Shown here in pieces: positions 1 through 64,000 of a DNA stretch of 64,000 bases. The stretch comes from Streptomyces sp. NBC_01314 (GTDB lineage: Bacteria; Actinomycetota; Actinomycetes; Streptomycetales; Streptomycetaceae), in assembly GCF_041435215.1 (NCBI RefSeq), contig NZ_CP108394.1, positions 5,394,001 to 5,458,000 on the forward strand. Direction: 5' to 3'. Numbering within the stretch: the stretch's first letter is position 1; every line of letters begins with the position of its first letter. Position numbers and translations under genes: made by a program. Below the pieces are notes generated by a model, which had not been told where the DNA came from, made no database searches, and worked only from the letters and a program-made list of their open reading frames with translations.

Positions 1-50
1 GGGGGTGCACGGCGCCGCGCCGACACGACGCAGCGTCGTGACCGGCGCAC

Positions 51-437
51 TCACCTGCTGCGGTCCGCCGTGTACACCCGGCCCAGCTGACCAAGCTCCA
101 ACCGGGGGACGTACGCCTGCGGCCTCAGCGTGAACGTGGTGACGCGCGCAGGGGGATAGGTGACGAACAACCCGGCCCACACCCCGGTGCGCGTGGGCCC
201 CGGGCCGATCAGGTGGAAGTCGCCCTCGGCGGAGGCGAAGAACACCGGCTGGTCGCTGGATCCGCTGCCCGGATACAACAAGGCATGTGCGGCGTCACGC
301 GTGGTCGACACCACTCTGATGTTCCTGGGGCTGTGCTCGTGACATTCCGACGACCACCTGCGGATCTCCGCCACGACTTCTCGAAGGACGTGGTCGGCCA
401 TGTCTTGCTGCATGTCTTCCGGTGTGTCGTCCGGCAT
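51..437 (-). CDS. Hypothetical protein, 128 aa
   Basis: Unrecognised small soluble protein read on the minus strand. The start is taken at the ATG beginning MPDDTPEDM. The reading frame continues upstream to about 512, but that part (MFSPCLCFWPVAAEL) has atypical composition and would approach the regulatory element of the divergent helR gene. An AAGG lies only one base from the ATG, so the start is uncertain. The protein has an acidic N-terminus (DMQQDMADHVLREVVAEIRRW) that may form an amphipathic helix, then a mixed alpha/beta region. No signal peptide or membrane segment is visible. It is divergently transcribed from helR; a functional link is not implied. Confidence 0.55.
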   Translation of the reverse strand: MPDDTPEDMQQDMADHVLREVVAEIRRWSSECHEHSPRNIRVVSTTRDAAHALLYPGSGSSDQPVFFASAEGDFHLIGPGPTRTGVWAGLFVTYPPARVTTFTLRPQAYVPRLELGQLGRVYTADRSR

Positions 438-547
438 GCCTTGTGCGCTTCCCCAGCCCCGCCGTCGCAACTCCGCCGCGACCGGCCAAAAACAAAGGCA
501 AGGAGAAAACACACTCTCCTTGCCACTTTCAACGTATAGCGCACCGG

Positions 548-567
548 GGGGCTTGCGGCAAGGCCCC
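548..567. promoter_or_regulatory. Rifamycin-associated element (RAE) upstream of helR
   Basis: The stretch GGGGCTTGCGGCAAGGCCCC is an imperfect inverted repeat and matches the RAE known from actinobacterial rifamycin-inactivating genes and helR promoters, where it mediates rifamycin-inducible expression. It lies about 155 bp before the helR start. The match is made from memory of the published consensus. Confidence 0.85.
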
Positions 568-723
568 CGTCGTGGCGCAGAATCTCCGGCCTAGGGGTCG
601 CAGACCCGTCGAGCGGACCACCCAGCAGACATCGAGCAGGACATCGAGGGACATCGAACAGGACCACCCAGCAGGACCATGGTCGTAAGCGACCTCACAT
701 TCGGAGCGTTCGGAGCAGATGAA

Positions 724-2997
724 GTGACCCCCCCGACCATTCCCAGCGCGTTCGACCTCCCCGACCGCCTCTCCGCCAAGGCCGACCCGGCCCTGATCGC
801 CGCCGACGAGCGGTACTTCGCGGCGCTCGCCGCGTGCCTCGAACAGTCGATCGCCGAGGTGTCCGCCCAGCTCGACACCGCGCGCAGGGCCCCCGGCGGC
901 CTGGGCCGGCACGCGATGGACCGGGACACGGAGATCCACCGCCTGACCGCCCGCCTGCGCACCCTGCGCCGCTTCGGTCTGGACCTGTGCCTCGGCCACA
1001 TGGTGAGCACGGACGACCCCGACCCCGTGTACATCGGCCGCCTGGGCCTCACGGACAGCGCTACAGGGCGCAGGCTGCTGATCGACTGGCGCTCCCCGGC
1101 TGCCGAGCCGTTCTTCGGCGCGACCCACGCCAACCCGATGGGCCTGACGAGCCGCCGCCGCTACCGCTGGACCAACGGCCGTATCGGCGACTACTGGGAC
1201 GAGATCTTCTCCCGGGACGAACTGGACGGGCTCACCGACCACCATGCCGCCGCGCTCGACGACCAGTCCGCGTTCATCGCCAGCCTGGGCACCAACAGGT
1301 CGGAACGCATGCGGGACGTCCTCGGCACCATCCAGGCCGACCAGGACGCCATCATCCGCGCCGGTTCCCGTGGTGCCCTGGTCGTGGACGGCGGCCCCGG
1401 CACCGGCAAGACCGTCGTGGCCCTCCACCGCTCCGCCTACCTCCTCCACTCCGACCCCCGTCTGGGGCACCGCCGGGGCGGTGTCCTCTTCGTGGGCCCG
1501 CACCGCCCGTACCTCTCCTACGTCGCCGACGTCCTCCCGAGCCTCGGTGAGGAGGGTGTGCAGACGTGCATCCTGCGCGACCTGGTCACGGAGGGGGCGG
1601 CGGCCGGTTCGGAGAGCGATGCGGAGGTGGCGCGCCTGAAGTCGTCGGCGGCTCTGGTGGGCTCGATCGAGAAGGCCGTCCGCTTCTACGAGGAGCCCCC
1701 CACCAAGGGCATGACGGTCACCACCCCCTGGTCCGACATCTGGCTGGGCCCCGCCGACTGGACCGCGGCCTTCGAGGCGGCGGAACCGGGCACCCCGCAC
1801 AACGAGGCCCGGCACCAGGTCTGGGAGGAACTGCTCACCATCCTGACGGACAAGCACGACGCCGAAGCCGACCCCGACCCCGATCCGGAGACCGCCGCCT
1901 CCCCCTCCCCCGCTCTCCTGCGCAGGTCCCTCCTCCAGAACAGGGACCTGGTCACGACCTTCAACCGTGCCTGGCCCCTCCTCGAAGCGACGGATGTGGT
2001 CGGAGACCTGTGGTCGGTACCGGCGTACCTGCGCATGTGCGCGCCCTGGCTGGACCGCGAGGAGGTGCGACGCCTCCAGCGCGACGAGCCCCAGGCCTGG
2101 ACGACCTCCGACCTCCCCCTCCTGGACGCGGCCCGCCAACGCCTCGGCGACCCGGAGACGGCCCGCCGCAAGCGCCGGCACGCGGCCACCCTCGCCGCCC
2201 AGCGCGAGCGCATGACCCAGGTCGTCGACAACCTGATCGAGGCCGTGGCCAACTCCGGCGCCGACGGGGACGACGACATCGGCCTGGTGAACATGCTCCG
2301 CGGCGAGGACGCCCAGGTCAGCCTGGTGGACAACTCCGAACTCCCCACCGCCGACCCCGACCTGCTCGCCGGGCCGTTCGCCCACATCGTCGTGGACGAG
2401 GCGCAGGAGCTGACGGACGCGGAGTGGCAGATGCTGTTGCAGCGCTGCCCCTCCCGGAGCTTCACGATCGTCGGCGACCGCGCCCAGGCCCGGCACGGCT
2501 TCACGGAGTCCTGGCAGGAACGCCTGAAGCGCGTGGGCCTCGACCGCGTCAACCTGGCCTCCCTGACCATCAACTACCGGACGCCGGAGGAGATCATGGC
2601 GGAGGCCGAACCGGTGATCCGGGCCGCCCTCCCGGACGCGAACGTCCCGACCTCGATCCGCAGCGGCGGCGTCCCGGTCGTACACGGCCCGGCTTCGGAC
2701 CTGGACAACACCCTGGACACCTGGCTGGCCGCCAACGCCGACGGCATCGCCTGTGTCATCGCGGCCCCCGAATCCGGTACGACATCCCGCGCGCCGCTCC
2801 GTACGAATTCCCGCACGCCGCTCCGTACGACGCCCCGGGTCCGCTCCCTGACCCCCGAGCTGTCGAAGGGCCTCGAATTCGATCTGGTGGTCCTCATCGA
2901 CCCGGAGGACTTCGGCGAGGGCATCGAGGGAGCCGTGGACCACTACGTGGCGATGACGCGGGCGACGCAGCGACTGGTCATCCTGACGACCGCCTGA
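724..2997 (+). CDS. helR: HelR/HelD-like RNA polymerase recycling motor ATPase (superfamily 1)
   Basis: A protein of 757 aa with UvrD/Rep-type helicase folds. Walker A is GGPGTGKT at residues 223-230, Walker B is VVDEAQELTD near 557-566, and a late motif SKGLEFDLVVLIDPEDF lies near 715. The N-terminal coiled-coil region (EQSIAEVSAQLDTA through TARLRTLRRFG) fits the arm that enters the RNA polymerase channel in HelD proteins. Family knowledge: actinobacterial HelR displaces rifamycins from RNA polymerase and gives resistance or tolerance. The RAE upstream supports the HelR call over generic HelD. The start is set at GTG 724, preceded by GGAG with an 8-nt spacer; an in-frame ATG at 679 lacks a suitable ribosome site. 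The gene is monocistronic and followed by a hairpin. Confidence 0.88.
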   Translation: MTPPTIPSAFDLPDRLSAKADPALIAADERYFAALAACLEQSIAEVSAQLDTARRAPGGLGRHAMDRDTEIHRLTARLRTLRRFGLDLCLGHMVSTDDPDPVYIGRLGLTDSATGRRLLIDWRSPAAEPFFGATHANPMGLTSRRRYRWTNGRIGDYWDEIFSRDELDGLTDHHAAALDDQSAFIASLGTNRSERMRDVLGTIQADQDAIIRAGSRGALVVDGGPGTGKTVVALHRSAYLLHSDPRLGHRRGGVLFVGPHRPYLSYVADVLPSLGEEGVQTCILRDLVTEGAAAGSESDAEVARLKSSAALVGSIEKAVRFYEEPPTKGMTVTTPWSDIWLGPADWTAAFEAAEPGTPHNEARHQVWEELLTILTDKHDAEADPDPDPETAASPSPALLRRSLLQNRDLVTTFNRAWPLLEATDVVGDLWSVPAYLRMCAPWLDREEVRRLQRDEPQAWTTSDLPLLDAARQRLGDPETARRKRRHAATLAAQRERMTQVVDNLIEAVANSGADGDDDIGLVNMLRGEDAQVSLVDNSELPTADPDLLAGPFAHIVVDEAQELTDAEWQMLLQRCPSRSFTIVGDRAQARHGFTESWQERLKRVGLDRVNLASLTINYRTPEEIMAEAEPVIRAALPDANVPTSIRSGGVPVVHGPASDLDNTLDTWLAANADGIACVIAAPESGTTSRAPLRTNSRTPLRTTPRVRSLTPELSKGLEFDLVVLIDPEDFGEGIEGAVDHYVAMTRATQRLVILTTA

Positions 2998-3016
2998 GAC
3001 GGACGGCGTACGCGAC

Positions 3017-3050
3017 GGGCCCCGGCAGCCGCTTGACCGAGTCGGGGCCC
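3017..3050. terminator. Hairpin terminator between helR and the convergent small gene
   Basis: The arms GGGCCCCG (3017-3024) and CGGGGCCC (3043-3050) can pair. The hairpin sits between two convergent genes and could serve both. Confidence 0.55.
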
Positions 3051-3125
3051 CAAGTCCGATGTGGCACGACACCGCCAGCAATTGGGGTCACCGCGGTCAG
3101 TCCCGATCCCCGTACGAACGCGACC

Positions 3126-3386
3126 TCAAGCCGAGGCCCCGGCCCCGGCCTGGGTCCCGGCCTGGGTCCCGGTCTGAACCCCGGTCTGGGCCGCGGCCTC
3201 GGCCTCGGCCAGCCGGTGGAACGCCCGAGTCGTACCGGGGTGAACCATCTCGTCCAGCAGGTGCCTCCAGTCGGGGTCGGCGACGGGGGCGGGGTGCGTC
3301 AGATCCCACGCGACGAGCAGCGGACCGAACCCGCCCTCGTCCTGCCGCTCGGTGGCACTCGTCTCTGAAGGCCGCGTCGACTTCAT
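3126..3386 (-). CDS. Small hypothetical protein, 86 aa
   Basis: Unrecognised small protein beginning MKSTRPSETSATERQDEGGFG. The start ATG is preceded by a GGAGGGAG ribosome site, which supports reality of the gene. The middle (GPLLVAWDLTHPAPVADPDWRHLLDEMV) looks like a folded segment. The C-terminus is low-complexity, built from TQAGTQAGAGA-type repeats encoded by an imperfect short DNA repeat. No signal peptide is visible. It lies downstream of a SLOG-like gene on the same strand, about 150 bp away, so the two could be cotranscribed. Confidence 0.6.
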   Translation of the reverse strand: MKSTRPSETSATERQDEGGFGPLLVAWDLTHPAPVADPDWRHLLDEMVHPGTTRAFHRLAEAEAAAQTGVQTGTQAGTQAGAGASA

Positions 3387-3536
3387 GGGAGTCTCCCTCC
3401 GTCCGGGAACCCAGCGCTTCCGGGACCCGCCTTACTCCAACAGTCCCGCTTCCGAGTCCCCGAAGCCATGCGGTCCCCCACCGAACCGGGAATGGAGCCG
3501 GCCGCACCCCGGGGATCCCGCTGTCCCCCGCACCCC

Positions 3537-4028
3537 TCACCCTCGCCGAGCGGCCCCGCCCGGCCAGACGACGTCCACGGGTATGCGGGCTGCCCGTGCG
3601 GCGACGACGGCATCGGCGGTGCCGCCGCCCCTGCCGGTGGGCGGAGCGCCGTCCCAAACGGCGACGAGACGATCGGCCCGCTCGACGAGTACCGCGTTGG
3701 CGGCCTCGTACGCCTGCCGGCCGGCCGTCTCGTAGGGAAGAACGACGACCTCCCCGGCGGCCTCCACGAGCCGGTCGTAGGAGGCGCCGTGTTCGGCCTC
3801 GACCGTGTTCCGGCGGTAGTCGCGGGACGGGGTGACGACGACCAGCCGCCCGCCGAGGGCGAGAACGGCCTCGGCGAACAGGGTGTCGGCCCCCTTGGCG
3901 ACACAGGAGACCCCGACGAGCCGCCCGTCGGCGGCATACGGCCCGAGCAGCGCGTCCAGGGCCGCCCGCACCAGAGGAACGGTGCCCTCGGTCAGATCCA
4001 GGTGCCCGGTCACCGCGATGGTCGTCAC
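3537..4028 (-). CDS. SLOG/DprA-like Rossmannoid protein
   Basis: A 163-aa protein starting MTTIAVTGHLDLTEGTV. The TGH.DL opening, the GVSCVAKGADTLFAEAVLALGG segment and the central VVVTPSRDY resemble SLOG-superfamily proteins (DprA/LOG/YpsA-like), which bind nucleotides or nucleotide-derived signals. Biochemical function cannot be assigned. A GTG start is preceded by GGGGGGAG with a 6-nt spacer. Low-complexity GRGGGTADAVVAARAARIP closes the fold. It is convergent with no gene, divergent from the secreted barrel pair on the right, and upstream of the 86-aa gene on the same strand. Confidence 0.65.
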   Translation of the reverse strand: MTTIAVTGHLDLTEGTVPLVRAALDALLGPYAADGRLVGVSCVAKGADTLFAEAVLALGGRLVVVTPSRDYRRNTVEAEHGASYDRLVEAAGEVVVLPYETAGRQAYEAANAVLVERADRLVAVWDGAPPTGRGGGTADAVVAARAARIPVDVVWPGGAARRG

Positions 4029-4234
4029 GGCGTGCTCCCCCCTGTGCGTCGACAGCGGACGGCGTGGAGCGGCTGTCGTGTTCCACCACCCTTATGGGTG
4101 GCGACTCGTTGACCTGCCCGAGTGTAGGTGGGTTCCGGACGCGCGAGGTGCGTTGATCAACGGGATTCCGGTGCGTGGAATGAGCCGTCTGTGCTCCGGA
4201 AACCGGGGCACATGCCTCTCCCCCTGGAGGATCC

Positions 4235-4711
4235 ATGCCCGCTGCCCATGTCCGTCGCGCTGTGACCGCCGCCGCGCTGACCGCCGTCTTCACCCTTCCG
4301 TCCGTGTCCGCGCAGGCTTCGGCGGACGTCGGGGACAAGGACATCGTGCGGGTCCGGCTCACAGGGATCGCCTCGGGCGGCACGGATCCCTGGGTCGTCG
4401 AGACCGGCAACAGCTGGGTCACCTACCTGAAGCTGTACGACACGAAGAAGCGCTTCGCCGGGGACGCCAGCGCGCGGTGCAGCGCCGTCGAGGCGACGCA
4501 CCAGCGGTTGACCACCCAGTGCACGCGCGTGCTGCGCCTGAAGAAGGGGGAGATCACCCTCCACGACGTGATCACCCGCGTGGACCACTCGCCCATCACC
4601 GCCAAGACGGCCATCGCGGGAGGCACCGGCATCTACAACGACGCCGAGGGGGAGGGCTACATCACTCTGGAGCGCGACCGGGTCCACTTCGACCTCCACG
4701 TCGATGACTGA
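4235..4711 (+). CDS. Secreted allene oxide cyclase barrel-like protein (first of a pair)
   Basis: A 158-aa protein with a Sec signal peptide (about residues 1-29, AVTAAALTAVFTLPSVSAQASA) and a beta-rich domain. The pattern GTGIYNDAEGEGYITL matches the allene-oxide-cyclase/dirigent-type barrel signature (GTG.Y..A.G.), and WVTYLKLYD and CTRVLRLKKGEI are strands shared with the next gene. Two cysteines (SARCSAV and TQCTRV) could form a disulfide in both copies. Bacterial members have no established reaction. The ATG follows GGAGG at a 4-nt spacing. The next gene begins 54 bp downstream and is a diverged copy, indicating a local tandem duplication and probable operon. Confidence 0.75.
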   Translation: MPAAHVRRAVTAAALTAVFTLPSVSAQASADVGDKDIVRVRLTGIASGGTDPWVVETGNSWVTYLKLYDTKKRFAGDASARCSAVEATHQRLTTQCTRVLRLKKGEITLHDVITRVDHSPITAKTAIAGGTGIYNDAEGEGYITLERDRVHFDLHVDD

Positions 4712-4765
4712 CGTCGCGTGCGCTCCCTCGCCCCCTCGCAGGCCGGTCGTTCCCCAGGAGATCGC

Positions 4766-5254
4766 GTGAGCAATTCAGCTGCCCGTGGCGCCGTCGTCGC
4801 CGCCCTCACCACCGCATTGGCCCTTCTTCCTGCCGCGGCCGCACAGGCCGAGCAGTCCGACAAGGGCAACGACATCGAGAAGGTCGTGCTGACCGGCGTC
4901 AACGTGGTGGACACGACACCCGAACACATCCGCACCGGCGACAGCTGGGTGACCCATCTGAAGCTGTACACGGCGAAGAAAAAGGGGAAGGCCACGTACG
5001 CCGGTGACGGCGAGTCGGAGTGCGGCGCGGTACACGTGGTCGACGGCGAAGTGACCACACAGTGCACGCGCGTGCTGCGGCTGAAGAACGGGACGCTGAC
5101 CCTCAGCGACATGATCACCTACAGGCCGCACGAGCCGGTGACCGCCAAGACCGGCATCATCGGCGGCACCGGCCACTACCGGTCCGCCTACGGTGACGGC
5201 TACATCACCCTGCACGGCCCTCTCACCCACCTGGAACTGAACGTCGACGAATGA
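4766..5254 (+). CDS. Secreted allene oxide cyclase barrel-like protein (second of a pair)
   Basis: A 162-aa paralogue of the preceding protein. It has its own signal peptide (ALTTALALLPAAAAQA) and shares SWVTHLKLY, TTQCTRVLRLKNG, the VTAKTGIIGGTGHYRSAYGDGYITL block and the C-terminal LELNVDE. The start is set at GTG 4766, preceded by AGGAG with a 5-nt spacer. An upstream in-frame GTG at 4718 would place polar residues before the signal peptide and is less likely. The two barrels differ mainly in surface loops (KKKGKATYAGDGESECG here), which would fit divergence after duplication. Whether they associate is unknown. Confidence 0.75.
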   Translation: MSNSAARGAVVAALTTALALLPAAAAQAEQSDKGNDIEKVVLTGVNVVDTTPEHIRTGDSWVTHLKLYTAKKKGKATYAGDGESECGAVHVVDGEVTTQCTRVLRLKNGTLTLSDMITYRPHEPVTAKTGIIGGTGHYRSAYGDGYITLHGPLTHLELNVDE

Positions 5255-5314
5255 GGCACAGCTCCCGGTGCGGCCACCGTTCGCGGTGCCGCACCGGGGG
5301 CCCCTTCACGGGCC

Positions 5315-5890
5315 TCAATCGCTGATGTTCGCGGTTTTCTCGATGAGGCGCGTGAATACAACGAGAACTCCCAGGGCGGGAGGGAGGCTGGCCAGCGTCC
5401 AGAGAACGAAGAATCCGGCCAGCGCCCCTGCGACCATGCGCATTTCGTCCGGGGCTTCCTCGGAAACTCCGGCCAGCAGCAGCAGCGAAGCCGTGGCAAG
5501 AATTCCCATGGCGACGATGGTGAAGAAAGGCCACAGGTAGTCGGTCATGGGGAGGATGCGCGCCTTTTTCGCCTTCTTCAGGAAAGCGGTGTCACAGGCC
5601 CTTGTGATCATCGCCAGTACGGCGAACACAGCCCCGATTATGACACCGATCATGGACGCGGCGACTCCGAGCACCGGCTCCATCGGCAGGTCGTCGTCAT
5701 GGCCGAGCCAGGCGCCGCCCATGGCACCCAGGAGGGCACCCAGTGGCTCCCCCCACCAAAAGCTCCTCAGGCTCACATGCACCAGCCTCGCGAACTCCAT
5801 GAAGTATTTGTCCCCCAGGGTCCGTCCCCCGGGCTCCGCGGGACACGGGTCGGGGTCCCCCATCTCCGTGTTGATCACAGCCATCCCCAC
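5315..5890 (-). CDS. Hypothetical integral membrane protein
   Basis: A protein of about 191 aa with four hydrophobic segments: EPLGALLGAMGGAWLG, EPVLGVAASMIGVIIGAVFA, WPFFTIVAMGILATASLLLL and MRMVAGALAGFFVLWTLASL. The N-terminal 35 residues are polar and contain EMGDPDPCPAEPGG. The start may be GTG 5890 or ATG 5884; neither has a strong ribosome site. The local GC content is lower than in the neighbours. It lies 57 bp downstream of the 89-aa gene on the same strand, so the two may form an operon. No family recognised. Confidence 0.6.
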   Translation of the reverse strand: MGMAVINTEMGDPDPCPAEPGGRTLGDKYFMEFARLVHVSLRSFWWGEPLGALLGAMGGAWLGHDDDLPMEPVLGVAASMIGVIIGAVFAVLAMITRACDTAFLKKAKKARILPMTDYLWPFFTIVAMGILATASLLLLAGVSEEAPDEMRMVAGALAGFFVLWTLASLPPALGVLVVFTRLIEKTANISD

Positions 5891-5946
5891 TCAACAGCAG
5901 CCACTCTCATCGAGCCGGGTCTCCACGACCCCGCCCCGGGTCGCCT

Positions 5947-6216
5947 TCACCCTTCTCGCGGGGTGTGCAAGAGACCGTCACCATCAATCCGCCGCTTTCT
6001 CTCTCCGATCGCCGATTCGTACGCATGCATCTCCCGTATCGCGTCGTACAACGACGCGCGCCGGACGGCCGAATACTGTAGCGCCGTCTCCGTCTTCGAC
6101 GTCTCGGTAGCTCCGTCGAGGCCAGTGAGGGTGATCTTCGGACCGCACTCAAGGCTGTGCTTGATTTCACGCGTATCGACTTTGCACTCTGCGATCCGTC
6201 GAAGATAGTCGTCCAT
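5947..6216 (-). CDS. Small hypothetical protein, 89 aa
   Basis: A polar, charged protein beginning MDDYLRRIAECKVDTREIKHSL, with no signal peptide or membrane segment. The start is chosen at MDDYLRR because the upstream extension (to 6330) has non-coding composition. The centre LTGLDGATETSKTETALQYSAVRRASLYDAIREMHAYESAIGE looks helical. It precedes the membrane protein on the same strand and may be cotranscribed. Family unknown; codon bias is weaker than in core genes, which suggests recent acquisition or weak constraint. Confidence 0.45.
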   Translation of the reverse strand: MDDYLRRIAECKVDTREIKHSLECGPKITLTGLDGATETSKTETALQYSAVRRASLYDAIREMHAYESAIGERKRRIDGDGLLHTPREG

Positions 6217-6899
6217 CCGGTCGTGCCGCCCTTCACGAGTGCGTACCCGACTGTGCTGTCGGGCACTGGACCTGACACATGGGCTCAACGGTAAGCCGGT
6301 CCCGATCATCAGGCCTCTCGTCAGCGACATTCCGGTGAAGAGGACGGCGCGAGTGGGCCCGTCACCCGCGACAGCGCCCGTCCGGCCCGAGAGACCGAAC
6401 CGGCTGGGCCATCAGGATGATCCGCTTCGCGCACCACGGTCGAGCGACCGTTCCGGCCCTGCGCGACTCTGCTCATGCCGGAGTGTCGGCGCGGCCCGGA
6501 GGGCCTCGATGTGTTCGTGGGCGCTGGTGCCAGCGGTGCTGAGCTTCCCGGAAGGAAACGGCTGACCTCGGGCGCTCGCCGAAGGCCCGGCCGACGCCGG
6601 GGCGGCGAACAGGTTGGTGTGCGGGGCCGACGGAACCGGCTTAACGTCTTTGTCATGTTCTTCCAGACACCGATTTGCGAGTGAGAGCGTGATGGGCCCC
6701 TGCTGACGTCCTTCGATGTCGCCGCCCGTCCCCCACCGATGAATCCGTAGATCACTTCACCTGTTTCTTGCGAGGAGGCCCTGGCGTTCACGCCGGGGAG
6801 GAATCGCATCCGGGTGTCGCGACGCGGAGCGTCGCCGCGTCTGGTTCGGGGCGCGGAGTGCCCGTGCCGCTGTCGGCATCGCCGGGGTGATGTGAACGC
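6217..6899. other. Gene-poor stretch left of the tnpB remnant
   Basis: No convincing complete gene is visible here. A minus-strand frame (about 6755 down to 6420) reads LSLANRCLEEHDKDVKPVPS with partly plausible codon use but has no start codon, so it may be decayed coding DNA. A short inverted repeat GCGACGC-GGA-GCGTCGC lies at 6819-6835, close to the break point of the tnpB fragment. Confidence 0.4.
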
Positions 6900-7322
6900 G
6901 TGTGCCTGTGGTCGCTGGTCAGGGCCGGTCGCAAGTGGGCCAAGAAGGCGGTCCGCGACCACGACGCCATCGCGGTCGAGGACTTCCGCCCGAAGTTCCT
7001 CGCCAGGACCACCATGGCCCGCAAGGCCGCTGACGCCGCGATCGGCGCGACCAAGTCGGCTCTGATCGAGATGGGCCGCAAGCACGGGCGGGACATCCGC
7101 CTCGTCCACCCCGCGCACACCACGATGGACTGCGCGCACTGCGATGCGAGAGCCAAGCATCGCCTGCCGCTGGGTGAGCGCACCTACACCTGCACCGCGT
7201 GCGAAAATGTGTCCCCTCGGGACAAGAACTCCGCCCGCGTCATGCTCGTCCGGGCTGGTCTCAACCCGGCTGGCGCTGATGGCGGAAGACCTCCTGGAGC
7301 GCTGCTCCAGGAGGCGGCCTGA
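6900..7322 (+). pseudogene. Truncated IS200/IS605-family tnpB (RNA-guided nuclease), C-terminal part
   Basis: Only about 140 residues remain. They include the RuvC-II region (HDAIAVEDFRP with its catalytic Glu), the zinc-ribbon with two CxxC pairs (DCAHC and YTCTAC), and the RuvC-III motif DKNSARVML. The usual N-terminal half with RuvC-I is missing: an in-frame TGA lies at 6888-6890 just upstream of the first possible start. The GTG at 6900 is therefore only the beginning of the open fragment. An intact protein would be about 370-400 aa. No tnpA is present. The fragment should be inactive as a nuclease, though its 3' end, which normally makes the guide RNA, is retained. Confidence 0.85.
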
Positions 7323-7331
7323 GCCAGGAAT

Positions 7332-7361
7332 CCCCTTCCCTTCAGGGAGGGGAGGATTCAA
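7332..7361 (+). mobile_element. Right end of the tnpB element with the 3' hairpin of the omega-RNA scaffold
   Basis: Immediately after the tnpB stop, CCCC-T-TCCCT / AGGGA-GGGG can form a hairpin (7332-7352) followed by GGATTCAA. This is the typical end of Streptomyces tnpB elements, where the guide segment of the omega-RNA would begin right after TTCAA. The flanking sequence that follows leads directly into the ribosome site of the DUF6243 gene. Expression is not shown by sequence. Confidence 0.55.
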
Positions 7362-7380
7362 ATCATTACCGGGAGAACCC

Positions 7381-7596
7381 GTGACCGTGAGCAAGAACAT
7401 CAACAACCCCGTGGGCATGGGCGGTGGCCAGCGCAAGAAGCTGTCGCGCGCCGAACGGCAGAACAACGGTCCGCACCGCAACCTCGACCGCCAGGGCGCA
7501 GCCGACCAGAAGGCGGAGCTGGTGCGCAAGATGCGCGAGAAGACAGGCGCGGCTGAGGGCACCGGGCAGGCGGGCGACGACACCGCACAGAGCTGA
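7381..7596 (+). CDS. DUF6243 family small protein
   Basis: A 71-aa highly charged protein beginning MTVSKNINNPVGMGGGQRKK. It matches from memory a conserved small Streptomyces family (DUF6243) of unknown function. It contains a Gly-rich start, a basic RKKLSRAERQNNGPHRNLDRQ stretch and an acidic tail EGTGQAGDDTAQS. No membrane segment. The GTG start is preceded by GGGAG with a 5-nt spacer; this site lies just beyond the right end of the tnpB remnant, so the element inserted immediately upstream. A strong hairpin follows the stop. Confidence 0.75.
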   Translation: MTVSKNINNPVGMGGGQRKKLSRAERQNNGPHRNLDRQGAADQKAELVRKMREKTGAAEGTGQAGDDTAQS

Positions 7597-7638
7597 CGTA
7601 CCGCCGCTGATGTACCGCCGCCGCGGGGCGGCACGGGT

Positions 7639-7673
7639 CAGGGCCCGGACCGCGACGCGCGGTCCGGGCCCTG
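7639..7673. terminator. Strong hairpin terminator after the DUF6243 gene
   Basis: A 16-bp perfect stem (CAGGGCCCGGACCGCG with its complement) around an ACG loop. Confidence 0.75.
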
Positions 7674-7745
7674 CTGCCGTACCGGGTGCCGCCGGTCGCG
7701 CTCAGCTCTCGGCCGACCACCCGCGTCTCAACCGACCACCCGGGG

Positions 7746-8075
7746 TCACCGCGGTTTCGCCAGCCCCGTCGCCGCCACCACCCCGACCTGCACCAGCAGC
7801 TCAGCACGTTCCCCATGCCATCGTGCGGTCTCCTGCTCGGGGTCGGTGGTGCGGATACCGGCGGGCGTCTTGGGCACGCGCGGCAGATGGACGTGCAGGT
7901 GGTCGACTTCGACCTCGCGGCTGCGGTCACGGACTTGGCGGCAAGGATCTCGGTGAGGCCGCACGCCCTTTTCCGAACTACGAAGCCCCTGCGCGAGTAG
8001 GTACTTCTGAAGCTCAGCGCAGAGGTGCACGGGGCAGTTCAAGGCAGTCTGGACGGTGCTGACGGCGCCTGCCAT
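7746..8075 (-). CDS. Hypothetical protein, possibly degraded
   Basis: A 109-residue frame starting MAGAVSTVQTALNCPVHLC. The start follows GAGAG at a 4-nt spacing. The C-terminal half (EVEVDHLHVHLPRVPKTPAG and RAELLVQVGVVAATGLAKPR) looks coding, while the middle (VRPHRDPCRQVRDRSREV) looks atypical. No family recognised. It could be a real small gene divergent from the GlxA-type regulator or a decayed one. Confidence 0.4.
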   Translation of the reverse strand: MAGAVSTVQTALNCPVHLCAELQKYLLAQGLRSSEKGVRPHRDPCRQVRDRSREVEVDHLHVHLPRVPKTPAGIRTTDPEQETARWHGERAELLVQVGVVAATGLAKPR

Positions 8076-8197
8076 CGTGCTCTCATGACGCCACGGGGGA
8101 CTGATCACGAGGTTTTGACTCTCGCTCGTGGAAGACGGCCCGGCCGGGGTGTCGTCCGCCCGGTCCGCGCAGGGGGCGTGTCGACGTCAGCCCCACG

Positions 8198-8203
8198 TAG
8201 CCT
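8198..8203 (+). promoter_or_regulatory. -10 box of a probable leaderless transcript
   Basis: TAGCCT is followed by 6 nt and then the GTG start of the AraC-type regulator; no ribosome site is present between them. Confidence 0.5.
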
Positions 8204-8209
8204 CTTCAC

Positions 8210-9166
8210 GTGCCCGCACCCCGCCCGCATCGCGTAGCCGTCCTTGTGCTCGAGGGTGCGAAGCCGCTCGACGTCGGAATTCCCGCGCAGGTATTCACGA
8301 CCCGCGCGAGCATGCCGTACGAGGTGCGGGTGTGCGGGGCGACACCCGGTCTCGTGACCGGCGGCGACGGCCTCGCGTACTACGTCGCCCACGGCCTCGA
8401 CGCACTTGCGTGGGCCGACATCGTCTTCGTCCCCGGCTACCGGTTCCCGGACCGCGACGACCCGCCGCAGGCCGTCGTCGAGGCACTGATCGCCGCCCAC
8501 GACCGGGGTGCGCGGCTCGCCGCCATCTCGACGGGCGCCTTCGCGCTCGCCGCCACGGGCCTGCTCGACGGCAGGCGCGCCACGACGCACTGGCACTACA
8601 CGCGGGCCCTCGTGGCCAGGCATCCGCTCGTCCGGGTCGACGAGAACGTGCTGTTCGTCGACGAGGGCAGCGTGCTCACCTCGGCCGGCGCCGCCTCCGG
8701 CATCGACCTGTGCCTGCACATCCTGCGCGGTGACCTCGGCGTGGCCGCGTCCAACCACGCGGCCCGGCGTCTGGTCGCGGCCCCCTACCGCAGCGGCGGC
8801 CAGGCGCAGTACGTGCCGCGCAGCGTCCCCGAACCGCTCGGCGAACGGTTCGCCGCCACCCGCGAGTGGGCGCTGCACCGGCTCGGCGAGCCCCTCACGC
8901 TCGACATACTGGCGCGGCAGGCGGGGGTCTCGCCGCGCACGTTCTCCCGGCGCTTCGTCGAGGAGACCGGCTGCACGCCGATGCAGTGGGTGATGCGCGC
9001 CCGCATCGACCTGGCCCGCGAACTGCTCGAGCGCTCGCAGCGCGGCGTCGAACAGATCGCCGCCGACATCGGGCTCGGCACCGGCGCGAACCTGCGCCTG
9101 CACTTCCAGCGCATCCTCGGCACCACACCGAGCGAGTACCGGCGCACCTTCACGCGGGGCGAGTAA
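8210..9166 (+). CDS. GlxA family transcriptional regulator (DJ-1/PfpI plus AraC HTH)
   Basis: A 318-aa cytoplasmic regulator. Residues about 5-175 form a DJ-1/PfpI amidotransferase-like domain (RVAVLVLEGAKPLDVGIPAQVF, GARLAAISTGAFALAATGLLDGRRATTHW). Residues about 210-315 form the AraC double helix-turn-helix (LTLDILARQAGVSPRTFSRRFVEETG and VEQIAADIGLGTGANLRLHFQRILGTTPSEYRR). The amidotransferase nucleophile position is STGAF rather than a Cys-containing elbow, as expected for a ligand-sensing, non-catalytic domain. Target unknown. The GAPDH gene lies 117 bp downstream on the same strand and could be a target, but this is inference only. Confidence 0.85.
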   Translation: MPAPRPHRVAVLVLEGAKPLDVGIPAQVFTTRASMPYEVRVCGATPGLVTGGDGLAYYVAHGLDALAWADIVFVPGYRFPDRDDPPQAVVEALIAAHDRGARLAAISTGAFALAATGLLDGRRATTHWHYTRALVARHPLVRVDENVLFVDEGSVLTSAGAASGIDLCLHILRGDLGVAASNHAARRLVAAPYRSGGQAQYVPRSVPEPLGERFAATREWALHRLGEPLTLDILARQAGVSPRTFSRRFVEETGCTPMQWVMRARIDLARELLERSQRGVEQIAADIGLGTGANLRLHFQRILGTTPSEYRRTFTRGE

Positions 9167-9283
9167 CCCGCCCAACGCCGCATGTACGGGTGTGGCGGGA
9201 TCCTTTTGAACCATGGCGATCCCGCCACTGTCAGCGGCGTCGGCCGCGCGCGAGCCTGGTGTGGAAGGGAAGGGACCTCACTC

Positions 9284-10282
9284 ATGACTCGCATCGCCAT
9301 CAACGGATTCGGCCGCATCGGGCGCAATGTGCTGCGCGCACTGCTGGAGCGCGACAGCGCCCTCGACATCGTCGCCGTCAACGACCTGACGGAGCCCGCC
9401 ACTCTCGCCCGGCTGCTCGCCTACGACAGCACGGCCGGCCGGCTCGGGCGCCCGGTGACCGTCGACGGGGACGCCCTCGTCGTCGACGGCCGCCGGATCA
9501 CGGTGCTGGCCGAGCGCGAACCGGCGCAGCTGCCGTGGGCCGAACTCGGCGTCGACATCGTCCTGGAAGCCACCGGCCGCTTCACCTCGGCCAAGGCCGC
9601 CGGGGCCCACCTCGACGCGGGCGCGAGGAAGGTACTCGTCAGCGCGCCGTCGGACGGCGCCGACGTCACGCTCGCGTTCGGGGTCAACAACGACGCCTAC
9701 GACCCGGCCGTGCACACGATCGTCTCGAACGCCTCCTGCACCACCAACGCGCTCGCGCCGCTGGCCGCGGTCCTCGACGAACTCGCCGGTATCGAGCACG
9801 GGTTCATGACGACGGTGCACGCCTACACGCAGGAGCAGAACCTGCAGGACGGTCCGCACCGCGACGCCCGTCGCGCCCGGGCCGCCGGCGTCAACATCGT
9901 GCCGACCACGACCGGCGCCGCCAAGGCGATCGGCCTGGTGCTGCCGAACCTCGCCGGCAAGCTGTCGGGCGACTCGATCCGCGTACCGGTGCCGGTGGGT
10001 TCGATCGTGGAACTCAACACGACCGTCGCCCGCGACGTGACGCGCGAGGACGTGCTGGCGGCGTACCGCGCCGCGGCGGAGGGGCCGCTCACCGGTGTCC
10101 TCGAATACTCGGAGGACCCGCTCGTCTCCTCCGACATCGTGGGCAATCCCGCCTCGTCGATCTTCGACTCGGCTCTCACCCGCGTCGAGGGCCGCCACGT
10201 CAAGGTGGTCGCCTGGTACGACAACGAGTGGGGCTTCTCGAACCGCGTGATCGACACGCTCGAGTTCCTCGCCACCCGCTGA
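9284..10282 (+). CDS. gap: Type I glyceraldehyde-3-phosphate dehydrogenase
   Basis: A 332-aa cytoplasmic enzyme oxidising glyceraldehyde-3-phosphate to 1,3-bisphosphoglycerate with NAD(P). The N-terminal Rossmann motif is INGFGRIGRNVLRALLE; the catalytic cysteine is Cys152 in SNASCTTN; TTVHAYTQEQNLQDGPHRDARRAR and the C-terminal WYDNEWGFSNRV are diagnostic. ATG 9284 follows GGAAGGGAAGGGA. Streptomyces usually carry more than one gap; this copy is not next to pgk/tpi and may be an accessory paralogue. It is full length and no residue is missing. Confidence 0.93.
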   Translation: MTRIAINGFGRIGRNVLRALLERDSALDIVAVNDLTEPATLARLLAYDSTAGRLGRPVTVDGDALVVDGRRITVLAEREPAQLPWAELGVDIVLEATGRFTSAKAAGAHLDAGARKVLVSAPSDGADVTLAFGVNNDAYDPAVHTIVSNASCTTNALAPLAAVLDELAGIEHGFMTTVHAYTQEQNLQDGPHRDARRARAAGVNIVPTTTGAAKAIGLVLPNLAGKLSGDSIRVPVPVGSIVELNTTVARDVTREDVLAAYRAAAEGPLTGVLEYSEDPLVSSDIVGNPASSIFDSALTRVEGRHVKVVAWYDNEWGFSNRVIDTLEFLATR

Positions 10283-10388
10283 CCGGACGCCGGGGCGGTA
10301 CCCCGCCTCCGGCGACCGCGTCGGCCTTCACGAGAAGCGACAGCATCGACGTCTCTGTCATCGTCGCCCAGGAGACGGAAGCCGGCGG

Positions 10389-11096
10389 TCACTCTTTCCG
10401 TTCTCCAGGCGTGAACGGGCCTGTCGCGGGGGCTACGCACTTGTCGACGACGGTCTCCTCGCCGGCCACCGAGCCGTCCAAGCAGAGCCGTCCGCCTTGG
10501 TCGCGCAGGTCGAGAGAGAACCGCGTGGTCGTACCGGACTGCTTGAGGCCGTGGATGCGCTCGTCGATGTAGCCGAGGTCGTTCAGGACCGTCCGGACCT
10601 TGGTGGGGGTGGGATCCGCCAGATCCCAGAGCGCTTGGGTGATGCGCAGTTCATGGTGGTTGCCCGCGCACCAGTCGCGAGCGTTCAACTCCACCTCCGG
10701 CCCCGTCGTGGGGGCGATCGGCTCGATCGCGTCGCTCGGCGGTGTCTCTCCCGGCGGCAACGACTCCGCCGAACCGGACGGCAACGACTTCGGTGGACTC
10801 GACGGCAACGACTCCGGCGGACCGGTCGGGGGTACCTCCGCCGGACCGCTCGGGGGCGACTCCGCCGGACCGCTCGGGGGACACTGCTGCGCGATCTCGC
10901 TCAGCATCTTCGTGAAGGCCGCGTCGGGCCGGGCCCCGGCGGTGTCAGCGGGGTTGCTTTGCGGTCCGCCGGCGTCTGTCTTCTCGGTACCGCAGGCGGC
11001 GAGCGCCAGAGCCGCGAGAGCCGCTGCTGCGAGCGTGGGCCACGGGCGGCGCGGGGAGCGGGCAGCTGTGCCGGCCGGGGCAGGGTTTCTTCTCAT
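10389..11096 (-). CDS. Proline-rich lipoprotein, unknown function
   Basis: A 235-aa protein with a lipoprotein signal: basic RSPRRPWPTLAAAALAALALAACG with the lipobox LAAC. After the membrane anchor comes a linker of imperfect repeats (PPSGPAE, PPTGPPE, LPSSPPK, LPSGSAE), encoded by a degenerate 21-24-bp repeat around 10740-10890. The C-terminal domain (DWCAGNHHELRITQALWDLADPTPTKVRTVLNDLGYIDERIHGL...) has two conserved-looking Cys pairs. The start at MRRNPAPAG is chosen because it opens a normal signal peptide; an upstream frame to 11165 exists. Divergent from the MarR gene. Confidence 0.7.
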   Translation of the reverse strand: MRRNPAPAGTAARSPRRPWPTLAAAALAALALAACGTEKTDAGGPQSNPADTAGARPDAAFTKMLSEIAQQCPPSGPAESPPSGPAEVPPTGPPESLPSSPPKSLPSGSAESLPPGETPPSDAIEPIAPTTGPEVELNARDWCAGNHHELRITQALWDLADPTPTKVRTVLNDLGYIDERIHGLKQSGTTTRFSLDLRDQGGRLCLDGSVAGEETVVDKCVAPATGPFTPGERKE

Positions 11097-11226
11097 GCGC
11101 CGAGTCTCCGCGCAGGCCGGCGCCTCCACCTGAGCACGCGTACTCAAGTGCGCAGGGGTGCTCACTCACTCTGCTTGAGCCCCGTTAAGGACTCTTCCGG
11201 ATAATCCGCCTCGGATCGATCTGCTC

Positions 11227-11232
11227 TACGCT
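11227..11232 (+). promoter_or_regulatory. -10 box of a probable leaderless transcript
   Basis: TACGCT lies 7 nt before the ATG of the MarR gene, with no ribosome site between. Confidence 0.5.
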
Positions 11233-11239
11233 GGCAGAC

Positions 11240-11725
11240 ATGACCGCCATGACGCCCGCGCGCACCGAACCGGACCTGTCGTTCCTCCTCGACCACACCA
11301 GTCACGTCCTGCGGAGCCAGATGTCCGCCGCCCTCGCCGAGATCGGCCTGACCGCCCGCATGCACTGTGTGCTCGTCCACGCCCTGGAGGAGGAGCGCAC
11401 CCAGATCCAGCTCGCCGAGATCGGCGACATGGACAAGACCACGATGGTGGTGACGGTGGATGCCCTGGAGAAGGCGGGTCTGGCCGAGCGCCGCCCCTCC
11501 AGTACGGACCGGCGGGCCCGGATCATCGCCGTCACCGACGAGGGCGCACGCATCGCCGGGCAGAGTCAGAAGATCGTCGACCGCGTGCATCGCGACGCCC
11601 TGGCCACCCTTCCCGAGGAGGACAGGGAAGCCCTCCTGCGAACCCTGAAGCGCCTGGTCGGCGATGGTCTGGCCAATCCCGTCGAGGCCCCGCGCACCGC
11701 CCGGCGGGCGCGCCAGGCCAGGTAG
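11240..11725 (+). CDS. MarR family transcriptional regulator
   Basis: A 161-aa winged-helix regulator. The DNA-recognition region is IQLAEIGDMDKTTMVVTVDALEKAGLAERRPSSTDRRARIIAVTDEG, the standard MarR helix-turn-helix and wing. The N-terminal helices DLSFLLDHTSHVLRSQMSAALAEIGL form the dimer interface. It sits 99 bp upstream of a DHA2 exporter on the same strand, the classic arrangement for a MarR repressor controlling an efflux pump. An imperfect inverted repeat before the exporter is a candidate operator. The ATG follows a TANNNT box closely, suggesting a leaderless mRNA. Confidence 0.88.
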   Translation: MTAMTPARTEPDLSFLLDHTSHVLRSQMSAALAEIGLTARMHCVLVHALEEERTQIQLAEIGDMDKTTMVVTVDALEKAGLAERRPSSTDRRARIIAVTDEGARIAGQSQKIVDRVHRDALATLPEEDREALLRTLKRLVGDGLANPVEAPRTARRARQAR

Positions 11726-11761
11726 GCGGAGGAGTGAGGCCAAAAGTAAGACCGAAAGAAA

Positions 11762-11777
11762 TAGTTTGCAACAAAAC
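11762..11777. promoter_or_regulatory. Candidate MarR operator upstream of the exporter
   Basis: TAGTTTGCAACAAAAC is an AT-rich imperfect inverted repeat (GTTTG-CAA-CAAAaC) standing out in GC-rich DNA, between the MarR gene and the exporter. Confidence 0.5.
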
Positions 11778-11824
11778 CATCTGCTACGGTCTCTCCTGTC
11801 GCCCCGACTGACAGGAGAGACCGC

Positions 11825-13318
11825 ATGCCTGCCGCATCCGGCTTCGCGCCATCACCCGCTTCTCCCGCCGCCCCGCGCTCACGTCGGCTCGCCCTCGGAG
11901 TCATCGCCACCGGGATGCTGATGATCATCCTCGACGGCTCCATCGTGACCGTGGCGATGCCGGCCATCCAGAACGACCTGGGGTTCACCCCCGCCGGCCT
12001 CAGCTGGGTCGTCAACGCCTACCTCATCGCGTTCGGCAGCCTGCTCCTGCTGGCCGGCCGGCTCGGCGACCTGATCGGCCGCAGGCGCATGTTCCTGGCC
12101 GGCACCGCCGCCTTCACCGCCGCCTCGCTGCTGGCCGGCGTGGCCACCTCGCCCGCCGTACTGATCGTCGCCCGCTTCCTCCAGGGCATCGGCAGCGCGA
12201 TGGCCGCCGCTGTCAGCCTGGGCATCCTCGTGACGCTGTTCACCGAGCCCAGGGAGCGCGCCAGGGCCATCGCCGTCTTCAGTTTCACCGGCGCGGCGGG
12301 CGCGTCCATCGGCCAGGTCCTCGGCGGCGTACTCACCGACGCGCTCAACTGGCACTGGATCTTCTTCATCAACCTGCCGATCGGTATCGCCGCCCTCGCG
12401 ATCGCCGTCCGTGTCCTGCCCCGTGACGTCGGTCTGGGCCTCAAGGCGGGTGCGGACGTCTTCGGCGCGGTTCTGGTCACCGGCGGTCTGATGCTCGGCA
12501 TCCACACCGTCGTCAAGGTCGAGGAGTACGGCTGGACCTCGGGCCGCACTCTCGGCTTCGGTGCCCTCGCCGTCGTACTGCTCGCCGCGTTCCTCGTCCG
12601 TCAGGCCACCGCGAAGAACCCGCTGATGCCGCTGCGGATCTTCCGCTCGCGCAGCGTCTCCGCCGCCAACCTGGTCCAGCTCCTGATGGTCGCCGCGCTC
12701 TTCTCCTTCCAGATCCTCGTCGCCCTGTACCTCCAGAAGGTGCTCGGATACGGCGCCGCCGAGACCGGCCTCGCGATGCTCCCGGCAGCCGTCGTCATCG
12801 GTGCCGTCTCCCTGGGCGTCTCCGCCCGCCTCAACGGCCGCTTCGGTGAGCGCAACGTCCTGCTGGCGGGCATCGTGCTCCTCATCGGCGTCCTCGGTCT
12901 CCTCGCCCGCGTCCCCGTGCAGGCCGGTTACGCCGTCGACCTCCTTCCGGTCATGCTGCTCGCCGCGGGCTTCGGCCTCGCGCTGCCCGCGCTGACCACA
13001 CTCGGCATGTCCGGCGCGAACGAGGAGGACGCCGGCCTCGCGTCCGGCCTGTTCAACACCACCCAGCAGATCGGCATGGCCCTGGGCGTCGCGGCCTTGT
13101 CCACCCTGGCCGCCTCCCGCACCGAGAGCCTCGCGGCGGAGGGCCGGACGGCGGCCGAGGCACTGACCGGCGGCTACCGGCTCGCCTTCGCGGCGGGCGC
13201 GGGGCTCCTGGTCATCGCCTTCGCCGTCGCCTTCACGATGCTGCGCCGCCCCGAGCGGCAGACCGCCCAGGAGCCGGCCGCCGACACACCGGCTCCCACC
13301 CACGCCGCAGCCCTCTGA
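11825..13318 (+). CDS. DHA2 family MFS drug exporter (14 TM, EmrB/QacA-like)
   Basis: A 497-aa inner-membrane proton antiporter. Motif D1/A region: LDGSIVTVAMPAIQNDLGF, then GRLGDLIGRRRMFL (MFS motif A). FSFTGAAGASIGQVLGGVLTDALNWHWIFFINLPIG is the antiporter motif C region typical of DHA2 proteins. About 14 hydrophobic helices are visible. Substrate is not predictable. The gene follows and is probably controlled by the MarR regulator. ATG 11825 is preceded by AGGAGAG. The C-terminal tail is Ala/Pro-rich. Confidence 0.9.
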   Translation: MPAASGFAPSPASPAAPRSRRLALGVIATGMLMIILDGSIVTVAMPAIQNDLGFTPAGLSWVVNAYLIAFGSLLLLAGRLGDLIGRRRMFLAGTAAFTAASLLAGVATSPAVLIVARFLQGIGSAMAAAVSLGILVTLFTEPRERARAIAVFSFTGAAGASIGQVLGGVLTDALNWHWIFFINLPIGIAALAIAVRVLPRDVGLGLKAGADVFGAVLVTGGLMLGIHTVVKVEEYGWTSGRTLGFGALAVVLLAAFLVRQATAKNPLMPLRIFRSRSVSAANLVQLLMVAALFSFQILVALYLQKVLGYGAAETGLAMLPAAVVIGAVSLGVSARLNGRFGERNVLLAGIVLLIGVLGLLARVPVQAGYAVDLLPVMLLAAGFGLALPALTTLGMSGANEEDAGLASGLFNTTQQIGMALGVAALSTLAASRTESLAAEGRTAAEALTGGYRLAFAAGAGLLVIAFAVAFTMLRRPERQTAQEPAADTPAPTHAAAL

Positions 13319-13381
13319 CTGCCGAGTCGGTACCCGGCTGGGATCGTGATCCGGGAGAGGCGCGTCGGCGAGGGACTGCCG

Positions 13382-13843
13382 CTATTCCAGCCACATCCCG
13401 TCGCGCATGATGACTCTCCCGCGTAGTTCCGGCTCGCCTCGCCAAGCGCGCACAGTCCTCGGGACCACGCGTACATACAGAAAAGAACCCTCTTCCACGC
13501 GCGGATCCCACCCGAACTTGTCGGCGAACGCCTCCGCCGCGCCTTGGGGCACCTCCTGGTCCGGGAAGCACTCCGCCTCACCCTGGAGGAGCACCACGTC
13601 GAAGGTGTCCGGTAGCGCCAGGCGCACGCGCGGCTCTTCGCGGACGTTCCGCGCGGTCACGGAAGTGGCGCCGGTGCACATCCACACTGCTCGCCCGTCC
13701 CACAGGAACCAAAGCGGCACCTGGTGCGGCCCGTGATCAGGGTGAGCCGTCGACACCCATACGTCCCGCTCGGTGACGAGCCGCTCCAGAGCGTCGCGCC
13801 TACGCTCCGCCGTCCGGCGTCGAACGATTCCCGTGGTCTCCAT
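13382..13843 (-). CDS. Pyridoxamine 5'-phosphate oxidase-fold protein (PPOX/F420-dependent class)
   Basis: A 153-aa split-barrel protein. Visible features are VWVSTAHPDHGPHQVPLWFLWDGRAVWMCTGATSVTARNVREEPRVRLALPD, the typical PPOX pattern of substrate strands followed by a T.K.RNL-like NVREEPRV helix, and FLYVRVVPRTVRAWRG near the C-terminus. These proteins bind FMN or F420 and act as small oxidoreductases; the substrate is unknown. The start ATG has no ribosome site but a TAGGGT box 8 nt upstream, so a leaderless transcript is likely. Divergent from the pentapeptide-repeat gene. Confidence 0.8.
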   Translation of the reverse strand: METTGIVRRRTAERRRDALERLVTERDVWVSTAHPDHGPHQVPLWFLWDGRAVWMCTGATSVTARNVREEPRVRLALPDTFDVVLLQGEAECFPDQEVPQGAAEAFADKFGWDPRVEEGSFLYVRVVPRTVRAWRGEPELRGRVIMRDGMWLE

Positions 13844-13851
13844 GAGGACCG

Positions 13852-13857
13852 ACCCTA
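13852..13857 (-). promoter_or_regulatory. -10 box of a probable leaderless transcript
   Basis: On the minus strand TAGGGT precedes the PPOX-fold gene ATG by 8 nt. Confidence 0.45.
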
Positions 13858-14030
13858 GCCAGCAGGCGCGAAGCACGCCTGAGGCGCAGGACCTACTCCC
13901 AACGACCGATGAGGCGGACCAGTTGAACCGGTGGGCCGGGCGAGGAAGGCATGGCCGGCGTCGCGAGTGTGAACCAGCGGGCCCAGGAATCCGGGCGACG
14001 GCCACCGATCCGGCTGACACGCTGGCGCAC

Positions 14031-14465
14031 ATGACCACACCACTGACCGCGAGACAACGACTCGCCGCGCTCCACAGCCATGCGGCCGTGAACGGTGAGG
14101 ACTTCACCGGCCAGAACCTTGCTTCGGCCCGCACGTCGCGGCTGCGGTTCACCGGCTGCTCGTTCATCGGGGCCGATCTGCGCCACGCCACCCTGGACGG
14201 GTGTTGGTTCAAGTTCTGTGACTTCAGCGACGCGGACCTGCGCGGGGCTTCACTGCGCGGGGTCAGCCTGGCCGGATGCGATCTACGGGGTGCTGACCTG
14301 CGCGACACCGATCTGACCGACGCCAGGTTCGGAAGCGTGAACACGGGTGTGCCCCCGCTCGGGCTGACCGACGTCACCGGTGCCCGGTTCGAGGGAGCGT
14401 CCTTGCGCAACGTCCAAGCGGAAGGCGTCATCGGGTGGTCACCCGGGCTCAGCGGGAGCGCGTAG
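14031..14465 (+). CDS. Pentapeptide repeat protein
   Basis: A 144-aa protein whose centre is built of A(D/N)LXX units: GADLRHATLDGCWFKFCDFSD, then ADLRGASLRGVSLAG and GADLRDTDLTDARF. This predicts a right-handed quadrilateral beta-helix. Some family members mimic DNA and protect gyrase, but nothing here proves that role. The ATG has no ribosome site; a weak -10-like CACGCT lies 7 nt upstream. Cytoplasmic, no signal peptide. Confidence 0.78.
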   Translation: MTTPLTARQRLAALHSHAAVNGEDFTGQNLASARTSRLRFTGCSFIGADLRHATLDGCWFKFCDFSDADLRGASLRGVSLAGCDLRGADLRDTDLTDARFGSVNTGVPPLGLTDVTGARFEGASLRNVQAEGVIGWSPGLSGSA

Positions 14466-14608
14466 GCCTGCCTGGCGGCGCGCCGATCACAACCCGGTAC
14501 AGCTGAGGTCGAGCACGAGCCCTCGCCCACCGAAGTGCTCAGCGGCACCCAGCGAGAGCCGGCCGAACGCTGCACAGCACGCCGCCCGCACCTCACTCCG
14601 AACGGAAG

Positions 14609-15268
14609 TCATTCGGCTCCGGGCGGAAAGCCATAGATGCCGTCGCCCGCCGGTGGCGCGTCCGGGATGTCGAGGGGACAGATTCCCCACTGCCTGGCGA
14701 TGGCCATGACGTGCCTCTCGGAAGGCATGTCGGCATACCAGTCGTCCCAGTCGGATTCGTTCCAGGATGCCATCCCCTCTTCCGCCCCCCTGATGCCGAC
14801 ACCGAGTCGGCGCTCGATCTCGGTTGGCTCACCGAGTCGCAGGGGTCCGTCACCGGCCGAGCTGTCGTAGCAGTAGGCCCGGACGACTCGGCCGGCCTCC
14901 ACTCTCGCCCAGGCGTGGCACTCGCCGATGCGATCGGTGCGGAAGTACTGCAGGTCGCCCAGGTGCCGGCCGAGTGACCGAAGCCAGGACAGGAGGGACG
15001 GACCGCTGTCCTCAAGTCCGACGGGGAGGTGGATCCGGCCGTGAGCCAGCGTCCAGCCGTCCACGGGAGAGGCTACGAAGACGCCTCGCCGGTACGCCGC
15101 TTGTGTCCCCGCCTCCCAGTCCATTGTCACTCGCGTGAGCAACCCGAGCGCGTCGGCGACCTGCCCGCTGTCACCGCCGGGCACGGCCAGCCAGGACGTC
15201 TTGTAGCCGATTCCCACAGCGATCCTCTCCTCCACGCGTACGCGTATCCTGCTGCGCGGCTCCGACAT
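14609..15268 (-). CDS. Hypothetical protein, 219 aa
   Basis: Unrecognised soluble protein starting MSEPRSRIRVRVEERIAVGIG. The start follows GAAGG at a 3-nt spacing. The body is Trp-rich and well-formed (WLAVPGGDSGQVADALGL, SLLSWLRSLGRHLGDLQYF, ARVEAGRVVRAYCYDSSAG, WNESDWDDWYADMP). The C-terminus ends PPAGDGIYGFPPGAE. A frame runs further upstream but its codon use is poor. No signal peptide or transmembrane segment is seen. Neighbours give no functional hint. Confidence 0.65.
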   Translation of the reverse strand: MSEPRSRIRVRVEERIAVGIGYKTSWLAVPGGDSGQVADALGLLTRVTMDWEAGTQAAYRRGVFVASPVDGWTLAHGRIHLPVGLEDSGPSLLSWLRSLGRHLGDLQYFRTDRIGECHAWARVEAGRVVRAYCYDSSAGDGPLRLGEPTEIERRLGVGIRGAEEGMASWNESDWDDWYADMPSERHVMAIARQWGICPLDIPDAPPAGDGIYGFPPGAE

Positions 15269-15269
15269 G

Positions 15270-15511
15270 TGCCTTCTTGCCGAGCTGATGAAGCCGATCC
15301 GTCCCGCTGCCCGTTTCAGCTTCCTTCTCTGTGGCCAAGGACGGTGTCCTGCAGCAGGGTCACCGTCGCCGCCGAGGTCTCTGGTGCGGTTCAGCGATAC
15401 GGCAATTCGCGGGGCCGGGGGCGGGATGCCTTCTTCCAACTGCCCCAGGCCCTCCACGAGAACAGGGCACTATCCGGCCCTCACCGCCTCTTCGAGCGTA
15501 GGAAACCGCAT
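15270..15511 (-). pseudogene. Possible decayed small gene with an in-frame TAG
   Basis: The frame opens MRFPTLEEAVRAG, is interrupted by TAG at 15470-15472, and continues CPVLVEGLGQLEEGIPPPAP before codon use deteriorates. Translation stays in phase with the next gene. It could be a relic of a gene upstream of the 219-aa protein, or chance. Confidence 0.25.
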
Positions 15512-15640
15512 CCCGCCCCGAAGGCCGGCCGCCGTACGGTGGTTCGGGCGACGACGACGGATCGCGTGTGGGGGAGTTGCCGGGCCGAGTGGTCGTACGA
15601 GTACGGGCGGCTCGGTCGCACGGGTCGCCCGGCACGAAGA

Positions 15641-15664
15641 AGCCCCAGGTCAGTGCCTGGGGCT
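15641..15664. terminator. Hairpin terminator of the galactanase gene
   Basis: Arms AGCCCCAGG and CCTGGGGCT around a TCAGTG loop, 32 bp past the stop on the minus strand. Confidence 0.75.
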
Positions 15665-15695
15665 TCCTTGTCGGCCGTAGGGCCCGGCCGTACTG

Positions 15696-17753
15696 TCAGC
15701 CGGCCGGTGTCACGTCCGTCAGCTTCCAGCGCTGGTTGGAGCCCGAGTTGGGGATCCAGAGGCCCACGCCGGCGCCGTCGTTCGTGGACTGGCCGCCGAC
15801 GTCGGTGAGTTGGCCGGTGGCCGCGTTGACCAGGGTCCAGGTGGAGTCGCCCGTGGTGGACATGATCCACTGGGTGGCGGTGTCGCGGGTGCCCGTGTCG
15901 GCCTCGGCCACCAGGGAGCCGTTGCGGATCGCCAGGCGCTTGTGCGAGGCGGCCTCCGTCAGGACGTAGCGGGTGCGGTTGTCCGTCGGGCCGGTGCCGA
16001 TACGGTCCAGGGTCCACCGCTGGCCGGCCGGGTTGGTCGCGTTCGGGGTCTTGATGACCAGGCTCTTGCCGTCGGCGGCGACGGAGAGGTTCTTGCTGCT
16101 CTGGACGCCCGTCAGGGTGTAGGTGTGGTCGTCCTGCAGCTCGGCGGCGGAGGCGGCCACGCCCGAGACGTTACTGATCAGGAACGACGTCACCGACTGG
16201 GCCGGGACCGTGATCGTGGCCTTCTTGCCCTTGACCTTCACGGCCTTCTGGCGGATCAGCTTGCCGGCGGCGTCCGTCACCACCGGGGTGACCCTCGCGT
16301 GCTTGCCGACGTCGCCGAACCGGGACAGGTCGAGGGTCACCGCGCGCGGTGCCGTCGTGCTGTTGACGTGGACGACCGTCGCCTTCTTGCCCTTCTTCGC
16401 GACCGCGGCCGTGCTCGACGTGTCGTCGGTCTTGATGAGGCGGTCGCCCGGCTGGATGAAGTGCGTGAAGTTACGGGCCGTGTCGAACTTGGTGTTCGTG
16501 TAGATCGGGCACGACTTCAGCGTGTCCGTCGACTTGCAGGCGAACGACATCTGGATGGAACCCCAGTTGCCGCCCTTCGCGGACTCGCCGCCCGGCTTCA
16601 TGTTGTCGTAGTCCTCGACCGGCTGCCAGAACACCCAGGCCTCGGGCTCCAGTTCACGGAGGTCGTTGACCATCTGCTGGGCGAGGCCCAGGCCGGGACG
16701 CATGTCGGTGAAGCTCTGGCCGTCGCCCCAGTCGCCCTCGACCTCGCTCATCCACAGCGGCTTGTCGGCGGCCTTGGCGAGGTCACGGACCATGGTGCGC
16801 TGGCCGGTGCCGTAGGTGTGGACGTTCATCTGGCCGACGAGGTCGCGGACCTCCTGGGGGTAGGAGTTCCAGTTCGTGGCGAAGATGCTCGGGTTGGTCT
16901 CGTCCATCGCGGAGATCTCCGCGTCCGAGCGGGACTTCTTCAGGACCGGGGCGAGCGCCTTGAGGACCTTCTGCTGGAGCTCGGGGCCGATGTGGGCGCC
17001 CTCCTGACGGCCGCCGGTGGGCTGGCCGTCGGCGCCGAGCTTGGTGCCCCAGTAGGTGGTGTTGGGCTCGTTGAAGGGGTCGAGGGTGTCGACCTTGATG
17101 TGGTGCGCCTTCTCCAGGCGCTCGGTGGCGCCGACCAGGTACTTGGCGAAGTCCTCGACCGAGTCGGCCTTCAGCTGGTCCTTCGAGGAGTCGAAGCCGC
17201 CGGAGACGTAGCCGCTCTCCGTCATGAACCACGGCGGGGAGTTGCTGAAGGTCTCCCAGTGGTCGATGTCGTTCTTGATGCGGTCGACCCACCAGCGCTG
17301 GGTGGCGTCGGCGTCCTTGTTCCAGTCGTTCTTGTCGTCGGCGCTCCACCAGTCGACGTCCGTGCGGGTGGTGCCCGCCGGGGCGTTCCACCAGCCCTCG
17401 ACCGCGCCGCCGGGCCGCAGGTAGTCCTTGACGTCGGGGGCGTTGCCGCCGCCGATGTTGTAGCGGGCGATGTTGAGGTCGAGGCCGTCCTTGCCGAAGA
17501 GGAGGTCGGCCAGCTTCTCGCGCACCGCCGGGGGGTAGTCGCCGGTGGCGTTGGCGAACCACACCAGGCTGGTGCCCCAGCCCTCGAAGCTGTCCCCCTT
17601 GTAGGAGGGGTCGGGGCGGACCGTCACCGCGGCGACGGCGGCCGTGTCGGCGTGCGCCATCGGCAGGGAGGTCGTGGCCATGACGGTTCCGGTGGCCAGG
17701 GCCGTGACGCCGATGGCCCCGAAGAGCCGTCTCGTACGGGTGCGGTGTGCCAT
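15696..17753 (-). CDS. Secreted GH30 endo-beta-1,6-galactanase-like hydrolase with ricin-type lectin domain
   Basis: A 685-aa secreted enzyme. The signal peptide (RTRRLFGAIGVTALATGTVMA...AHADT) is followed by a (beta/alpha)8 GH30 domain (about 45-440) with FEGWGTSLVWFANATGDY, NIARYNIGGGNAPD and NSPPWFMTESGYVSG. The acid/base is Glu229 (DPFNEPNTTYWG) and the nucleophile is probably Glu337 (PLWMSEVEGDWG). A beta-sandwich extension follows (to about 540), then a ricin-type trefoil (about 555-685; AGQRWTLDRIG, GSNQRWKLTDV). Family knowledge: such enzymes cut beta-1,6-galactan side chains of plant arabinogalactan. The ATG at 17753 follows GGAG at 8 nt. Divergent from a LacI regulator with a palindromic operator between them. 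Confidence 0.88.
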   Translation of the reverse strand: MAHRTRTRRLFGAIGVTALATGTVMATTSLPMAHADTAAVAAVTVRPDPSYKGDSFEGWGTSLVWFANATGDYPPAVREKLADLLFGKDGLDLNIARYNIGGGNAPDVKDYLRPGGAVEGWWNAPAGTTRTDVDWWSADDKNDWNKDADATQRWWVDRIKNDIDHWETFSNSPPWFMTESGYVSGGFDSSKDQLKADSVEDFAKYLVGATERLEKAHHIKVDTLDPFNEPNTTYWGTKLGADGQPTGGRQEGAHIGPELQQKVLKALAPVLKKSRSDAEISAMDETNPSIFATNWNSYPQEVRDLVGQMNVHTYGTGQRTMVRDLAKAADKPLWMSEVEGDWGDGQSFTDMRPGLGLAQQMVNDLRELEPEAWVFWQPVEDYDNMKPGGESAKGGNWGSIQMSFACKSTDTLKSCPIYTNTKFDTARNFTHFIQPGDRLIKTDDTSSTAAVAKKGKKATVVHVNSTTAPRAVTLDLSRFGDVGKHARVTPVVTDAAGKLIRQKAVKVKGKKATITVPAQSVTSFLISNVSGVAASAAELQDDHTYTLTGVQSSKNLSVAADGKSLVIKTPNATNPAGQRWTLDRIGTGPTDNRTRYVLTEAASHKRLAIRNGSLVAEADTGTRDTATQWIMSTTGDSTWTLVNAATGQLTDVGGQSTNDGAGVGLWIPNSGSNQRWKLTDVTPAG

Positions 17754-17825
17754 TCGAGTACTCCAACTCTTCCGTGTGGCGCGTCCCTGCGAGACACGGA
17801 GATCGGGGCCGGCGTTCAGCCGTGG

Positions 17826-17902
17826 TGCGGTTCGGTACGACGCGTCTTTACTGCGGTTCGGCGCCAAGCGTCTTTACTGCGGTTCGGTGCGAAGCGGTTT
17901 AC
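17826..17902. repeat. Three tandem ~26-bp repeats upstream of the galactanase gene
   Basis: Units at 17826-17851, 17852-17877 and 17878-17902 share TGCGGTTCGG(T/C)nCnAnGCG and end in TTTAC. They lie between the galactanase start and the LacI operator palindrome, so they may be transcribed in the 5' leader or act as binding sites. Confidence 0.8.
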
Positions 17903-17942
17903 TGTGCTTCGAGGTGGTTCGGCGCGCTCTCGTATGGTCTGT

Positions 17943-17974
17943 CTCAGTGAATGTTTACGTAAACATTCACTGAG
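17943..17974. promoter_or_regulatory. Perfect 32-bp palindromic operator for the LacI-type regulator
   Basis: The two 16-bp arms (CTCAGTGAATGTTTAC and its exact complement) meet at TTTACGTAAA. The core TGTTTACGTAAACA is a standard LacI/GalR-type operator with central CG. It lies between the divergent galactanase and lacI-type genes, so one protein could control both. Confidence 0.85.
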
Positions 17975-18089
17975 GCGGATGTCTACACTGCCCGAATCGC
18001 GGCGGTCAAGGATTCGTAAGAGATCAACAAGTCGTTCCGGAAGTGTCGGCAGCGCCGCAAGGGCCGGAGCAGCCAGAACAGCCGGACGG

Positions 18090-18152
18090 GTCGCAAGAGT
18101 CGCACGAGCCGTACGAGTCGCACGAGCCCTTTGAGTCGCACTAGCCCTATGA
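18090..18152. repeat. Seven degenerate 9-bp repeats in front of the LacI-type gene
   Basis: Units alternate GTCGCACGA-like and GCCGTACGA-like sequences in seven consecutive 9-mers. They end 32 bp before the preferred GTG start, so they would lie in the 5' leader, or encode an N-terminal extension if an upstream TTG or ATG is used. Confidence 0.65.
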
Positions 18153-18184
18153 GCCACACAAACCGGAAGAGTCGGGAGAACCAG

Positions 18185-19270
18185 GTGGACGCGACCGACG
18201 GTCGTAGTACGAGGAGACGCTCCGCCCGGCCCCGGCAAGGGCCCTCCATGGGTGACGTCGCTCGGCTCGCCGGGGTCTCGTCCCAGACCGTCTCCCGGGT
18301 GTCCACCGGCTTCGCCGGGGTCAACGAGGACACCCGGCAGCAGGTGCTCGCCGCGATGCGGGAGCTGGGGTACCGGCCCAACAGTGCCGCGCGGGCGCTG
18401 CGGCGCGGGGAGTTCCGGACGCTCGGCGTGATCACCTTCTCCCTCTCCACCCTCGGGAACATCCGCACGCTCGACGCGATCGCCACGTCCGCCGCGCGGG
18501 AGGGGTACGCAGTCACGCTGCTGCCCGTCGCCGTGCCGACGCAGGACGAGGTGAAAGGGGCGTTCTCGCGGCTCGGGGAGCTGGCCGTGGACGCCGTCAT
18601 CGTGATCATGGAGGTCCATCTGCTCGACGCGGCGACCGTGTCGGTGCCGCCCGGTGTGCAGGTCGTGGTGGCCGACTCGGACGCCGGCGACCGGTACACC
18701 GTCGTCGACACCGACCAGGCGGGCGGCGCGCGGGACGCCGTACGGCATCTGCTGGAGCTCGGGCACGGGACGGTGTGGCATCTGGCCGGGCCCGAGGACT
18801 CCTTCGCGGCGCAGCGGCGGGCGAACGCGTGGCGCGCCACGCTCGACGAGGCGGGCGTCAGGGAGGTGCCGCCCCTCGTGCGCGGCGACTGGTCCGCCGA
18901 GTCGGGGTACCGGGCCGGGCTGCGGATCGCCGAACAGGCGGACTGTACGGCCGTGTTCGTCGCGAACGACCAGATGGCCCTCGGGTTGCTGCGGGCCCTG
19001 AACGAGCGCGGGCGCCGGGTCCCCGAGGACGTCAGCGTCGTCGGCTTCGACGACATCCCCGAGGCCGCGTCCTTCCTGCCGCCCCTCACCACCGTCCACC
19101 AGGACTTCGCCGAGGTGGGGCGACTGTGTGTGGCGGGGGTGCTCAGCAAGATGCGGGAGAGCGGGGAAGAGGCGGACACGGGCGAGGAGCACGGGACGAC
19201 GCTGGTGCCCACGCGGCTCGTACGGCGGCGGAGCACCGGGCCGGCTCCGAAGGGTGCGCGGGGCGTCTAG
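18185..19270 (+). CDS. LacI family transcriptional regulator
   Basis: A 361-aa regulator. The N-terminal headpiece is SMGDVARLAGVSSQTVSRVSTGFAGVNEDTRQQVLAAMRELGYRPNSAARAL, and the hinge and periplasmic-binding-like sensor follow (LGVITFSLSTLGNIRTLDAI, DQAGGARDAVRHLLELGHG, AVFVANDQMALGLLRALNERGRRVPEDVSVVGFDDIPEA). The start is set at GTG 18185, preceded by GGGAG with a 6-nt spacer; TTG 18131 and ATG 18149 are upstream alternatives. Divergent from the GH30 galactanase, it probably represses it until a galactan-derived sugar binds. That assignment is by context. Confidence 0.9.
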   Translation: MDATDGRSTRRRSARPRQGPSMGDVARLAGVSSQTVSRVSTGFAGVNEDTRQQVLAAMRELGYRPNSAARALRRGEFRTLGVITFSLSTLGNIRTLDAIATSAAREGYAVTLLPVAVPTQDEVKGAFSRLGELAVDAVIVIMEVHLLDAATVSVPPGVQVVVADSDAGDRYTVVDTDQAGGARDAVRHLLELGHGTVWHLAGPEDSFAAQRRANAWRATLDEAGVREVPPLVRGDWSAESGYRAGLRIAEQADCTAVFVANDQMALGLLRALNERGRRVPEDVSVVGFDDIPEAASFLPPLTTVHQDFAEVGRLCVAGVLSKMRESGEEADTGEEHGTTLVPTRLVRRRSTGPAPKGARGV

Positions 19271-19306
19271 GGGCGGGCGGACGTCCGCCGAAGCGGGGGA
19301 GGTGCC

Positions 19307-20083
19307 GTGCGAGCCGTCGTGCGGGCGGGCGTGGTGGGGCCCGTCGTCCTGCTGGCCGTCCTTCTCGGCGGGTGCGGTGGTGCGGAGGGGTCTGCGCCCG
19401 GTGTGGGGCGGTCCGCTGTGACGCGGGGGCCGTCGGACGGTCCGTCACCGTCCACGGCGGCCGGCGTCGACGGTGAGGTTGATCCTGAACGGGTCTTCAC
19501 CGAGCGCGAGTTGAAGGCCGCGCTGCTGCCCGGCGAGGCGTTCGGCAGGGGCGCGAGGGTGACCGCGACGGACCTGGGGCTGTTCGGTCGGTACGGCGGA
19601 GGTGACTGGAGCTCGTGTGCGGCCGGTGACGACCTGCGCGCGGAGATGCGGGGCTTCGAGGGAGACAGCGCCCAGCGGACCGTACGACTCGGCGGGGCTT
19701 CGGAGGACGGCCCTGTCGTCACCGTGCAGTTGGTGTCGTTGCCCGGCGGTCGTGCCGAGCGGTATCTGCGGATCAGGCGTCTGCTCAACGAAACGTGTCC
19801 GGACGTGACCGTCGATACGGAGGCCGCCCCGGTCGAGGAACATCACGAGGCCCGCGAGCTCCACGCCCTCGGCGACGAGGCCCTGTCGGAGTCGACTCGG
19901 CGGACCGGGGGCGACGAGTACGACGGTGATCCGACCTACGTCGTCCACGTCCGCGTCGGAGGCGTCCTCGCCGTCGTGACGTCCGGAGGCGACAGCGACA
20001 CCGGCATCCTGCTCGCCGCGCGGGCCGCCGAGCGGGTGCGGGTCGGATTGTACGGGGCGGCGGCGGGCGGGGCCTCGGGCTGA
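19307..20083 (+). CDS. Hypothetical lipoprotein
   Basis: A 258-aa lipoprotein: signal VVLLAVLLGGCGG with lipobox LGGC, then a low-complexity Ser/Gly/Pro linker. The C-terminal domain begins near FTERELKAALLPGEAFGRGARV and contains WSSCAAGDDLRAEMRGF and CPDVTVDTEAAPVEEHHEARELHALGDEALSES. This resembles the Streptomyces PknH-like or sensor-type lipoprotein domains, but no confident family is given. GTG 19307 is preceded by GGGGGAGG with a 4-nt spacer. It lies 37 bp after the LacI-type gene and could be cotranscribed. Confidence 0.7.
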   Translation: MRAVVRAGVVGPVVLLAVLLGGCGGAEGSAPGVGRSAVTRGPSDGPSPSTAAGVDGEVDPERVFTERELKAALLPGEAFGRGARVTATDLGLFGRYGGGDWSSCAAGDDLRAEMRGFEGDSAQRTVRLGGASEDGPVVTVQLVSLPGGRAERYLRIRRLLNETCPDVTVDTEAAPVEEHHEARELHALGDEALSESTRRTGGDEYDGDPTYVVHVRVGGVLAVVTSGGDSDTGILLAARAAERVRVGLYGAAAGGASG

Positions 20084-20159
20084 CGTGGGCAGGGCCCCGG
20101 GCTGACGTGGGTGGGCGGCTCCGGTCGGGCAAGTCCCGGCAGCGGTTCCGCCGCGCCGT

Positions 20160-20165
20160 TACGGT
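20160..20165 (+). promoter_or_regulatory. -10 box of a probable leaderless transcript
   Basis: TACGGT is followed by 8 nt and then the GTG start of the sensor kinase; GAGGA between them is too close to act as a normal ribosome site. Confidence 0.4.
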
Positions 20166-20173
20166 GAGGAACC

Positions 20174-21412
20174 GTGAGGGACATACGGGGTGTGCGCGGG
20201 GCGCGCGGGTGGTGGGAGCGGGGACGGGCGTTCGGGGACGCCCGTCCGCGGGTGGTGGACGTCGGGGTCGCGCTGCTGGTGCAGGGGGCGATAACGATGC
20301 CGTTCGTGGTGCCGCGGGCGGCCGGGCTGCCGCCCGCGACCTGGGCGGCGTACGTGCTGACGACACTGACCGTGGTGCCGCTGGTGTGGCGGCGGCGGGC
20401 GCCGCTCGCCGTGCTGCTGGCGATCCTGGTGACCAGCATGGTGTACCAGCTGGCGCTGGACGGGCCGGGGCAGCCGTTGCCGTACAACGGGCTCGTGATC
20501 GTCTACACGATCGCCGCCCTGTCGTCGCCGTGGAAGCGGGCGGTCACCGGGCTGCTGGTGCTGGTCGCGGTGCCGGTGGGGGTGGGTCTCAACAGCCGGT
20601 CGGCGCGTGAACTGACCTTCTCCGCCTTCGTGTTCGCGGCGGCCTACGTCTTCGGACGGCTCACCGATACCCGTCGGCGCGCCCACCGCGTCGAGGCCGA
20701 GCAGGCCGCCGCGCGTGAACGGGCCCGGATCGCCCGCGAGATGCACGACATCCTGTCCCACGCCGTGAGCCTGATGATCGTGCAGGCGGAGGCCGGGCCG
20801 GTGGCGGTGCGTACCGCTCCGGAGCGGGCCGAGGCCGCCTTCGACGCCATCTCCGAGACCGGGCGGGATGCCATGGTCCAGCTGCGACGGATGCTGGGGG
20901 TGCTGCGGGAGGGGGACGACGGCCGCGAGAGGGCCGCGGGGTACGAGAGGAACAGCGGGTACGAACCCGGGCTTGCGCCTCGTGAGCCGCAGCCGGGGGT
21001 CGGGGATCTGCTCGCGCTGCTCGACCGGGTGCGGGGCAGTGGAGTTGAGGTCGGGTACGAGGTGGTGGGGCGGGAGCGGGCACTGCCGGGCGCGGTCGGG
21101 GCGTCCGTCTTCCGGATCGTCCAGGAGGCGTTGACGAACACCGTCAGGCATGCGGCCGCCCGTACCGCCACCGTTCAACTCACTTACGGAGAAGATGACT
21201 TGGCTGTACGGGTGACGGATGACGGGCGGGGCCCCCAGGCCGGGTACGGCGGCGGTGGACATGGGCTCGTCGGGGTGCGGGAGCGGGCGGCCGCGCACGG
21301 GGGTACGGCGGAGGTCGGGGCGGGGCCCGGTGGGCGCGGGTTCGAGGTCCGGGTGCGGATACCCGTGGTGTCCCCGGTGGGCACCGCGTCGGTGGCGGAG
21401 GCGGGACGTTGA
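20174..21412 (+). CDS. NarL-family sensor histidine kinase
   Basis: A 412-aa membrane kinase. About six hydrophobic segments occupy residues 25-165 (VDVGVALLVQGAITMPFVV to ELTFSAFVFAAAYVFGRL). The HisKA_3 phosphoacceptor is His191 in AREMHDILSHAVSLMIVQAE. The HATPase has N-box FRIVQEALTNTVRHAAA and G-box GHGLVGVRERAAAHGG. No extracytoplasmic sensor loop of size is visible, so the membrane part probably senses the stimulus. The stop overlaps the response-regulator start by 4 bp, proving coupled translation. Confidence 0.9.
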   Translation: MRDIRGVRGARGWWERGRAFGDARPRVVDVGVALLVQGAITMPFVVPRAAGLPPATWAAYVLTTLTVVPLVWRRRAPLAVLLAILVTSMVYQLALDGPGQPLPYNGLVIVYTIAALSSPWKRAVTGLLVLVAVPVGVGLNSRSARELTFSAFVFAAAYVFGRLTDTRRRAHRVEAEQAAARERARIAREMHDILSHAVSLMIVQAEAGPVAVRTAPERAEAAFDAISETGRDAMVQLRRMLGVLREGDDGRERAAGYERNSGYEPGLAPREPQPGVGDLLALLDRVRGSGVEVGYEVVGRERALPGAVGASVFRIVQEALTNTVRHAAARTATVQLTYGEDDLAVRVTDDGRGPQAGYGGGGHGLVGVRERAAAHGGTAEVGAGPGGRGFEVRVRIPVVSPVGTASVAEAGR

Positions 21413-22245
21413 CGATCCGGGTGGTCGTGGCCGATGACCAGGAGCTGGTGCGCAGTGGGTTCGCCCTGATCCTCGACGTCCAGCCGGACATCGAGGTGGT
21501 CGCCGAGGTGGGTGACGGGGCGGAGGCGGTCGAGGCGGTACGGCGGCACCGCGCCGACGTGGCACTGCTCGACATCCGGATGCCTCGGATGGACGGGATC
21601 GAGGCGTGCCGGGCGATCAGTGCGGACAGCGTGCGCCGCGCGGTGGAGGGCACGGGCGGCGCGGGCAGCGCCGACCGCTTGGACCACGCCGACCGTTCGG
21701 ACGGCGCGGGCCACCTGGGCCTTGCGGCCCGCGGCTGTCGGGTCGTGATGCTGACCACCTTCGACTCCGACGAGTACGTGTACGAGGCGCTGCACGCGGG
21801 TGCGAGCGGGTTTCTGCTGAAGGATGTCCGGCGGGACGACCTCGTGCATGCCGTACGGGTCGTGGCGCGGGGTGACTCGCTGCTCGCGCCGTCGGTGGCG
21901 CGGCGGCTGGTGGAGCAGTACACCCGGCCGGCCGCCGCCCGGGCCAGGCGGCCCGACCCCCGGCTCGACGCGCTGACCGGGAGGGAACGGGAGACGCTGT
22001 TGCTGCTGGCGCGCGGGCTGTCGAACGCCGAGATCGCCGCCGAGCTGGTCGTCAGCGATCACACGGTCAAGACGCATGTCGGCAACGTGCTCTCCAAGCT
22101 CGGGTTGCGGGACCGTATCCAGGCGGTGATCTGCGCGTACGAGACGGGGCTGATCGCGGCGGGGGACGCGTCCCCAGGGGCCGTGGTTCCCCCGCCCGGG
22201 GGAGCTGCCCGGGCCGGTTCCTCCCCCGCGTCGGCGAGGGAGTGA
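21409..22245 (+). CDS. NarL/FixJ family response regulator with an unusual receiver insertion
   Basis: A 278-aa regulator. The receiver has Asp55 (LLDIRMPRMDG), conserved Thr (VVMLTTFDSDEY) and Lys (GFLLKDV). The LuxR-type HTH is LTGREREtLLLLARGLSNAEIAAELVVSDHTVKTHVGNVLSKLGL, written here with one lower-case letter only to break the run. An insertion of about 35-40 residues (from ADSVRRAVEGTGG to GHLGLAARG) between helix 3 and strand 4 is rich in Gly/Ala/Asp and is absent from typical relatives. The start is TTG 21409, overlapping the kinase stop. Typical members are about 215-225 aa. Confidence 0.88.
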   Translation: MTIRVVVADDQELVRSGFALILDVQPDIEVVAEVGDGAEAVEAVRRHRADVALLDIRMPRMDGIEACRAISADSVRRAVEGTGGAGSADRLDHADRSDGAGHLGLAARGCRVVMLTTFDSDEYVYEALHAGASGFLLKDVRRDDLVHAVRVVARGDSLLAPSVARRLVEQYTRPAAARARRPDPRLDALTGRERETLLLLARGLSNAEIAAELVVSDHTVKTHVGNVLSKLGLRDRIQAVICAYETGLIAAGDASPGAVVPPPGGAARAGSSPASARE

Positions 22246-22370
22246 CCGAACCCGCCTCCCGAAGACCGCCTGTGCGGGCGATCCGCGAAACGCCGCCGGT
22301 CAGAAGGATGGAGCCATCGAGAGCGACCACGACCGGTCGCGAACACCGGCTCATGTCCTCGGAGTTGACC

Positions 22371-23591
22371 ATGACGAACACCACGCGCACGCTGCTCGCC
22401 GCCGCCCTCGTCCTGGGGGTGGTGACGGGACCGGCGGCTCTGCCCGCCACGGCATCGTCCGCCACCGGCAGAGCCTCCACCTCCGCGTCCATTTCCACCA
22501 CCACCGCCGTCTCCGCGCGGTCGCGGACGGATCCCGAACTGGCCGCCGCCATGGAGACCGCCATCGCCGGACTCCCCTCCGCCGAGGCCACGGCCGCGCT
22601 CGTGCGCGTCGGGGGTACCGACGGGCGGTGGCGGGGCAGTTCGGGGGTGCACGACCTGACGACCGGCCGGGCGGCCGATCCGAAGGCCCGCTTCCGGGCC
22701 GGGTCCGTGACCAAGGTGTTCACGGCGGCCGTGGTGCTGCAGCTGGCCGCCGAGGGGCAGGTCGACCTCGACCGCAGCGCCCGTTCGTATCTGCCCGAGC
22801 TGATTCCGGCGTCGTACGGGGGTGTCACCGTCCGGCAGTTGCTCAATCACACGCACGGCATCCCGGCGGCCGACATGCCGGGGACGACGGTCGAGGAGTG
22901 GTACGCGAACCGTTTCCGGATCCACGACCCGGAGGAGATGGTGCGGTCGGCGACGGCGAAGGAGCCGGAGTTCGGGCCGGGTGAGCGGCAGCACTACCTC
23001 AACATCGGGTACACGATCGCCGGGCTGCTGGTGGAGCGGGTGACCGGGGACTCGTACGAGGACCAGGTCGCCCGGCGGGTGTTGAAGCCGCTCGGGCTGC
23101 GGGACACGTACTTCCCGGGGACCGATCCGCGGATCGTGGGCCCGCACAACCACGGCTACCAGCGGATGACGCTGGACGACGGGACGACCGGGCTGCGGGA
23201 CGTGACCGTGTGGGGGGTGACGGACGGCTGGGCGGCCGGTGACATCGTCTCGACCACGGCGGATCTGGAGCGGTTCACGAACGCACTGTTCCGGGGGCGG
23301 ATCGTGCCGCGCGGGCCGGTGCTGGAGGAGATGTTCACGGTGCCGAAGGTGGCGGACTTCTCGAGCGGCAAGCCGGCCGAGTTCGCCGCCGGGCTCGCGA
23401 GGAAGATGCTCGGCGGGCGTGAGGTGTGGGGCAAGACGGGTGGCCGCTGGGGCTACAACGCGGTCATCGCCTCCACCCGCGACGGCTCCCGCACCCTCGT
23501 CTACAGCATCAACTCCACGGACGCCAAGGGCAGGGACGTGAGCAAGGTGGCCCTCGATGTGATGGTGGCGGCCTACGGCATGCCGTCGTAG
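22371..23591 (+). CDS. Secreted serine hydrolase, beta-lactamase/DD-peptidase fold
   Basis: A 406-aa secreted protein. The signal peptide is TRTLLAAALVLGVVTGPAALPATASS. The class C/DD-peptidase triad motifs are present: Ser112-x-x-Lys115 (GSVTK), the Tyr-x-Asn motif in HYLNIGYTIAGLL, and the third motif in WGKTGGRWGYN. It may be a D-alanyl-D-alanine carboxypeptidase or esterase; the reaction cannot be distinguished by sequence. The start at ATG 22371 follows GGAG with a 6-nt spacer. A longer frame from 22242 overlaps the response-regulator gene but lacks signal-peptide logic. The gene lies 125 bp after the two-component pair and may be its target. Confidence 0.87.
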   Translation: MTNTTRTLLAAALVLGVVTGPAALPATASSATGRASTSASISTTTAVSARSRTDPELAAAMETAIAGLPSAEATAALVRVGGTDGRWRGSSGVHDLTTGRAADPKARFRAGSVTKVFTAAVVLQLAAEGQVDLDRSARSYLPELIPASYGGVTVRQLLNHTHGIPAADMPGTTVEEWYANRFRIHDPEEMVRSATAKEPEFGPGERQHYLNIGYTIAGLLVERVTGDSYEDQVARRVLKPLGLRDTYFPGTDPRIVGPHNHGYQRMTLDDGTTGLRDVTVWGVTDGWAAGDIVSTTADLERFTNALFRGRIVPRGPVLEEMFTVPKVADFSSGKPAEFAAGLARKMLGGREVWGKTGGRWGYNAVIASTRDGSRTLVYSINSTDAKGRDVSKVALDVMVAAYGMPS

Positions 23592-23672
23592 CGGAGGGTT
23601 CCTCATACGCCTCATACACCTCAACTGCCGCTCGTGCGATGCATGTCGGGGGTCGCAGATCACGACCTTCGT

Positions 23673-23678
23673 TAGCAT
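23673..23678 (+). promoter_or_regulatory. -10 box of a probable leaderless transcript
   Basis: TAGCAT lies 7 nt before the ATG of the Rieske oxygenase gene. Confidence 0.5.
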
Positions 23679-23685
23679 CGATCTC

Positions 23686-24780
23686 ATGCGAATTCGTCGG
23701 CGCCATGACAGCAAGAGCCTTGATCCGACGGCCCTTCCCCGCGATCCACGCGCCGACGAGTATCCGATGCCGAGCGTGCCGTACGGGTGGTACGCGGTCC
23801 TGCGGAGCGGGGAGTTGCGGGCGGGGAAGGTCGTCAGCCTGCACTACTTCGGGCGGGCGCTGATCGCGTTCCGCGGGGCGGACGGGCGGGCGGCCGTGCG
23901 GGACGCGCACTGTCCGCACTACGGCGCGCATCTGGGCGTCGGCGGGAAGGTCGTGGACGGGACGGTCCAGTGCCCGTTCCACGGGTGGCGGTTCGGGACG
24001 GACGGGCGGTGCGTGGAGGCCCCGTTCGCCGCTCGGACGCCCAAGGTGTCGATCGGCGGGCTCCCGGTGCGTGAGCACAGCGGGCTCGTCCTCGTGTACG
24101 CCGGGCCGGGCGAACCCTCGTGGGAGGTGCCGGAGATCGAGGAGACGGGGTCCCGTGACTTCGCCTCGCCGATCGACGACGTCTGCCGGGCGCGGATCCA
24201 CATCCAGGAGATGCGCGAGAACATCGTCGACGAGTCCCACTTCCACTTCATCCACGGGCAGAGCGAGCCGCCGGTCCAGCAGTGGCGGGAGGACGGGCCG
24301 TTCGCCGAGGCGCGGGGGACGATCAGCCGGCGGGTGTTCGGCTGGGACATCCACAACACGTTCGACGCGTACATGTACGGGCCGGGGGTGATGGTCGTCC
24401 GGGCCCACGGGCCGGTGCTGTCGGTGACCGCCGTCGCGCTCAGCACGCCCGTCGACGACCGCACGAGCGAGCTGCGGATGCTGTACTACCTCCGCAAACC
24501 GGCCTGGCTCCCCTTCCTCACCCCCTTGTTCAAGCTCGTCTTCCGGGCCGAGGCGCTCGGTGAGGTGCGCGAGGAGGTCCGGATCTGGGACCACAAGATC
24601 CACCAGGCCCGGCCCGTGCTGCTTCCGCACGAGAAGGGGATCAGGGCGCTGCGGCGGTGGTACGCGCAGTTCTATCCGGCGGGGAGCACGGGCGACGGTC
24701 CGATGCCGGTCCGGTCGGTTCAGCCGGCGGAGGGTGCGGCAGGGACGACACGGTTCGAGGAAGTGGGCCGGGCTCACTGA
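23686..24780 (+). CDS. Rieske [2Fe-2S] non-heme iron oxygenase (KshA/cholesterol-desaturase-like)
   Basis: A 364-aa cytoplasmic oxygenase component. The Rieske cluster ligands are Cys76/His78 in CPHYGAHLG and Cys96/His99 in CPFHGW. The mononuclear iron region is ENIVDESHFHFIHG, with the bridging Asp and two His. The catalytic domain continues through PGVMVVRAHGPVLSVTAVALSTP and LRMLYYLRKP. The arrangement resembles 3-ketosteroid 9-alpha-hydroxylase or DAF-36/Neverland-type sterol oxygenases more than aromatic dioxygenases. The substrate is not proven. No reductase gene is adjacent. The start is tightly spaced to a -10 box, with no ribosome site. Confidence 0.87.
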   Translation: MRIRRRHDSKSLDPTALPRDPRADEYPMPSVPYGWYAVLRSGELRAGKVVSLHYFGRALIAFRGADGRAAVRDAHCPHYGAHLGVGGKVVDGTVQCPFHGWRFGTDGRCVEAPFAARTPKVSIGGLPVREHSGLVLVYAGPGEPSWEVPEIEETGSRDFASPIDDVCRARIHIQEMRENIVDESHFHFIHGQSEPPVQQWREDGPFAEARGTISRRVFGWDIHNTFDAYMYGPGVMVVRAHGPVLSVTAVALSTPVDDRTSELRMLYYLRKPAWLPFLTPLFKLVFRAEALGEVREEVRIWDHKIHQARPVLLPHEKGIRALRRWYAQFYPAGSTGDGPMPVRSVQPAEGAAGTTRFEEVGRAH

Positions 24781-24864
24781 GAACCAGGTGGCCGGGCGCG
24801 GGAGAACCGGTTTCCTGTGCGGGCGGACCAGCGGGTTCACCGCGCTTATCGACGCGACCGCTCC

Positions 24865-24870
24865 TAGGCT
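24865..24870 (+). promoter_or_regulatory. -10 box of a probable leaderless transcript
   Basis: TAGGCT lies 6 nt before the ATG of the 116-aa hypothetical gene. Confidence 0.45.
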
Positions 24871-24876
24871 CCACCT

Positions 24877-25227
24877 ATGGAGCAATCCGAGATCATGCAG
24901 CGAGTCGTCGGCATCCTCACCGAAGCGATCGAGATACGGCGGCAGGTTCGTGAGAACCCGGACGTCGAAGTGGCGTTGACGGGGGCTGTCTCCGCGCTGC
25001 TCGCGGAGACCCTGCCCCAGATCAGTCTGCCCGCCGACACGAGCGCCCGGGAAGCCACGGGCATCATCGCGGATGCCCTGGGACCGGCGATCGTGGCCCT
25101 GGCCAACTGCTTCTCCTACGCGTTCGTCCACCTTGCCGAGGTGCACGACGAGGGGCGGACCGACACGACGACGACCGACGTCCTGCGGTCCCTCTCCCTG
25201 CAGTTCGCTCAGCGGGACGGGACGTAG
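24877..25227 (+). CDS. Hypothetical protein, 116 aa
   Basis: A predominantly helical soluble protein: MEQSEIMQRVVGILTEAIEI, then VALTGAVSALLAETLPQISLP and ATGIIADALGPAIVALANCFSYAFVHLAEVHDEG. Composition is fully coding-like. No family recognised. It is followed by a strong hairpin and lies between the Rieske gene and the convergent AhpD-like gene. Confidence 0.72.
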   Translation: MEQSEIMQRVVGILTEAIEIRRQVRENPDVEVALTGAVSALLAETLPQISLPADTSAREATGIIADALGPAIVALANCFSYAFVHLAEVHDEGRTDTTTTDVLRSLSLQFAQRDGT

Positions 25228-25240
25228 GGAGACACGAGAG

Positions 25241-25269
25241 ACCCCCGGGCCCTTCCACGGCCCGGGGGT
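25241..25269. terminator. Bidirectional hairpin terminator
   Basis: Arms ACCCCCGGGCC and GGCCCGGGGGT with a 7-nt loop between two convergent genes. Confidence 0.8.
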
Positions 25270-25307
25270 TCGTCGTCGAGGTTCCGCTCAGCCGGACGTT
25301 GACCGGG

Positions 25308-25781
25308 TCAGCCGAACATGCCGACCTGGTAGTCGCCCGCCGGCTGCTGCAGCATGACGTTCAGCCGGTTGAAGGTGTTGATGAGGGCGATGAGTGCCAC
25401 CAGGCCGAGGAGCTGGTCCTCGTCGTAGTGCTTGGCCGCGTTCTCCCAGACCTCGTCGGGGACACCGCCGGCCGCGTCGGCGATCCGGGTGCCCTGCTCG
25501 GCCAGCTCCAGCGCGGCACGCTCGGCCTCGGTGAAGACCTTGGCCTCCCGCCAGGTGGCGACCAGGTGGAGCCGCTGGGCCGTCTCCCCGGCGTGCGCGG
25601 CCTCCTTGGTGTGCATGTCGAGGCAGTACCCGCAGCCGTTGATCTGGCTGGCGCGAATCCGCACCAACTCCTGGGTGGTGACCGACAGTCCCGTCTCATC
25701 GACTGCCTTACTGGCTCCGACGAGGTGCTTGACGAGCTTCCCGGCGACCGGGCTGGCGAGGAGGTTCAGACGCGCTTCCAT
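25308..25781 (-). CDS. AhpD-like carboxymuconolactone decarboxylase family protein
   Basis: A 157-aa protein with the AhpD core motif: RASQINGCGYCLDMHTKEA gives the CxxC...H redox site. Residues LALAEQGTRIADAAGGVPDEVWENAAKHYDEDQLLGLVALIALINTFNRLNV continue the family helices. Members act as alkylhydroperoxidases or related thiol-dependent reductases. ATG 25781 follows AAGGAG with a 6-nt spacer; the frame to 25850 is therefore not used. Confidence 0.9.
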   Translation of the reverse strand: MEARLNLLASPVAGKLVKHLVGASKAVDETGLSVTTQELVRIRASQINGCGYCLDMHTKEAAHAGETAQRLHLVATWREAKVFTEAERAALELAEQGTRIADAAGGVPDEVWENAAKHYDEDQLLGLVALIALINTFNRLNVMLQQPAGDYQVGMFG

Positions 25782-25940
25782 GACGGGCTCCTTCTGCTGT
25801 CGTATGCGGTGACAACACAGGGACGGACGCCGCCGGGTCGGATGTGACACGCACGAATGTGACCCCGGTCACTCACGCCAGGTGTCGATGGGCAGCTGAC
25901 GCGGAGGTGGGCCGATGACATGGAGATGGACAGCGGAAAG

Positions 25941-25972
25941 GCCGGGCCCGGCTCCGGAGAGCCGGGCCCGGC
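25941..25972. terminator. Hairpin terminator after the secreted-protein gene
   Basis: Arms GCCGGGCCCGGCTC and GAGCCGGGCCCGGC with a 4-nt loop, 32 bp past the minus-strand stop at 26005. Confidence 0.75.
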
Positions 25973-26004
25973 CCGGTGGTGGGTGGTGCGGTGAGTGGTC
26001 GGTC

Positions 26005-26619
26005 TCAGTAGAGGGCGATCCTCGGGTGGACCGTGCCCTGGGCCGCCGGGTCGGTGACGGTGACGCGGTAGACCTCGGTGAGGGTGTCGCCGGCCGGCAG
26101 CGTGCGACGCGCGGTGGTCAGGTCGGTGAAGAGGGTGCCGGTCTGGCTGCCGAGGCCGACGGCCTTCCAGCAGCCGCCGGCGGTACGGCGCTCGACCTTG
26201 ACGTCCGACGGGTCGAGGAACGGGCCGGCGTCCGGCGACTCCACCAGGAGCTGCGGGGCGACGGTCCGGTCCGCCGCCGAGTCGTTGCGGTAGGTGAGGG
26301 TGACCTTGTGGCTCTCGCCGTCCGCGGCGAGCGGGCCGGTGGCGAGGTCGACGAAGTCGACGGGTATGGCGGACGCCTGCGACGCCGTGGACACGGTGGT
26401 GGCGGCCTGCGGCGTGGCCGCCGCGGCGGGTCTCGCTCTGGCGGGACCCGCCGCGGCGGGTCCCGCCAGAGCGAGACCGGCGGCTGCCACGGCCACGGCG
26501 AGGAAGGCGACCCTCAGACCGCTCGGACGGCTCCGCCGGTTCGCAGGGTTCGGAAGGTTCGGGAGGTTCGGGAGGTTCGGGAGGTTCGGGAGGTTCGGAC
26601 GGCTGTACTTGGATGACAC
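26005..26619 (-). CDS. Secreted protein with LPN repeats, unknown function
   Basis: A 204-aa exported protein. The N-terminus is (PNL)n-rich (RPNLPNLPNLPNLPNLPNP), encoded by 9-bp tandem repeats, followed by a basic segment and hydrophobic core GLRVAFLAVAVAAAGLALAGPAAAGPA. The mature part has an immunoglobulin-like beta pattern (VDFVDLATGPLAADGESHKVTLTYRNDSAADRTVAPQLLVES and LPAGDTLTEVYRVTVTDPAAQGTVHPRI). Similar Streptomyces proteins are called signal-peptide-containing. GTG start follows AAGGAT with an 8-nt spacer. The signal-peptide coding region contains a perfect 50-bp palindrome. Divergent from the peptidase gene. Confidence 0.78.
   Translation of the reverse strand: MSSKYSRPNLPNLPNLPNLPNLPNPANRRSRPSGLRVAFLAVAVAAAGLALAGPAAAGPARARPAAAATPQAATTVSTASQASAIPVDFVDLATGPLAADGESHKVTLTYRNDSAADRTVAPQLLVESPDAGPFLDPSDVKVERRTAGGCWKAVGLGSQTGTLFTDLTTARRTLPAGDTLTEVYRVTVTDPAAQGTVHPRIALY
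26429..26478. repeat. Perfect 50-bp palindrome inside a signal-peptide coding region
   Basis: Each 25-bp arm is the exact complement of the other; the left arm begins GGTCTCGCTCTGGCGGGACC and the centre is CCGCGG (26451-26456). It encodes part of the hydrophobic and Ala-rich signal peptide. In mRNA it could form a 25-bp stem. Confidence 0.9.
26547..26599. repeat. 9-bp tandem repeats encoding LPN units
   Basis: About six copies of GAGGTTCGG-like 9-mers on the plus strand, coding for the LPN repeats of the minus-strand protein. Confidence 0.8.
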
Positions 26620-26720
26620 GTGCGCGGATCCTTCGTGTTCGTGGGGGGCCGGCCGGGCCCATCACTGGACACCGGGCCAGGGGCGTTCCCAAGATTACGA
26701 AGGGACACCCGAAGACGGTA

Positions 26721-26736
26721 ACTACCGCCGGGTAGT
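26721..26736. promoter_or_regulatory. Inverted repeat in a divergent promoter region
   Basis: ACTACC-GCCG-GGTAGT lies about 100 bp upstream of the minus-strand start and 134 bp before the peptidase gene; it may be an operator. Confidence 0.4.
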
Positions 26737-26869
26737 GGAGAGATACTGTGGAATGTCGGCCACAGGGGCACCCGTCTGGCCAATTTCCCCTCTCTTGAGC
26801 TAAACATGCTGCGGACCCACCTCGACCAGTGGGATCCAGGGGACTCAACAGCCCAGGGGGGCAACACTC

Positions 26870-28528
26870 ATGACGACCCATCAGCACGCGCCGAGACGCT
26901 TCTCGCGTCTCAGACTCGTCGGGGCCGCGCTGACCGCGCTGGTCCTCGCCGCGACGGGGACGGCGACCCAGGCGATGGCCGCGCAGAGCACGACGCAGAA
27001 GGCCCAGTCGTCGAAGACGCCGCCGCCGCCCGTGCCGACCCTCACCTGGTCCGACTGCCAGGGCGGCTTCGAGTGCGCGAACGCCGACGTGCCGCTGGAC
27101 TACCGGGCGCCTCAGGGCACCAAGATCACCCTCGCGGTGGTCCGCAAGAAGGCCGTCGACCAGACGAAGCGCAAGGGCACGCTCTTCATGCAGCCCGGCG
27201 GGCCGGGCAACTCCGGGGTGGACTACGTCCGCAACAACTACGCGGGCCTCCCGGCCGCGCTGCGCGACTCCTTCGACGTCTTCGGCTACGACGTCCGTGG
27301 CGTCGGCCGCAGTTCGGCGCTCACCTGCTTCGACGACGCCCGCTACACCAAGGCCGTCACCGACGCCAAGGGCGTCCCGGGCCCGGACGCCTTCGGTCCG
27401 GCGCTGAGCGAGGCCGCCGAGTTCGACCAGGCCTGCCAGACCAACGCGGGCTCGCTGCTGCCGTACGTCGGCACGGAGTACGTCGCCCGTGACATCGACC
27501 TGCTGCGCCAGGCCCTCGGCGAGGAGCAACTGACGTACTACGGCCGGTCGTTCGGCTCGTACATCGGTACCGTCTACGCCGCGATGTTCCCGGACCGGGT
27601 GCGGGCGCTGACGCTCGACGGGGCGTACGACCCCGACCACTACGCCAACCGCCCGTACGCGTACGACCGTACGCAGTATCTGGCGCTGGACGGCGCGATG
27701 AGCCGCTTCCTCGACTGGTGCGCCGCCGACCAGCCGATCTGCGGCTTCGGCGACGGGGACCCGCGCGGGGCGTTCGAGCAGCTGAAGAAGGACCTCGACG
27801 CGAACCCCGTGACGACCGCGAGCGGCGGGAAGGCCAACGGCTACACCCTGGTCTACCGGCTGATGTTCAACATCAACGAGGGCAAGGTCATCTGGCCCTC
27901 GCTCGGCGCGGCCCTGCGCAAGGCCCAGCTGCGGGACAACACCTCGTTCCTGCTGCGTCCGCCGTCCCCGGCCAGCTTCGACTTCCTCGGCCCGAACGTG
28001 GTCGTCGAGTGCGTCGACAAGGACTACCCGAAGAGCCTGCGCAAGCTGGAGTGGAACGTCAGGTCCAACGCGGCGGCCGCGCCGCTGCTCGGCCCTGCCA
28101 TGGCGTTCGGTCCGCCGACCTACGACCACCAGCACGCCACCGCGTGCGTCCAGTGGCCCGCCGAGAAGGTCAGCCGCTACGACGGCTCCTTCCGGGCCAG
28201 GGGCTCGGCGCCCATCCTGGTCCTCGGTACCACCGGTGACCCGGACACCCCGTACCGGGACGCCGTCGCGCTGTCCCGGCAGCTCGACAACGCCGCGCTG
28301 GTGACGTTCGACGCGGAGGGCCACACCGCCTTCGGCCGCAGCGCCTGCGCGACGGAAGCGGTCATCGACTACCTCGTCGACCTGACCGTCCCGGCCGCCG
28401 GCACCACCTGCGCGGACGAGACCCAGCCGCCGTCCTCCACCCCGAAGACGGCCCCGCCCGGCACGACGCTCAGCGAACTCCGCAACGGCGTCAACGAGCG
28501 CGTCGACCGCCTCGGCACCGTGAGCTGA
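26870..28528 (+). CDS. Secreted tripeptidyl-aminopeptidase-like alpha/beta hydrolase (TAP family)
   Basis: A 552-aa secreted hydrolase. The signal peptide (LRLVGAALTALVLAATGTATQAMA) is followed by an alpha/beta hydrolase fold: oxyanion region FMQPGGPGNSGVDYVRNN, nucleophile Ser227 in GRSFGSYIG. The C-terminal TAP-like part carries APILVLGTTGDPDTPYRDA (acid) and FDAEGHTAFGRS (histidine). This is the arrangement of Streptomyces Tap/SlpD/SlpE peptidases that remove tripeptides or dipeptides. The substrate is likely peptide, by family. ATG 26870 is used; a bidirectional terminator follows. Confidence 0.88.
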   Translation: MTTHQHAPRRFSRLRLVGAALTALVLAATGTATQAMAAQSTTQKAQSSKTPPPPVPTLTWSDCQGGFECANADVPLDYRAPQGTKITLAVVRKKAVDQTKRKGTLFMQPGGPGNSGVDYVRNNYAGLPAALRDSFDVFGYDVRGVGRSSALTCFDDARYTKAVTDAKGVPGPDAFGPALSEAAEFDQACQTNAGSLLPYVGTEYVARDIDLLRQALGEEQLTYYGRSFGSYIGTVYAAMFPDRVRALTLDGAYDPDHYANRPYAYDRTQYLALDGAMSRFLDWCAADQPICGFGDGDPRGAFEQLKKDLDANPVTTASGGKANGYTLVYRLMFNINEGKVIWPSLGAALRKAQLRDNTSFLLRPPSPASFDFLGPNVVVECVDKDYPKSLRKLEWNVRSNAAAAPLLGPAMAFGPPTYDHQHATACVQWPAEKVSRYDGSFRARGSAPILVLGTTGDPDTPYRDAVALSRQLDNAALVTFDAEGHTAFGRSACATEAVIDYLVDLTVPAAGTTCADETQPPSSTPKTAPPGTTLSELRNGVNERVDRLGTVS

Positions 28529-28548
28529 CGACCCTGCTCCGACGTGAC

Positions 28549-28593
28549 GAACCCCGGGGTGCCCGCCCCTCCACGGCGGGCACCCCGGGGTTC
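28549..28593. terminator. Strong bidirectional terminator
   Basis: A 19-bp perfect stem (GAACCCCGGGGTGCCCGCC with its complement) with a 7-nt loop between convergent genes. Confidence 0.85.
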
Positions 28594-28603
28594 CGCACAT
28601 CCG

Positions 28604-31597
28604 CTACCGGTCCCGGTCCCGCTCCCGGTCCGGATCGGTGCCCGAGGCGGAGCTTGAGGCGATGTCCGAGTCGATGTCCGAGTCGATGTCCAGGTCGCCG
28701 AAGGACAGTGCGTCCAGGTCGCCGTCGAAGTCCTCCGGGACCAGGAGCAGGTGCTCCAGCGGGTCGGTCGGCGGGGCGCGGTGCGGGTCGGGGCCGGTGA
28801 GGGACTGTTCGGTCCAGATGCACTTGCCGGTGGCGGTGTAGCGCGTGCCCCAGCGCTGGGAGAGCGCGGTGATCAGCTGAAGGCCCCGGCCACCCTCGTC
28901 GGTGTCCGTGGCCCGGCGTATGCGGGGCATCGTGAGGCTGCCGTCGAAGACCTCGCAGACCAGTGCGGAGCCGTGCAGCAGGCGCAGACGCACGGGGCCC
29001 TTGGCGTGGCGTACGACGTTGCCGACGAGTTCGCTGGCGAGGAGTTCGGTGGTCGGGGCGAGGTCGTCCAGTTCCCAGGCGGCGAGCTGGTCGCGGACGT
29101 GCCGGCGGGCCTGTCCGGCGGCCTTCGGGTCGTCGAGGAGGGACCAGGAGGCCATCCGTTCGTCGGTCAGGGCGTGCAGGCGGGCGACGAGGAAGGCCGC
29201 GTCGTCCGCCGCCGCGTGTTCGGCGGGGAGCAGGCCGTGCGTGAGGGTGTCGCAGAGGCGTTCCAGGTCGGCGGCGGTGCCGTCCTCGTGGGCGGTGCGC
29301 AGAAGGCGGGCCAGGTCGGCCAGGCCCTCGTCCATGCCGCGTTTCGCCGATTCCACCAGGCCGTCGGTGTAGAGCACGAGCAGGCTGCCCTCGGGCACAC
29401 TCAGCTCCACCGTCTCGAACGGGGGTTCGGCCGCGCCGAGCGGTGGGTCGGCGGTCCACTCCGGGAAGCTCACGGTCCCGTCGGGGCCCACCAGGGCCGG
29501 TGGCGGGTGCCCGGCGCGGGCTATGGAACAGACCTGGGTGGTGGAGTCGTAGAGGGCGTACAGACAGGTGACGTACGAGTCCTCGCCCATGCTGGCGACG
29601 ATGTCGTTGAGGTGGCTCATGATCTCGTCGGGGGGCAGTTCGAGGTCGGCGAGGGTGTGGACGGCCGTGCGGAGGCGGCCCATGGTGGCGGCCTCGGACA
29701 GACCGTGGCCCATGACGTCGCCGACGACGAGGGCGACCTGGCCACTGGAGAGCGGGATGACGTCGTACCAGTCGCCGCCGACGTCCATGCCCTGCCCGGC
29801 CGGGAGGTAGCGGGCGGCGGACTCGCAGGCGGCGAGGGCGGGCAGGTCCTGGGGGAGCAGCGCGCGCTGGAGTTCGCGGGAGCGGGTGTGTTCGAGGTCG
29901 TAGAGCCGGGCCCGTTCCAGGGACTGGGCGAGGAGGGCGCTTATCGCGATGAGGAGGGTGCGTTCCTCGTCGGTGAGACGGCGCGGCCGGTCGAAGGAGA
30001 CGACGCACACGCCGAAAGTGTGGTCGGACGCGGTCAGCGGCAGGAACGCCCAGGCCTGTTTGCCGGCACGGGCGAGCAGGCCGGCGTCCCGGGAGGCGTG
30101 GTCGACGTACTCCTGCGGCGAGGAGATGAAGACCGGGGTGCCGGTGTCGATGGCGTGCCAGACCGGGCCGTAGGGCGTTCGGTGGCGGTGGTTGACGAGG
30201 TCGATGAACTCGTCCGAGTACCCGACGGCGCCGACGTTGTGGAGGCGGCCGTTCTCGACGGCCTGGACGAGGAGGCCGGTGGCGGCGAACGGCGCCAGCA
30301 CCCGCAGGGCGACCGCGTCGACGACGTCCTGCGAGGTGGTCGCCTTGGCGAGCGCGGCGGTCAACTCGGCGATGCGGTCGGCCCGTTCGGAGGCCGCGCG
30401 TTCGGCGTCGCGACGCTCCTCCTCGTGGCGTCGGCTCTCGGTGACGTCGGTGAAGTAGAGGGTGCGGCCGTCGGGGCCCGGGACCAGCCGCAGATGGTAG
30501 ACGCGGTCGTGCTCCGGCATGTGGACGTCGAACCCGGCGGGTCTCTCCTCGGCGGCGGCAGCCCGGCAGCGGCTCTCCAGGCAGGGGGTCCCGCGCACGG
30601 AGGGCAGGTCCCACAGCAGCCGCCCGAACAGTTCCTCCTCGGAGAGCCCGAGGGTGCGTTCCGCCTCCAGGTTGGCGAAGGTGATCCGCCAGTCGTCGTC
30701 GACGGCGAGGAAGCCGTCGCTCATGTGCCGCAGGGCCCGGCTGAGCGCGTCCCGCGCGGACCGCGACTCGTCGCTCTCCCAGCCGACGCCGATCATCCGA
30801 CGGGGGGCGCCGTGCTCGTCGTAGGTCGCCCGGGCGCGGGCCCTCGTCCAGCCCCAGGTGCCGTCGAACCGCCGTACGCGGTACTCCGCCTCGAACACGC
30901 TGTGGTCGCGGATCGCCCGCTCCACCGCGGCCAGGGTGGGCGGGAGGTCGTCGGGGTGGACGACCCGCATCCAGTTCTCGACCTTGCCGGTGAACTCGGC
31001 GGGTGTGGTGCCGTAGAGGTCCAGAGCCGCCTCGTCCCAGATCAGGTCGCCGGTGCGGATGTCCCAGTCCCAGGAGCCGAGGCTGACCTCCTTCAGCGCC
31101 TGCCGCAGCCGTTCGCCACTCGACTCGGTCTGCGCGGGTCCCGACGGCGGGGGCGCCTGCGCCATGCGGTCCTCGGTCCAGTCGACGACCGCCCGCAGGA
31201 AGTCCCATTCCAGGCCGGTGGGTTCTCCCCGGTCGCCGGTGAGGACGGTGAGTGCGCCTATCGTGCGGGCGCAGCCGGAGACGGGTAACGCGGCGAGACC
31301 GGTGCCGGGCCAGGCGATGGACAGGGAGCCCAGCGGCGACCACACTCCGCTGCCCTGGTGCAGGGCGCGGGCCGGGGGCAGCGGGCCCTCCTGGTCGATG
31401 ATCTCCCACGGGCGGGTGAGGGCGGTCGGCAGGCCGGTGACCGACACCAGCCGCAGGGCGGACATGGGGCCCCGCAGATGGATCATGCCCCCGAGAGCGC
31501 CGAGTTCCCCGACCGCGTGCTGGAGCGCCAGCCGGAAGACCTCGCTCTCCGCGACGCCGGGATCCACCGTGCTGAGCAGGGCCAGCCGTGCGTTCAT
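28604..31597 (-). CDS. Multi-sensor SpoIIE-type PP2C phosphatase with HATPase anti-sigma domain
   Basis: A 997-aa signalling protein. In order: a GAF-like N-terminal domain (1-140), PAS with PAC (about 155-285; LGSWDWDIRTGDLIWDEAALDLYGTTPAEFTG), a second PAS (about 285-395; MSDGFLAVDDDWRITFANLEAERTLG), GAF (about 420-570), SpoIIE PP2C phosphatase (about 585-800; GGDWYDVIPLSSGQVALVVGDVMGHG, LVLYTDGLVE) and an RsbW-like HATPase (about 815-930; ELVGNVVRHAKG, GRGLQLI). The last 60 residues are an acidic and Ser-rich tail. Family role: control of an anti-anti-sigma switch. Cytoplasmic. ATG at 31597 lies 7 nt from a -10 box. Confidence 0.9.
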   Translation of the reverse strand: MNARLALLSTVDPGVAESEVFRLALQHAVGELGALGGMIHLRGPMSALRLVSVTGLPTALTRPWEIIDQEGPLPPARALHQGSGVWSPLGSLSIAWPGTGLAALPVSGCARTIGALTVLTGDRGEPTGLEWDFLRAVVDWTEDRMAQAPPPSGPAQTESSGERLRQALKEVSLGSWDWDIRTGDLIWDEAALDLYGTTPAEFTGKVENWMRVVHPDDLPPTLAAVERAIRDHSVFEAEYRVRRFDGTWGWTRARARATYDEHGAPRRMIGVGWESDESRSARDALSRALRHMSDGFLAVDDDWRITFANLEAERTLGLSEEELFGRLLWDLPSVRGTPCLESRCRAAAAEERPAGFDVHMPEHDRVYHLRLVPGPDGRTLYFTDVTESRRHEEERRDAERAASERADRIAELTAALAKATTSQDVVDAVALRVLAPFAATGLLVQAVENGRLHNVGAVGYSDEFIDLVNHRHRTPYGPVWHAIDTGTPVFISSPQEYVDHASRDAGLLARAGKQAWAFLPLTASDHTFGVCVVSFDRPRRLTDEERTLLIAISALLAQSLERARLYDLEHTRSRELQRALLPQDLPALAACESAARYLPAGQGMDVGGDWYDVIPLSSGQVALVVGDVMGHGLSEAATMGRLRTAVHTLADLELPPDEIMSHLNDIVASMGEDSYVTCLYALYDSTTQVCSIARAGHPPPALVGPDGTVSFPEWTADPPLGAAEPPFETVELSVPEGSLLVLYTDGLVESAKRGMDEGLADLARLLRTAHEDGTAADLERLCDTLTHGLLPAEHAAADDAAFLVARLHALTDERMASWSLLDDPKAAGQARRHVRDQLAAWELDDLAPTTELLASELVGNVVRHAKGPVRLRLLHGSALVCEVFDGSLTMPRIRRATDTDEGGRGLQLITALSQRWGTRYTATGKCIWTEQSLTGPDPHRAPPTDPLEHLLLVPEDFDGDLDALSFGDLDIDSDIDSDIASSSASGTDPDRERDRDR

Positions 31598-31604
31598 ACG
31601 ACAG

Positions 31605-31610
31605 ACCCTA
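31605..31610 (-). promoter_or_regulatory. -10 box of a probable leaderless transcript
   Basis: On the minus strand TAGGGT precedes the phosphatase ATG by 7 nt. Confidence 0.5.
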
Positions 31611-31929
31611 ACGTTCTACTCACACGTAAGGCAGTCCGCCACAGTAATTCCACAGTGACTCCCCCACGCCGTCCCCCAGCATGCCCATTTGACCGACCCG
31701 CGCTTCAACGGCACTTGTTCCAGGGTGAGTTGACCGGCCCGTGGTGACTTCCGGGCGGGCATCGCGACTTTGGCGTCCGTGTTCGGCCCTGATCGGCCGA
31801 GGGGAGGCGGGCCGGGCCCGTTGATACATCAATAGGACGGTCGGCGATACACAAATACGACGGTCGGCGTGACCAAGATCTGTCGAGCGTCGTTGGGCCG
31901 CTGCGACACCAGGTTGTCGCAACACCAGG
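31611..31929. other. Divergent intergenic region
   Basis: No gene is seen. The stretch near 31837-31870 holds two copies of GACGGTCGGCG separated by AT-rich ATACACAAATAC, and an AT-rich TTGATACATCAATAG just upstream, likely promoter or operator for the 264-aa protein. Confidence 0.45.
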
Positions 31930-32724
31930 ATGTCCGGCCCGACCTCAGCAGGCGCCATGTTCAAGACGTTGAAGGCATTCAAGACGTCGTTCGGGACGTT
32001 GTTCAGGACGTTCGTCGAGCAGTACACGAAGAACCAGCAGCTCAAACGCGATCTGAAGGCTCAGCGCGGTGAGCAGGAGCGGCGCTGGCGGGAGGAGGAC
32101 CGTGAGATCCTCCAGGCCGCCCTCGCCGCGAACCGGGTCGCCCTCGAACAGCACAACGGCACGCTCCAGCGCGCGGCCGGCGTCTCGTACCTCACCCTGC
32201 GCTGCCACGAGGACACCTGGGCCTTTCTGGCCCGCACGGCGTTCGGCGTCTGGGAGCCCGGCTGGACCCAGAGCACGCGCGACCCGTACGACCGGGTCGG
32301 CCCGACCGCGGCCAGGGCGGCCCACTTCACCGCCGAACCGAACCTGCCGCCGGGCCGCATCACCAAGGCGGACGGCGGCATGCAGGACGTCCAGCTCTCC
32401 GGCCACAACCTCGTTCTCGTCCTCGACGCCCTTCGCGAGGCCACGGCCTCGGACCTCACCGCCACCGGAGCCCGCGCCAGGACCCTCTACGACCGGCTGG
32501 CCTCCTTCACGGCCAAACTCGACCAGGCGGCCCCCACGGGCCGCACCACGGGCATCCTCTGGCGGATCGACGACAGTCTGCACAGCCAGTACGTGAACCG
32601 CCCACCCGGCACCGGCCGCCCCACCACCGCTCCCCTCCTCCACAAGGTCCCCTCCCCCACCCCGACGGCCCGCCGCCGCCACCCGGAGCGCAGCGGCTCT
32701 CCGGCCCCCGTGGCTCAGAAGTAG
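31930..32724 (+). CDS. Hypothetical protein with N-terminal coiled coil
   Basis: A 264-aa protein. An amphipathic basic segment (MFKTLKAFKTSFGTLFRTFVEQ) and a charged helix (KRDLKAQRGEQERRWREEDREIL) suggest a coiled coil or membrane-surface association. The middle contains YLTLRCHEDTWAFLARTAFGVWEPGW and ALREATASDLTATGARARTLYDRL. The C-terminus is Pro/Thr/Arg-rich. ATG 31930 or ATG 31957 could be the start; a weak AGCAGG precedes the latter. No family recognised. Confidence 0.6.
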   Translation: MSGPTSAGAMFKTLKAFKTSFGTLFRTFVEQYTKNQQLKRDLKAQRGEQERRWREEDREILQAALAANRVALEQHNGTLQRAAGVSYLTLRCHEDTWAFLARTAFGVWEPGWTQSTRDPYDRVGPTAARAAHFTAEPNLPPGRITKADGGMQDVQLSGHNLVLVLDALREATASDLTATGARARTLYDRLASFTAKLDQAAPTGRTTGILWRIDDSLHSQYVNRPPGTGRPTTAPLLHKVPSPTPTARRRHPERSGSPAPVAQK

Positions 32725-32845
32725 GCGGCTCGGGGGCTGTCGGGGGCGGGGGGTCTCGCGGCGGCGGCGCAGGCCGGCCGCCGCCGTCGGCCGCGTATGG
32801 GTGGCGGGGACGGTGACGGCATGCACCAGGTGATGGCGGTGGAGG

Positions 32846-33760
32846 TCAGGCGCACTCGGTCGCGGCCGGGCGGTCCTTCTTGCGGAACGTCATCAGCGGG
32901 CTTCCGTCGTTCTTGAGTTCGTCGGCGACGCCGTCGATGTAATTGCCGTAGGAGTAAATGCGGTCGTATCCGCGATCACGCCAGGAAGTGACGTCCACGA
33001 CGTCCTCACGCTTTCCGGTCGGATTCCAGGTGTACGACTCGACCTTGAACACCGGATTCACCCGGACGACGCGCTTGGTGGGGCTCGCCTCGATCCAGGC
33101 GGTTTTCTCGGGGCCGATATCGATCACGTCGTTGTTGGTGACGGCGACGGAGTTCTCGATGGCCCAGGAGTAGCTGTAGGAGGCCTCGGCGGAAACTCCG
33201 AACCAGCTACCGATGGAGGCCTCGACGCTGGTGGAGCCGCCGACGGTGTGGGAATACGACGTGGAGGTGGCGTACTCGCGGGCGAGCTCCAGGCTGTAGC
33301 CGCTGTCGGTGCAGTTGGTGCGGGTCTCGCTGATGGGGCGCCAGGCGGCGCGGTAGGTCCAGCTGGAGGCGACGGGGTACTCGCAGCGGCCCTCGAAACG
33401 CTCCCAGCCGGGCTGGAGCGTCCACTTGCCGTCGTCCTTGTGCCACACGGGGGCCTCGCGCCACGCGGAGTGGTCGCGCAGCTCGCCGGTCGTGACGTTG
33501 ACGTACCAGTCCTGGTAGCCGGTGCCGCCGTCGGTCCCGCAGACCCGGGCCATCATCTCGTCGGTGTCCCAGGTCTCCTGGCCCCGGATGTTCACGGCAC
33601 CGTTCGGGCCGGCCGCGTGCGCGGGCTGCGTCGCGAGAACGCTCGCCATGGCACCGAGCAGAGCCGCACCGACCGCCGCGACCCGCCGCACCCGCAAACG
33701 GGACCGGAGACGGGTCAGGGAAAGGGAACCGGAACGGGGACGAGCTGTGTTTTCCGTCAC
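32846..33760 (-). CDS. Secreted aerolysin-like (ETX/MTX2-type) beta-pore-forming protein candidate
   Basis: A 304-aa exported protein. The signal peptide (LRVRRVAAVGAALLGAMASVLATQPAHA) is followed by a Trp/Tyr/Cys-rich lobe (about 40-155) and a Ser/Thr-rich beta lobe (STSYSHTVGGSTSVEASIGSWFGVSAEASYSYSWA) with alternating polar and small residues, then YTWNPTGKREDVV. Such Ser/Thr-rich amphipathic strands are the usual membrane-insertion segment of aerolysin-type toxins. The assignment is by pattern only. GTG start with a weak ribosome site. The promoter side carries degenerate repeats and lower GC. Confidence 0.6.
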   Translation of the reverse strand: MTENTARPRSGSLSLTRLRSRLRVRRVAAVGAALLGAMASVLATQPAHAAGPNGAVNIRGQETWDTDEMMARVCGTDGGTGYQDWYVNVTTGELRDHSAWREAPVWHKDDGKWTLQPGWERFEGRCEYPVASSWTYRAAWRPISETRTNCTDSGYSLELAREYATSTSYSHTVGGSTSVEASIGSWFGVSAEASYSYSWAIENSVAVTNNDVIDIGPEKTAWIEASPTKRVVRVNPVFKVESYTWNPTGKREDVVDVTSWRDRGYDRIYSYGNYIDGVADELKNDGSPLMTFRKKDRPAATECA

Positions 33761-33785
33761 TGAAGTACTCGCTCTTTTCGGGGAT

Positions 33786-33880
33786 GCGGGGATTCAGGCA
33801 TACGGGGATTCAGGCACACGGATATGCAGGAATGCGGGGATCCTGGCATGCGGTGGTTCGAGCGTTCGGGGATTCCGGAA
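33786..33880. repeat. Degenerate short repeats upstream of the aerolysin-like gene
   Basis: Four imperfect copies of CGGGGATTCAGGCA (third copy CGGGGATCCTGGCA, last ending CCGG) with spacers such as TACGGATATGCAGGAATG. They lie just before the minus-strand start and may be regulatory or merely decayed tandem repeats. Confidence 0.6.
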
Positions 33881-34133
33881 CGCGTTCTTACCCGCCGGTA
33901 AGTACTATCGATTTCCGATGCTTCAACTGTCAAACTCCCAGGAGGAACGGGAAACAAAGCGGCACAACCGGACACCCGAACCGGGGAAATTCGGGCGTCT
34001 CCCGGTGGGGACCGGGCCCGCTGTTACATTCCTGGGACACTTCCACAGCGCGCGGAGTACAACCTTCCGCCATAACAGGTCGTCTCACCCGATAACAACG
34101 CCACCTCAGCGTTGCGTCACCAAGGGGGACAAC

Positions 34134-34706
34134 ATGCGACGAATCGGAGCCATGGTCATGGCATTCGCGCTCGCGGGGACCGTGATAGGGACGGCGGCGG
34201 CCACCGCGAGTGCCGCGCCCGGAGGTGCCGCGCGTGCCGCCGCCGCCTGCCCGACGGGCTGGGGCAGTGGGGTCAAGGGCAGCCCCGACAGCGGCGCCGT
34301 GCCGCTGGCGGACATCAGGACCGGCCGCCACGACTGTTTCGACCGCATCGTGTTCGACGTCCCCGACGGCGGCGACCACCTCGGCTACTGGGTCCAGTAC
34401 GTCGACCGGCTCCACCAGTCCGCCTCCGGCGACCTCATCCCGGTGAGCGGCGGGGCCATCCTGGAGATCCGGGTCGCCGCGCCGAGCTACGACCCCGAGA
34501 CCGGCGGGGTCGCCTACCCGGGACACGTGGCCGAGCCCCTGCCCGGCGTGAACATCTCCGGCTACCGCACCTTCCGTGACACCCGCTTCGCCGGCAGCTT
34601 CGAGGGCGAGACCCAGATCGGCCTGGGCGTCCGCGCCCGCCTGCCCTTCCGGGTCCTCCAACTCCCCGGCCGCCTGATCGTGGACGTGGCGCACAGCTGG
34701 ACCTAG
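34134..34706 (+). CDS. Secreted AMIN-like domain protein
   Basis: A 190-aa exported protein. The signal peptide is MRRIGAMVMAFALAGTVIGT...SASA. The mature part begins CPTGWGSGVKGSPDSG and has the beta pattern RTGRHDCFDRIVFDVPDGG, GYWVQYVDRL and ILEIRVAAPSYD, ending GLGVRARLPFRVLQLPGRLIVDVAH. This is the AMIN-like domain seen in many Streptomyces secreted proteins of unknown role. ATG 34134 follows GGGGGAC. Two Cys residues could form one disulfide. Confidence 0.75.
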   Translation: MRRIGAMVMAFALAGTVIGTAAATASAAPGGAARAAAACPTGWGSGVKGSPDSGAVPLADIRTGRHDCFDRIVFDVPDGGDHLGYWVQYVDRLHQSASGDLIPVSGGAILEIRVAAPSYDPETGGVAYPGHVAEPLPGVNISGYRTFRDTRFAGSFEGETQIGLGVRARLPFRVLQLPGRLIVDVAHSWT

Positions 34707-34760
34707 AGGGCCAAAGGGCCAAAGGGCCAGATGGCTGGAGGGCCAGAAGGCTGGAGGCTC
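34707..34760. repeat. Short repeats between two convergent genes
   Basis: GGGCCAAA units (three close copies) are followed by GGCTGGAGGGCCAGAAGGCTGGAGG. These resemble decayed 8-12-bp tandem repeats and may act as a terminator-like region. Confidence 0.5.
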
Positions 34761-34800
34761 TGGAAGGGGGCGAACGGCCGCCCCTCCCGTACCGCCTCGC

Positions 34801-35673
34801 CTACCCCTCCCGTACTGCCTCGACGGCCTCGCGGACGTCCGGATGCGGATCGTCGGCGAGGCGGTCGAGGAGTTCGGCGACGCCGGGCGTGGACCAGCCG
34901 GAGACCGCCCACACCAGGTCCTCGCGTACGCCGGGGTCGGGGTGGGCGGAGAGCCGGGCCAGTCGGACGAGCGGGCCCCGGCGGCGCATGCCGAACCAGT
35001 GCAGGGCCTCCCGCAGCGCGACCGGGTCACCGGGATTGCCGGGACCGTCGGCATTGCTGGAAGTACCGGCGTCGCTGGGAGTACCGGCGTCGCCGGGAGT
35101 GCCGACGGCACCGGCCGCCTCGATCCGGGCAAGGAGCACGCGGGTGGGCGGCGGCGGGCCGTCCAGGGGGTGCGGGAGGCGTTCGCGCAGGCGGCGGGCC
35201 CCGTAGCCGCCGCGCACCCGGCAGCCGAAGCAGGTGCAGGGCCGGGTGCCGTGCGCGTCGGGGAAGTACCGCCACCCCACCACCTGGGGCGCCGTCCGCA
35301 CCCGGTGCACCTCACGCGGCCGGATCGCCCGGGGCACGAAGACCTCCCACCCCCGCGGATCCGCGAGACCTGAGATCCGCCGCACCGCCTCGGCCGCGGT
35401 GACGGTGGCCTGCCCGCCCCGCGCGCGGTCCGAGTACCGTCCGACCAGCACCTCCTCGGCGTCGGCCAGCCGCACATGGACGGCCACCAGTCCGCCCCTG
35501 CTGCCGAACCGGCCCAGTTCGCGCAGCCATTGGTGGGTGAGGGTGTACGACGGCAGCACCGGGAAGCAGTACACCCCGCGCGTCCCGCCCTGCCCATGAC
35601 TGACCGCGCGGACTCCGGACCGCCGGATGCGCGGAGCGTCGGCCGCCGAGGTGAGGTGCACGAACATCGCCAT
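34801..35673 (-). CDS. HEAT-repeat protein with N-terminal conserved domain
   Basis: A 290-aa protein. The N-terminal half (MAMFVHLTSAADAPRIRRSGVRA, VYCFPVLPSYTLTHQWLRELGRFGSRGG) resembles a conserved domain found with HEAT-repeat proteins in Streptomyces, and it holds a small cluster CTCFGCRVRGGYG that may bind metal. The C-terminal half has HEAT-like units: LREALHWFGMRRRGPLVRLARL, PDPGVREDLVWAVSGW, PHPDVREAVEAV. An indel-prone stretch in between (GTPGDAGTPSDAGTSSNADG) is encoded by short repeats. ATG 35673 has a TAGCAT box 8 nt upstream. No membrane segment. Confidence 0.78.
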   Translation of the reverse strand: MAMFVHLTSAADAPRIRRSGVRAVSHGQGGTRGVYCFPVLPSYTLTHQWLRELGRFGSRGGLVAVHVRLADAEEVLVGRYSDRARGGQATVTAAEAVRRISGLADPRGWEVFVPRAIRPREVHRVRTAPQVVGWRYFPDAHGTRPCTCFGCRVRGGYGARRLRERLPHPLDGPPPPTRVLLARIEAAGAVGTPGDAGTPSDAGTSSNADGPGNPGDPVALREALHWFGMRRRGPLVRLARLSAHPDPGVREDLVWAVSGWSTPGVAELLDRLADDPHPDVREAVEAVREG

Positions 35674-35681
35674 GGGTCGGC

Positions 35682-35687
35682 ATGCTA
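35682..35687 (-). promoter_or_regulatory. -10 box of a probable leaderless transcript
   Basis: On the minus strand TAGCAT precedes the HEAT-protein ATG by 8 nt. Confidence 0.45.
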
Positions 35688-35810
35688 GGTGGTCGGCCTG
35701 CCGGGCGGTCGCCCCGGCCGAGCAGTCGCCCCTGCCGGGCGGAGCCGGTCGTACGGCGGCTCGGACACGCGGGCGTTCGGCGGCGACGGTGTCCCGTGCA
35801 GCCCTACTTG

Positions 35811-35816
35811 TAATCT
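35811..35816 (+). promoter_or_regulatory. -10 box and probable leaderless start of the megasynthase
   Basis: TAATCT lies exactly 7 nt before the GTG at 35824, with no purine-rich ribosome site between them. A matching -35 hexamer is weak. Confidence 0.5.
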
Positions 35817-35823
35817 CCGCACG

Positions 35824-38800
35824 GTGGAGAGATCGAATGAAGGTTTGAGCGGAGACGCGTCGACGCTGCTGGACGTGCTGCTGACGGCGGCGCGGGAGGC
35901 CCCCGGCCAGACCATCGTGCACGTCCGGGGAGACGGCGTCGAGCACACGGTCACCTTCGCCGAACTCCGCGACGACGCACTGCGCGTGGCGGGCGGACTG
36001 ATAGCGGCGGGCGTGACGCCGGGCACCGCGCTGCCGCTGGTCGCCGACCGGGGTGACGCCTTCCAGCCGATGTTCTGGGGCGCGCTGGCGGCAGGGGCCG
36101 TACCCGTCCCCCTCGCCCCGGAGCCGCGCCGGATCGGCCCGGTGTGGGAACTCCTCGGCAGGCCCCCCGTCGTGGTGGACGAGGGCACGCTCACCGTCGT
36201 CACCGACATGCGCGACATGAGCGATATGCGCGACATGCACGACATGCACGACATACGCGACGGTCAGGACCGACAACCCGCGTCCGCGATACGGGTGTTG
36301 AAGCTGGCCGACCTCCGTCGTGGTCGTCCGCCGCAGCGCCTCCCCCACCCCGCCCCCCACGAGGTCGCCTTCCTCCAGTTCTCCTCCGGCAGCACCGGCG
36401 CCCCCAAGGGGGTGGAGCTGACCCACGCCGGGGTCCTCGCCAATCTTCGGCAGATCCGCGCCGCGATGGCGATCAGCGCCGACGACGTGCTCGCGACCTG
36501 GATGCCGTACTTCCACGACATGGGTCTCATCGGCACGCATCTCGTCCCCATGGCCGCGCGTCTGAAGCAGATACGGATCGAACCGCTGTCCTTCGCGAAG
36601 CGGCCCGTCCTGTGGTTCGAGGCCGTCGCCCGTCACCGCGCGACCCTTCTCTCGGCCGCGAACTTCGCCCTCGCCCTCGCGGTCCGCCGTGTCCCGGCCA
36701 CCGCGCTCACCGCCCTCGACCTCAGCTGCGTACGCCTGCTGCTCGTCGGTGCCGAGCCCATCGCGCCGCGCGTCTGGCGGGAGTTCACGGCCCGGACGGC
36801 TCCGGCGGGGCTGGACCCGCGCGCCCCGCTGCCGGTGTACGGGCTGGCCGAGGCGACCCTCGCGGTGACCGTACCGCCGCTGGGCGAGACCGCGACACCG
36901 TTGGTGCTGGACCGGGCCGCGCTCAGCCGGGGGCGGGTGGCCGAGACCGAACCGGGGCCGCACGCAGTGGAGTTGATGGACCTGGGGCGGCCGGTCGAGG
37001 GGTGCCAGGTACGGATCACCGGTGGCTCCGGCGGGCCGTCGGGTGAGCTGCGGGTCGGGCATGTGGAGGTACGAGGGCCGCAGTTGGGGCGCGGGTACCA
37101 CCGGGCGCCCGAGGCCGGCGCGGAGACGTTCGGCGGTGACGGCTGGCTGCGTACCGGTGACCTCGGCTTCCTGCGGAACGGACGGCTGTGCGTCACCGGG
37201 CGCCACAAGGACGTGGTGTTCGTCAACGGCCGTACGTTCCACGCGTCGGACCTGGAGGAGACGGTCGCCGCGACGCCGGGGCTGCCGCCGGGGGCCGTGG
37301 CCGTCGTGGGGTCCACCGATCCGGACGGCGGGGGCGAACGGGTCGCCGCCTTCGTGCAGTGGGTGCGCCCGGCCCCCTCGGCCGCCGCCCCGGTGCTCCG
37401 CGCCGCAGCCGGCCGGCTGCGGGAGGTTCTCGGCCACGACGACGTCCGGGTACTGCCGTTGCCACCGGGGGCGTTCGCCCGTACCACCAGCGGGAAACTG
37501 CGCCGGGGGGTGCTGCGGGCGCGCTTCGAGGGTGGGGCGTACGCGGCTGTCGAGGCGCGTTGGGCCGACGCGACGGTCGCGGTGGTGGGCCGCGCGGCCG
37601 GGGTGGGAGGGGTCGTCCCCCGTTCACTGCGGGAGGTTCAGGAGTCGGTACGGGGGGTGTGGGCGCGTGTTCTGGAGGTGCCCGTGTCCGACGTGGGGCT
37701 TCGGGAGCGGTTCTTCGACCTCGGGGGGTCCTCGCTCAAGGCGATGGCTGTGCTTGCCGGGCTGGAGGACGTGTTCGCGGTGACGGTGGAGCCGCGTGCG
37801 CTGCGGGACCACGACACGGTGGTGGGGTTGGCCGGGTATGTGCTGGGGTTGTTGGGGGAGCGGGGCCCGGGGGTGGATGGGCGCCTCATGGGTCGGGGGG
37901 AGCTGTCCGGGGGCGGCCACGGGTCCGTCCTCGTGGCTGATCGCGCCCACGCGGCGGAGCCGCAGGTGACCGGGGGTGATGTCGAGGCCGGTTCCGCTGC
38001 CGCTCACCATGCCGACGCCGATCCCGGGCCCGGCCACCATCGCGGTTCCGGTGGTTCCGGTGGTTCCGTCGGAGCTGTCGCCATCCTCTCGGCGGCCTGT
38101 CGGTTCCCGGGGGTCGAGACACCCGAAGGGTTCTGGGAGTTGCTGGCCGCCGGGGGTGACACGGTCGGGGGCCTGCCCGAGGGCCGGTGGGAGGACGGGC
38201 CCCGGCCGGGTTCCTTCCTTGCCGATCCCGCGGCCTTCGACGCCGGGTTCTTCGGTATGGACGACGCGGAGGCACGGGCCACCGACCCGCAGGCGCGGAT
38301 CTTTCTGGAGCTGGCCCATGAGGCGCTGGAGCGTGCCGGGTACGCGGGGCCCCGCCGGGCCGGACGCCGCGTCGGGGTCTTCGCGGCGGCCGGTGACAGC
38401 GGGTACCGCGAGATCCTGGCCGAGGCCGCCGGCGGTGACCTCGCCCGCCACCCGGCCGCCCTCACCGGCAACCTCCCCAACCTGATCGCCGCCCGCGTCT
38501 CCCAGGTACTGGACCTGCACGGCCCCGCCCTGGCCGTCGACACGGCCTGCTCCTCCGCCCTCGTCGCCCTGCATCTGGCCCGGCGCAGCCTGCTGTCCGG
38601 CGAGTGCGACCTCGCGGTGGTCGGCGGAGTCAACCTGGGCCTGACCCCGACCGGCCACCGCCTCCTCGAAGCGACGGGCGCGCTGTCGCCGACCGGCCGG
38701 TGCCGCGCGTTCGCCGCCGACGCGGACGGTTTCGTACCGGGAGAGGGCGGCGCCACTCTCGTCCTCGCCCGTCTCGACGACGCCCGCGCCGCCGGCGACC

Positions 38801-41800
38801 CGGTCCTCGCCCTCGTACGCGGTACGGCGGTGAACAACGACGGCCGTTCCCTCGGCCTCCTCGCCCCCGCCCCGCGCGGGCAGCGTGAGGTGATCGGCCG
38901 GGCGTACGAGGAGTGCGGTGTCGATCCGGCCGACGTGTCGTACGTCGAGGCGCACGGCACGGGTACGCCGATCGGTGACCCGGTCGAGGCGCGGTCGCTC
39001 GGCCAGGCGTTCCCGCCCCGCGCCGACGGGGTCCCGCGCCGGCTCGGCTCGGTCAAGGCGAACGTCGGGCACCTCCTCAACTCGGCCGGCATGCCCGCCC
39101 TCGTCAAGGTCGCCCTCGCCCTCTCCCACCGCCGTCTCCCGCCCTCCCTCCACGCCACCTCACCCGCGCCCTTCCTCGCACACACCGCCCCCGGCTTCCG
39201 TCTGGTCACCGAGCACGCGGAATGGACCGGCACGGAGGGCCGCCCGCTGACCGCCGGCGTGAACTCCTTCGGCTTCGGCGGCACCAACGCGCACGCGGTT
39301 CTGGAGGAGGCGCCGAGGGGGTTGGCAGGGGCGATGAGCGGGGCCGTAGGAACGACGAGCGGGGCTGTGGGTGTGACGAGCGGGGCTGTGGGTGTGACGG
39401 GTGGGGCCGTGGGTGCGACGGGTGGGGCCGTGGGTGTGACGGGCGCCGGAGCCGGCGCTGATCCCCGGGCCACCGGCGGTCCGCACCTTCTGACCCTTTC
39501 CGCCCGCACCGCCGGTGCACTGCGCGTCGCCGTCGCCGAGTTGGCCGCGCATCTGCGGGCCCACCCCGAACTGGACGAGGGTGACGTGTGCGCCGGCGTC
39601 AACACCGCCCGGGACGAGAGGCCGTACCGGATCGCCGTGGTCGCGGACGGCGACCTCGCGGAGCGGCTCGAAGCGGTGGGGAAGCGGGATTCCGCGAGCT
39701 TCGCGACGATGGGACCCGTACGGGCTCGGCCCCGCACGGTGTTCGTCCTTCCCGGCCAGGGCGCCCAACGCCCCGGGCTGGGCCGGGAGTTGTACGGTTC
39801 TGCGCCCGTGTTCCGTGACGTCCTGGACGAGGCCTCGTCCCTCACCGGGCCGGTGCTCGGCCGCACCCTGGCCGCGTGGTGTCTGGACGAGGACGCCGAC
39901 CCCGCCGACCTGGCCCGGACGGAGGTGACGCAGCCGCTGCTGGTCGCGTTCGGGGTGGCGTTGGCAGGGCAGCTGGCCGCCTGGGGGGTGGCGCCGGACG
40001 CGGTCGTGGGGCACAGCGTCGGCGAGATCACCGCCGCGTGCGTCGCCGGGGCGCTGCCCCTGGCCGAGGCGGTCGGGTTCGCCGCCGAACGCGGACGCCT
40101 GGTGGGCGGGCTCGCCGCGCCGGGTGCCATGGCGGCCGTACGGGGTGACGAGGACACCGTCGCCGCCGTGGTCGCCGAGTCCGACGGCACGCTCTGCGTG
40201 GCCGCCGTCAACTCACCCTCGCAGGTGGTGCTGGCGGGCGAGGCGGAGGCCGTCGACCGGGCGGTCACGGCCCTCGCCGCCCGGGGAGTGGCCGCCCGCC
40301 GCCTCCGCGTCTCGCACGCCTTCCACTCCCCGATGCTGAACCCCGTACTCGACCCCCTCCACAGCGCGGCGAAGGCCCTGACCGTGCACCCGGCCACCGT
40401 TCCGATGCTGAGCACGGTCACCGGCCGGTGGGGCCCCGACCTGACCCCCGGTTCCGGCTACTGGCGCGACCACGCGATCCGCCCCGTCCGCTTCGCCGGC
40501 GCCGTCGCCCGACTCCTCGACGAGGGCTACGACACGTTCGTCGAACTCGGCCCCGGCGCCACCCTCTCCACCCCCATCCTCGCCACGGCCACCGCACATC
40601 CCGGCGTCACACCCTCCGACGTGACCGTCCTGCCCGCACTGCCCGCACTGCCCGCCACCACGGACGGCCCGGAAGCCGGTGCCGGGGCAGGGGCGTTGCT
40701 CGAAACCGTCGGTCGGCTCTGGTCCCGTGGGGCCCTGCTGGCCCCCACAGCTCCGGCCTCTCCGGCCATGGCACGGCGACGGGTGCCCGTCCCCACGTAC
40801 CCGTTCCAGCGCGGCCACCACTGGCCGCAGCGCCTCGACACGATGCCCGAGCCCGGTACGGCACCTGCGCCGCGTACGACACCCGGGCCGCGTACGACGC
40901 CCGAGCCCAGGGCAACACCCGGACCGCGTACGACACTTGACTCACCCGACGACCTTCCCATCGCGCGGCCCCTCCTCTGGCGCGACGCCCCGCTGACCGC
41001 CGCCCCCGACCCCCGCGTCGTACGTCTGACCGGCGCCGACACCCCGCTCCGCCGGGCCCTCGCCGACCGGCTCACCGGGCGCGGAGTGACGGTGCTGCGG
41101 TCAGGGTCGGAATCGGGGTCGGCGCCGACGATGACGCCGAACCGGTCCGAAGCCCCGGTGGAAGTCGCAGAGGCGGCGGCCGCCCCGGAGGTTGTGCTCT
41201 GGTTCGCCGGTGACGCCACGGGCCCGGAGGCGGAGACCAGCACCGCCGTCTCCGCCCTGCGCGAGGTGCTGCCCTCGCTCGGCACGACCCCCACCCGCCT
41301 GCTGCTGATCACGGAGAACGCGTACAGCACCGGCGACACCAACAGCACCAACGGAAGCAGCGGTGGAGACCTCGCCACCGGCCCCCGGTCCCGTCCCGCC
41401 CAGGCCCTCCTGCACGGCTTCGCCCTGGCCCTCCCCGAGGAACACCCGGGACTCTCCTCCCTGAGCATCGACCTGTCTTCCCAGGACCCGCTCGACACTC
41501 AACTCAGCTCGTTGGAACGCGAGTTGAGCGTCGCCCATCCCGCGGCACCCGGCGCGGGCGGAACCGTGGCCTGGCGGACGGGTCGCCGACTCGCTCGTAC
41601 AGCCGTAGCCACCACCACCCCGGGCTCCCCCACGCCACTCCCCCCGAACGGCACCTACCTGATCACCGGCGGCGCGGGCGGCCTCGGTTCCGCGCTCGCC
41701 CGTGACCTCGCGGAACGCGGCACTCCCACCCTTGTCCTCACCGGCCGCACGGCCACCCCGCCCCGCGCCCTGCTCACCGACCTACGCGCCCTCGGCGCCC

Positions 41801-44800
41801 GCGCCCGCTACCAGGCGGCCGACATCACCGACGCGACCGACATCGACGAACTCGTCGCCGGACTGCCGCCGTTGGACGCCGTGTTCCACGCGGCGGGCAC
41901 GGCCCGCCCCGGCAGCCTGCGCGGCAAGCCCGACGACGAGATCGAGGCCGTACTCGCGGCGAAGGTGCGCGGCACGACCCTCCTCGCCGAAGCGCTGCGC
42001 CGGCACGGCCAGGAGGACGCCGTGTGCGTCGCCTTCTCGTCCGTGTCCGCCGTACTGCCCGGCCTCGCCGGCGCCCTCGGCGACTACGCCGCCGCCAACT
42101 CCTTCCTCGACGCCTTCGCCACCGCCGAACGCGCCGCCGGCCGCCCCTGGCAGACGATCGCCTTCGGCCCCGTCACCGACACGGGCCTGGCGAGCGGGAC
42201 GACCCCGCACACCCGGCTCCGACACCACGGCCTCGCGCCCATGACCGTACGGGCCGCCCTCGCGGGTCTCCACGCGGCCGTCGGCCTGGACGCGGCACAC
42301 ATACAGGTGACGGGCACAGGTGCCGCAACGAACCGCGCGACCAGCCACGACGGACCCGCAGCCGCCACCGGACAGCCCCTCCCGAGCCATCAGGCGCCCA
42401 CGAGCACCGGCACCCCCGCTTCCTCCCAGGTCACCGCCCTCATTCGTCGCCTCCTCGCCGACGCCCTGCACCGCTCCCCGCAGGACATCGGCGACGACGA
42501 ACAGTTCCTCACCCTGGGCCTGGACTCCCTGACCGCCATCGACCTCGCCCGCCGCCTGGAACGCGAACTCGGCCGCCCCCTCCCAGCCACCCTCCTCTTC
42601 GAACACCGCACGCTCGGCGAACTGGCCACCCACCTGGCCACCACCCCACCGACAGAGACGCCGAGCCCGACACCGAGCCCGACGCCGACGTCAAGTTCGA
42701 CGCCCGGCGTCACCTCGCACCCCCTCACCCCCCTCCAACTCGCCTTCCACACCACCGAAACCCTTCACGAGGGCATCACCGCCTACGGCTACGTACGCCA
42801 GAGCATCAGCGGTCCCCTCGACACCGCCCTCCTCGGCCGGGCACTCGCCCGCCTCGCCGCCCGCCACCCCATGCTGCGTATGCGGTTCACCGGCGAGGCC
42901 GGCGCGCGCCCACGCCAGTACGCCGCCCCCGCCGGACCCGTGGACACGGCACCCCGCTGGTACGAGGTACGGGAACCGCACGACCTTCGACAACTGGAAC
43001 AGGAGCTGTGCAACCGCCCGTTCGACCTGACGACGGAAGACCCGGTACGAGCCGTCCTCGTCCACGACCGTGACGACGCACACCTCGCCCACCTGCTCCT
43101 GGTCGTCCACCACGCCGCCGCCGACGGCTTCAGCCTCAAGCTCCTCGCCGAGGAACTCTGGTCGCTCTACACGGCCCTGGTGCGCGGGGAGACACTTCCC
43201 CAACTCCCGCAGCCAGGAGCCGAGTTCGCCGACTACACAGCCGCCATGACCGCCGAACGCCAGTCCCCGGCGTACGCGGAGGATCAGCGGTACTGGCGCG
43301 ACCGCCTGGCCGACCGCCTGGCCGACGGCACCGCTTCCTCCCTCTCCCTGCCGTACGACGGCGACCCCGAAGCACCCCCCGCCCCGCCCCTCACCCACCA
43401 CCGCACCGGCATCGACGAGGCGCTGACCGCCGCACTCCGCGAGACGGCCGCGCGGCACGGAGTCTCGTTGTTCCACCTGCTGCTGGCGGTGTACGGCCGT
43501 TGTCTGGCGCGGTGGAGCGGACGGCGGTCCGTCGCGGTCAATGTGGCGCGGTCCCGAAGGGAGTTGCCGATCGCCGGCATCGACCGTCTGGTGGGGCCGC
43601 TGGCCGACACCCTGCCGGTGTTCGTGGACGTCGACCCCGACGAGCCGGCCACCGCGCTCGCCGACCGGCTGCGCCGCATCTGGGGTGAGGCCGAGGCCCA
43701 CGCGACCCTGAGCAGCACCGACTTCGCCCGGCTGCTGTCCGGACTCCGGCCCGCCACGGGCCCGGCCCCGCGCACGGCCGCCGGGGCGGGGTTCAGTTTC
43801 GCCCGCTTCCCAGTCGTCCACGGCTCCGACTGGCCGGTCACCGTCACCCCGACGGCCGCGGCCACCGCCTCCGCCGCCACCCGGCTCGGGCTCCTCTGCT
43901 GGGAGGCCGACTCCGCCCTGTGCCTGTCGTGGAACCACCCGGCCCGGCTCTTCCGCCCCGAGACCGTACGCCGCCTCGCCGACGAGTACGTCACCGAACT
44001 GCGCGCCGCCGTCGCGGGGCCCTCAGCCACTCCGGCCGGACCGGTCGGCGGCGGCATCGTGGAGCGCCTGTGCGCACAGTTCCGGGCCACACCCGGGTCC
44101 ATCGCCGTCGACACCGGCGCCCCGGGCACGCCGCCGCTCACCTACGCCGCCCTCGACACCGCCTCCGCCGCCCTCGCCGCCCGACTGCGCGCCCACGGCG
44201 TACGCCCCGGCGACCTGGTCGGACTCCTCACCGAACCGGGCGGCACGGACACGGTCACCGGAGTCGTCGGCATCCTGCGGGCGGGCGCCGGCTGGGTACC
44301 GCTGGACGCCACCCACCCCACCGCCCGGCACCGGGACCAGTTGTCCCGTACGGGAGTGCGCGTACTGGTCTGCGACCCGACGACCCACGAGGCGGCCACC
44401 GGCCTGGACGGCGTCACACCGGTCCCGGTGTCCGAGCCGTCCGACACCACACCGCCGGCCGTCTTGGAGAGCGACGCCCCCGACCCCGAAGCCATCGCCT
44501 ACGTCATCTTCACCTCCGGCTCGACGGGCCGCCCCAAGGCCGTCCCCATCACCCACCGGTCGATGACGAACTACCTCGACTGGTCCCTGGCCACGTTCGG
44601 CTACGGCCCCGGCGACCGGCTCGCGCAGACCGCGTCGGCCTGTTTCGACGCCTCGGTACGGCAGTTGCTGGCCCCGCTGCTGGTCGGCGCCACGGTGCAC
44701 ACCCTCTCCCGCGACCTGCTGCGCGACCCCGAGGCCCTGCTCGACCGCGTCGTGGCGGACCGGATCACGGTGTGGAGCTCGGTCCCGACGCTGTGGGAAC

Positions 44801-47800
44801 GGCTGCTGACCGCCGCCGAGGAACGCACCCGGCAGCACGGCACGCCCCCCGACCTCTCCGCCCTGCGCTGGGTCCACGTGGGCGGCGAGGCCCTGCCCGC
44901 GGCCCACGTACGCCGCTGGTTCGACCTCCTCACCACCCCCGTCGGCGACAGTCCGCGCCCCCGGCACACCCCGCACCCCCACCGGATCGCCAACCTCTAC
45001 GGCCCCACCGAAGCCACCGTCAACGCCACCTGCCACATCATCGACACCCGCCCCGCCGACGACATACGCCACCTCCCCATCGGCCGCCCCGTCGCCGGCA
45101 CCGAACTGACCGTGATCGGCGAGGACGGACGCGAACGCGCCCCCGGTGAACCCGGCGAACTCCTCATCGCCGGAACCGGTCTCACCCCCGGCTACCTGGG
45201 CGATCCCGACCTCACCGCCGCCGCCTTCACCGAACGGGACGGCCGCCGCTGGTACCGCAGCGGCGACCGCGTCCGCCGTACGGCCGACGGGGTACTGGAG
45301 TTCCTGGGCCGACTCGACGACCAGGTCAAGGTCCGCGGCCACCGCGTGGAACTCGGTGAGGTCGAGGCCGCCCTGCTCACCCATCCGGGCGTGGCCCGCG
45401 CGGCCGTACTGCTGCGTGACGGGCGGCTGGAGGCGTACGTCGAGCCGAGGACCGGCACGCACACCCTCGCGCCCCACACCCTCGCGCCCCACGACGTCGA
45501 CCCCCGTCGGCTCGACCCCCGCGAGGTGCGCGCCTTCCTCTCCCGCACCCTCCCCCCGTACATGCTCCCCGCCCGCGTCCACTCCCTCCCGGCCCTCCCT
45601 CTGACCGGCACGGGCAAGATCGACCGCAACCGCCTCGCTCCCCGCGCCGAAGCCGCCCCGAGCACGCCGACCGGCATGCCGTGCACGCCCGCTGAGCCCC
45701 CGCGCACGCCTCCCGCGGCCCCCACCGAACACCTGCTGGCGCGCATCTGGTCCGAACTGCTGGACGTACCGGAGTCCGAGATCAGCCGCCAGGACGACTT
45801 CTTCGCACTCGGCGGCGACTCCATCACGGTGCTGGAACTGTTCTCCCGCCTACGCCCCGAACGCCCCGCCCTGCCACGCCCGACCGCCGTCTACACGCAC
45901 CGCACCCTGGCCGCCCTGGCGGCGAGCATCGACTCCACCACCGTCACCGCCACCGCGCCCACTCCACCCGAGAGCCAGCAGACCGAACACGCCCCCACGC
46001 CCTACCCCCTCACCCCCTCCCAACAGGGCTTCCTCCTCGCCGACGCCCTCGCCACCAGCACACCCACCACACCCGGTAGCCCCGGTAGCCCCGGCGCCAA
46101 CCCCGCCTGGCTGGCCCGCTTCCGTATCCACGGCCCCCTGGACCCGGACCTGTTCCAGCGCTCCGTCGACGTCCTCATGGCCCGGCACCCCATGCTCCGC
46201 ACGGTCTTCCCGGCGGGCGCCCGCCCACCCGTGCAGCAGGAACTCCCGGCCTCGCTACGGCTCCCCGTGGAGACGGAGGCCCTGGCCCACCCCGGCCTCC
46301 TGGAGGAACGGGCCGCCGAGGAGGCGAACCGCCGCTTCGAACCCTGGGCCTGGCCCCTGCTGCGCCTGCGCCTCTTCACCGTCGCGCCGGACGAACACGT
46401 ACTCCTCGTCCACGCCCACCACCTCATCGGCGACGGCTACAGCGCGGCTCTCCTCACCCGCGAACTCCTCACCGTGTACGGCCGTTTCGAAGACGGCCTC
46501 CCCCACGGCCTGGAGCCACTGCACTCCACCTTCCATGCACACGCACTCCACCGGACCGCACCCCGCCGGCCCACGACCCCGGAGACCGAGGCGTACCGCG
46601 CCCGCCACCTCACCCCCTACACCCCACCCGTCCTGCGAGCACCCCGCCCCGACGGCACCGCCCCCGCCTTCCACACCACCACCTTCACCCTCGACGCCGA
46701 CCGCACCCACGCCCTGCGCCACCTCGCCCAGAGCACCGGCACCACGCTCCACGCCCCGGTCCTCACGGCGTACCACCGCGCCCTCACCACCCTCACCGGC
46801 CGACGCGACCTGGTCCTCGGGCTGGCCGTCACCGGCAGGGACGAGACCACGCGGGACGCACATCGCGTCTTCGGCCCGTTCGCCGAGGCGGTGGCACTCC
46901 GCCCGGCGCTCCCGTCCGACGGCGAACGCGCGGCCCCCGACTTCGTCGAGGACCTCCGCCGTATCGCCACTGAGTCGATCGCGGCCCGCACCGCCGGCCC
47001 CCTGGACCTCCGAACACCCCAAGGCCTGCCCCGTACCGCCCAGTTCTTCTTCACGTTCCTCGACTTCAGCGCCCTGGGCACGCCCCCCGACACCACCCTG
47101 ACCCTCCGGGCCGACGACACCGGGACGGAGCTGGCCCCGCCACCGGTGGGCACCGATGTCTTCCTGGCCGCACGCCCCTCCCCGAACGGCGAAGGCCTCC
47201 GCGTCACGGCCCGCGCGCCGGCAACCGCGCTCACATCCGATGAACTCGACGCTTTCGCAGGAGAGTTGAGGGCGCAGCTGGAGCAAGCCGCCCGCCGCGA
47301 CGACATCCCCGCCCCCACTCAGTCCGCCTCGCCCACCCCGGCCGCTCCATCCATCTCGTCCGCCTCATCCACTCCATCCATCTCGTCCACTCCATCCATC
47401 CCGTCCGCCGCTTCCCTCGACGCGGCCCTCATCGGCTACCTCCCGGCCCCGCACCACCTGGCTGCCTTCGCCGGTCTCCCCCCGCACGCGGCCCCCAGCC
47501 GCGAGCAGATCCGCGCCCTCCTCTTCCCGGACGGCGGGGCCAGACTCCTGGAGAGCATCACCACCCCCCTCGGCAGATCCGGCTTCGTCTCACTCCCGCT
47601 CTTCGCCGACGAGCTGACCGGCCCGCTCCCCGTCGGAGCCCCGGCCCCTGTGACCACCCTGGCCACCCTGACCGCGCGCGCCGTGGACCACGCCGCGTCC
47701 CTCGGCGCCCGCTGTGTCTCCCTGGCCGGCATGATCCCGTCCCTCACCGGCTACGGCTACGACGTCCTCCGGGAGACCGCGGCGACGACCACGACGCCCG

Positions 47801-48648
47801 CCACCAGGCACGCGACCACCACCCTCACCACCGGGCACGCGACCACGACCGTCGCCGTGGTCAAGACCGTCCGCACCGCCCTTGAGGCGACCGGCCGCGA
47901 CCTCGGCGAACTCACCCTCGCCGTCGTCGGCTGCGGTTCCATCGGCACATCGTCCCTGCGCCTGCTCCTCGCCCTCAGCCCCCACCCACCGGCCCGGCTC
48001 CTGCTCTGCGATGTGCCCGGCAGCGCCCCCCGCCTCCAGCAGCCGGCCGCCGAACTGACGGCCGACCACCCCACCATGGCCGTACAGATCGTCGAGTCGG
48101 CCGACCCTCGAAGCCTCCCCGCCGAGGTCTACGCCACGGCCGACGTCATCGTCACGGCGGTCAGCGGCGGCCCGACCCTGCTGGACGTCGACCGGCTGCG
48201 GCCCGGCACGATCGTCGTGGACGACTCCTTCCCGCACTGTTTCGACACCGGGCGGGCCCTGGACCGGATGCGGCACGAGCAGGACGTACTGATCGTCGGG
48301 GGTGGCCTGCTGGCCCTGGACCCCACCGAGACCCACCTGTCACCGGACCTCCCGGCCGCCGCCCTCACCGGCCACGCCACCGCCCGCACCCAGCAGCACC
48401 TCGCGCTCCACCTCCCCGGCACCCTCGCCTCGTGCCGTCTGGAGTCCCTCCTCCACGCCCACCTCACCGCCCCGGACTCCGGTACGGAACTGCCCCTGAT
48501 CCACGGCCTGGTCGACCTCCCCCGCGCCCTCGCCCACTGGGACGCCGCCGAAGCCGCCGGAGTCCGCCCGGCCCCCCTCCACCTCCTTGACCACACCATC
48601 CCTCCGGAGGCCCTGAGCGCCCTGCCCCCACCACAGCGGTCGCGCTGA
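35824..48648 (+). CDS. Single-protein FAAL-PKS-NRPS megasynthase ending in an AAR-like reductase domain
   Basis: A 4274-aa multidomain enzyme, visible as: fatty acyl-AMP ligase (about 13-580; FSSGSTGAPKGV, MPYFHDMGLIG typical of FAALs), ACP (Ser637, DLGGSSL), KS (about 750-1163; Cys909 in DTACSS, His1044 in HGTGTP, His1083 in NVGH), AT (about 1215-1640; Ser1398 in GHSVGE, HAFHS ending at 1502, predicting malonyl-CoA), KR (GGAGGLG near 1947, Ser2075, Tyr2088), ACP (Ser2235), condensation domain C1 (HHAAADG 2429-2435), adenylation domain (TSGSTGRPKA, NLYGPTEAT, YRSGDRV, GTGKIDR), PCP (Ser3333), second condensation domain C2 (HHLIGDG 3532-3538), then a domain of about 390 aa (3867-4258) resembling cyanobacterial acyl-ACP reductase (LTTGHATTTVAVV, VVGCGSIG, Cys4204 in LASCRLE). 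No TE, DH or ER is seen. Predicted product: 3-hydroxyacyl-amino acid aldehyde or further product, inferred only. GTG 35824 is the preferred start; a frame to 35689 exists. Confidence 0.92.
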   Translation: MERSNEGLSGDASTLLDVLLTAAREAPGQTIVHVRGDGVEHTVTFAELRDDALRVAGGLIAAGVTPGTALPLVADRGDAFQPMFWGALAAGAVPVPLAPEPRRIGPVWELLGRPPVVVDEGTLTVVTDMRDMSDMRDMHDMHDIRDGQDRQPASAIRVLKLADLRRGRPPQRLPHPAPHEVAFLQFSSGSTGAPKGVELTHAGVLANLRQIRAAMAISADDVLATWMPYFHDMGLIGTHLVPMAARLKQIRIEPLSFAKRPVLWFEAVARHRATLLSAANFALALAVRRVPATALTALDLSCVRLLLVGAEPIAPRVWREFTARTAPAGLDPRAPLPVYGLAEATLAVTVPPLGETATPLVLDRAALSRGRVAETEPGPHAVELMDLGRPVEGCQVRITGGSGGPSGELRVGHVEVRGPQLGRGYHRAPEAGAETFGGDGWLRTGDLGFLRNGRLCVTGRHKDVVFVNGRTFHASDLEETVAATPGLPPGAVAVVGSTDPDGGGERVAAFVQWVRPAPSAAAPVLRAAAGRLREVLGHDDVRVLPLPPGAFARTTSGKLRRGVLRARFEGGAYAAVEARWADATVAVVGRAAGVGGVVPRSLREVQESVRGVWARVLEVPVSDVGLRERFFDLGGSSLKAMAVLAGLEDVFAVTVEPRALRDHDTVVGLAGYVLGLLGERGPGVDGRLMGRGELSGGGHGSVLVADRAHAAEPQVTGGDVEAGSAAAHHADADPGPGHHRGSGGSGGSVGAVAILSAACRFPGVETPEGFWELLAAGGDTVGGLPEGRWEDGPRPGSFLADPAAFDAGFFGMDDAEARATDPQARIFLELAHEALERAGYAGPRRAGRRVGVFAAAGDSGYREILAEAAGGDLARHPAALTGNLPNLIAARVSQVLDLHGPALAVDTACSSALVALHLARRSLLSGECDLAVVGGVNLGLTPTGHRLLEATGALSPTGRCRAFAADADGFVPGEGGATLVLARLDDARAAGDPVLALVRGTAVNNDGRSLGLLAPAPRGQREVIGRAYEECGVDPADVSYVEAHGTGTPIGDPVEARSLGQAFPPRADGVPRRLGSVKANVGHLLNSAGMPALVKVALALSHRRLPPSLHATSPAPFLAHTAPGFRLVTEHAEWTGTEGRPLTAGVNSFGFGGTNAHAVLEEAPRGLAGAMSGAVGTTSGAVGVTSGAVGVTGGAVGATGGAVGVTGAGAGADPRATGGPHLLTLSARTAGALRVAVAELAAHLRAHPELDEGDVCAGVNTARDERPYRIAVVADGDLAERLEAVGKRDSASFATMGPVRARPRTVFVLPGQGAQRPGLGRELYGSAPVFRDVLDEASSLTGPVLGRTLAAWCLDEDADPADLARTEVTQPLLVAFGVALAGQLAAWGVAPDAVVGHSVGEITAACVAGALPLAEAVGFAAERGRLVGGLAAPGAMAAVRGDEDTVAAVVAESDGTLCVAAVNSPSQVVLAGEAEAVDRAVTALAARGVAARRLRVSHAFHSPMLNPVLDPLHSAAKALTVHPATVPMLSTVTGRWGPDLTPGSGYWRDHAIRPVRFAGAVARLLDEGYDTFVELGPGATLSTPILATATAHPGVTPSDVTVLPALPALPATTDGPEAGAGAGALLETVGRLWSRGALLAPTAPASPAMARRRVPVPTYPFQRGHHWPQRLDTMPEPGTAPAPRTTPGPRTTPEPRATPGPRTTLDSPDDLPIARPLLWRDAPLTAAPDPRVVRLTGADTPLRRALADRLTGRGVTVLRSGSESGSAPTMTPNRSEAPVEVAEAAAAPEVVLWFAGDATGPEAETSTAVSALREVLPSLGTTPTRLLLITENAYSTGDTNSTNGSSGGDLATGPRSRPAQALLHGFALALPEEHPGLSSLSIDLSSQDPLDTQLSSLERELSVAHPAAPGAGGTVAWRTGRRLARTAVATTTPGSPTPLPPNGTYLITGGAGGLGSALARDLAERGTPTLVLTGRTATPPRALLTDLRALGARARYQAADITDATDIDELVAGLPPLDAVFHAAGTARPGSLRGKPDDEIEAVLAAKVRGTTLLAEALRRHGQEDAVCVAFSSVSAVLPGLAGALGDYAAANSFLDAFATAERAAGRPWQTIAFGPVTDTGLASGTTPHTRLRHHGLAPMTVRAALAGLHAAVGLDAAHIQVTGTGAATNRATSHDGPAAATGQPLPSHQAPTSTGTPASSQVTALIRRLLADALHRSPQDIGDDEQFLTLGLDSLTAIDLARRLERELGRPLPATLLFEHRTLGELATHLATTPPTETPSPTPSPTPTSSSTPGVTSHPLTPLQLAFHTTETLHEGITAYGYVRQSISGPLDTALLGRALARLAARHPMLRMRFTGEAGARPRQYAAPAGPVDTAPRWYEVREPHDLRQLEQELCNRPFDLTTEDPVRAVLVHDRDDAHLAHLLLVVHHAAADGFSLKLLAEELWSLYTALVRGETLPQLPQPGAEFADYTAAMTAERQSPAYAEDQRYWRDRLADRLADGTASSLSLPYDGDPEAPPAPPLTHHRTGIDEALTAALRETAARHGVSLFHLLLAVYGRCLARWSGRRSVAVNVARSRRELPIAGIDRLVGPLADTLPVFVDVDPDEPATALADRLRRIWGEAEAHATLSSTDFARLLSGLRPATGPAPRTAAGAGFSFARFPVVHGSDWPVTVTPTAAATASAATRLGLLCWEADSALCLSWNHPARLFRPETVRRLADEYVTELRAAVAGPSATPAGPVGGGIVERLCAQFRATPGSIAVDTGAPGTPPLTYAALDTASAALAARLRAHGVRPGDLVGLLTEPGGTDTVTGVVGILRAGAGWVPLDATHPTARHRDQLSRTGVRVLVCDPTTHEAATGLDGVTPVPVSEPSDTTPPAVLESDAPDPEAIAYVIFTSGSTGRPKAVPITHRSMTNYLDWSLATFGYGPGDRLAQTASACFDASVRQLLAPLLVGATVHTLSRDLLRDPEALLDRVVADRITVWSSVPTLWERLLTAAEERTRQHGTPPDLSALRWVHVGGEALPAAHVRRWFDLLTTPVGDSPRPRHTPHPHRIANLYGPTEATVNATCHIIDTRPADDIRHLPIGRPVAGTELTVIGEDGRERAPGEPGELLIAGTGLTPGYLGDPDLTAAAFTERDGRRWYRSGDRVRRTADGVLEFLGRLDDQVKVRGHRVELGEVEAALLTHPGVARAAVLLRDGRLEAYVEPRTGTHTLAPHTLAPHDVDPRRLDPREVRAFLSRTLPPYMLPARVHSLPALPLTGTGKIDRNRLAPRAEAAPSTPTGMPCTPAEPPRTPPAAPTEHLLARIWSELLDVPESEISRQDDFFALGGDSITVLELFSRLRPERPALPRPTAVYTHRTLAALAASIDSTTVTATAPTPPESQQTEHAPTPYPLTPSQQGFLLADALATSTPTTPGSPGSPGANPAWLARFRIHGPLDPDLFQRSVDVLMARHPMLRTVFPAGARPPVQQELPASLRLPVETEALAHPGLLEERAAEEANRRFEPWAWPLLRLRLFTVAPDEHVLLVHAHHLIGDGYSAALLTRELLTVYGRFEDGLPHGLEPLHSTFHAHALHRTAPRRPTTPETEAYRARHLTPYTPPVLRAPRPDGTAPAFHTTTFTLDADRTHALRHLAQSTGTTLHAPVLTAYHRALTTLTGRRDLVLGLAVTGRDETTRDAHRVFGPFAEAVALRPALPSDGERAAPDFVEDLRRIATESIAARTAGPLDLRTPQGLPRTAQFFFTFLDFSALGTPPDTTLTLRADDTGTELAPPPVGTDVFLAARPSPNGEGLRVTARAPATALTSDELDAFAGELRAQLEQAARRDDIPAPTQSASPTPAAPSISSASSTPSISSTPSIPSAASLDAALIGYLPAPHHLAAFAGLPPHAAPSREQIRALLFPDGGARLLESITTPLGRSGFVSLPLFADELTGPLPVGAPAPVTTLATLTARAVDHAASLGARCVSLAGMIPSLTGYGYDVLRETAATTTTPATRHATTTLTTGHATTTVAVVKTVRTALEATGRDLGELTLAVVGCGSIGTSSLRLLLALSPHPPARLLLCDVPGSAPRLQQPAAELTADHPTMAVQIVESADPRSLPAEVYATADVIVTAVSGGPTLLDVDRLRPGTIVVDDSFPHCFDTGRALDRMRHEQDVLIVGGGLLALDPTETHLSPDLPAAALTGHATARTQQHLALHLPGTLASCRLESLLHAHLTAPDSGTELPLIHGLVDLPRALAHWDAAEAAGVRPAPLHLLDHTIPPEALSALPPPQRSR
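36205..36258. repeat. 9-bp repeat array within the FAAL domain
   Basis: Six in-frame units, mostly GACATG(C/A)(G/A)C, encode D-M-R/S/H repeats (about residues 128-145). They sit in a surface loop before the adenylate motif. Confidence 0.8.
39334..39438. repeat. Five 21-bp repeats in the KS-AT linker
   Basis: Five consecutive units resembling ACGAGCGGGGCTGTGGGTGTG encode T-S/G-G-A-V-G-x (about residues 1171-1205). They preserve the frame and lengthen the linker between the ketosynthase and the acyltransferase. Confidence 0.9.
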
Positions 48649-48715
48649 ACACCCGCACGCGGAACGCCCGGCCGGAGAGTTCCCCGACCGGGGAGTTCCG
48701 CCACAGGGCCCGACC

Positions 48716-48778
48716 CGACCGCCGCACCGGTCCCCGTTCAGGCGCCCGACCGCCGTACCCGGTCTCCGTTCAGGCGCC
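48716..48778. repeat. Duplicated ~31-bp unit across the LysR gene 3' end
   Basis: CGACCGCCGCACCGG...TTCAGGCGCC (48716-48746) is repeated with changes (48747-48778), the second copy covering the last codons of the minus-strand LysR gene. Confidence 0.7.
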
Positions 48779-49660
48779 CAACTGCCGTACCAGTTCCCGC
48801 GCGAACGCCTCCGTCGCCGGTGCCGTCCAGCGTCGGCGGTGCCGGGCCAGCCGTACGGGGACATCGGCGAAGCGCGGCCCTCGGACTTTCGTCAGCCGCC
48901 CCTGACCCAGGTACTCCTCCACCGTCGTCAGCGGCAACAGCGTCAGCCCCAGTCCGGCGGCGGCGCAGGACCGTGCCGCGTCCACGCTGCCGAACCGGGT
49001 CAGCCGGGGCCCGGACCCGGGCACGGCGAGCAGCCGCCGCTCCAACTCGTCGCTGTACGAGCACCCTTGCTCCAGCAGGAAGAAGCTCTCCGCCGCCAAC
49101 TGCGCCCAGGTGGCCTTGTGCGTACGCGCCGCGAACGGATGACGGGGAGCGCACACGAGGGCGAGCGGCTCGCACGCGACCGGCTCGGCCGTCACCTCAG
49201 GGAAGTCGGCCTCGCTTTCCAACAGCAGCGCCAGATCCAGCCGCCCGGCCCGCAGCCCCGCCACGCACTCCGCCGTACCGGCCGCGTGCAGGTCGACGTC
49301 CACCTCGGGGTGGTGGGTGCGCAGGGCCGCGATCACGCCCGGCAGTCTGGTCGCGCACAGGGACTCCGGGGTGCCGACCCGCACCCGCCCCCGTACGACA
49401 CCGTCACCCGCGCCGCCACCGGCCCGCAGCCGCGCCACGGCGTCGAGGACCTCCTCCGCGCCTTCCAGCAGACGCCGGCCCGACTCGGTGAGCAGCGTGC
49501 CGGTGGGCAGCCGGTCGAAGAGCCGGGTGCCCAACTCCCGTTCCAGGGTGCGGATGTGCACGGTGACCGTGGACTGGGCGAGGTGCAGCTCGGCGGCAGC
49601 GGTGGTGAAGCCACCGGTCCGGGCGAGGGTGGTGAAGGTGTGCAGCAGTCGGGTGTCCAC
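48770..49660 (-). CDS. LysR family transcriptional regulator
   Basis: A 296-aa regulator. The N-terminal winged helix is LLHTFTTLARTGGFTTAAAELHLAQSTVTVHIRTLERELGTRLFDRL; the effector domain follows (RVRVGTPESLCATRLPGVIAALRTHHPEVDVDLHAAGTAECVAGL, FGSVDAARSCAAAGLGLTLLPL). Divergent from the PhzF gene with an inverted repeat between them, it probably controls both. GTG start lies 6 nt from TAGGCT, indicating a leaderless message. It is convergent with the megasynthase and may or may not regulate it. Confidence 0.92.
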   Translation of the reverse strand: MDTRLLHTFTTLARTGGFTTAAAELHLAQSTVTVHIRTLERELGTRLFDRLPTGTLLTESGRRLLEGAEEVLDAVARLRAGGGAGDGVVRGRVRVGTPESLCATRLPGVIAALRTHHPEVDVDLHAAGTAECVAGLRAGRLDLALLLESEADFPEVTAEPVACEPLALVCAPRHPFAARTHKATWAQLAAESFFLLEQGCSYSDELERRLLAVPGSGPRLTRFGSVDAARSCAAAGLGLTLLPLTTVEEYLGQGRLTKVRGPRFADVPVRLARHRRRWTAPATEAFARELVRQLGA

Positions 49661-49666
49661 GGCGTC

Positions 49667-49672
49667 AGCCTA
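49667..49672 (-). promoter_or_regulatory. -10 box of a probable leaderless transcript
   Basis: On the minus strand TAGGCT precedes the LysR gene GTG by 6 nt. Confidence 0.5.
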
Positions 49673-49702
49673 GGCCGCCCATCGACTTTTCCGATGGGCC
49701 GG

Positions 49703-49727
49703 ATCGAAACCAATCGTTGGACTCGAT
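49703..49727. promoter_or_regulatory. Candidate LysR operator between lysR and phzF-like genes
   Basis: Nested dyads are present: ATCGA at 49703-49707 with TCGAT at 49723-49727, and the inner CCAA-TCG-TTGG at 49710-49720. LysR boxes are of this dyad type. Confidence 0.55.
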
Positions 49728-49752
49728 CTCCGCGCGGTGACAGCGTGGAGCC

Positions 49753-50724
49753 ATGCCCAACGACACGAACGACACGAACGACACGAACCCGAACGACCCG
49801 AACGGCGCAGGCAGCACAGGCAGCGCAGGCGGAACGAGTCCCGTGCACCGCCCCGAGTCGTCGGCCGGGGCGGCGCGCCCCGAGACGCTGCGCTTCTCCT
49901 CCTTCACCCATGACCCGGCGGGCGGCAACCCTGCCGGGGTGGTGCTCGACGCCTCCGGGCTCGACGACGCGACGATGCTCGCGATCGCCGCCGAGGTGGG
50001 CTACTCCGAGACGGCCTTCGTCACCGCCGCCGACGAGACCGCGCGCCGGTTCCGGGTGCGGTACTTCAGCCCTCTCGCCGAGGTGGCCTTCTGCGGACAC
50101 GCGACCGTCGCCCTGGCCGTGGCGCTCGCCGAGCGGCTGGGCCCCGGCGGGATCCTCCTCGACACCCTCGCGGGCGAGATCCCCGTCGCCACCACGGTCG
50201 ACAGCGCCGACGGTACGTTCCACGCCACCCTGACCAGCGCGCCGACCCGCTCCCGCCCCGCCACGGGCCCTGAACTGGACGCGGCCCTGAAGGCCCTCGG
50301 CTGGTCCCCCGACGACCTCGACCCGGCGCTCCCGCCGCACGTGGCCTTCGGCGGCGTCGACCACCTGATCCTGGCCGCCGGCTCCCGCGAGCGCCTCGCG
50401 GACCTGGACTACGACTTCGACGGTCTCGCCGAGGTGATGCGGCGGCACGACTGGACGACCGTCCACCTGGTGTGGCGTGAGTCCCCGGAACACTTCCACG
50501 CCCGGGACCCGTTCCCCGTGGGCGGTGTCGTGGAGGACCCGGCGACGGGCGCGGCGGCAGCAGCCTTCGGCGGATACCTCCGCACCCTCGGCCTGGTCAC
50601 CGCCCCGGCCACCGTCACGATCCGCCAGGGCGAGGACATGGGCCGCCCCAGCGACCTGCGGATCGACGTGTCTCCCGAGGACCCCCGCACCCGGGTCACC
50701 GGCCAGGCGGTCCCCATCGGCTGA
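49753..50724 (+). CDS. PhzF family isomerase/epimerase-like protein
   Basis: A 323-aa cytoplasmic protein of the diaminopimelate-epimerase fold. The family Glu is Glu86 in VGYSETAFV; other motifs are FTHDPAGGNPAGVV, SPLAEVAFCGHATVALA and VEDPATGAAAAAFGGYL. The N-terminus has NDT repeats encoded by 9-bp units. PhzF proteins isomerise dihydro-hydroxyanthranilate in phenazine pathways, but most homologues have other, unknown substrates. It is the first gene right of the megasynthase on the same strand. The ATG follows GGAG at a short spacing. Confidence 0.88.
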   Translation: MPNDTNDTNDTNPNDPNGAGSTGSAGGTSPVHRPESSAGAARPETLRFSSFTHDPAGGNPAGVVLDASGLDDATMLAIAAEVGYSETAFVTAADETARRFRVRYFSPLAEVAFCGHATVALAVALAERLGPGGILLDTLAGEIPVATTVDSADGTFHATLTSAPTRSRPATGPELDAALKALGWSPDDLDPALPPHVAFGGVDHLILAAGSRERLADLDYDFDGLAEVMRRHDWTTVHLVWRESPEHFHARDPFPVGGVVEDPATGAAAAAFGGYLRTLGLVTAPATVTIRQGEDMGRPSDLRIDVSPEDPRTRVTGQAVPIG

Positions 50725-50790
50725 CTCCGGCACCTACCGCGGGCGCACACCGGACGTACTTACGTGGCCACCGGGAGAGAAGTAACTTGC

Positions 50791-50830
50791 GTAAGTCAAG
50801 CAATCGACTTATGTTGAGTAAGTCAAGCAA
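50791..50830. promoter_or_regulatory. Repeated operator-like site before the exporter gene
   Basis: GTAAGTCAAGCAA occurs twice (50791-50803 and 50818-50830), and GACTTA-TGTTGAG-TAAGTC forms an inverted repeat (50806-50824). The block is AT-rich against high-GC surroundings. Confidence 0.65.
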
Positions 50831-50902
50831 GGTAGGCGCATCGGAGCACCCGCCTGACGCCCCCTCTTCCCTCCCCCGCTCTCTTTCGACGGAGGCCCCG
50901 CC

Positions 50903-52420
50903 ATGTCCCACACCCTTGCCCGACCCGCCGACGCGGGGGCCGGCGCCCCATCGCGGCCCAACGCCGTGGTGGCGGTGCTGGCGCTGGCCGGGATCGTCGT
51001 CGCGCTGATGCAGACGCTGGTCATCCCGATCGTCCCGGAGCTGCCGAAGCTGCTGGACGCGCCGGCCTCGGACACCGCGTGGGCGGTGACCGCCACCCTG
51101 CTCGCCGCGGCCGTGGCGACGCCGGTCGTCGGGCGCCTCGGCGACATGTTCGGGAAGCGGCGCATGCTGCTGCTCAGCATCGTGCTGCTGGTGTCCGGCT
51201 CGGTGGTCTGCGCACTGGCCGACTCGCTCGTCCCGATGATCATCGGCCGGGGTCTGCAGGGGCTGGCCGCCGCCGTCATCCCGCTCGGCATCAGCGTCAT
51301 GCGGGACGTCCTGCCCGCCGAACGCCTCGCCGGGTCCACCGCGCTCATGAGCGCCTCCCTCGGTGTCGGCGGCGCCCTCGGTCTGCCCGCCGCCGCGTTC
51401 ATCGCGGACAACTGGGACTGGCACCTCCTCTTCTGGACCTCCGCCGCCCTGGGCGCCCTGTCCTTCCTCCTGGTCCTGGTGGTCGTACCGGAGTCGAAGG
51501 TGCGCACCGGCGGCCGTTTCGACCTGGTCGGGTCGCTCGGGCTTTCCGCAGGACTGGTCTCACTGCTGCTCGCCGTCTCCAAGGGCGCCGACTGGGGCTG
51601 GACCAGCGGGACGACGCTGGGGCTGTTCGCCGCCGCCGTCGCGATCCTCGCCTCGTGGGGCCTCTACGAGCTGCGGGCCGGGCAGCCCCTGGTCGATCTG
51701 CGGACCACCGCCCGGCCGCAGGTGCTGTTCACCAACCTGGCCTCGATCGCGCTCGGCTTCTCGATGTTCGCGATGTCCCTGGTCCTGCCGCAACTGCTCC
51801 AGCTGCCCGAACAGACCGGCTACGGCCTCGGCAGGTCCATGATGAGCGTCGGTCTGGTGCTGGCCCCGCAGGGGCTGGTGATGATGGCCATGTCCGCGGT
51901 GTCCGCCGCGCTCACCAAGGCCAAGGGGCCGAAGGTCACCCTGATGGTCGGCGCGCTGATCGTCGCCACTGGTTACGGCCTGAACATCGTCCTGATGAGC
52001 GAGGTCTGGCACCTCATCCTGGTCTCCTGCGTCATCGGCGGCGGTGTCGGCTTCACCTACGGCGCGATGCCCGCCCTGATCATGGGCGCGGTGCCGGAGT
52101 CCGAGACGGCCGCCGCCAACAGCCTCAACACACTGATGCGCTCCCTCGGCACCTCGTTCGCCAGCGCCCTCGCCGGCGTCATCCTCGCCCAGATGACCAC
52201 CGACTTCGGCGGCTACGCCCTCCCTTCCGAGAACGGCTTCAAGGTCGTCATGGCCATCGGCGCCGGCGCCGCCCTCCTCGCCTTCCTCCTCACCTCCTTC
52301 ATCCCGAAGCGCCGCCCGGCCGCCCAGGACCCGGCCGCCCAGGCCCCGGCCGCCGCCAACCCGGCAGCCGCCGGCCCGGCCGGGGAGCGCGCGGAGGTCG
52401 CGGGGTCGACCAAGGCATAG
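50903..52420 (+). CDS. DHA2 family MFS exporter (14 TM)
   Basis: A 505-aa inner-membrane antiporter. It shows MFS motif A (GRLGDMFGKRRMLL), an antiporter-type motif C region (LGVGGALGLPAAAFIADNWDWHLLFW) and about 14 hydrophobic helices. The C-terminal tail is Ala/Pro-rich (AAQDPAAQAPAAANPAAAGP). The ATG follows GGAGG. The substrate could be the product of the nearby megasynthase, but this is context only. The two operator-like repeats upstream suggest regulation by a TetR- or MarR-type repressor. Confidence 0.9.
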   Translation: MSHTLARPADAGAGAPSRPNAVVAVLALAGIVVALMQTLVIPIVPELPKLLDAPASDTAWAVTATLLAAAVATPVVGRLGDMFGKRRMLLLSIVLLVSGSVVCALADSLVPMIIGRGLQGLAAAVIPLGISVMRDVLPAERLAGSTALMSASLGVGGALGLPAAAFIADNWDWHLLFWTSAALGALSFLLVLVVVPESKVRTGGRFDLVGSLGLSAGLVSLLLAVSKGADWGWTSGTTLGLFAAAVAILASWGLYELRAGQPLVDLRTTARPQVLFTNLASIALGFSMFAMSLVLPQLLQLPEQTGYGLGRSMMSVGLVLAPQGLVMMAMSAVSAALTKAKGPKVTLMVGALIVATGYGLNIVLMSEVWHLILVSCVIGGGVGFTYGAMPALIMGAVPESETAAANSLNTLMRSLGTSFASALAGVILAQMTTDFGGYALPSENGFKVVMAIGAGAALLAFLLTSFIPKRRPAAQDPAAQAPAAANPAAAGPAGERAEVAGSTKA

Positions 52421-52466
52421 CGCCCCGCACGGCCTCCACACAGCCCTCACGCAGCCCTCACGCAGC

Positions 52467-52496
52467 GGAACCCCCAGGCCAGGGCCTGGGGGTTCC
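52467..52496. terminator. Bidirectional hairpin terminator
   Basis: A 13-bp stem (GGAACCCCCAGGC with its complement) between convergent genes. Confidence 0.8.
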
Positions 52497-52547
52497 GTTG
52501 TTGCCGAAGATCGCCGACGGCGAAGCTACGACGCTACGACGCGTGTG

Positions 52548-54350
52548 TCACGGCGCGTTGACCAGGTGGTGCGGCGGTACCTGGACCGTGCGGGCACCCG
52601 GGGTGCCGCCCAGGACCACCTTGCGGAGAGCGATGTTGTTCTTGTGGTTGGTCTCCTGGAGACGGTTCTCCGGGTTGGCGATGACCTGGATGTAGTACGT
52701 GCCGTTCGGCAGGTCGGTGATCTCGAAGGACTGGCCGGGACGGTACTGGGTGTACGTGTCACCGGAGCCGACGTCGAGGACCTCACGCACCGAGATGGCG
52801 TCCTGCGAACCGCACGCGGTGGACAGGTCGGTGTTCTGCGGGTCCCAGTTGGCGTTCTTCACCGTGTAGTCGATGGCGTCGGTGTTGGCCAGGCAGAACG
52901 CCTCCTTGCCGGAGCGGACCTGCTTGGTCTTGTCCGCGCTGAGCAGGCGGTAGCTGGCGAAGTCCGTGAAGTGCCAGTGCTCGTGGCCCTCGCGCGGGTC
53001 CCACTCCATGGTGCCGGTGGGGGTGTAGCCGATCTGCTTGCCCTTGGCGTCGTAGAAGTACTGGTACGCGTCCATCAGGTCGGCGCCGGGCTTGCGGAAG
53101 CCGTCGACGACGAGGGGCGCGGGGCCCGCGTTCCAGACGTTCGCGCTGAAGGCGAGGTAGTCCTTGCCGGCTACGTCGCCGTCCTCGCCGTCGGTGATGG
53201 CGATGTCCCAGGCGGGCAACGACCGCAGGTCCGGCTTGGGGACGTTCTTCGGGACGCTCGCCTTGCCGGTGGGCCGCTTGGCGTTGGCCTTCAGCGCGGA
53301 GGCGATGCGGGAGCCGTCGGTGTGGCCGGCGCCGTCGCCCAGGTGCTTGGCGCGACCCCGGTCGACGAGGGCGTAGGGCAGCTCGGGCGGGGTGGGAGCG
53401 TCGGCGCCGCGCGGGCCGTAGTGGTGGCTGTCCGGGGCCGGCTGTCCGGCCGGGGCCGACTGCGTGGAGTGGTCGCCGCCGTGGCCACCACCGTGGCCGC
53501 CGCCGTGGTGGGCGGAGGACGACGAGGGCTTCGACGTGGTCAGACCCGCGCCGCCCTCGCCCGCGTCGGGATCCTCCCGCACCGTCACCTTGATGGTCGG
53601 CCGGTTGTCGGGCATGCCGAACAGGTCGCGGTACTTCTTCGCCACCCGCACCTGGGCGGTGTACTCGCCCACCGGCAGGTCCACCCCGCCCCTTTCGTAG
53701 TCCCAGCTGGTGGTGTTGGTCGCCCAGCCCTTCTCGGTGCCCCACACGGAGCCGAGCGTCCACGGGTTGCCGGAGCAGCTCTGCGGATAGTGGTTGGTGG
53801 CCGGGGCGTCCGGGCGGATCCGGCCCGAGGCGTTGCTCGGGCAGAAGTTCCCCTTGGTCTTCACCACCTCGGTCCCGGCCGCGTTCTTGACCGAGATCTC
53901 CAGGAAGCCGGTGAGCCCGGAGAAGTCGTCGACCGTCCCCGCGGGCAGGGTCTTCGTCTTCACGGTCTTGCCGTTGCGGAGGATCTGCTTGGCGACGATC
54001 GGGTCCTTGTACGACTTCCGCGTCACCTGGAACTCCAGGGGCGCGTTGTCGACCGTGACATACGTGCCGAGCTGCAGGCTGACGCCCTCGGACCACTCGT
54101 ACCGGGTGAGCGTCACGGAGTTCGACGCGGCGATCAGCTTGAGCTGCGGCTTCCCGGGCGTCGCGGCGGGCGCGGCACCGGCGCCGGGGGCGGCACCGGC
54201 CACGGCGGCCACCACGGTGAGCGACGCCAGGGCGGCGAGGCCGGGGCGCTTCAGGCGACTGCGGCGGTCCTCACCGCCGGTCGAGCCGGTCGAGCTCGTC
54301 GCACTGGTCGCACCAGTCGGGCTGGATGGATTGGTCATCTGGCTGGTCAT
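52548..54350 (-). CDS. Secreted lysyl oxidase-like copper amine oxidase
   Basis: A 600-aa exported protein. The signal region contains RRSRLKRPGLAALASLTVVAAVAGAAPGAGA. The C-terminal lysyl oxidase domain carries the copper motif HEHWH (His456, His458, His460) in EGHEHWHFTDFASYRLL. A linker with HGGGHGGGHGGDH repeats separates an N-terminal beta domain (about 50-270) from the oxidase domain (about 360-600). Family knowledge: these copper/quinone enzymes oxidise primary amines to aldehydes; Streptomyces members act on extracellular substrates. A role in the cluster is unproven. The ATG at 54350 is supported by GAGGAA. Confidence 0.86.
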   Translation of the reverse strand: MTSQMTNPSSPTGATSATSSTGSTGGEDRRSRLKRPGLAALASLTVVAAVAGAAPGAGAAPAATPGKPQLKLIAASNSVTLTRYEWSEGVSLQLGTYVTVDNAPLEFQVTRKSYKDPIVAKQILRNGKTVKTKTLPAGTVDDFSGLTGFLEISVKNAAGTEVVKTKGNFCPSNASGRIRPDAPATNHYPQSCSGNPWTLGSVWGTEKGWATNTTSWDYERGGVDLPVGEYTAQVRVAKKYRDLFGMPDNRPTIKVTVREDPDAGEGGAGLTTSKPSSSSAHHGGGHGGGHGGDHSTQSAPAGQPAPDSHHYGPRGADAPTPPELPYALVDRGRAKHLGDGAGHTDGSRIASALKANAKRPTGKASVPKNVPKPDLRSLPAWDIAITDGEDGDVAGKDYLAFSANVWNAGPAPLVVDGFRKPGADLMDAYQYFYDAKGKQIGYTPTGTMEWDPREGHEHWHFTDFASYRLLSADKTKQVRSGKEAFCLANTDAIDYTVKNANWDPQNTDLSTACGSQDAISVREVLDVGSGDTYTQYRPGQSFEITDLPNGTYYIQVIANPENRLQETNHKNNIALRKVVLGGTPGARTVQVPPHHLVNAP

Positions 54351-54760
54351 CGGTTCCTCGTCTGCGAGTGCCATGGTCAGTGGCATCGGACTGGACAGCC
54401 CACGGACGACTACCGACCGCACAGGCGCACCCCAATACGCCTCGGGCCGGGCCGGACTCGATCCGTCCGCCCTGTGAGCAATCTGTGAGACCGGTAAACG
54501 GTGGGCGCGGGTTGCCTGTTGAGGCGGAATTCGACGAAACGCGCGGTGAGCACGCGTCAGACACATGCCCGAGCATCCCTGCGGGACCGGCTCCAAGTCC
54601 CCGGTGAATCCGCGCAGGAGCGTCACACAGCCTGCACACAGCTCTGAGAATGCCTCGTTAGCGTTGCTGACCGCTCGATCCGCTCGATCCCGCGTGCGAA
54701 CGTGACGCGACCGGGCCGCGGCCCGGCGGGTCGACGGCATGCCACCACAGAAAGACCCCG
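54351..54760. other. Divergent intergenic region
   Basis: No gene is supported. The right part, near 54620-54670, contains CACACAGCCTGCACACAGCTC followed by an AT-richer CCTCGTTAGCGTTGC that may hold a promoter for the zinc-ribbon gene. Confidence 0.4.
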
Positions 54761-55867
54761 ATGGACTACTGCTCCTCATGTCGCCGACATCTCAACGGTG
54801 CCCTCGTGTGCCCCGGCTGCGGCGCCTACGCGCCCGACATAGCCCCGGCCACGATCGACAGCCGCGTCGCCCCGTCCCGGCCCACCGGGACGACGACCGG
54901 GTCGGTGATGGTCCCGCTGCCGACGGCGACCTGGGGGTACGGGGCGACGGACGGTAGTTGGCTCGACGGGACGGTGGCGGACGGGACGGCGACCGAGGGG
55001 TTCGCGGGGGACGGGTTCACGTCCGAGGGGTTCGCGGGGGACGGGTTCACGGCGGACGGGTTCGCGGGGGACGGGTTCACGGCGGACGGGCCGACGTTCG
55101 GCGGCAAGGACGTCGAAGTGGACGCGAAGGCCAACGCCGACGCCGACGCGGTCGCCATCACCGGCATGGGCATGGGCGTGGACGTGGACGTGGAGGGTGT
55201 CCCGGCGGTGCCGCGGGGGCGGGCCGCGCGGCGGCGTCAGGTGGCGCGGTGGAAGAAGAACCAGCGCCGGGCCGTGGTCGCGACCGCTGTCGCGCTGGTC
55301 GGCGGCGGTCTGACCGTCCTGGGGATGGACCGGCAGTCCACCGACCGCACCCAGGCGGCCACGGCACCGGACGCCGAGAGCCTGGGCGCCGTCGAGGAAC
55401 AGGGCTCGCAGCGCGGCCGTACGCCGACGACGGAGACCGACGACGCGCGGCGCACCTCGGACACCCCCGCCACCACGTGGTCCCCGTCCGGCGACACCTC
55501 GCGCGACCGTTCCGCGGCGGACAGGGCGGACTCCCGCGCGAACCACCCCAACTCGCCCCGCACGGCGTCGGCCACGCCGTCCGCCAAGCAGGCGCGGACC
55601 GGCTCCTCCACCGACGGGACGGCCACCGACACCGCCACCCTGACGGACGAGACGACCACACCCCCGGCCACAGACGGCTCCGGTTCCTCGGCGGACACGG
55701 GGACGAGCACGGGCTCGGACACCGGCACCGGGACCGACACCGGTGCGGAGTCGGGAAGCGGCACCGGCTCGGGCACGGGCACGGGCACGTCGGACGGTTC
55801 CGGCTCCGACACGGCTACGACGTCACCCTCGGGGCTGTGCCTGCTCGGGATCGTCTGCGTGAGCTGA
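54761..55867 (+). CDS. SCO2400-like zinc-ribbon membrane-associated protein
   Basis: A 368-aa protein starting MDYCSSCRRHLNGALVCPGCGAY, with a CxxC...CxxC zinc ribbon, as in the Streptomyces SCO2400 family. Three 30-bp repeats encode FAGDGFT(S/A)-type units. A single hydrophobic helix (RAVVATAVALVGGGLTVLG, about 168-186) is followed by a long Ser/Thr/Gly/Asp-rich tail (SGSGTGSGTGTGTSDGSG) that ends LCLLGIVCVS with a Cys pair. Function unknown. The tail suggests a cell-surface or extracytoplasmic stalk. Confidence 0.75.
   Translation: MDYCSSCRRHLNGALVCPGCGAYAPDIAPATIDSRVAPSRPTGTTTGSVMVPLPTATWGYGATDGSWLDGTVADGTATEGFAGDGFTSEGFAGDGFTADGFAGDGFTADGPTFGGKDVEVDAKANADADAVAITGMGMGVDVDVEGVPAVPRGRAARRRQVARWKKNQRRAVVATAVALVGGGLTVLGMDRQSTDRTQAATAPDAESLGAVEEQGSQRGRTPTTETDDARRTSDTPATTWSPSGDTSRDRSAADRADSRANHPNSPRTASATPSAKQARTGSSTDGTATDTATLTDETTTPPATDGSGSSADTGTSTGSDTGTGTDTGAESGSGTGSGTGTGTSDGSGSDTATTSPSGLCLLGIVCVS
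55001..55090. repeat. Three 30-bp tandem repeats in the zinc-ribbon gene
   Basis: Units at 55001-55030, 55031-55060 and 55061-55090 begin TTCGCGGGGGACGGGTTCAC; the last two are identical and the first differs slightly (GTCCGAGGGG at its end). They keep the reading frame. Confidence 0.9.
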
Positions 55868-55980
55868 CGTACGAACGACCGGATGCGCAGGGGCTGACCG
55901 CCGCCAGACGGTCAGCCCTCTCCAGTCCCATGTCCCGACGTCCCCACATCCTTACCGGCTTACTGGCATCCGTCCGCCCG

Positions 55981-56030
55981 CGCCCGTCAGCGCCCGTCAG
56001 TGCCCGTCAGTGCCCGTCAGTGTTCGTCGG
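55981..56030. repeat. 10-bp tandem repeats at the 3' end of the MarR-type gene
   Basis: Two copies of CGCCCGTCAG, two of TGCCCGTCAG and a decayed fifth (TGTTCGTCGG) overlap the stop codon of the minus-strand MarR gene at 56017-56019. Confidence 0.85.
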
Positions 56031-56493
56031 CCATCGGGCGTGGCCAAGAACGTCCGCTGACGCGTTCGATGTCGGTGTTGAACCGCTCCAGGTCGGCGAC
56101 GAAGCGCTGGAGGCGCTCGGCGGGCCAGTCGGCGATGACGCCGGTGAGGCCGTCGACGAACTCCTCGCGCTGCTCGGCGAGACGCGCCGCTCCCCTGTCG
56201 GTGACACGGAACTTGCGGGCCACTCCCCCTTCGGGGTCGAGGGTCCGCTCCACCAGGCCCTCCCGCAGGAGCGCCGAGGTCTGCCGGGTGAACGTGGACG
56301 CGTTGAACCCGAACGCCTCCACGAAGTCCGGGATGGACATGGGCCCTTGGGCCTCCAGCCTGCTGAGCAGGACATAGGCGCTGCGGTCCAGGGCACCGCC
56401 GTCGCGAACGCCACGCGGAGTCGACGTGTCGCGGTTCCGCGTCAGGATCAGCAGCTCCCGCTCGATGCGCTTCCCCGCCTCTCGGGCATCCAC
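56017..56493 (-). CDS. MarR-type transcriptional regulator
   Basis: A 158-aa winged-helix protein. The recognition region is GPMSIPDFVEAFGFNASTFTRQTSALLREGLVERTLDPEGGVARKFRVTDRG, and the C-terminal helix is VIADWPAERLQRFVADLERFNTDIE. The GTG start is preceded by AGGAGG with a 6-nt spacer, which discards the longer frame to 56604. Divergent from a P450 with a dyad between them, so it likely represses the P450/ferredoxin pair. Confidence 0.85.
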   Translation of the reverse strand: MDAREAGKRIERELLILTRNRDTSTPRGVRDGGALDRSAYVLLSRLEAQGPMSIPDFVEAFGFNASTFTRQTSALLREGLVERTLDPEGGVARKFRVTDRGAARLAEQREEFVDGLTGVIADWPAERLQRFVADLERFNTDIERVSGRSWPRPMADEH

Positions 56494-56580
56494 CGGTCTC
56501 CTCCTGCCTGTCTGGCCTGTTCGGCCCGTCCGGCCTTCATGGGCCCTCACCCTACGTCGAGATTGCGCCATGCATGGAGA

Positions 56581-56593
56581 GTGCAGGATGCAC
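56581..56593. promoter_or_regulatory. Candidate operator of the MarR regulator
   Basis: GTGCA-GGA-TGCAC is a perfect inverted repeat. Further TGCA units follow (GATGCACGATGCAC to about 56613) in the divergent intergenic region, so a multi-site operator is plausible. Confidence 0.65.
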
Positions 56594-56669
56594 CATTGAT
56601 GCACGATGCACTACCTGTGTAGCGTGCATTTCCATCTCCCTCCCCTTCCCCCCACCAGGAGATGCCGAG

Positions 56670-58004
56670 ATGAGCCAGGTCGAGATGAACGGGAACCCGC
56701 CGGCCCAGCCGACTGAGTCGAACCAGACGAACACGAACCAGACGAGCAGGAACGACCAGCCCCACCCCGACACAGGCCCGGACGACGAGGTGGTCCGGCT
56801 GCCGATGACCAGCGACGGCCCCCTGGACCCGCCCGCCGCATGGGAGCGGCTGCGCGAGCGGTGCCCGGTGGCCACGGTCGAGTTGCCGAGCGGCGACAGG
56901 GCGAAGTTCTTGAGCCGGTACGACGATGTCCGCGCCCTCCTCTCCGACCCCCGCTTCGCCCGCCCGCGCGCCGGGGACGACAGCGCCCGCCTCTCCGCCG
57001 ACGGCTCGGGCGGCGTCGCGGCCGACGCGTCCCCCGAGTACGCGCTGTCGATCCCGGAGACCGGCGAGCCGCATCTACGGTGGCGGCGCCAGGTCGGCCG
57101 GTACTTCACCGCGAAACGCATGGCGGCCCTGCGCCCCGGCATGGCGAGGATCGCCGAGTCACTGCTCGACGACATGATCGAGCGCGGGCAGCCCGCCGAC
57201 CTCAAGGCGGCCCTCGGCTTCCCGCTCCCGGTGTACGTCATCTGCGACCTGCTCGGCGCGCCGGCCGAGGACCGCGACCGCTTCTCGCACTGGTCCGACG
57301 CGTTCCTGAACGTCAGCCGGTTCTCGAAGGAGGAGACGCGGGCGGCGTTCACGGAGTTCGCGCGGTACATGGCCGAACTCGTCGCGGCGAAGCGGGCCGA
57401 GCCGGGCGAGGACCTGCTCAGCATGCTCATCGTGGACGGGGCCGCGCTGCCGGAGGCGGACCGGCTCACCGACGCCGAACTCCTCGCCACCGGTATGGGG
57501 TTGCTGGTGGCCGGCCACGAGACCACCGCGAACATGATCGGCAAGATGGCCGCTCTGCTGCTGGCCGACCGCGGCCGGTGGGAGCAGCTGCTCGCCGACC
57601 CCTCCCTCGTCCGTACGGCGGTGGAGGAGGTACTGCGCTTCGACGCCAATCTCAGCGCTTTCGGGATGCGGCGTTATCTGAGCGAGGACGTGGACCTCGA
57701 CGGGGAGTCGCTGCCCGGCGGCACCACCGTGTTCTGCGGCATGTCCTCCGCCAACCGGGACGATCGCGTGTTCGCCTCCCCCGCCGAGATGGACCTGACC
57801 CGCAGCCCCAACCCGCACCTCACCTTCGGCGCCGGCCCCCACTCCTGCCTCGGTCAGGCCCTCGCCCGCACCGAGCTGCAGGTCGTCCTCGAAGTCCTCC
57901 TCCGCAAACTGCCCACCCTCGAACTCGCAGTCCCCGCCAACGAGTTGCGGAAGGTCGAGGGCCTCCTCGTGGGGGGCCTGTGCGAGGTACCCGTGCACTG
58001 GTGA
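56670..58004 (+). CDS. Cytochrome P450 monooxygenase (first)
   Basis: A 444-aa soluble heme monooxygenase. The I-helix is GLLVAGHETTANMIGK, the ExxR is in EEVLRFD, and the heme-ligating Cys393 lies in FGAGPHSCLGQALA. The N-terminus (to about 60) is a polar Asn/Thr/Pro extension (PAQPTESNQTNTNQTSRNDQ). Substrate unknown. The ATG follows AGGAG at a 9-nt spacing. The ferredoxin gene lies 99 bp downstream and is its probable electron donor. Divergent MarR regulation is likely. Confidence 0.92.
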   Translation: MSQVEMNGNPPAQPTESNQTNTNQTSRNDQPHPDTGPDDEVVRLPMTSDGPLDPPAAWERLRERCPVATVELPSGDRAKFLSRYDDVRALLSDPRFARPRAGDDSARLSADGSGGVAADASPEYALSIPETGEPHLRWRRQVGRYFTAKRMAALRPGMARIAESLLDDMIERGQPADLKAALGFPLPVYVICDLLGAPAEDRDRFSHWSDAFLNVSRFSKEETRAAFTEFARYMAELVAAKRAEPGEDLLSMLIVDGAALPEADRLTDAELLATGMGLLVAGHETTANMIGKMAALLLADRGRWEQLLADPSLVRTAVEEVLRFDANLSAFGMRRYLSEDVDLDGESLPGGTTVFCGMSSANRDDRVFASPAEMDLTRSPNPHLTFGAGPHSCLGQALARTELQVVLEVLLRKLPTLELAVPANELRKVEGLLVGGLCEVPVHW

Positions 58005-58028
58005 TCCCCGAACGAACAGACACGACAA

Positions 58029-58085
<57 letters not shown>

Positions 58086-58103
58086 CGGGCAGGAGGATCA
58101 CTC

Positions 58104-58304
58104 TTGAAGGTCCACGTCGACGAGGCGAAATGCTGCGGCGCCGGTCAGTGCGTCCTCATCGCCCCCGAGGTCTTCGACCAACGCGACGAGGACGGCGTCG
58201 TCGTACTCCTCGACCCGGCCCCCGCCCCGCCGCACCACCCGACCGTCCGCGAGGCGGCGGCGGTCTGCCCGGCGGCGGCGATCACCCTCGACGAGGAGAA
58301 GTGA
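58104..58304 (+). CDS. 3Fe-4S ferredoxin
   Basis: A 66-aa small ferredoxin supplying electrons to the adjacent P450. The cluster ligands are in KCCGAGQCVLIAPEVFD and AAVCPAAAI; CxxxxxC...CP is the 3Fe-4S pattern. The start codon is TTG, preceded by AGGAGG with a 7-nt spacer. The 7-bp repeat array lies just upstream and could change the distance between the genes but not the ribosome site. Confidence 0.9.
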   Translation: MKVHVDEAKCCGAGQCVLIAPEVFDQRDEDGVVVLLDPAPAPPHHPTVREAAAVCPAAAITLDEEK

Positions 58305-58500
58305 TCCGGGCGGCGGGTCGGCCGAGGACCGAAGGCCGGCCGGCACGGGCGGCGAGCCGAGACCGGGCGTGAGCCGGCCGAGACCGAGTCTGAGCCGCAG
58401 GCGGCGCGTCGGCCACCGGTTCTCCGCCCGGCGGCCCTGATTCCCGCCCACGCTCCCGGGCCTCGCCGGCCCCGCCCCCGCCCCGCCCCGCCCGTCTGCC

Positions 58501-59196
58501 CTACGCCCTGGGCGCCGCCCGATGCGGCCCCAACTCCGCCAGCACGTTCCCGAGTTGCTCGGCGGTGAGGGCGGGCTCGGGCAGGGGCGGCGGGGGTGTG
58601 GCCGTGGTTGCCAGCGGGCGGAGGCTGTCGAGGAGGAGGGCCAGGGGGCGGCGCCAGGCGTCGGGTGCGGTCGCGGTGGTGAGGGCGGGGACGGCACGGC
58701 CCAGGGCGGCGAGGGCGAAGAGGACGTCCTCGGTGGTGATGTCGGCCCGGATGGTGCCCTCGTCACGGCCGCGCCGCAGCAGGTGGTCCACGGTCCGCCG
58801 GTTGTGCTCGTGCACGTCCGCAAGGACGTCGACGCCGCGTACGTGCGTGGTCATGAGGTCGTTCGTGCCCCGGTCGGCCGCGAGCGTGTCGAAGACGGCC
58901 TTGAGGTAGTCGTTCAGCCCGGTCCAGGCGTCCGGGGCGGTCCGGACCCGGTCCCCGATGGCCATCGTGCCCGTGAGCTGGTCGTGGAAGACGGCTTCGA
59001 TGAGGGAGGCGCGGCTCGGGAAGTGCCGGTAGAGCGTCGCGTTCCCCACCCCGGCCCGGCGGGCGATCACATCCAGCGGCGCTTCGAGCCCCTGCTCGGT
59101 GAACACCTCGTGGGCCGCCGCCACCAGCAGCTCCCAGTTGCGCTGCGCGTCCCGCCGCCGTGACGGCGGTGTCGCACGGCCCGCACCGACGGTCAT
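58501..59196 (-). CDS. TetR family transcriptional regulator
   Basis: A 231-aa regulator. The helix-turn-helix is LLVAAAHEVFTEQGLEAPLDVIARRAGVGNATLYRHFPSRASLIEAVF. The ligand domain follows, with a Pro/Ala/Thr-rich tail (TTATPPPPLPEPALTAEQ). ATG at 59196 is preceded by GGAGG. Divergent from the patatin-P450 pair; the 14-bp palindrome at 59268 is its probable operator. Confidence 0.9.
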   Translation of the reverse strand: MTVGAGRATPPSRRRDAQRNWELLVAAAHEVFTEQGLEAPLDVIARRAGVGNATLYRHFPSRASLIEAVFHDQLTGTMAIGDRVRTAPDAWTGLNDYLKAVFDTLAADRGTNDLMTTHVRGVDVLADVHEHNRRTVDHLLRRGRDEGTIRADITTEDVLFALAALGRAVPALTTATAPDAWRRPLALLLDSLRPLATTATPPPPLPEPALTAEQLGNVLAELGPHRAAPRA

Positions 59197-59267
59197 CCTG
59201 GCCTCCGCGATAAACGGGGACTGCGCCCCGGTGCCGAAGCCCCGATGTTATCGTCGAGGCAGAAAAC

Positions 59268-59281
59268 GGGGAGTACTCCCC
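59268..59281. promoter_or_regulatory. Perfect 14-bp palindrome, TetR operator
   Basis: GGGGAGTACTCCCC, flanked by AAAAC on the left and ATATTC on the right, lies between the TetR and patatin genes. Confidence 0.75.
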
Positions 59282-59323
59282 ATATTCCTGTCCCCCTCCG
59301 GGACGCGGCACGGGAGGTACAGC

Positions 59324-60322
59324 GTGGGCAGCGGTACGGCACTGGTACTCGGCGGCGGAGGCCCGGTCGGCTGGGCGTGGATGAGCGGGGTGCTCGCCGG
59401 ACTCACGGACGCCGGTGTCGACCTCGACCGGGCGGACGTCGTCATCGGCACCTCGGCGGGCGCGATCTACGGCTCCCGGCTCGTGAGCGGCGAGACACCG
59501 CGCGAGATCTACGAACGCCAGCTCGTCGGCGCCGACCGCATCGCCATGAAGGTCACCCTCTCCCAGACCCTCCGCTTCCTCTGGGCAGCCCTCGGTTCCC
59601 GCGATCCCGACCGCTCCGTACGCCGCCTCGCCCGTGCCGCCCTGGCAGCCCATCCCGAACCCGACCCCGGCTTCCTCGACGTCCTACGACCGCTCCTGCG
59701 CGGCGCGGAGAACGGAGGACCGGCAGAGACAGCAGAGACGGGAGAGACGGGAGAGACGACGGCAGGGCATACCGGGCAGACGGAGGATCGCCCACCGCGT
59801 GTGACTCGCACGGCCCACACGACAGGCGGCTGGCCCGAACGGGCCCTGCGCATCACCGCGGTCGACGCCCTGACCGGCGAATTGACCGCCTTCGACGCCA
59901 CCTCGCAGGTCACGCTGCTCGAAGCGGTGGCCGCCAGTTGTGCCGTACCGGTGGTCTCAGCACCCGTCGCGGCGGCCGGCCGTCGCTGGCTGGACGGCGG
60001 CTGCCGCTCGACCGCCAACCTCGACCTGGTCAGCGGTTACGAACGTGTCCTGGCCGTCGCGCCGATCCCGAAGGCCGTGGGCCCCCACCCCAGCGCCCAG
60101 CAGCAGGCCGCCGAACTCTCCGCCGGGGGCACCGCCGTGGTCCTCCTCACCCCGGACTCCGCCTCCCGCCGGGCGATGGGCCGCGACATGACCGCCGACT
60201 CCCGCCGCCCTGCCGCGGCCCGCGCCGGTCACGCGCAGGCGACGGCGGCGGCAGGGCCCGTAGCCGAAATCTGGCATGGCCGGGCACGGCCTGGCGCGGC
60301 CGGGGAACCCGAGGACCGTTGA
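59324..60322 (+). CDS. Patatin-like phospholipase
   Basis: A 332-aa serine acyl hydrolase. The oxyanion glycines are in LVLGGGGPVGWAWMSGV, the nucleophile is Ser44 in GTSAG, and the catalytic Asp is Asp224 in WLDGG. The insert ENGGPAETAETGETGETTAG is a repeat-encoded loop. The start is GTG 59324, preceded by GGGAGG with a 6-nt spacer. Followed 161 bp later by a P450 on the same strand. A lipid or acyl substrate fits an acyl-chain pathway, but this is inference. Confidence 0.87.
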   Translation: MGSGTALVLGGGGPVGWAWMSGVLAGLTDAGVDLDRADVVIGTSAGAIYGSRLVSGETPREIYERQLVGADRIAMKVTLSQTLRFLWAALGSRDPDRSVRRLARAALAAHPEPDPGFLDVLRPLLRGAENGGPAETAETGETGETTAGHTGQTEDRPPRVTRTAHTTGGWPERALRITAVDALTGELTAFDATSQVTLLEAVAASCAVPVVSAPVAAAGRRWLDGGCRSTANLDLVSGYERVLAVAPIPKAVGPHPSAQQQAAELSAGGTAVVLLTPDSASRRAMGRDMTADSRRPAAARAGHAQATAAAGPVAEIWHGRARPGAAGEPEDR

Positions 60323-60483
60323 CGGCCCAGCACCCGCGGCCGGGACCCGCAACCGCGACTCACCACCCACGGCCCACACCTCGAACCCGGTGTTCAGGAG
60401 CGCACCCCCACCACGCACCACCCGCCACCCGCCACCCGCCACCCAGCGAACCGCGAACGCGAACCGAAAGGCGACGACCAGCC

Positions 60484-61662
60484 ATGCGAGCACCCACCCT
60501 GAATGAACTGGCCCCCGACGGACACGACTTCGCGGCCGACCCCCACCCCGTCTACGCGGCCCTGCGCGCGAAGGGCCCCGTGCACCGGGTGCACCTCCCG
60601 CAGACGGGTGACTGCTGGCTGGTGGTGAGCAGGGACGCCGCACGAGCCGCGCTGACGGACCCCCGGCTGAGCAACGACATCCGCCACTCCGCCTGGGACA
60701 CGGACGGCGGCAACGCGATCGGTGTCAACATGCTCCAGAGCGACCCGCCGCAGCACACCCGCCTGCGCCAGTCGGTCGCCACGCACTTCACGCCCGCCCG
60801 GACGGCTGCCTTACGCCCCCGGATCGAGGACCTGGCGACCGCCCTGCTGGCGGAACTGCCCGCCGGGGGCACGGCGGACCTGGTGAGCCGGTACGCGCTG
60901 CCGCTTCCCGTGGCGGTGATCTGCGAGATCCTGGGCGTCCCCGACACGGACCGGGACGTCTTCCACGACTGGTCGACGGAGCTGGTGATGCCGACGTCAC
61001 CGGAGGCGGCGGCAGCCGCGGCAGCGGCGCTGACGGACTATCTCACCCACCTGATAGCCCGAAAGCGCGCGATGCCGGACGACACCCTGCTGAGCGAACT
61101 GGCGGCGACGGACGCCGAATCCCTCTCTCCCGAAGAACTCCTGGGCATGGCTTTCCTGATCCTGGTCGCGGGCCACGAGACGACGGTCAACCTCATCTCG
61201 GCGACCGTCCACAGCCTGCTCACCCGACCGGACCAACTGACGGCCCTGCGGGCAGACTTGACCCTCACCGGCGCGGCGGTCGAGGAATCCCTCCGCTACA
61301 ACTCTCCCGTCCACGGGTCGGTGTTGCGTTTCGCCGCCGAGCCACTGGTCCTCGCCGACACCCCGGTCTCCCCCGGCGACGCCGTCCAGGTCTCCCTGGC
61401 CGCCGCCTCCCGGGACCCCGCGCACTTCCCCGACCCGGACCGCTTCGACCTCACCCGCCGCCCCCACGGCCACCTCGCCTTCGGCCACGGCCTCCACCAC
61501 TGCCTCGGCGCCCCCCTCGCCCGCACCGAAGCCACCATCGCCCTCCGCCTCCTCATCCAGCACCACCCCCACCTCACCCTCGCCACCACTCCCGACCACC
61601 TCACCTGGCGAACCAGCACCCTCCTCCGGGGTCTGCCCGAACTCCCGGTCCGCCTGGGGTGA
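60484..61662 (+). CDS. Cytochrome P450 monooxygenase (second)
   Basis: A 392-aa soluble P450 with I-helix FLILVAGHETTVNLIS, ExxR in EESLRYN and heme Cys340 in FGHGLHHCLGAPLAR. It has no N-terminal extension. The substrate is unknown. It follows the patatin gene and is probably controlled by the TetR regulator. The ATG has only a distant AAAGG ribosome site. No ferredoxin gene is adjacent; the earlier one could serve both. Confidence 0.93.
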   Translation: MRAPTLNELAPDGHDFAADPHPVYAALRAKGPVHRVHLPQTGDCWLVVSRDAARAALTDPRLSNDIRHSAWDTDGGNAIGVNMLQSDPPQHTRLRQSVATHFTPARTAALRPRIEDLATALLAELPAGGTADLVSRYALPLPVAVICEILGVPDTDRDVFHDWSTELVMPTSPEAAAAAAAALTDYLTHLIARKRAMPDDTLLSELAATDAESLSPEELLGMAFLILVAGHETTVNLISATVHSLLTRPDQLTALRADLTLTGAAVEESLRYNSPVHGSVLRFAAEPLVLADTPVSPGDAVQVSLAAASRDPAHFPDPDRFDLTRRPHGHLAFGHGLHHCLGAPLARTEATIALRLLIQHHPHLTLATTPDHLTWRTSTLLRGLPELPVRLG

Positions 61663-61907
61663 CGCGTGGACCGTGGCCGGGAGCCGGGGTCAGCCGGCAG
61701 TGGTGACGGCCCGTTCCGCGGACGGGGCCCGCCGAGGAGCCGGGGGGCGAGGTGGATCACGACAGAGGCATAGAACCGGTGTACGGCGTCGTCGACGCTG
61801 CTGATGGAACCGTCCGTTCCGAAGCCCCCGGTGGCCGGCCCGTACGAACACCGGGAGAAGCTTGGCCATGTGTCGTTGCCCCCCAACTTTCAAGGAGACG
61901 ACCGCAT

Positions 61908-63356
61908 ATGACGAAGCGTCTGGTGCGTAGAGCGGTGTTGCGTGGTGGGCTGGGTGGAGGGCTGGCCCTGGCCGGGATCGGGGCCGGGGGCGGAAGCGCC
62001 TGGGCGGCCGGGGACGGGGAGCGGCGGCGTGGGGCTGCCGGTGGGGGCGGGGAGGTGTACGTGCCGATCGCGGTCGGGGCCGGGGGCGGGCCCGTCGGGA
62101 GTGATCGGGTGCATGTGCTGAAGGTCGGGCCGCGGGACGCGGGGACCGTGGTGGTGCTGGTGCCGGGGATGTTCGGGGCGGCGAACGACTTCCGGCTGAT
62201 GGCCCGGGATCTGGTGGCCTCGGTGCCCGGGATCCAGGTGTGGGCCGTCGACCGGCGCGAGGAGAACCTCGCCGACCGGAGCGGGTTCGGGAGCGGAAAC
62301 GGCAACGGGCACGGAGACGGGACCAGGGACGGGGACGGGGATCTCGTCGGGTACTACCTCGACGGGCGGTATCGGGCGCTGGAGCCCGCAGCCGCCGGGT
62401 ACTTCGGGCAGTGGGGGCTGGCGCGGACCCTCGACGACCTGCGGTGCGTCGTGCTCGCCGCTCGCGCGGGCGGGCGGCGGCGGGTCGTGCTCGGGGGGCA
62501 TTCCTGGGGTGCGACCAGCGCGTTGGCGTACGCGGCCTGGGACTTCGACGGGCGGGCCGGGTACCGGGACCTCGTGGGGCTGGCGGTCCTCGACGGGGGC
62601 GTGCGCGGGGCGTTCGAGGGGACGGGGGCGACCGTGCGGGACTCGCCGGAGGAGGTGCGGGAGCGGCTCGCGGCGATCGCCGGCGGCCGGGTCTTCGACA
62701 TGACGCTCAGCGGGGTCGGACTGGGCAGCCGGGCGGAGAGCACGCAGATCTGGTACCAGCTCGCCGGGTGGTACGCCCATCACGACCCCGAGGGGCGTTC
62801 CGTACTGCAGGACCGGGTGCCCGAGGCGCTGCGGGTGCCGTTCCCGGTGACCAACGCCGCGCTCCTCGGCTCCTTCGTCGACGCCGGCTTCGGCTGGCCG
62901 AACGACATCAGCGTCCACTCCGGACACCTCGCCGCCGAGGCCGACGCCAGTGGCGTACGGGGGTGGGTCGACGACGGGATCACGCCGATCGGGCGCGTCG
63001 CGGAGGCGTACGCGGGGCCCGTGCCCGGCGTGTGGGAGTGGTACTGGCCCGCCAGGCTCTCCGTCGACCTGGACGTGAGCGACGTCTACGCCGACACCGA
63101 CCTCGCCCGTTCCCTCGGGCTGCGCCTGCGCCACGCCCCCGGCATCGACCTACCTCTCTACGCCTTCCAGACCAGCTACTCCAACGGCACCGTCGTGGAG
63201 AGCGCCCGCCGCGTCGTCGCCGAGTCCCACGTCCCGTACGCCGCCTACGAGTCCGACGAGGGCATGAACCACCTCGACCCCCTCTTCGCCGCCACGCCCC
63301 ACAACACGGCCACGCACACGCTGGCAGAGTTCCTGGGGAGGATCGGCGGACGGTGA
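61908..63356 (+). CDS. Exported alpha/beta hydrolase with twin-arginine-like signal
   Basis: A 482-aa exported hydrolase. The N-terminus KRLVRRAVLRGGLGGGLALAGIGAGGGSAWAA resembles a Tat/lipid-independent signal with RR. The nucleophile is Ser199 in LGGHSWGATSAL; the oxyanion area is VLVPGMFGAANDF. A low-complexity insert FGSGNGNGHGDGTRDGDGD and an acidic/histidine C-terminal block (YESDEGMNHLDPLFA) are visible. Substrate unknown. ATG 61908 follows AAGGAG. A hairpin follows the stop. Confidence 0.82.
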   Translation: MTKRLVRRAVLRGGLGGGLALAGIGAGGGSAWAAGDGERRRGAAGGGGEVYVPIAVGAGGGPVGSDRVHVLKVGPRDAGTVVVLVPGMFGAANDFRLMARDLVASVPGIQVWAVDRREENLADRSGFGSGNGNGHGDGTRDGDGDLVGYYLDGRYRALEPAAAGYFGQWGLARTLDDLRCVVLAARAGGRRRVVLGGHSWGATSALAYAAWDFDGRAGYRDLVGLAVLDGGVRGAFEGTGATVRDSPEEVRERLAAIAGGRVFDMTLSGVGLGSRAESTQIWYQLAGWYAHHDPEGRSVLQDRVPEALRVPFPVTNAALLGSFVDAGFGWPNDISVHSGHLAAEADASGVRGWVDDGITPIGRVAEAYAGPVPGVWEWYWPARLSVDLDVSDVYADTDLARSLGLRLRHAPGIDLPLYAFQTSYSNGTVVESARRVVAESHVPYAAYESDEGMNHLDPLFAATPHNTATHTLAEFLGRIGGR

Positions 63357-63366
63357 CACGCGCCCA

Positions 63367-63411
63367 GTGACCGCCTGCGGGACCGTGGCGGACGGCCCCG
63401 CAGGCGGTCAC
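63367..63411. terminator. Strong bidirectional hairpin
   Basis: Arms GTGACCGCCTGCGGG and CCCGCAGGCGGTCAC with a 15-nt loop. Confidence 0.85.
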
Positions 63412-63416
63412 CCGGC

Positions 63417-63662
63417 TCAGAGGTGCGCTCGTCTGTTCACGGGTTGCGCCGCCGGCAGGTCCAGCGGTGCCGTCCAGTGGCGTTCCGTCGCCTGGGGGCT
63501 GTCCGGCGTGTCGGTCGCGAGGTACGCCCCGTGGAACCCGGCCGCCTCGGCCACCCGCTCCAGGTACGTCGTCCCTGCCGTCCGCGGCGCCGGCCCCGCG
63601 CCCCCATGCAGTAGCCGGAAGCACGGGCGGGGGGCAGCCAGCAGGGATGTGCGGGTCCTGCA
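63417..63662 (-). pseudogene. C-terminal fragment of an unrecognised protein
   Basis: A minus-strand frame reads TTYLERVAEAAGFHGAYLATD and ERHWTAPLDLPAAQPVNRR, ending at TGA 63417-63419, with clearly coding composition. It has no start codon; an in-frame TGA lies at 63663-63665. It is probably a truncated gene remnant sharing the hairpin terminator on its left. Confidence 0.4.
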
Positions 63663-63692
63663 TCAGAGGGATGCGCGGGCCTGTGCCCCGCG

Positions 63693-64000
63693 TCAGGAGT
63701 AGATCATCGGGCAGCCGCGGCGGATCGAGTGCTGGGCGGCACGCAGGTACAGGGCGACGTGGAAGGCCGTGTCGAGGTCGTCGGCCCAGGGACCCGGCCG
63801 GGTCGCGGCCACTCTCTCCGCCGTGCCGTCCCAGAACCACGTGGTCAGGTCGAGGTTGTCGCACATCTCCGGGGTCTCGGACGGCAGCTCGACGAGCGCC
63901 GCCAGCCGCTCCGCGAGGGCCAGCACCTGAGGGGCGCCGGCGACCATGGTCGACTCGATGTCGCCGGAGTCGTAGCCGGACTCAATGTCCAGCCAGATGT
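63693..64000 (-). CDS. Hypothetical protein, partial (continues beyond the right edge)
   Basis: The frame ends at 63693 and continues past the window end in phase (IWLDIESGYDSGDIES, then TMVAGAPQVLALAERLAALVE). The visible C-terminal part contains DLTTWFWDGTAERV and ends RRGCPMIYS. The true start lies outside the window. Family not recognised. Confidence 0.7.
   Translation of the reverse strand, partial: IWLDIESGYDSGDIESTMVAGAPQVLALAERLAALVELPSETPEMCDNLDLTTWFWDGTAERVAATRPGPWADDLDTAFHVALYLRAAQHSIRRGCPMIYS

Follow-up and report, generated by a model that had tools for sequence, protein, structure and literature searches.

An acyl-ACP-reductase-like domain at the end of a single-gene Streptomyces assembly line and its probable part in chain release

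Chain release determines what an assembly line produces. The closest solved relative of the terminal domain described here (AARL) is the cyanobacterial TAD of the carmabin pathway (PDB 9e4s, 9e4u, 9e4x, 9e50 and 9e56); the letters can be guessed to mean terminal amidation domain, and the pathway product ends in a primary amide. No paper on this TAD was found in the open-licence literature, either for the PDB codes or for the topic. The terminal 'amidotransferase' domains of HcaD (hectoramide) and VatR (vatiamide) have a PCP directly before them and a product with a terminal amide, according to the available part of PMC10949194. They are probably of the same kind as TAD, as judged from position and producer group, not from sequence.

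Cyanobacterial AAR (TIGR04058; PDB 6jzq, 6jzu, 6jzy and 6jzz), a fatty-aldehyde-making enzyme, shares with AARL the fold, the cysteine (Cys294, acylated in AAR), a Glu three positions after it (Cys+3) and the dinucleotide loop, at 19-20% identity. It differs in that it stands alone, works with ADO and uses NADPH, the phosphate of which is surrounded by R189, R193 and R314 (PMC7089970, available text). In PigE and TamH of the prodigiosin and tambjamine pathways, an AAR-like thioester reductase domain is fused to another enzyme, as in AARL. Both share the Cys with AARL, PigE also has Glu at +3, and TamH is called NADH-dependent in the available text of PMC9594044. Unlike AARL, they are fused to a transaminase, and as described their proteins contain neither a PCP nor a C domain. 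BurF of malleicyprol was considered as a parallel and rejected, as its reductase is of the SDR type (PMC12304814, part seen). A paper on the streptomycete synthase or its product was not found in the open-licence literature, the available parts of papers on karnamicins and Rhodococcus do not describe it, and no activity of any AARL-group member was found in the literature searched.

The synthase and its terminal domain

The window, the whole 64,000-nucleotide stretch that was analysed, holds the following features.

35689..48648, + strand: single-gene assembly line, 4319 residues from GTG (frame open for 4319 codons; Pfam, NCBIfam and active-site motifs)
35848..37542, + strand: FAAL-type (fatty acyl-AMP ligase) loading domain (Pfam AMP-binding; NCBIfam FAAL models, scores below cut-offs)
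37621..37833, + strand: ACP1, motif LGGSSL (Pfam and motif)
38077..39156, + strand: KS, motif DTACSSA (Pfam and motif)
39739..40590, + strand: AT, motifs GHSVGE and HAFH (Pfam and motif)
41650..42177, + strand: KR (Pfam and motif)
42439..42636, + strand: ACP2, motif LGLDSL (Pfam and motif)
42718..44028, + strand: condensation domain C1, motif HHAAADG (Pfam and motif)
44080..45618, + strand: adenylation (A) domain (Pfam)
45736..45933, + strand: PCP, motif LGGDSI (Pfam and motif)
46021..47283, + strand: condensation domain C2, HHLIGDG intact, no carrier protein after it (Pfam and motif)
47284..47415, + strand: linker of about 45 residues, rich in Ser, Pro and Ala (predicted model, pLDDT <50 for most)
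47416..48645, + strand: AARL, AAR-like/TAD-like terminal oxidoreductase domain (profile, fold comparison, tree)
47923..47946, + strand: dinucleotide-binding loop VVGCGSIG in AARL (motif and alignment)
48433..48444, + strand: Cys4249, the putative acyl-Cys nucleophile, to Glu4252 at Cys+3 (alignment)

Pfam, NCBIfam and the active-site motifs give the domain order FAAL-ACP-KS-AT-KR-ACP-C-A-PCP-C2-AARL. Pfam found AMP-binding twice, KS, AT, KR, PP-binding three times, Condensation twice and the C-terminal part of an A domain in the 4319-residue frame. The HAFH of the AT is presumably the malonyl-type motif. The true start is perhaps some 45 codons downstream of the GTG, which bears on the numbering of the cysteine: an earlier note on this DNA had called it Cys4204, and that number fits the possible later start, whereas the residue is 4249 when counted from the GTG.

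The same note had placed an AAR-like domain with neither TE nor SDR-type reductase in the last ~390 residues. The frame at 47422-48597 (+) indeed gives 392 residues without a stop at the end of the ORF, and Pfam reports no thioesterase or reductase family there. A known SDR-type NRPS reductase family was not matched in AARL (Pfam, E<=1), where only weak FolD and 2-hydroxyacid dehydrogenase matches occurred, and no Pfam or NCBIfam family covers the last ~400 residues well enough to yield a usable name. All NCBIfam scores are far under cut-off (PigE 41.6 vs 850 bits, SbnB 20.9 vs 326.9, AAR 18.7 vs 449.7); the SbnB value does not uphold the alternative of an ornithine cyclodeaminase. The AAR model TIGR04058 matches 10 of 28 AARL-group members at E<=0.001. 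A profile of 59 homologues returned PDB matches to 9e4s (3.5e-115), PigE (1.7e-16) and AAR (9.6e-10), and the kinship of AARL with AAR is therefore more than chance.

AARL has the fold of the carmabin-type NRPS TAD, with the equivalent of Cys2238 present. The likenesses to AAR read earlier from the letters were borne out by alignment. The fold alignment begins at model residue 1 and AAR residue 2, as expected if the ALIGYLP start resembles that of AAR; VSLAGMIPSL aligns with SALGGFTSII, TTGHATT with TTGNTHT, VVGCGSIG with VVGATGDIG and VVDDSFP with LIDGGYP. The cysteine of SCRLESLL pairs with that of ACFAEAML, and AAR Cys294 falls in the Cys column of the 59-homologue profile. This column is filled by Cys in 59/59 homologues. 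Their alignment (window included) has 16 invariant columns, to which belong this Cys (residue 4249, number 338 within the domain), Asp197, the DDS motif and each of the three Gly in G-x-G-x-x-G. AARL is related to AAR and probably frees the finished product in an unusual way. Of the proposal that an AAR-like domain serves a novel reductive release, the AAR/TAD fold, the Cys column and the domain order stand; the idea is not wholly new, since a related cyanobacterial domain has already been crystallised.

Reduction or amidation at the conserved cysteine

With somewhat better than even confidence, AARL is read here as a chain-release oxidoreductase of the AAR/TAD fold that depends on NAD(H) and works through an acylated cysteine. 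FAAL would load a fatty acid onto ACP1, the PKS module would add a malonyl unit, the KR would yield a 3-hydroxyacyl chain, and C1 would join this chain to a single PCP-bound amino acid. Transfer from the PCP to Cys4249 and reduction by bound NADH would follow, with release of an N-(3-hydroxyacyl)-amino aldehyde or of something formed from that aldehyde. The fold, the Cys column, the cofactor loop, the order of the domains and their conservation were observed; all the chemical steps, including the acyl-Cys intermediate, the hydride transfer and the aldehyde, are inferred. A match to aldehyde-deformylating oxygenase (PF11266) was not found in the strain's own genome, with S. elongatus as a positive control. 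It is very improbable that AARL is instead a four-electron reductase that gives an alcohol, or a stand-in hydrolase that gives an acid. Some other NRPS reductase domains do make alcohols. However, AAR, a studied reductase with the fold of AARL, yields an aldehyde (available text of PMC7089970), and the conserved dinucleotide site speaks against plain hydrolysis.

The weightier alternative, which is considered rather unlikely, is terminal amidation: the chain would pass to the Cys, and ammonia would free it as a primary amide, with NAD(H) in a net non-redox or purely structural part, as thought for amide-ending cyanobacterial NRPSs. The residue at Cys+3 is Glu in the window AARL. Of 8000 candidates scored in a search with AARL as the query (search 1), 128 passed E<=0.001, and the best 120 of these were listed. 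Among those listed, the relatives, where named, are mostly from Streptomyces or other actinobacteria; several are named partial NRPS, and a Pfam Condensation domain is present in some. The following counts describe the best listed matches rather than the full families, of which 128, 355 and 2992 proteins passed. Cys+3 is Glu in 120/120 AAR proteins. In search 1, 114 proteins have the column (121 examined, 7 gaps), with 77 Glu, 36 Ser and 1 Pro, and in the TAD-type search 2 it is Ser in 112 and Ala in 4 of 116 (119 examined, 3 gaps). Among the search-1 exceptions examined, P0034, P0066 and P0102 lack the SC-x-x-ES motif and have an unlike sequence at the end, as if frame-shifted; P0079 is a genuine Ser protein.

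The split recurs in the phylogeny. In an IQ-TREE analysis of 65 proteins and 355 columns with six full-length AARs, 22 Glu proteins (support 90) and 37 Ser/Ala proteins (support 96) are each split off, and the Myxococcota protein P0057 is placed with the Glu group (support 90). A weaker, earlier FastTree of 70 sequences, which included AAR and PigE segments, left P0057 in neither group and supported the remaining 21 Glu proteins, the actinobacterial group, at only 0.42. AARL lies outside the Ser/TAD group, its Cys+3 is Glu and not Ser, and the carmabin TAD has a PCP directly upstream (as seen in the 96% identical Moorena protein P0210), where AARL has C2 in between; all three points count against amidation. 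Moreover, amidation by the carmabin TAD is itself only presumed, and in 2024 PMC10949194 (available part) described how terminal amidation works as unstudied. The balance tips to reduction because the Glu is common to AARL, AAR and PigE, though it could be mere inheritance; amidation stays alive because AARL overall resembles TAD. Profile-profile comparison gave E values of 3.4e-65 for the AARL group against TAD, 1.4e-8 for the AARL group against AAR and 2.5e-4 for TAD against AAR. The TTGH His is common to AARL and TAD, whereas AAR has Asn in 120/120 of the best listed proteins, and the DDS motif is likewise common to AARL and TAD and not to AAR.

The cofactor site was compared with that of AAR by profile alignment at R189 and R193. 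R189 pairs with Gly4111 and R193 with Arg4115; of the three residues of the NADPH phosphate pocket of AAR, one is thus lost and one kept. An Asp ends the strand before the cofactor loop in 59/59 homologues. Among the best listed matches, the beta-2 Asp is found in 113/121 for search 1 (Glu 2, Ala 2, Asn 1, gap 3) and 119/119 for search 2. An Asp at the end of the beta-2 strand favours NADH as a general rule. It is weaker evidence than the Cys, because the alignment of AAR at that column varies: AAR is gapped there in three alignments, and in one other an AAR Asp slides into the column. The AAR Tyr247 position is Phe in AARL; a Phe variant of AAR kept about half of the activity (PMC7089970, available text). 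The reductive reading also has points against it, namely that the closest solved relative comes from an amide-ending pathway, that TTGH and VDDS are common to TAD and not to AAR, that the AAR-model score is low, that Tyr247 is Phe, and that C2, which would be needless for release from the PCP, is intact.

Several relatives are of interest in their own right. P0210 and P0203 (Moorena) and P0154 (Okeania) are 96, 91 and 69% identical to the crystallised TAD, have a PCP upstream and are members of the AAR-like family. This suggests a thioester reductase fold as the origin of the end domains in cyanobacterial NRPSs with amide-ending products, and such a domain may be a former thioester reductase. 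Separate proteobacterial proteins of ~430-455 residues are related to TAD: P0132 (Enterobacter cloacae), P0135 (Vibrio vulnificus), P0136 (Burkholderia plantarii) and P0107 (Chitinivorax), annotated as amino acid adenylation protein or hypothetical. P0120 of Streptomyces sp. NBC_00683 is a short separate AAR-like protein (330 residues) of the Ser type.

Distribution of the synthase and the second condensation domain

AARL was matched at E<=0.001 in 87 of 392 Streptomyces genomes (own included) and below 1e-50 in 66, the latter counted by hand from the table; four candidates were scored per genome. Class-wide, 12 of 394 genomes match at 1e-10, in 4 of 137 genera, and nine of the 12 belong to the strain's own genus. 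The own genome has one AARL copy. Among genome contigs 203 encoding stretches were found, and the best 80 of 203 were kept. The locus set comprises 114 loci (L008-L121) and overlaps, some genomes being present twice or under two names. AARL is present in 113 of these loci and C2 in 108, and an A domain was read in 92. The ten-residue code of the window's A domain is presumably DARSHGLVNK, and DARSHGL[I/V]NK occurs in 93/93 A domains extracted (92 loci and the window); a comparison with other codes supports no claim of a substrate.

The domain order is constant in 19 synthases, those long enough among 20 fetched. Their mean identity to the window ranges from 65% (C2) to 78% (KR), with a coverage filter that the PCP passed in 9/19 and the terminal domain in 17/19. 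In 36 PCP-C2-AARL sequences, that is, the window and 35 of the 80 loci with an open stretch of fitting length, the PCP Ser, both His and the Asp of C2, and the Cys, Glu, His, Asp and DDS of AARL are invariant (36/36).

C2 (46021-47283), with its intact HHLIGDG between the PCP and AARL, was overlooked in the earlier note. C2 and AARL lie in one frame in 108 of the 113 loci that have AARL. The sequence holds no acceptor carrier protein after C2, the linker to AARL being too short for one, and none that could act in trans was seen among the neighbours by gene calling and clustering of 21 upstream and 74 downstream stretches. The predicted PCP-C2-AARL model has a pTM of 0.48 and a poorly confident PCP, so its domain arrangement was not used and only the low-confidence linker was taken from it. 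C2 may serve to position the PCP, or its substrate may be the thioester or the aldehyde. Could C2 be the true release domain, joining a free amine or an internal nucleophile to the chain on the PCP, with AARL serving another step or being vestigial? The HHxIGDG motif, intact in 108/108 C2 domains extracted, the invariant His and Asp and the missing acceptor would fit. However, AARL keeps its Cys, Glu, Asp and dinucleotide loop, which is unexpected of a vestige, and among the eleven domains compared across the 19 synthases C2 shows the lowest conservation (mean identity 65.2%); this explanation is regarded as distinctly improbable. It is also unlikely, less markedly so, that the two domains work as a couple, in which AARL would make an aldehyde from the PCP-bound chain and C2 would use the aldehyde or the PCP thioester to form a second bond, with a further aminoacyl unit for instance.

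Gene surroundings and meaning

A PAS/GAF/SpoIIE regulator lies upstream of the synthase on the opposite strand. Downstream are a LysR regulator, a PhzF-like protein, an MFS exporter and then P450s with a ferredoxin. By simple gene calling and clustering, no neighbour was seen to be shared or to travel with the synthase: the commonest gene families turn up in 6 of the 21 upstream stretches and in 16 of the 74 downstream ones. Of the window's own downstream genes, none recurs at 60% length coverage in more than 8 of 94 loci, when frames on the opposite strand within the synthase are disregarded. The synthase is best regarded as a self-contained gene. Elsewhere in the window, a Rieske oxygenase resembling 3-ketosteroid 9alpha-hydroxylase KshA is encoded at 23686-24780 (+) and a protein with a lysyl oxidase domain match (Pfam PF01186) at 52551-54779 (-). 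On the + strand, a P450 (56574-58004), a ferredoxin (58104-58304), a patatin-like protein (59099-60322) and, in the 3' part of 59245-61662, a second P450 follow; both P450s score best with the pentalenolactone synthase model, far below its cut-off.

If the C2-AARL couple is real, it would be a two-domain reductive release unit of a kind for which no description was found among assembly lines, at work in a single-gene synthase distributed across Streptomyces. The preferred reading of AARL would place a Cys-based release oxidoreductase, unlike the usual SDR reductase, at the end of such a synthase, and strong AARL matches occur in about one in six of the Streptomyces genomes sampled. By the Glu/Ser split at Cys+3 the NRPS family falls into two groups, and the split may distinguish domains that form aldehydes from those that form amides.
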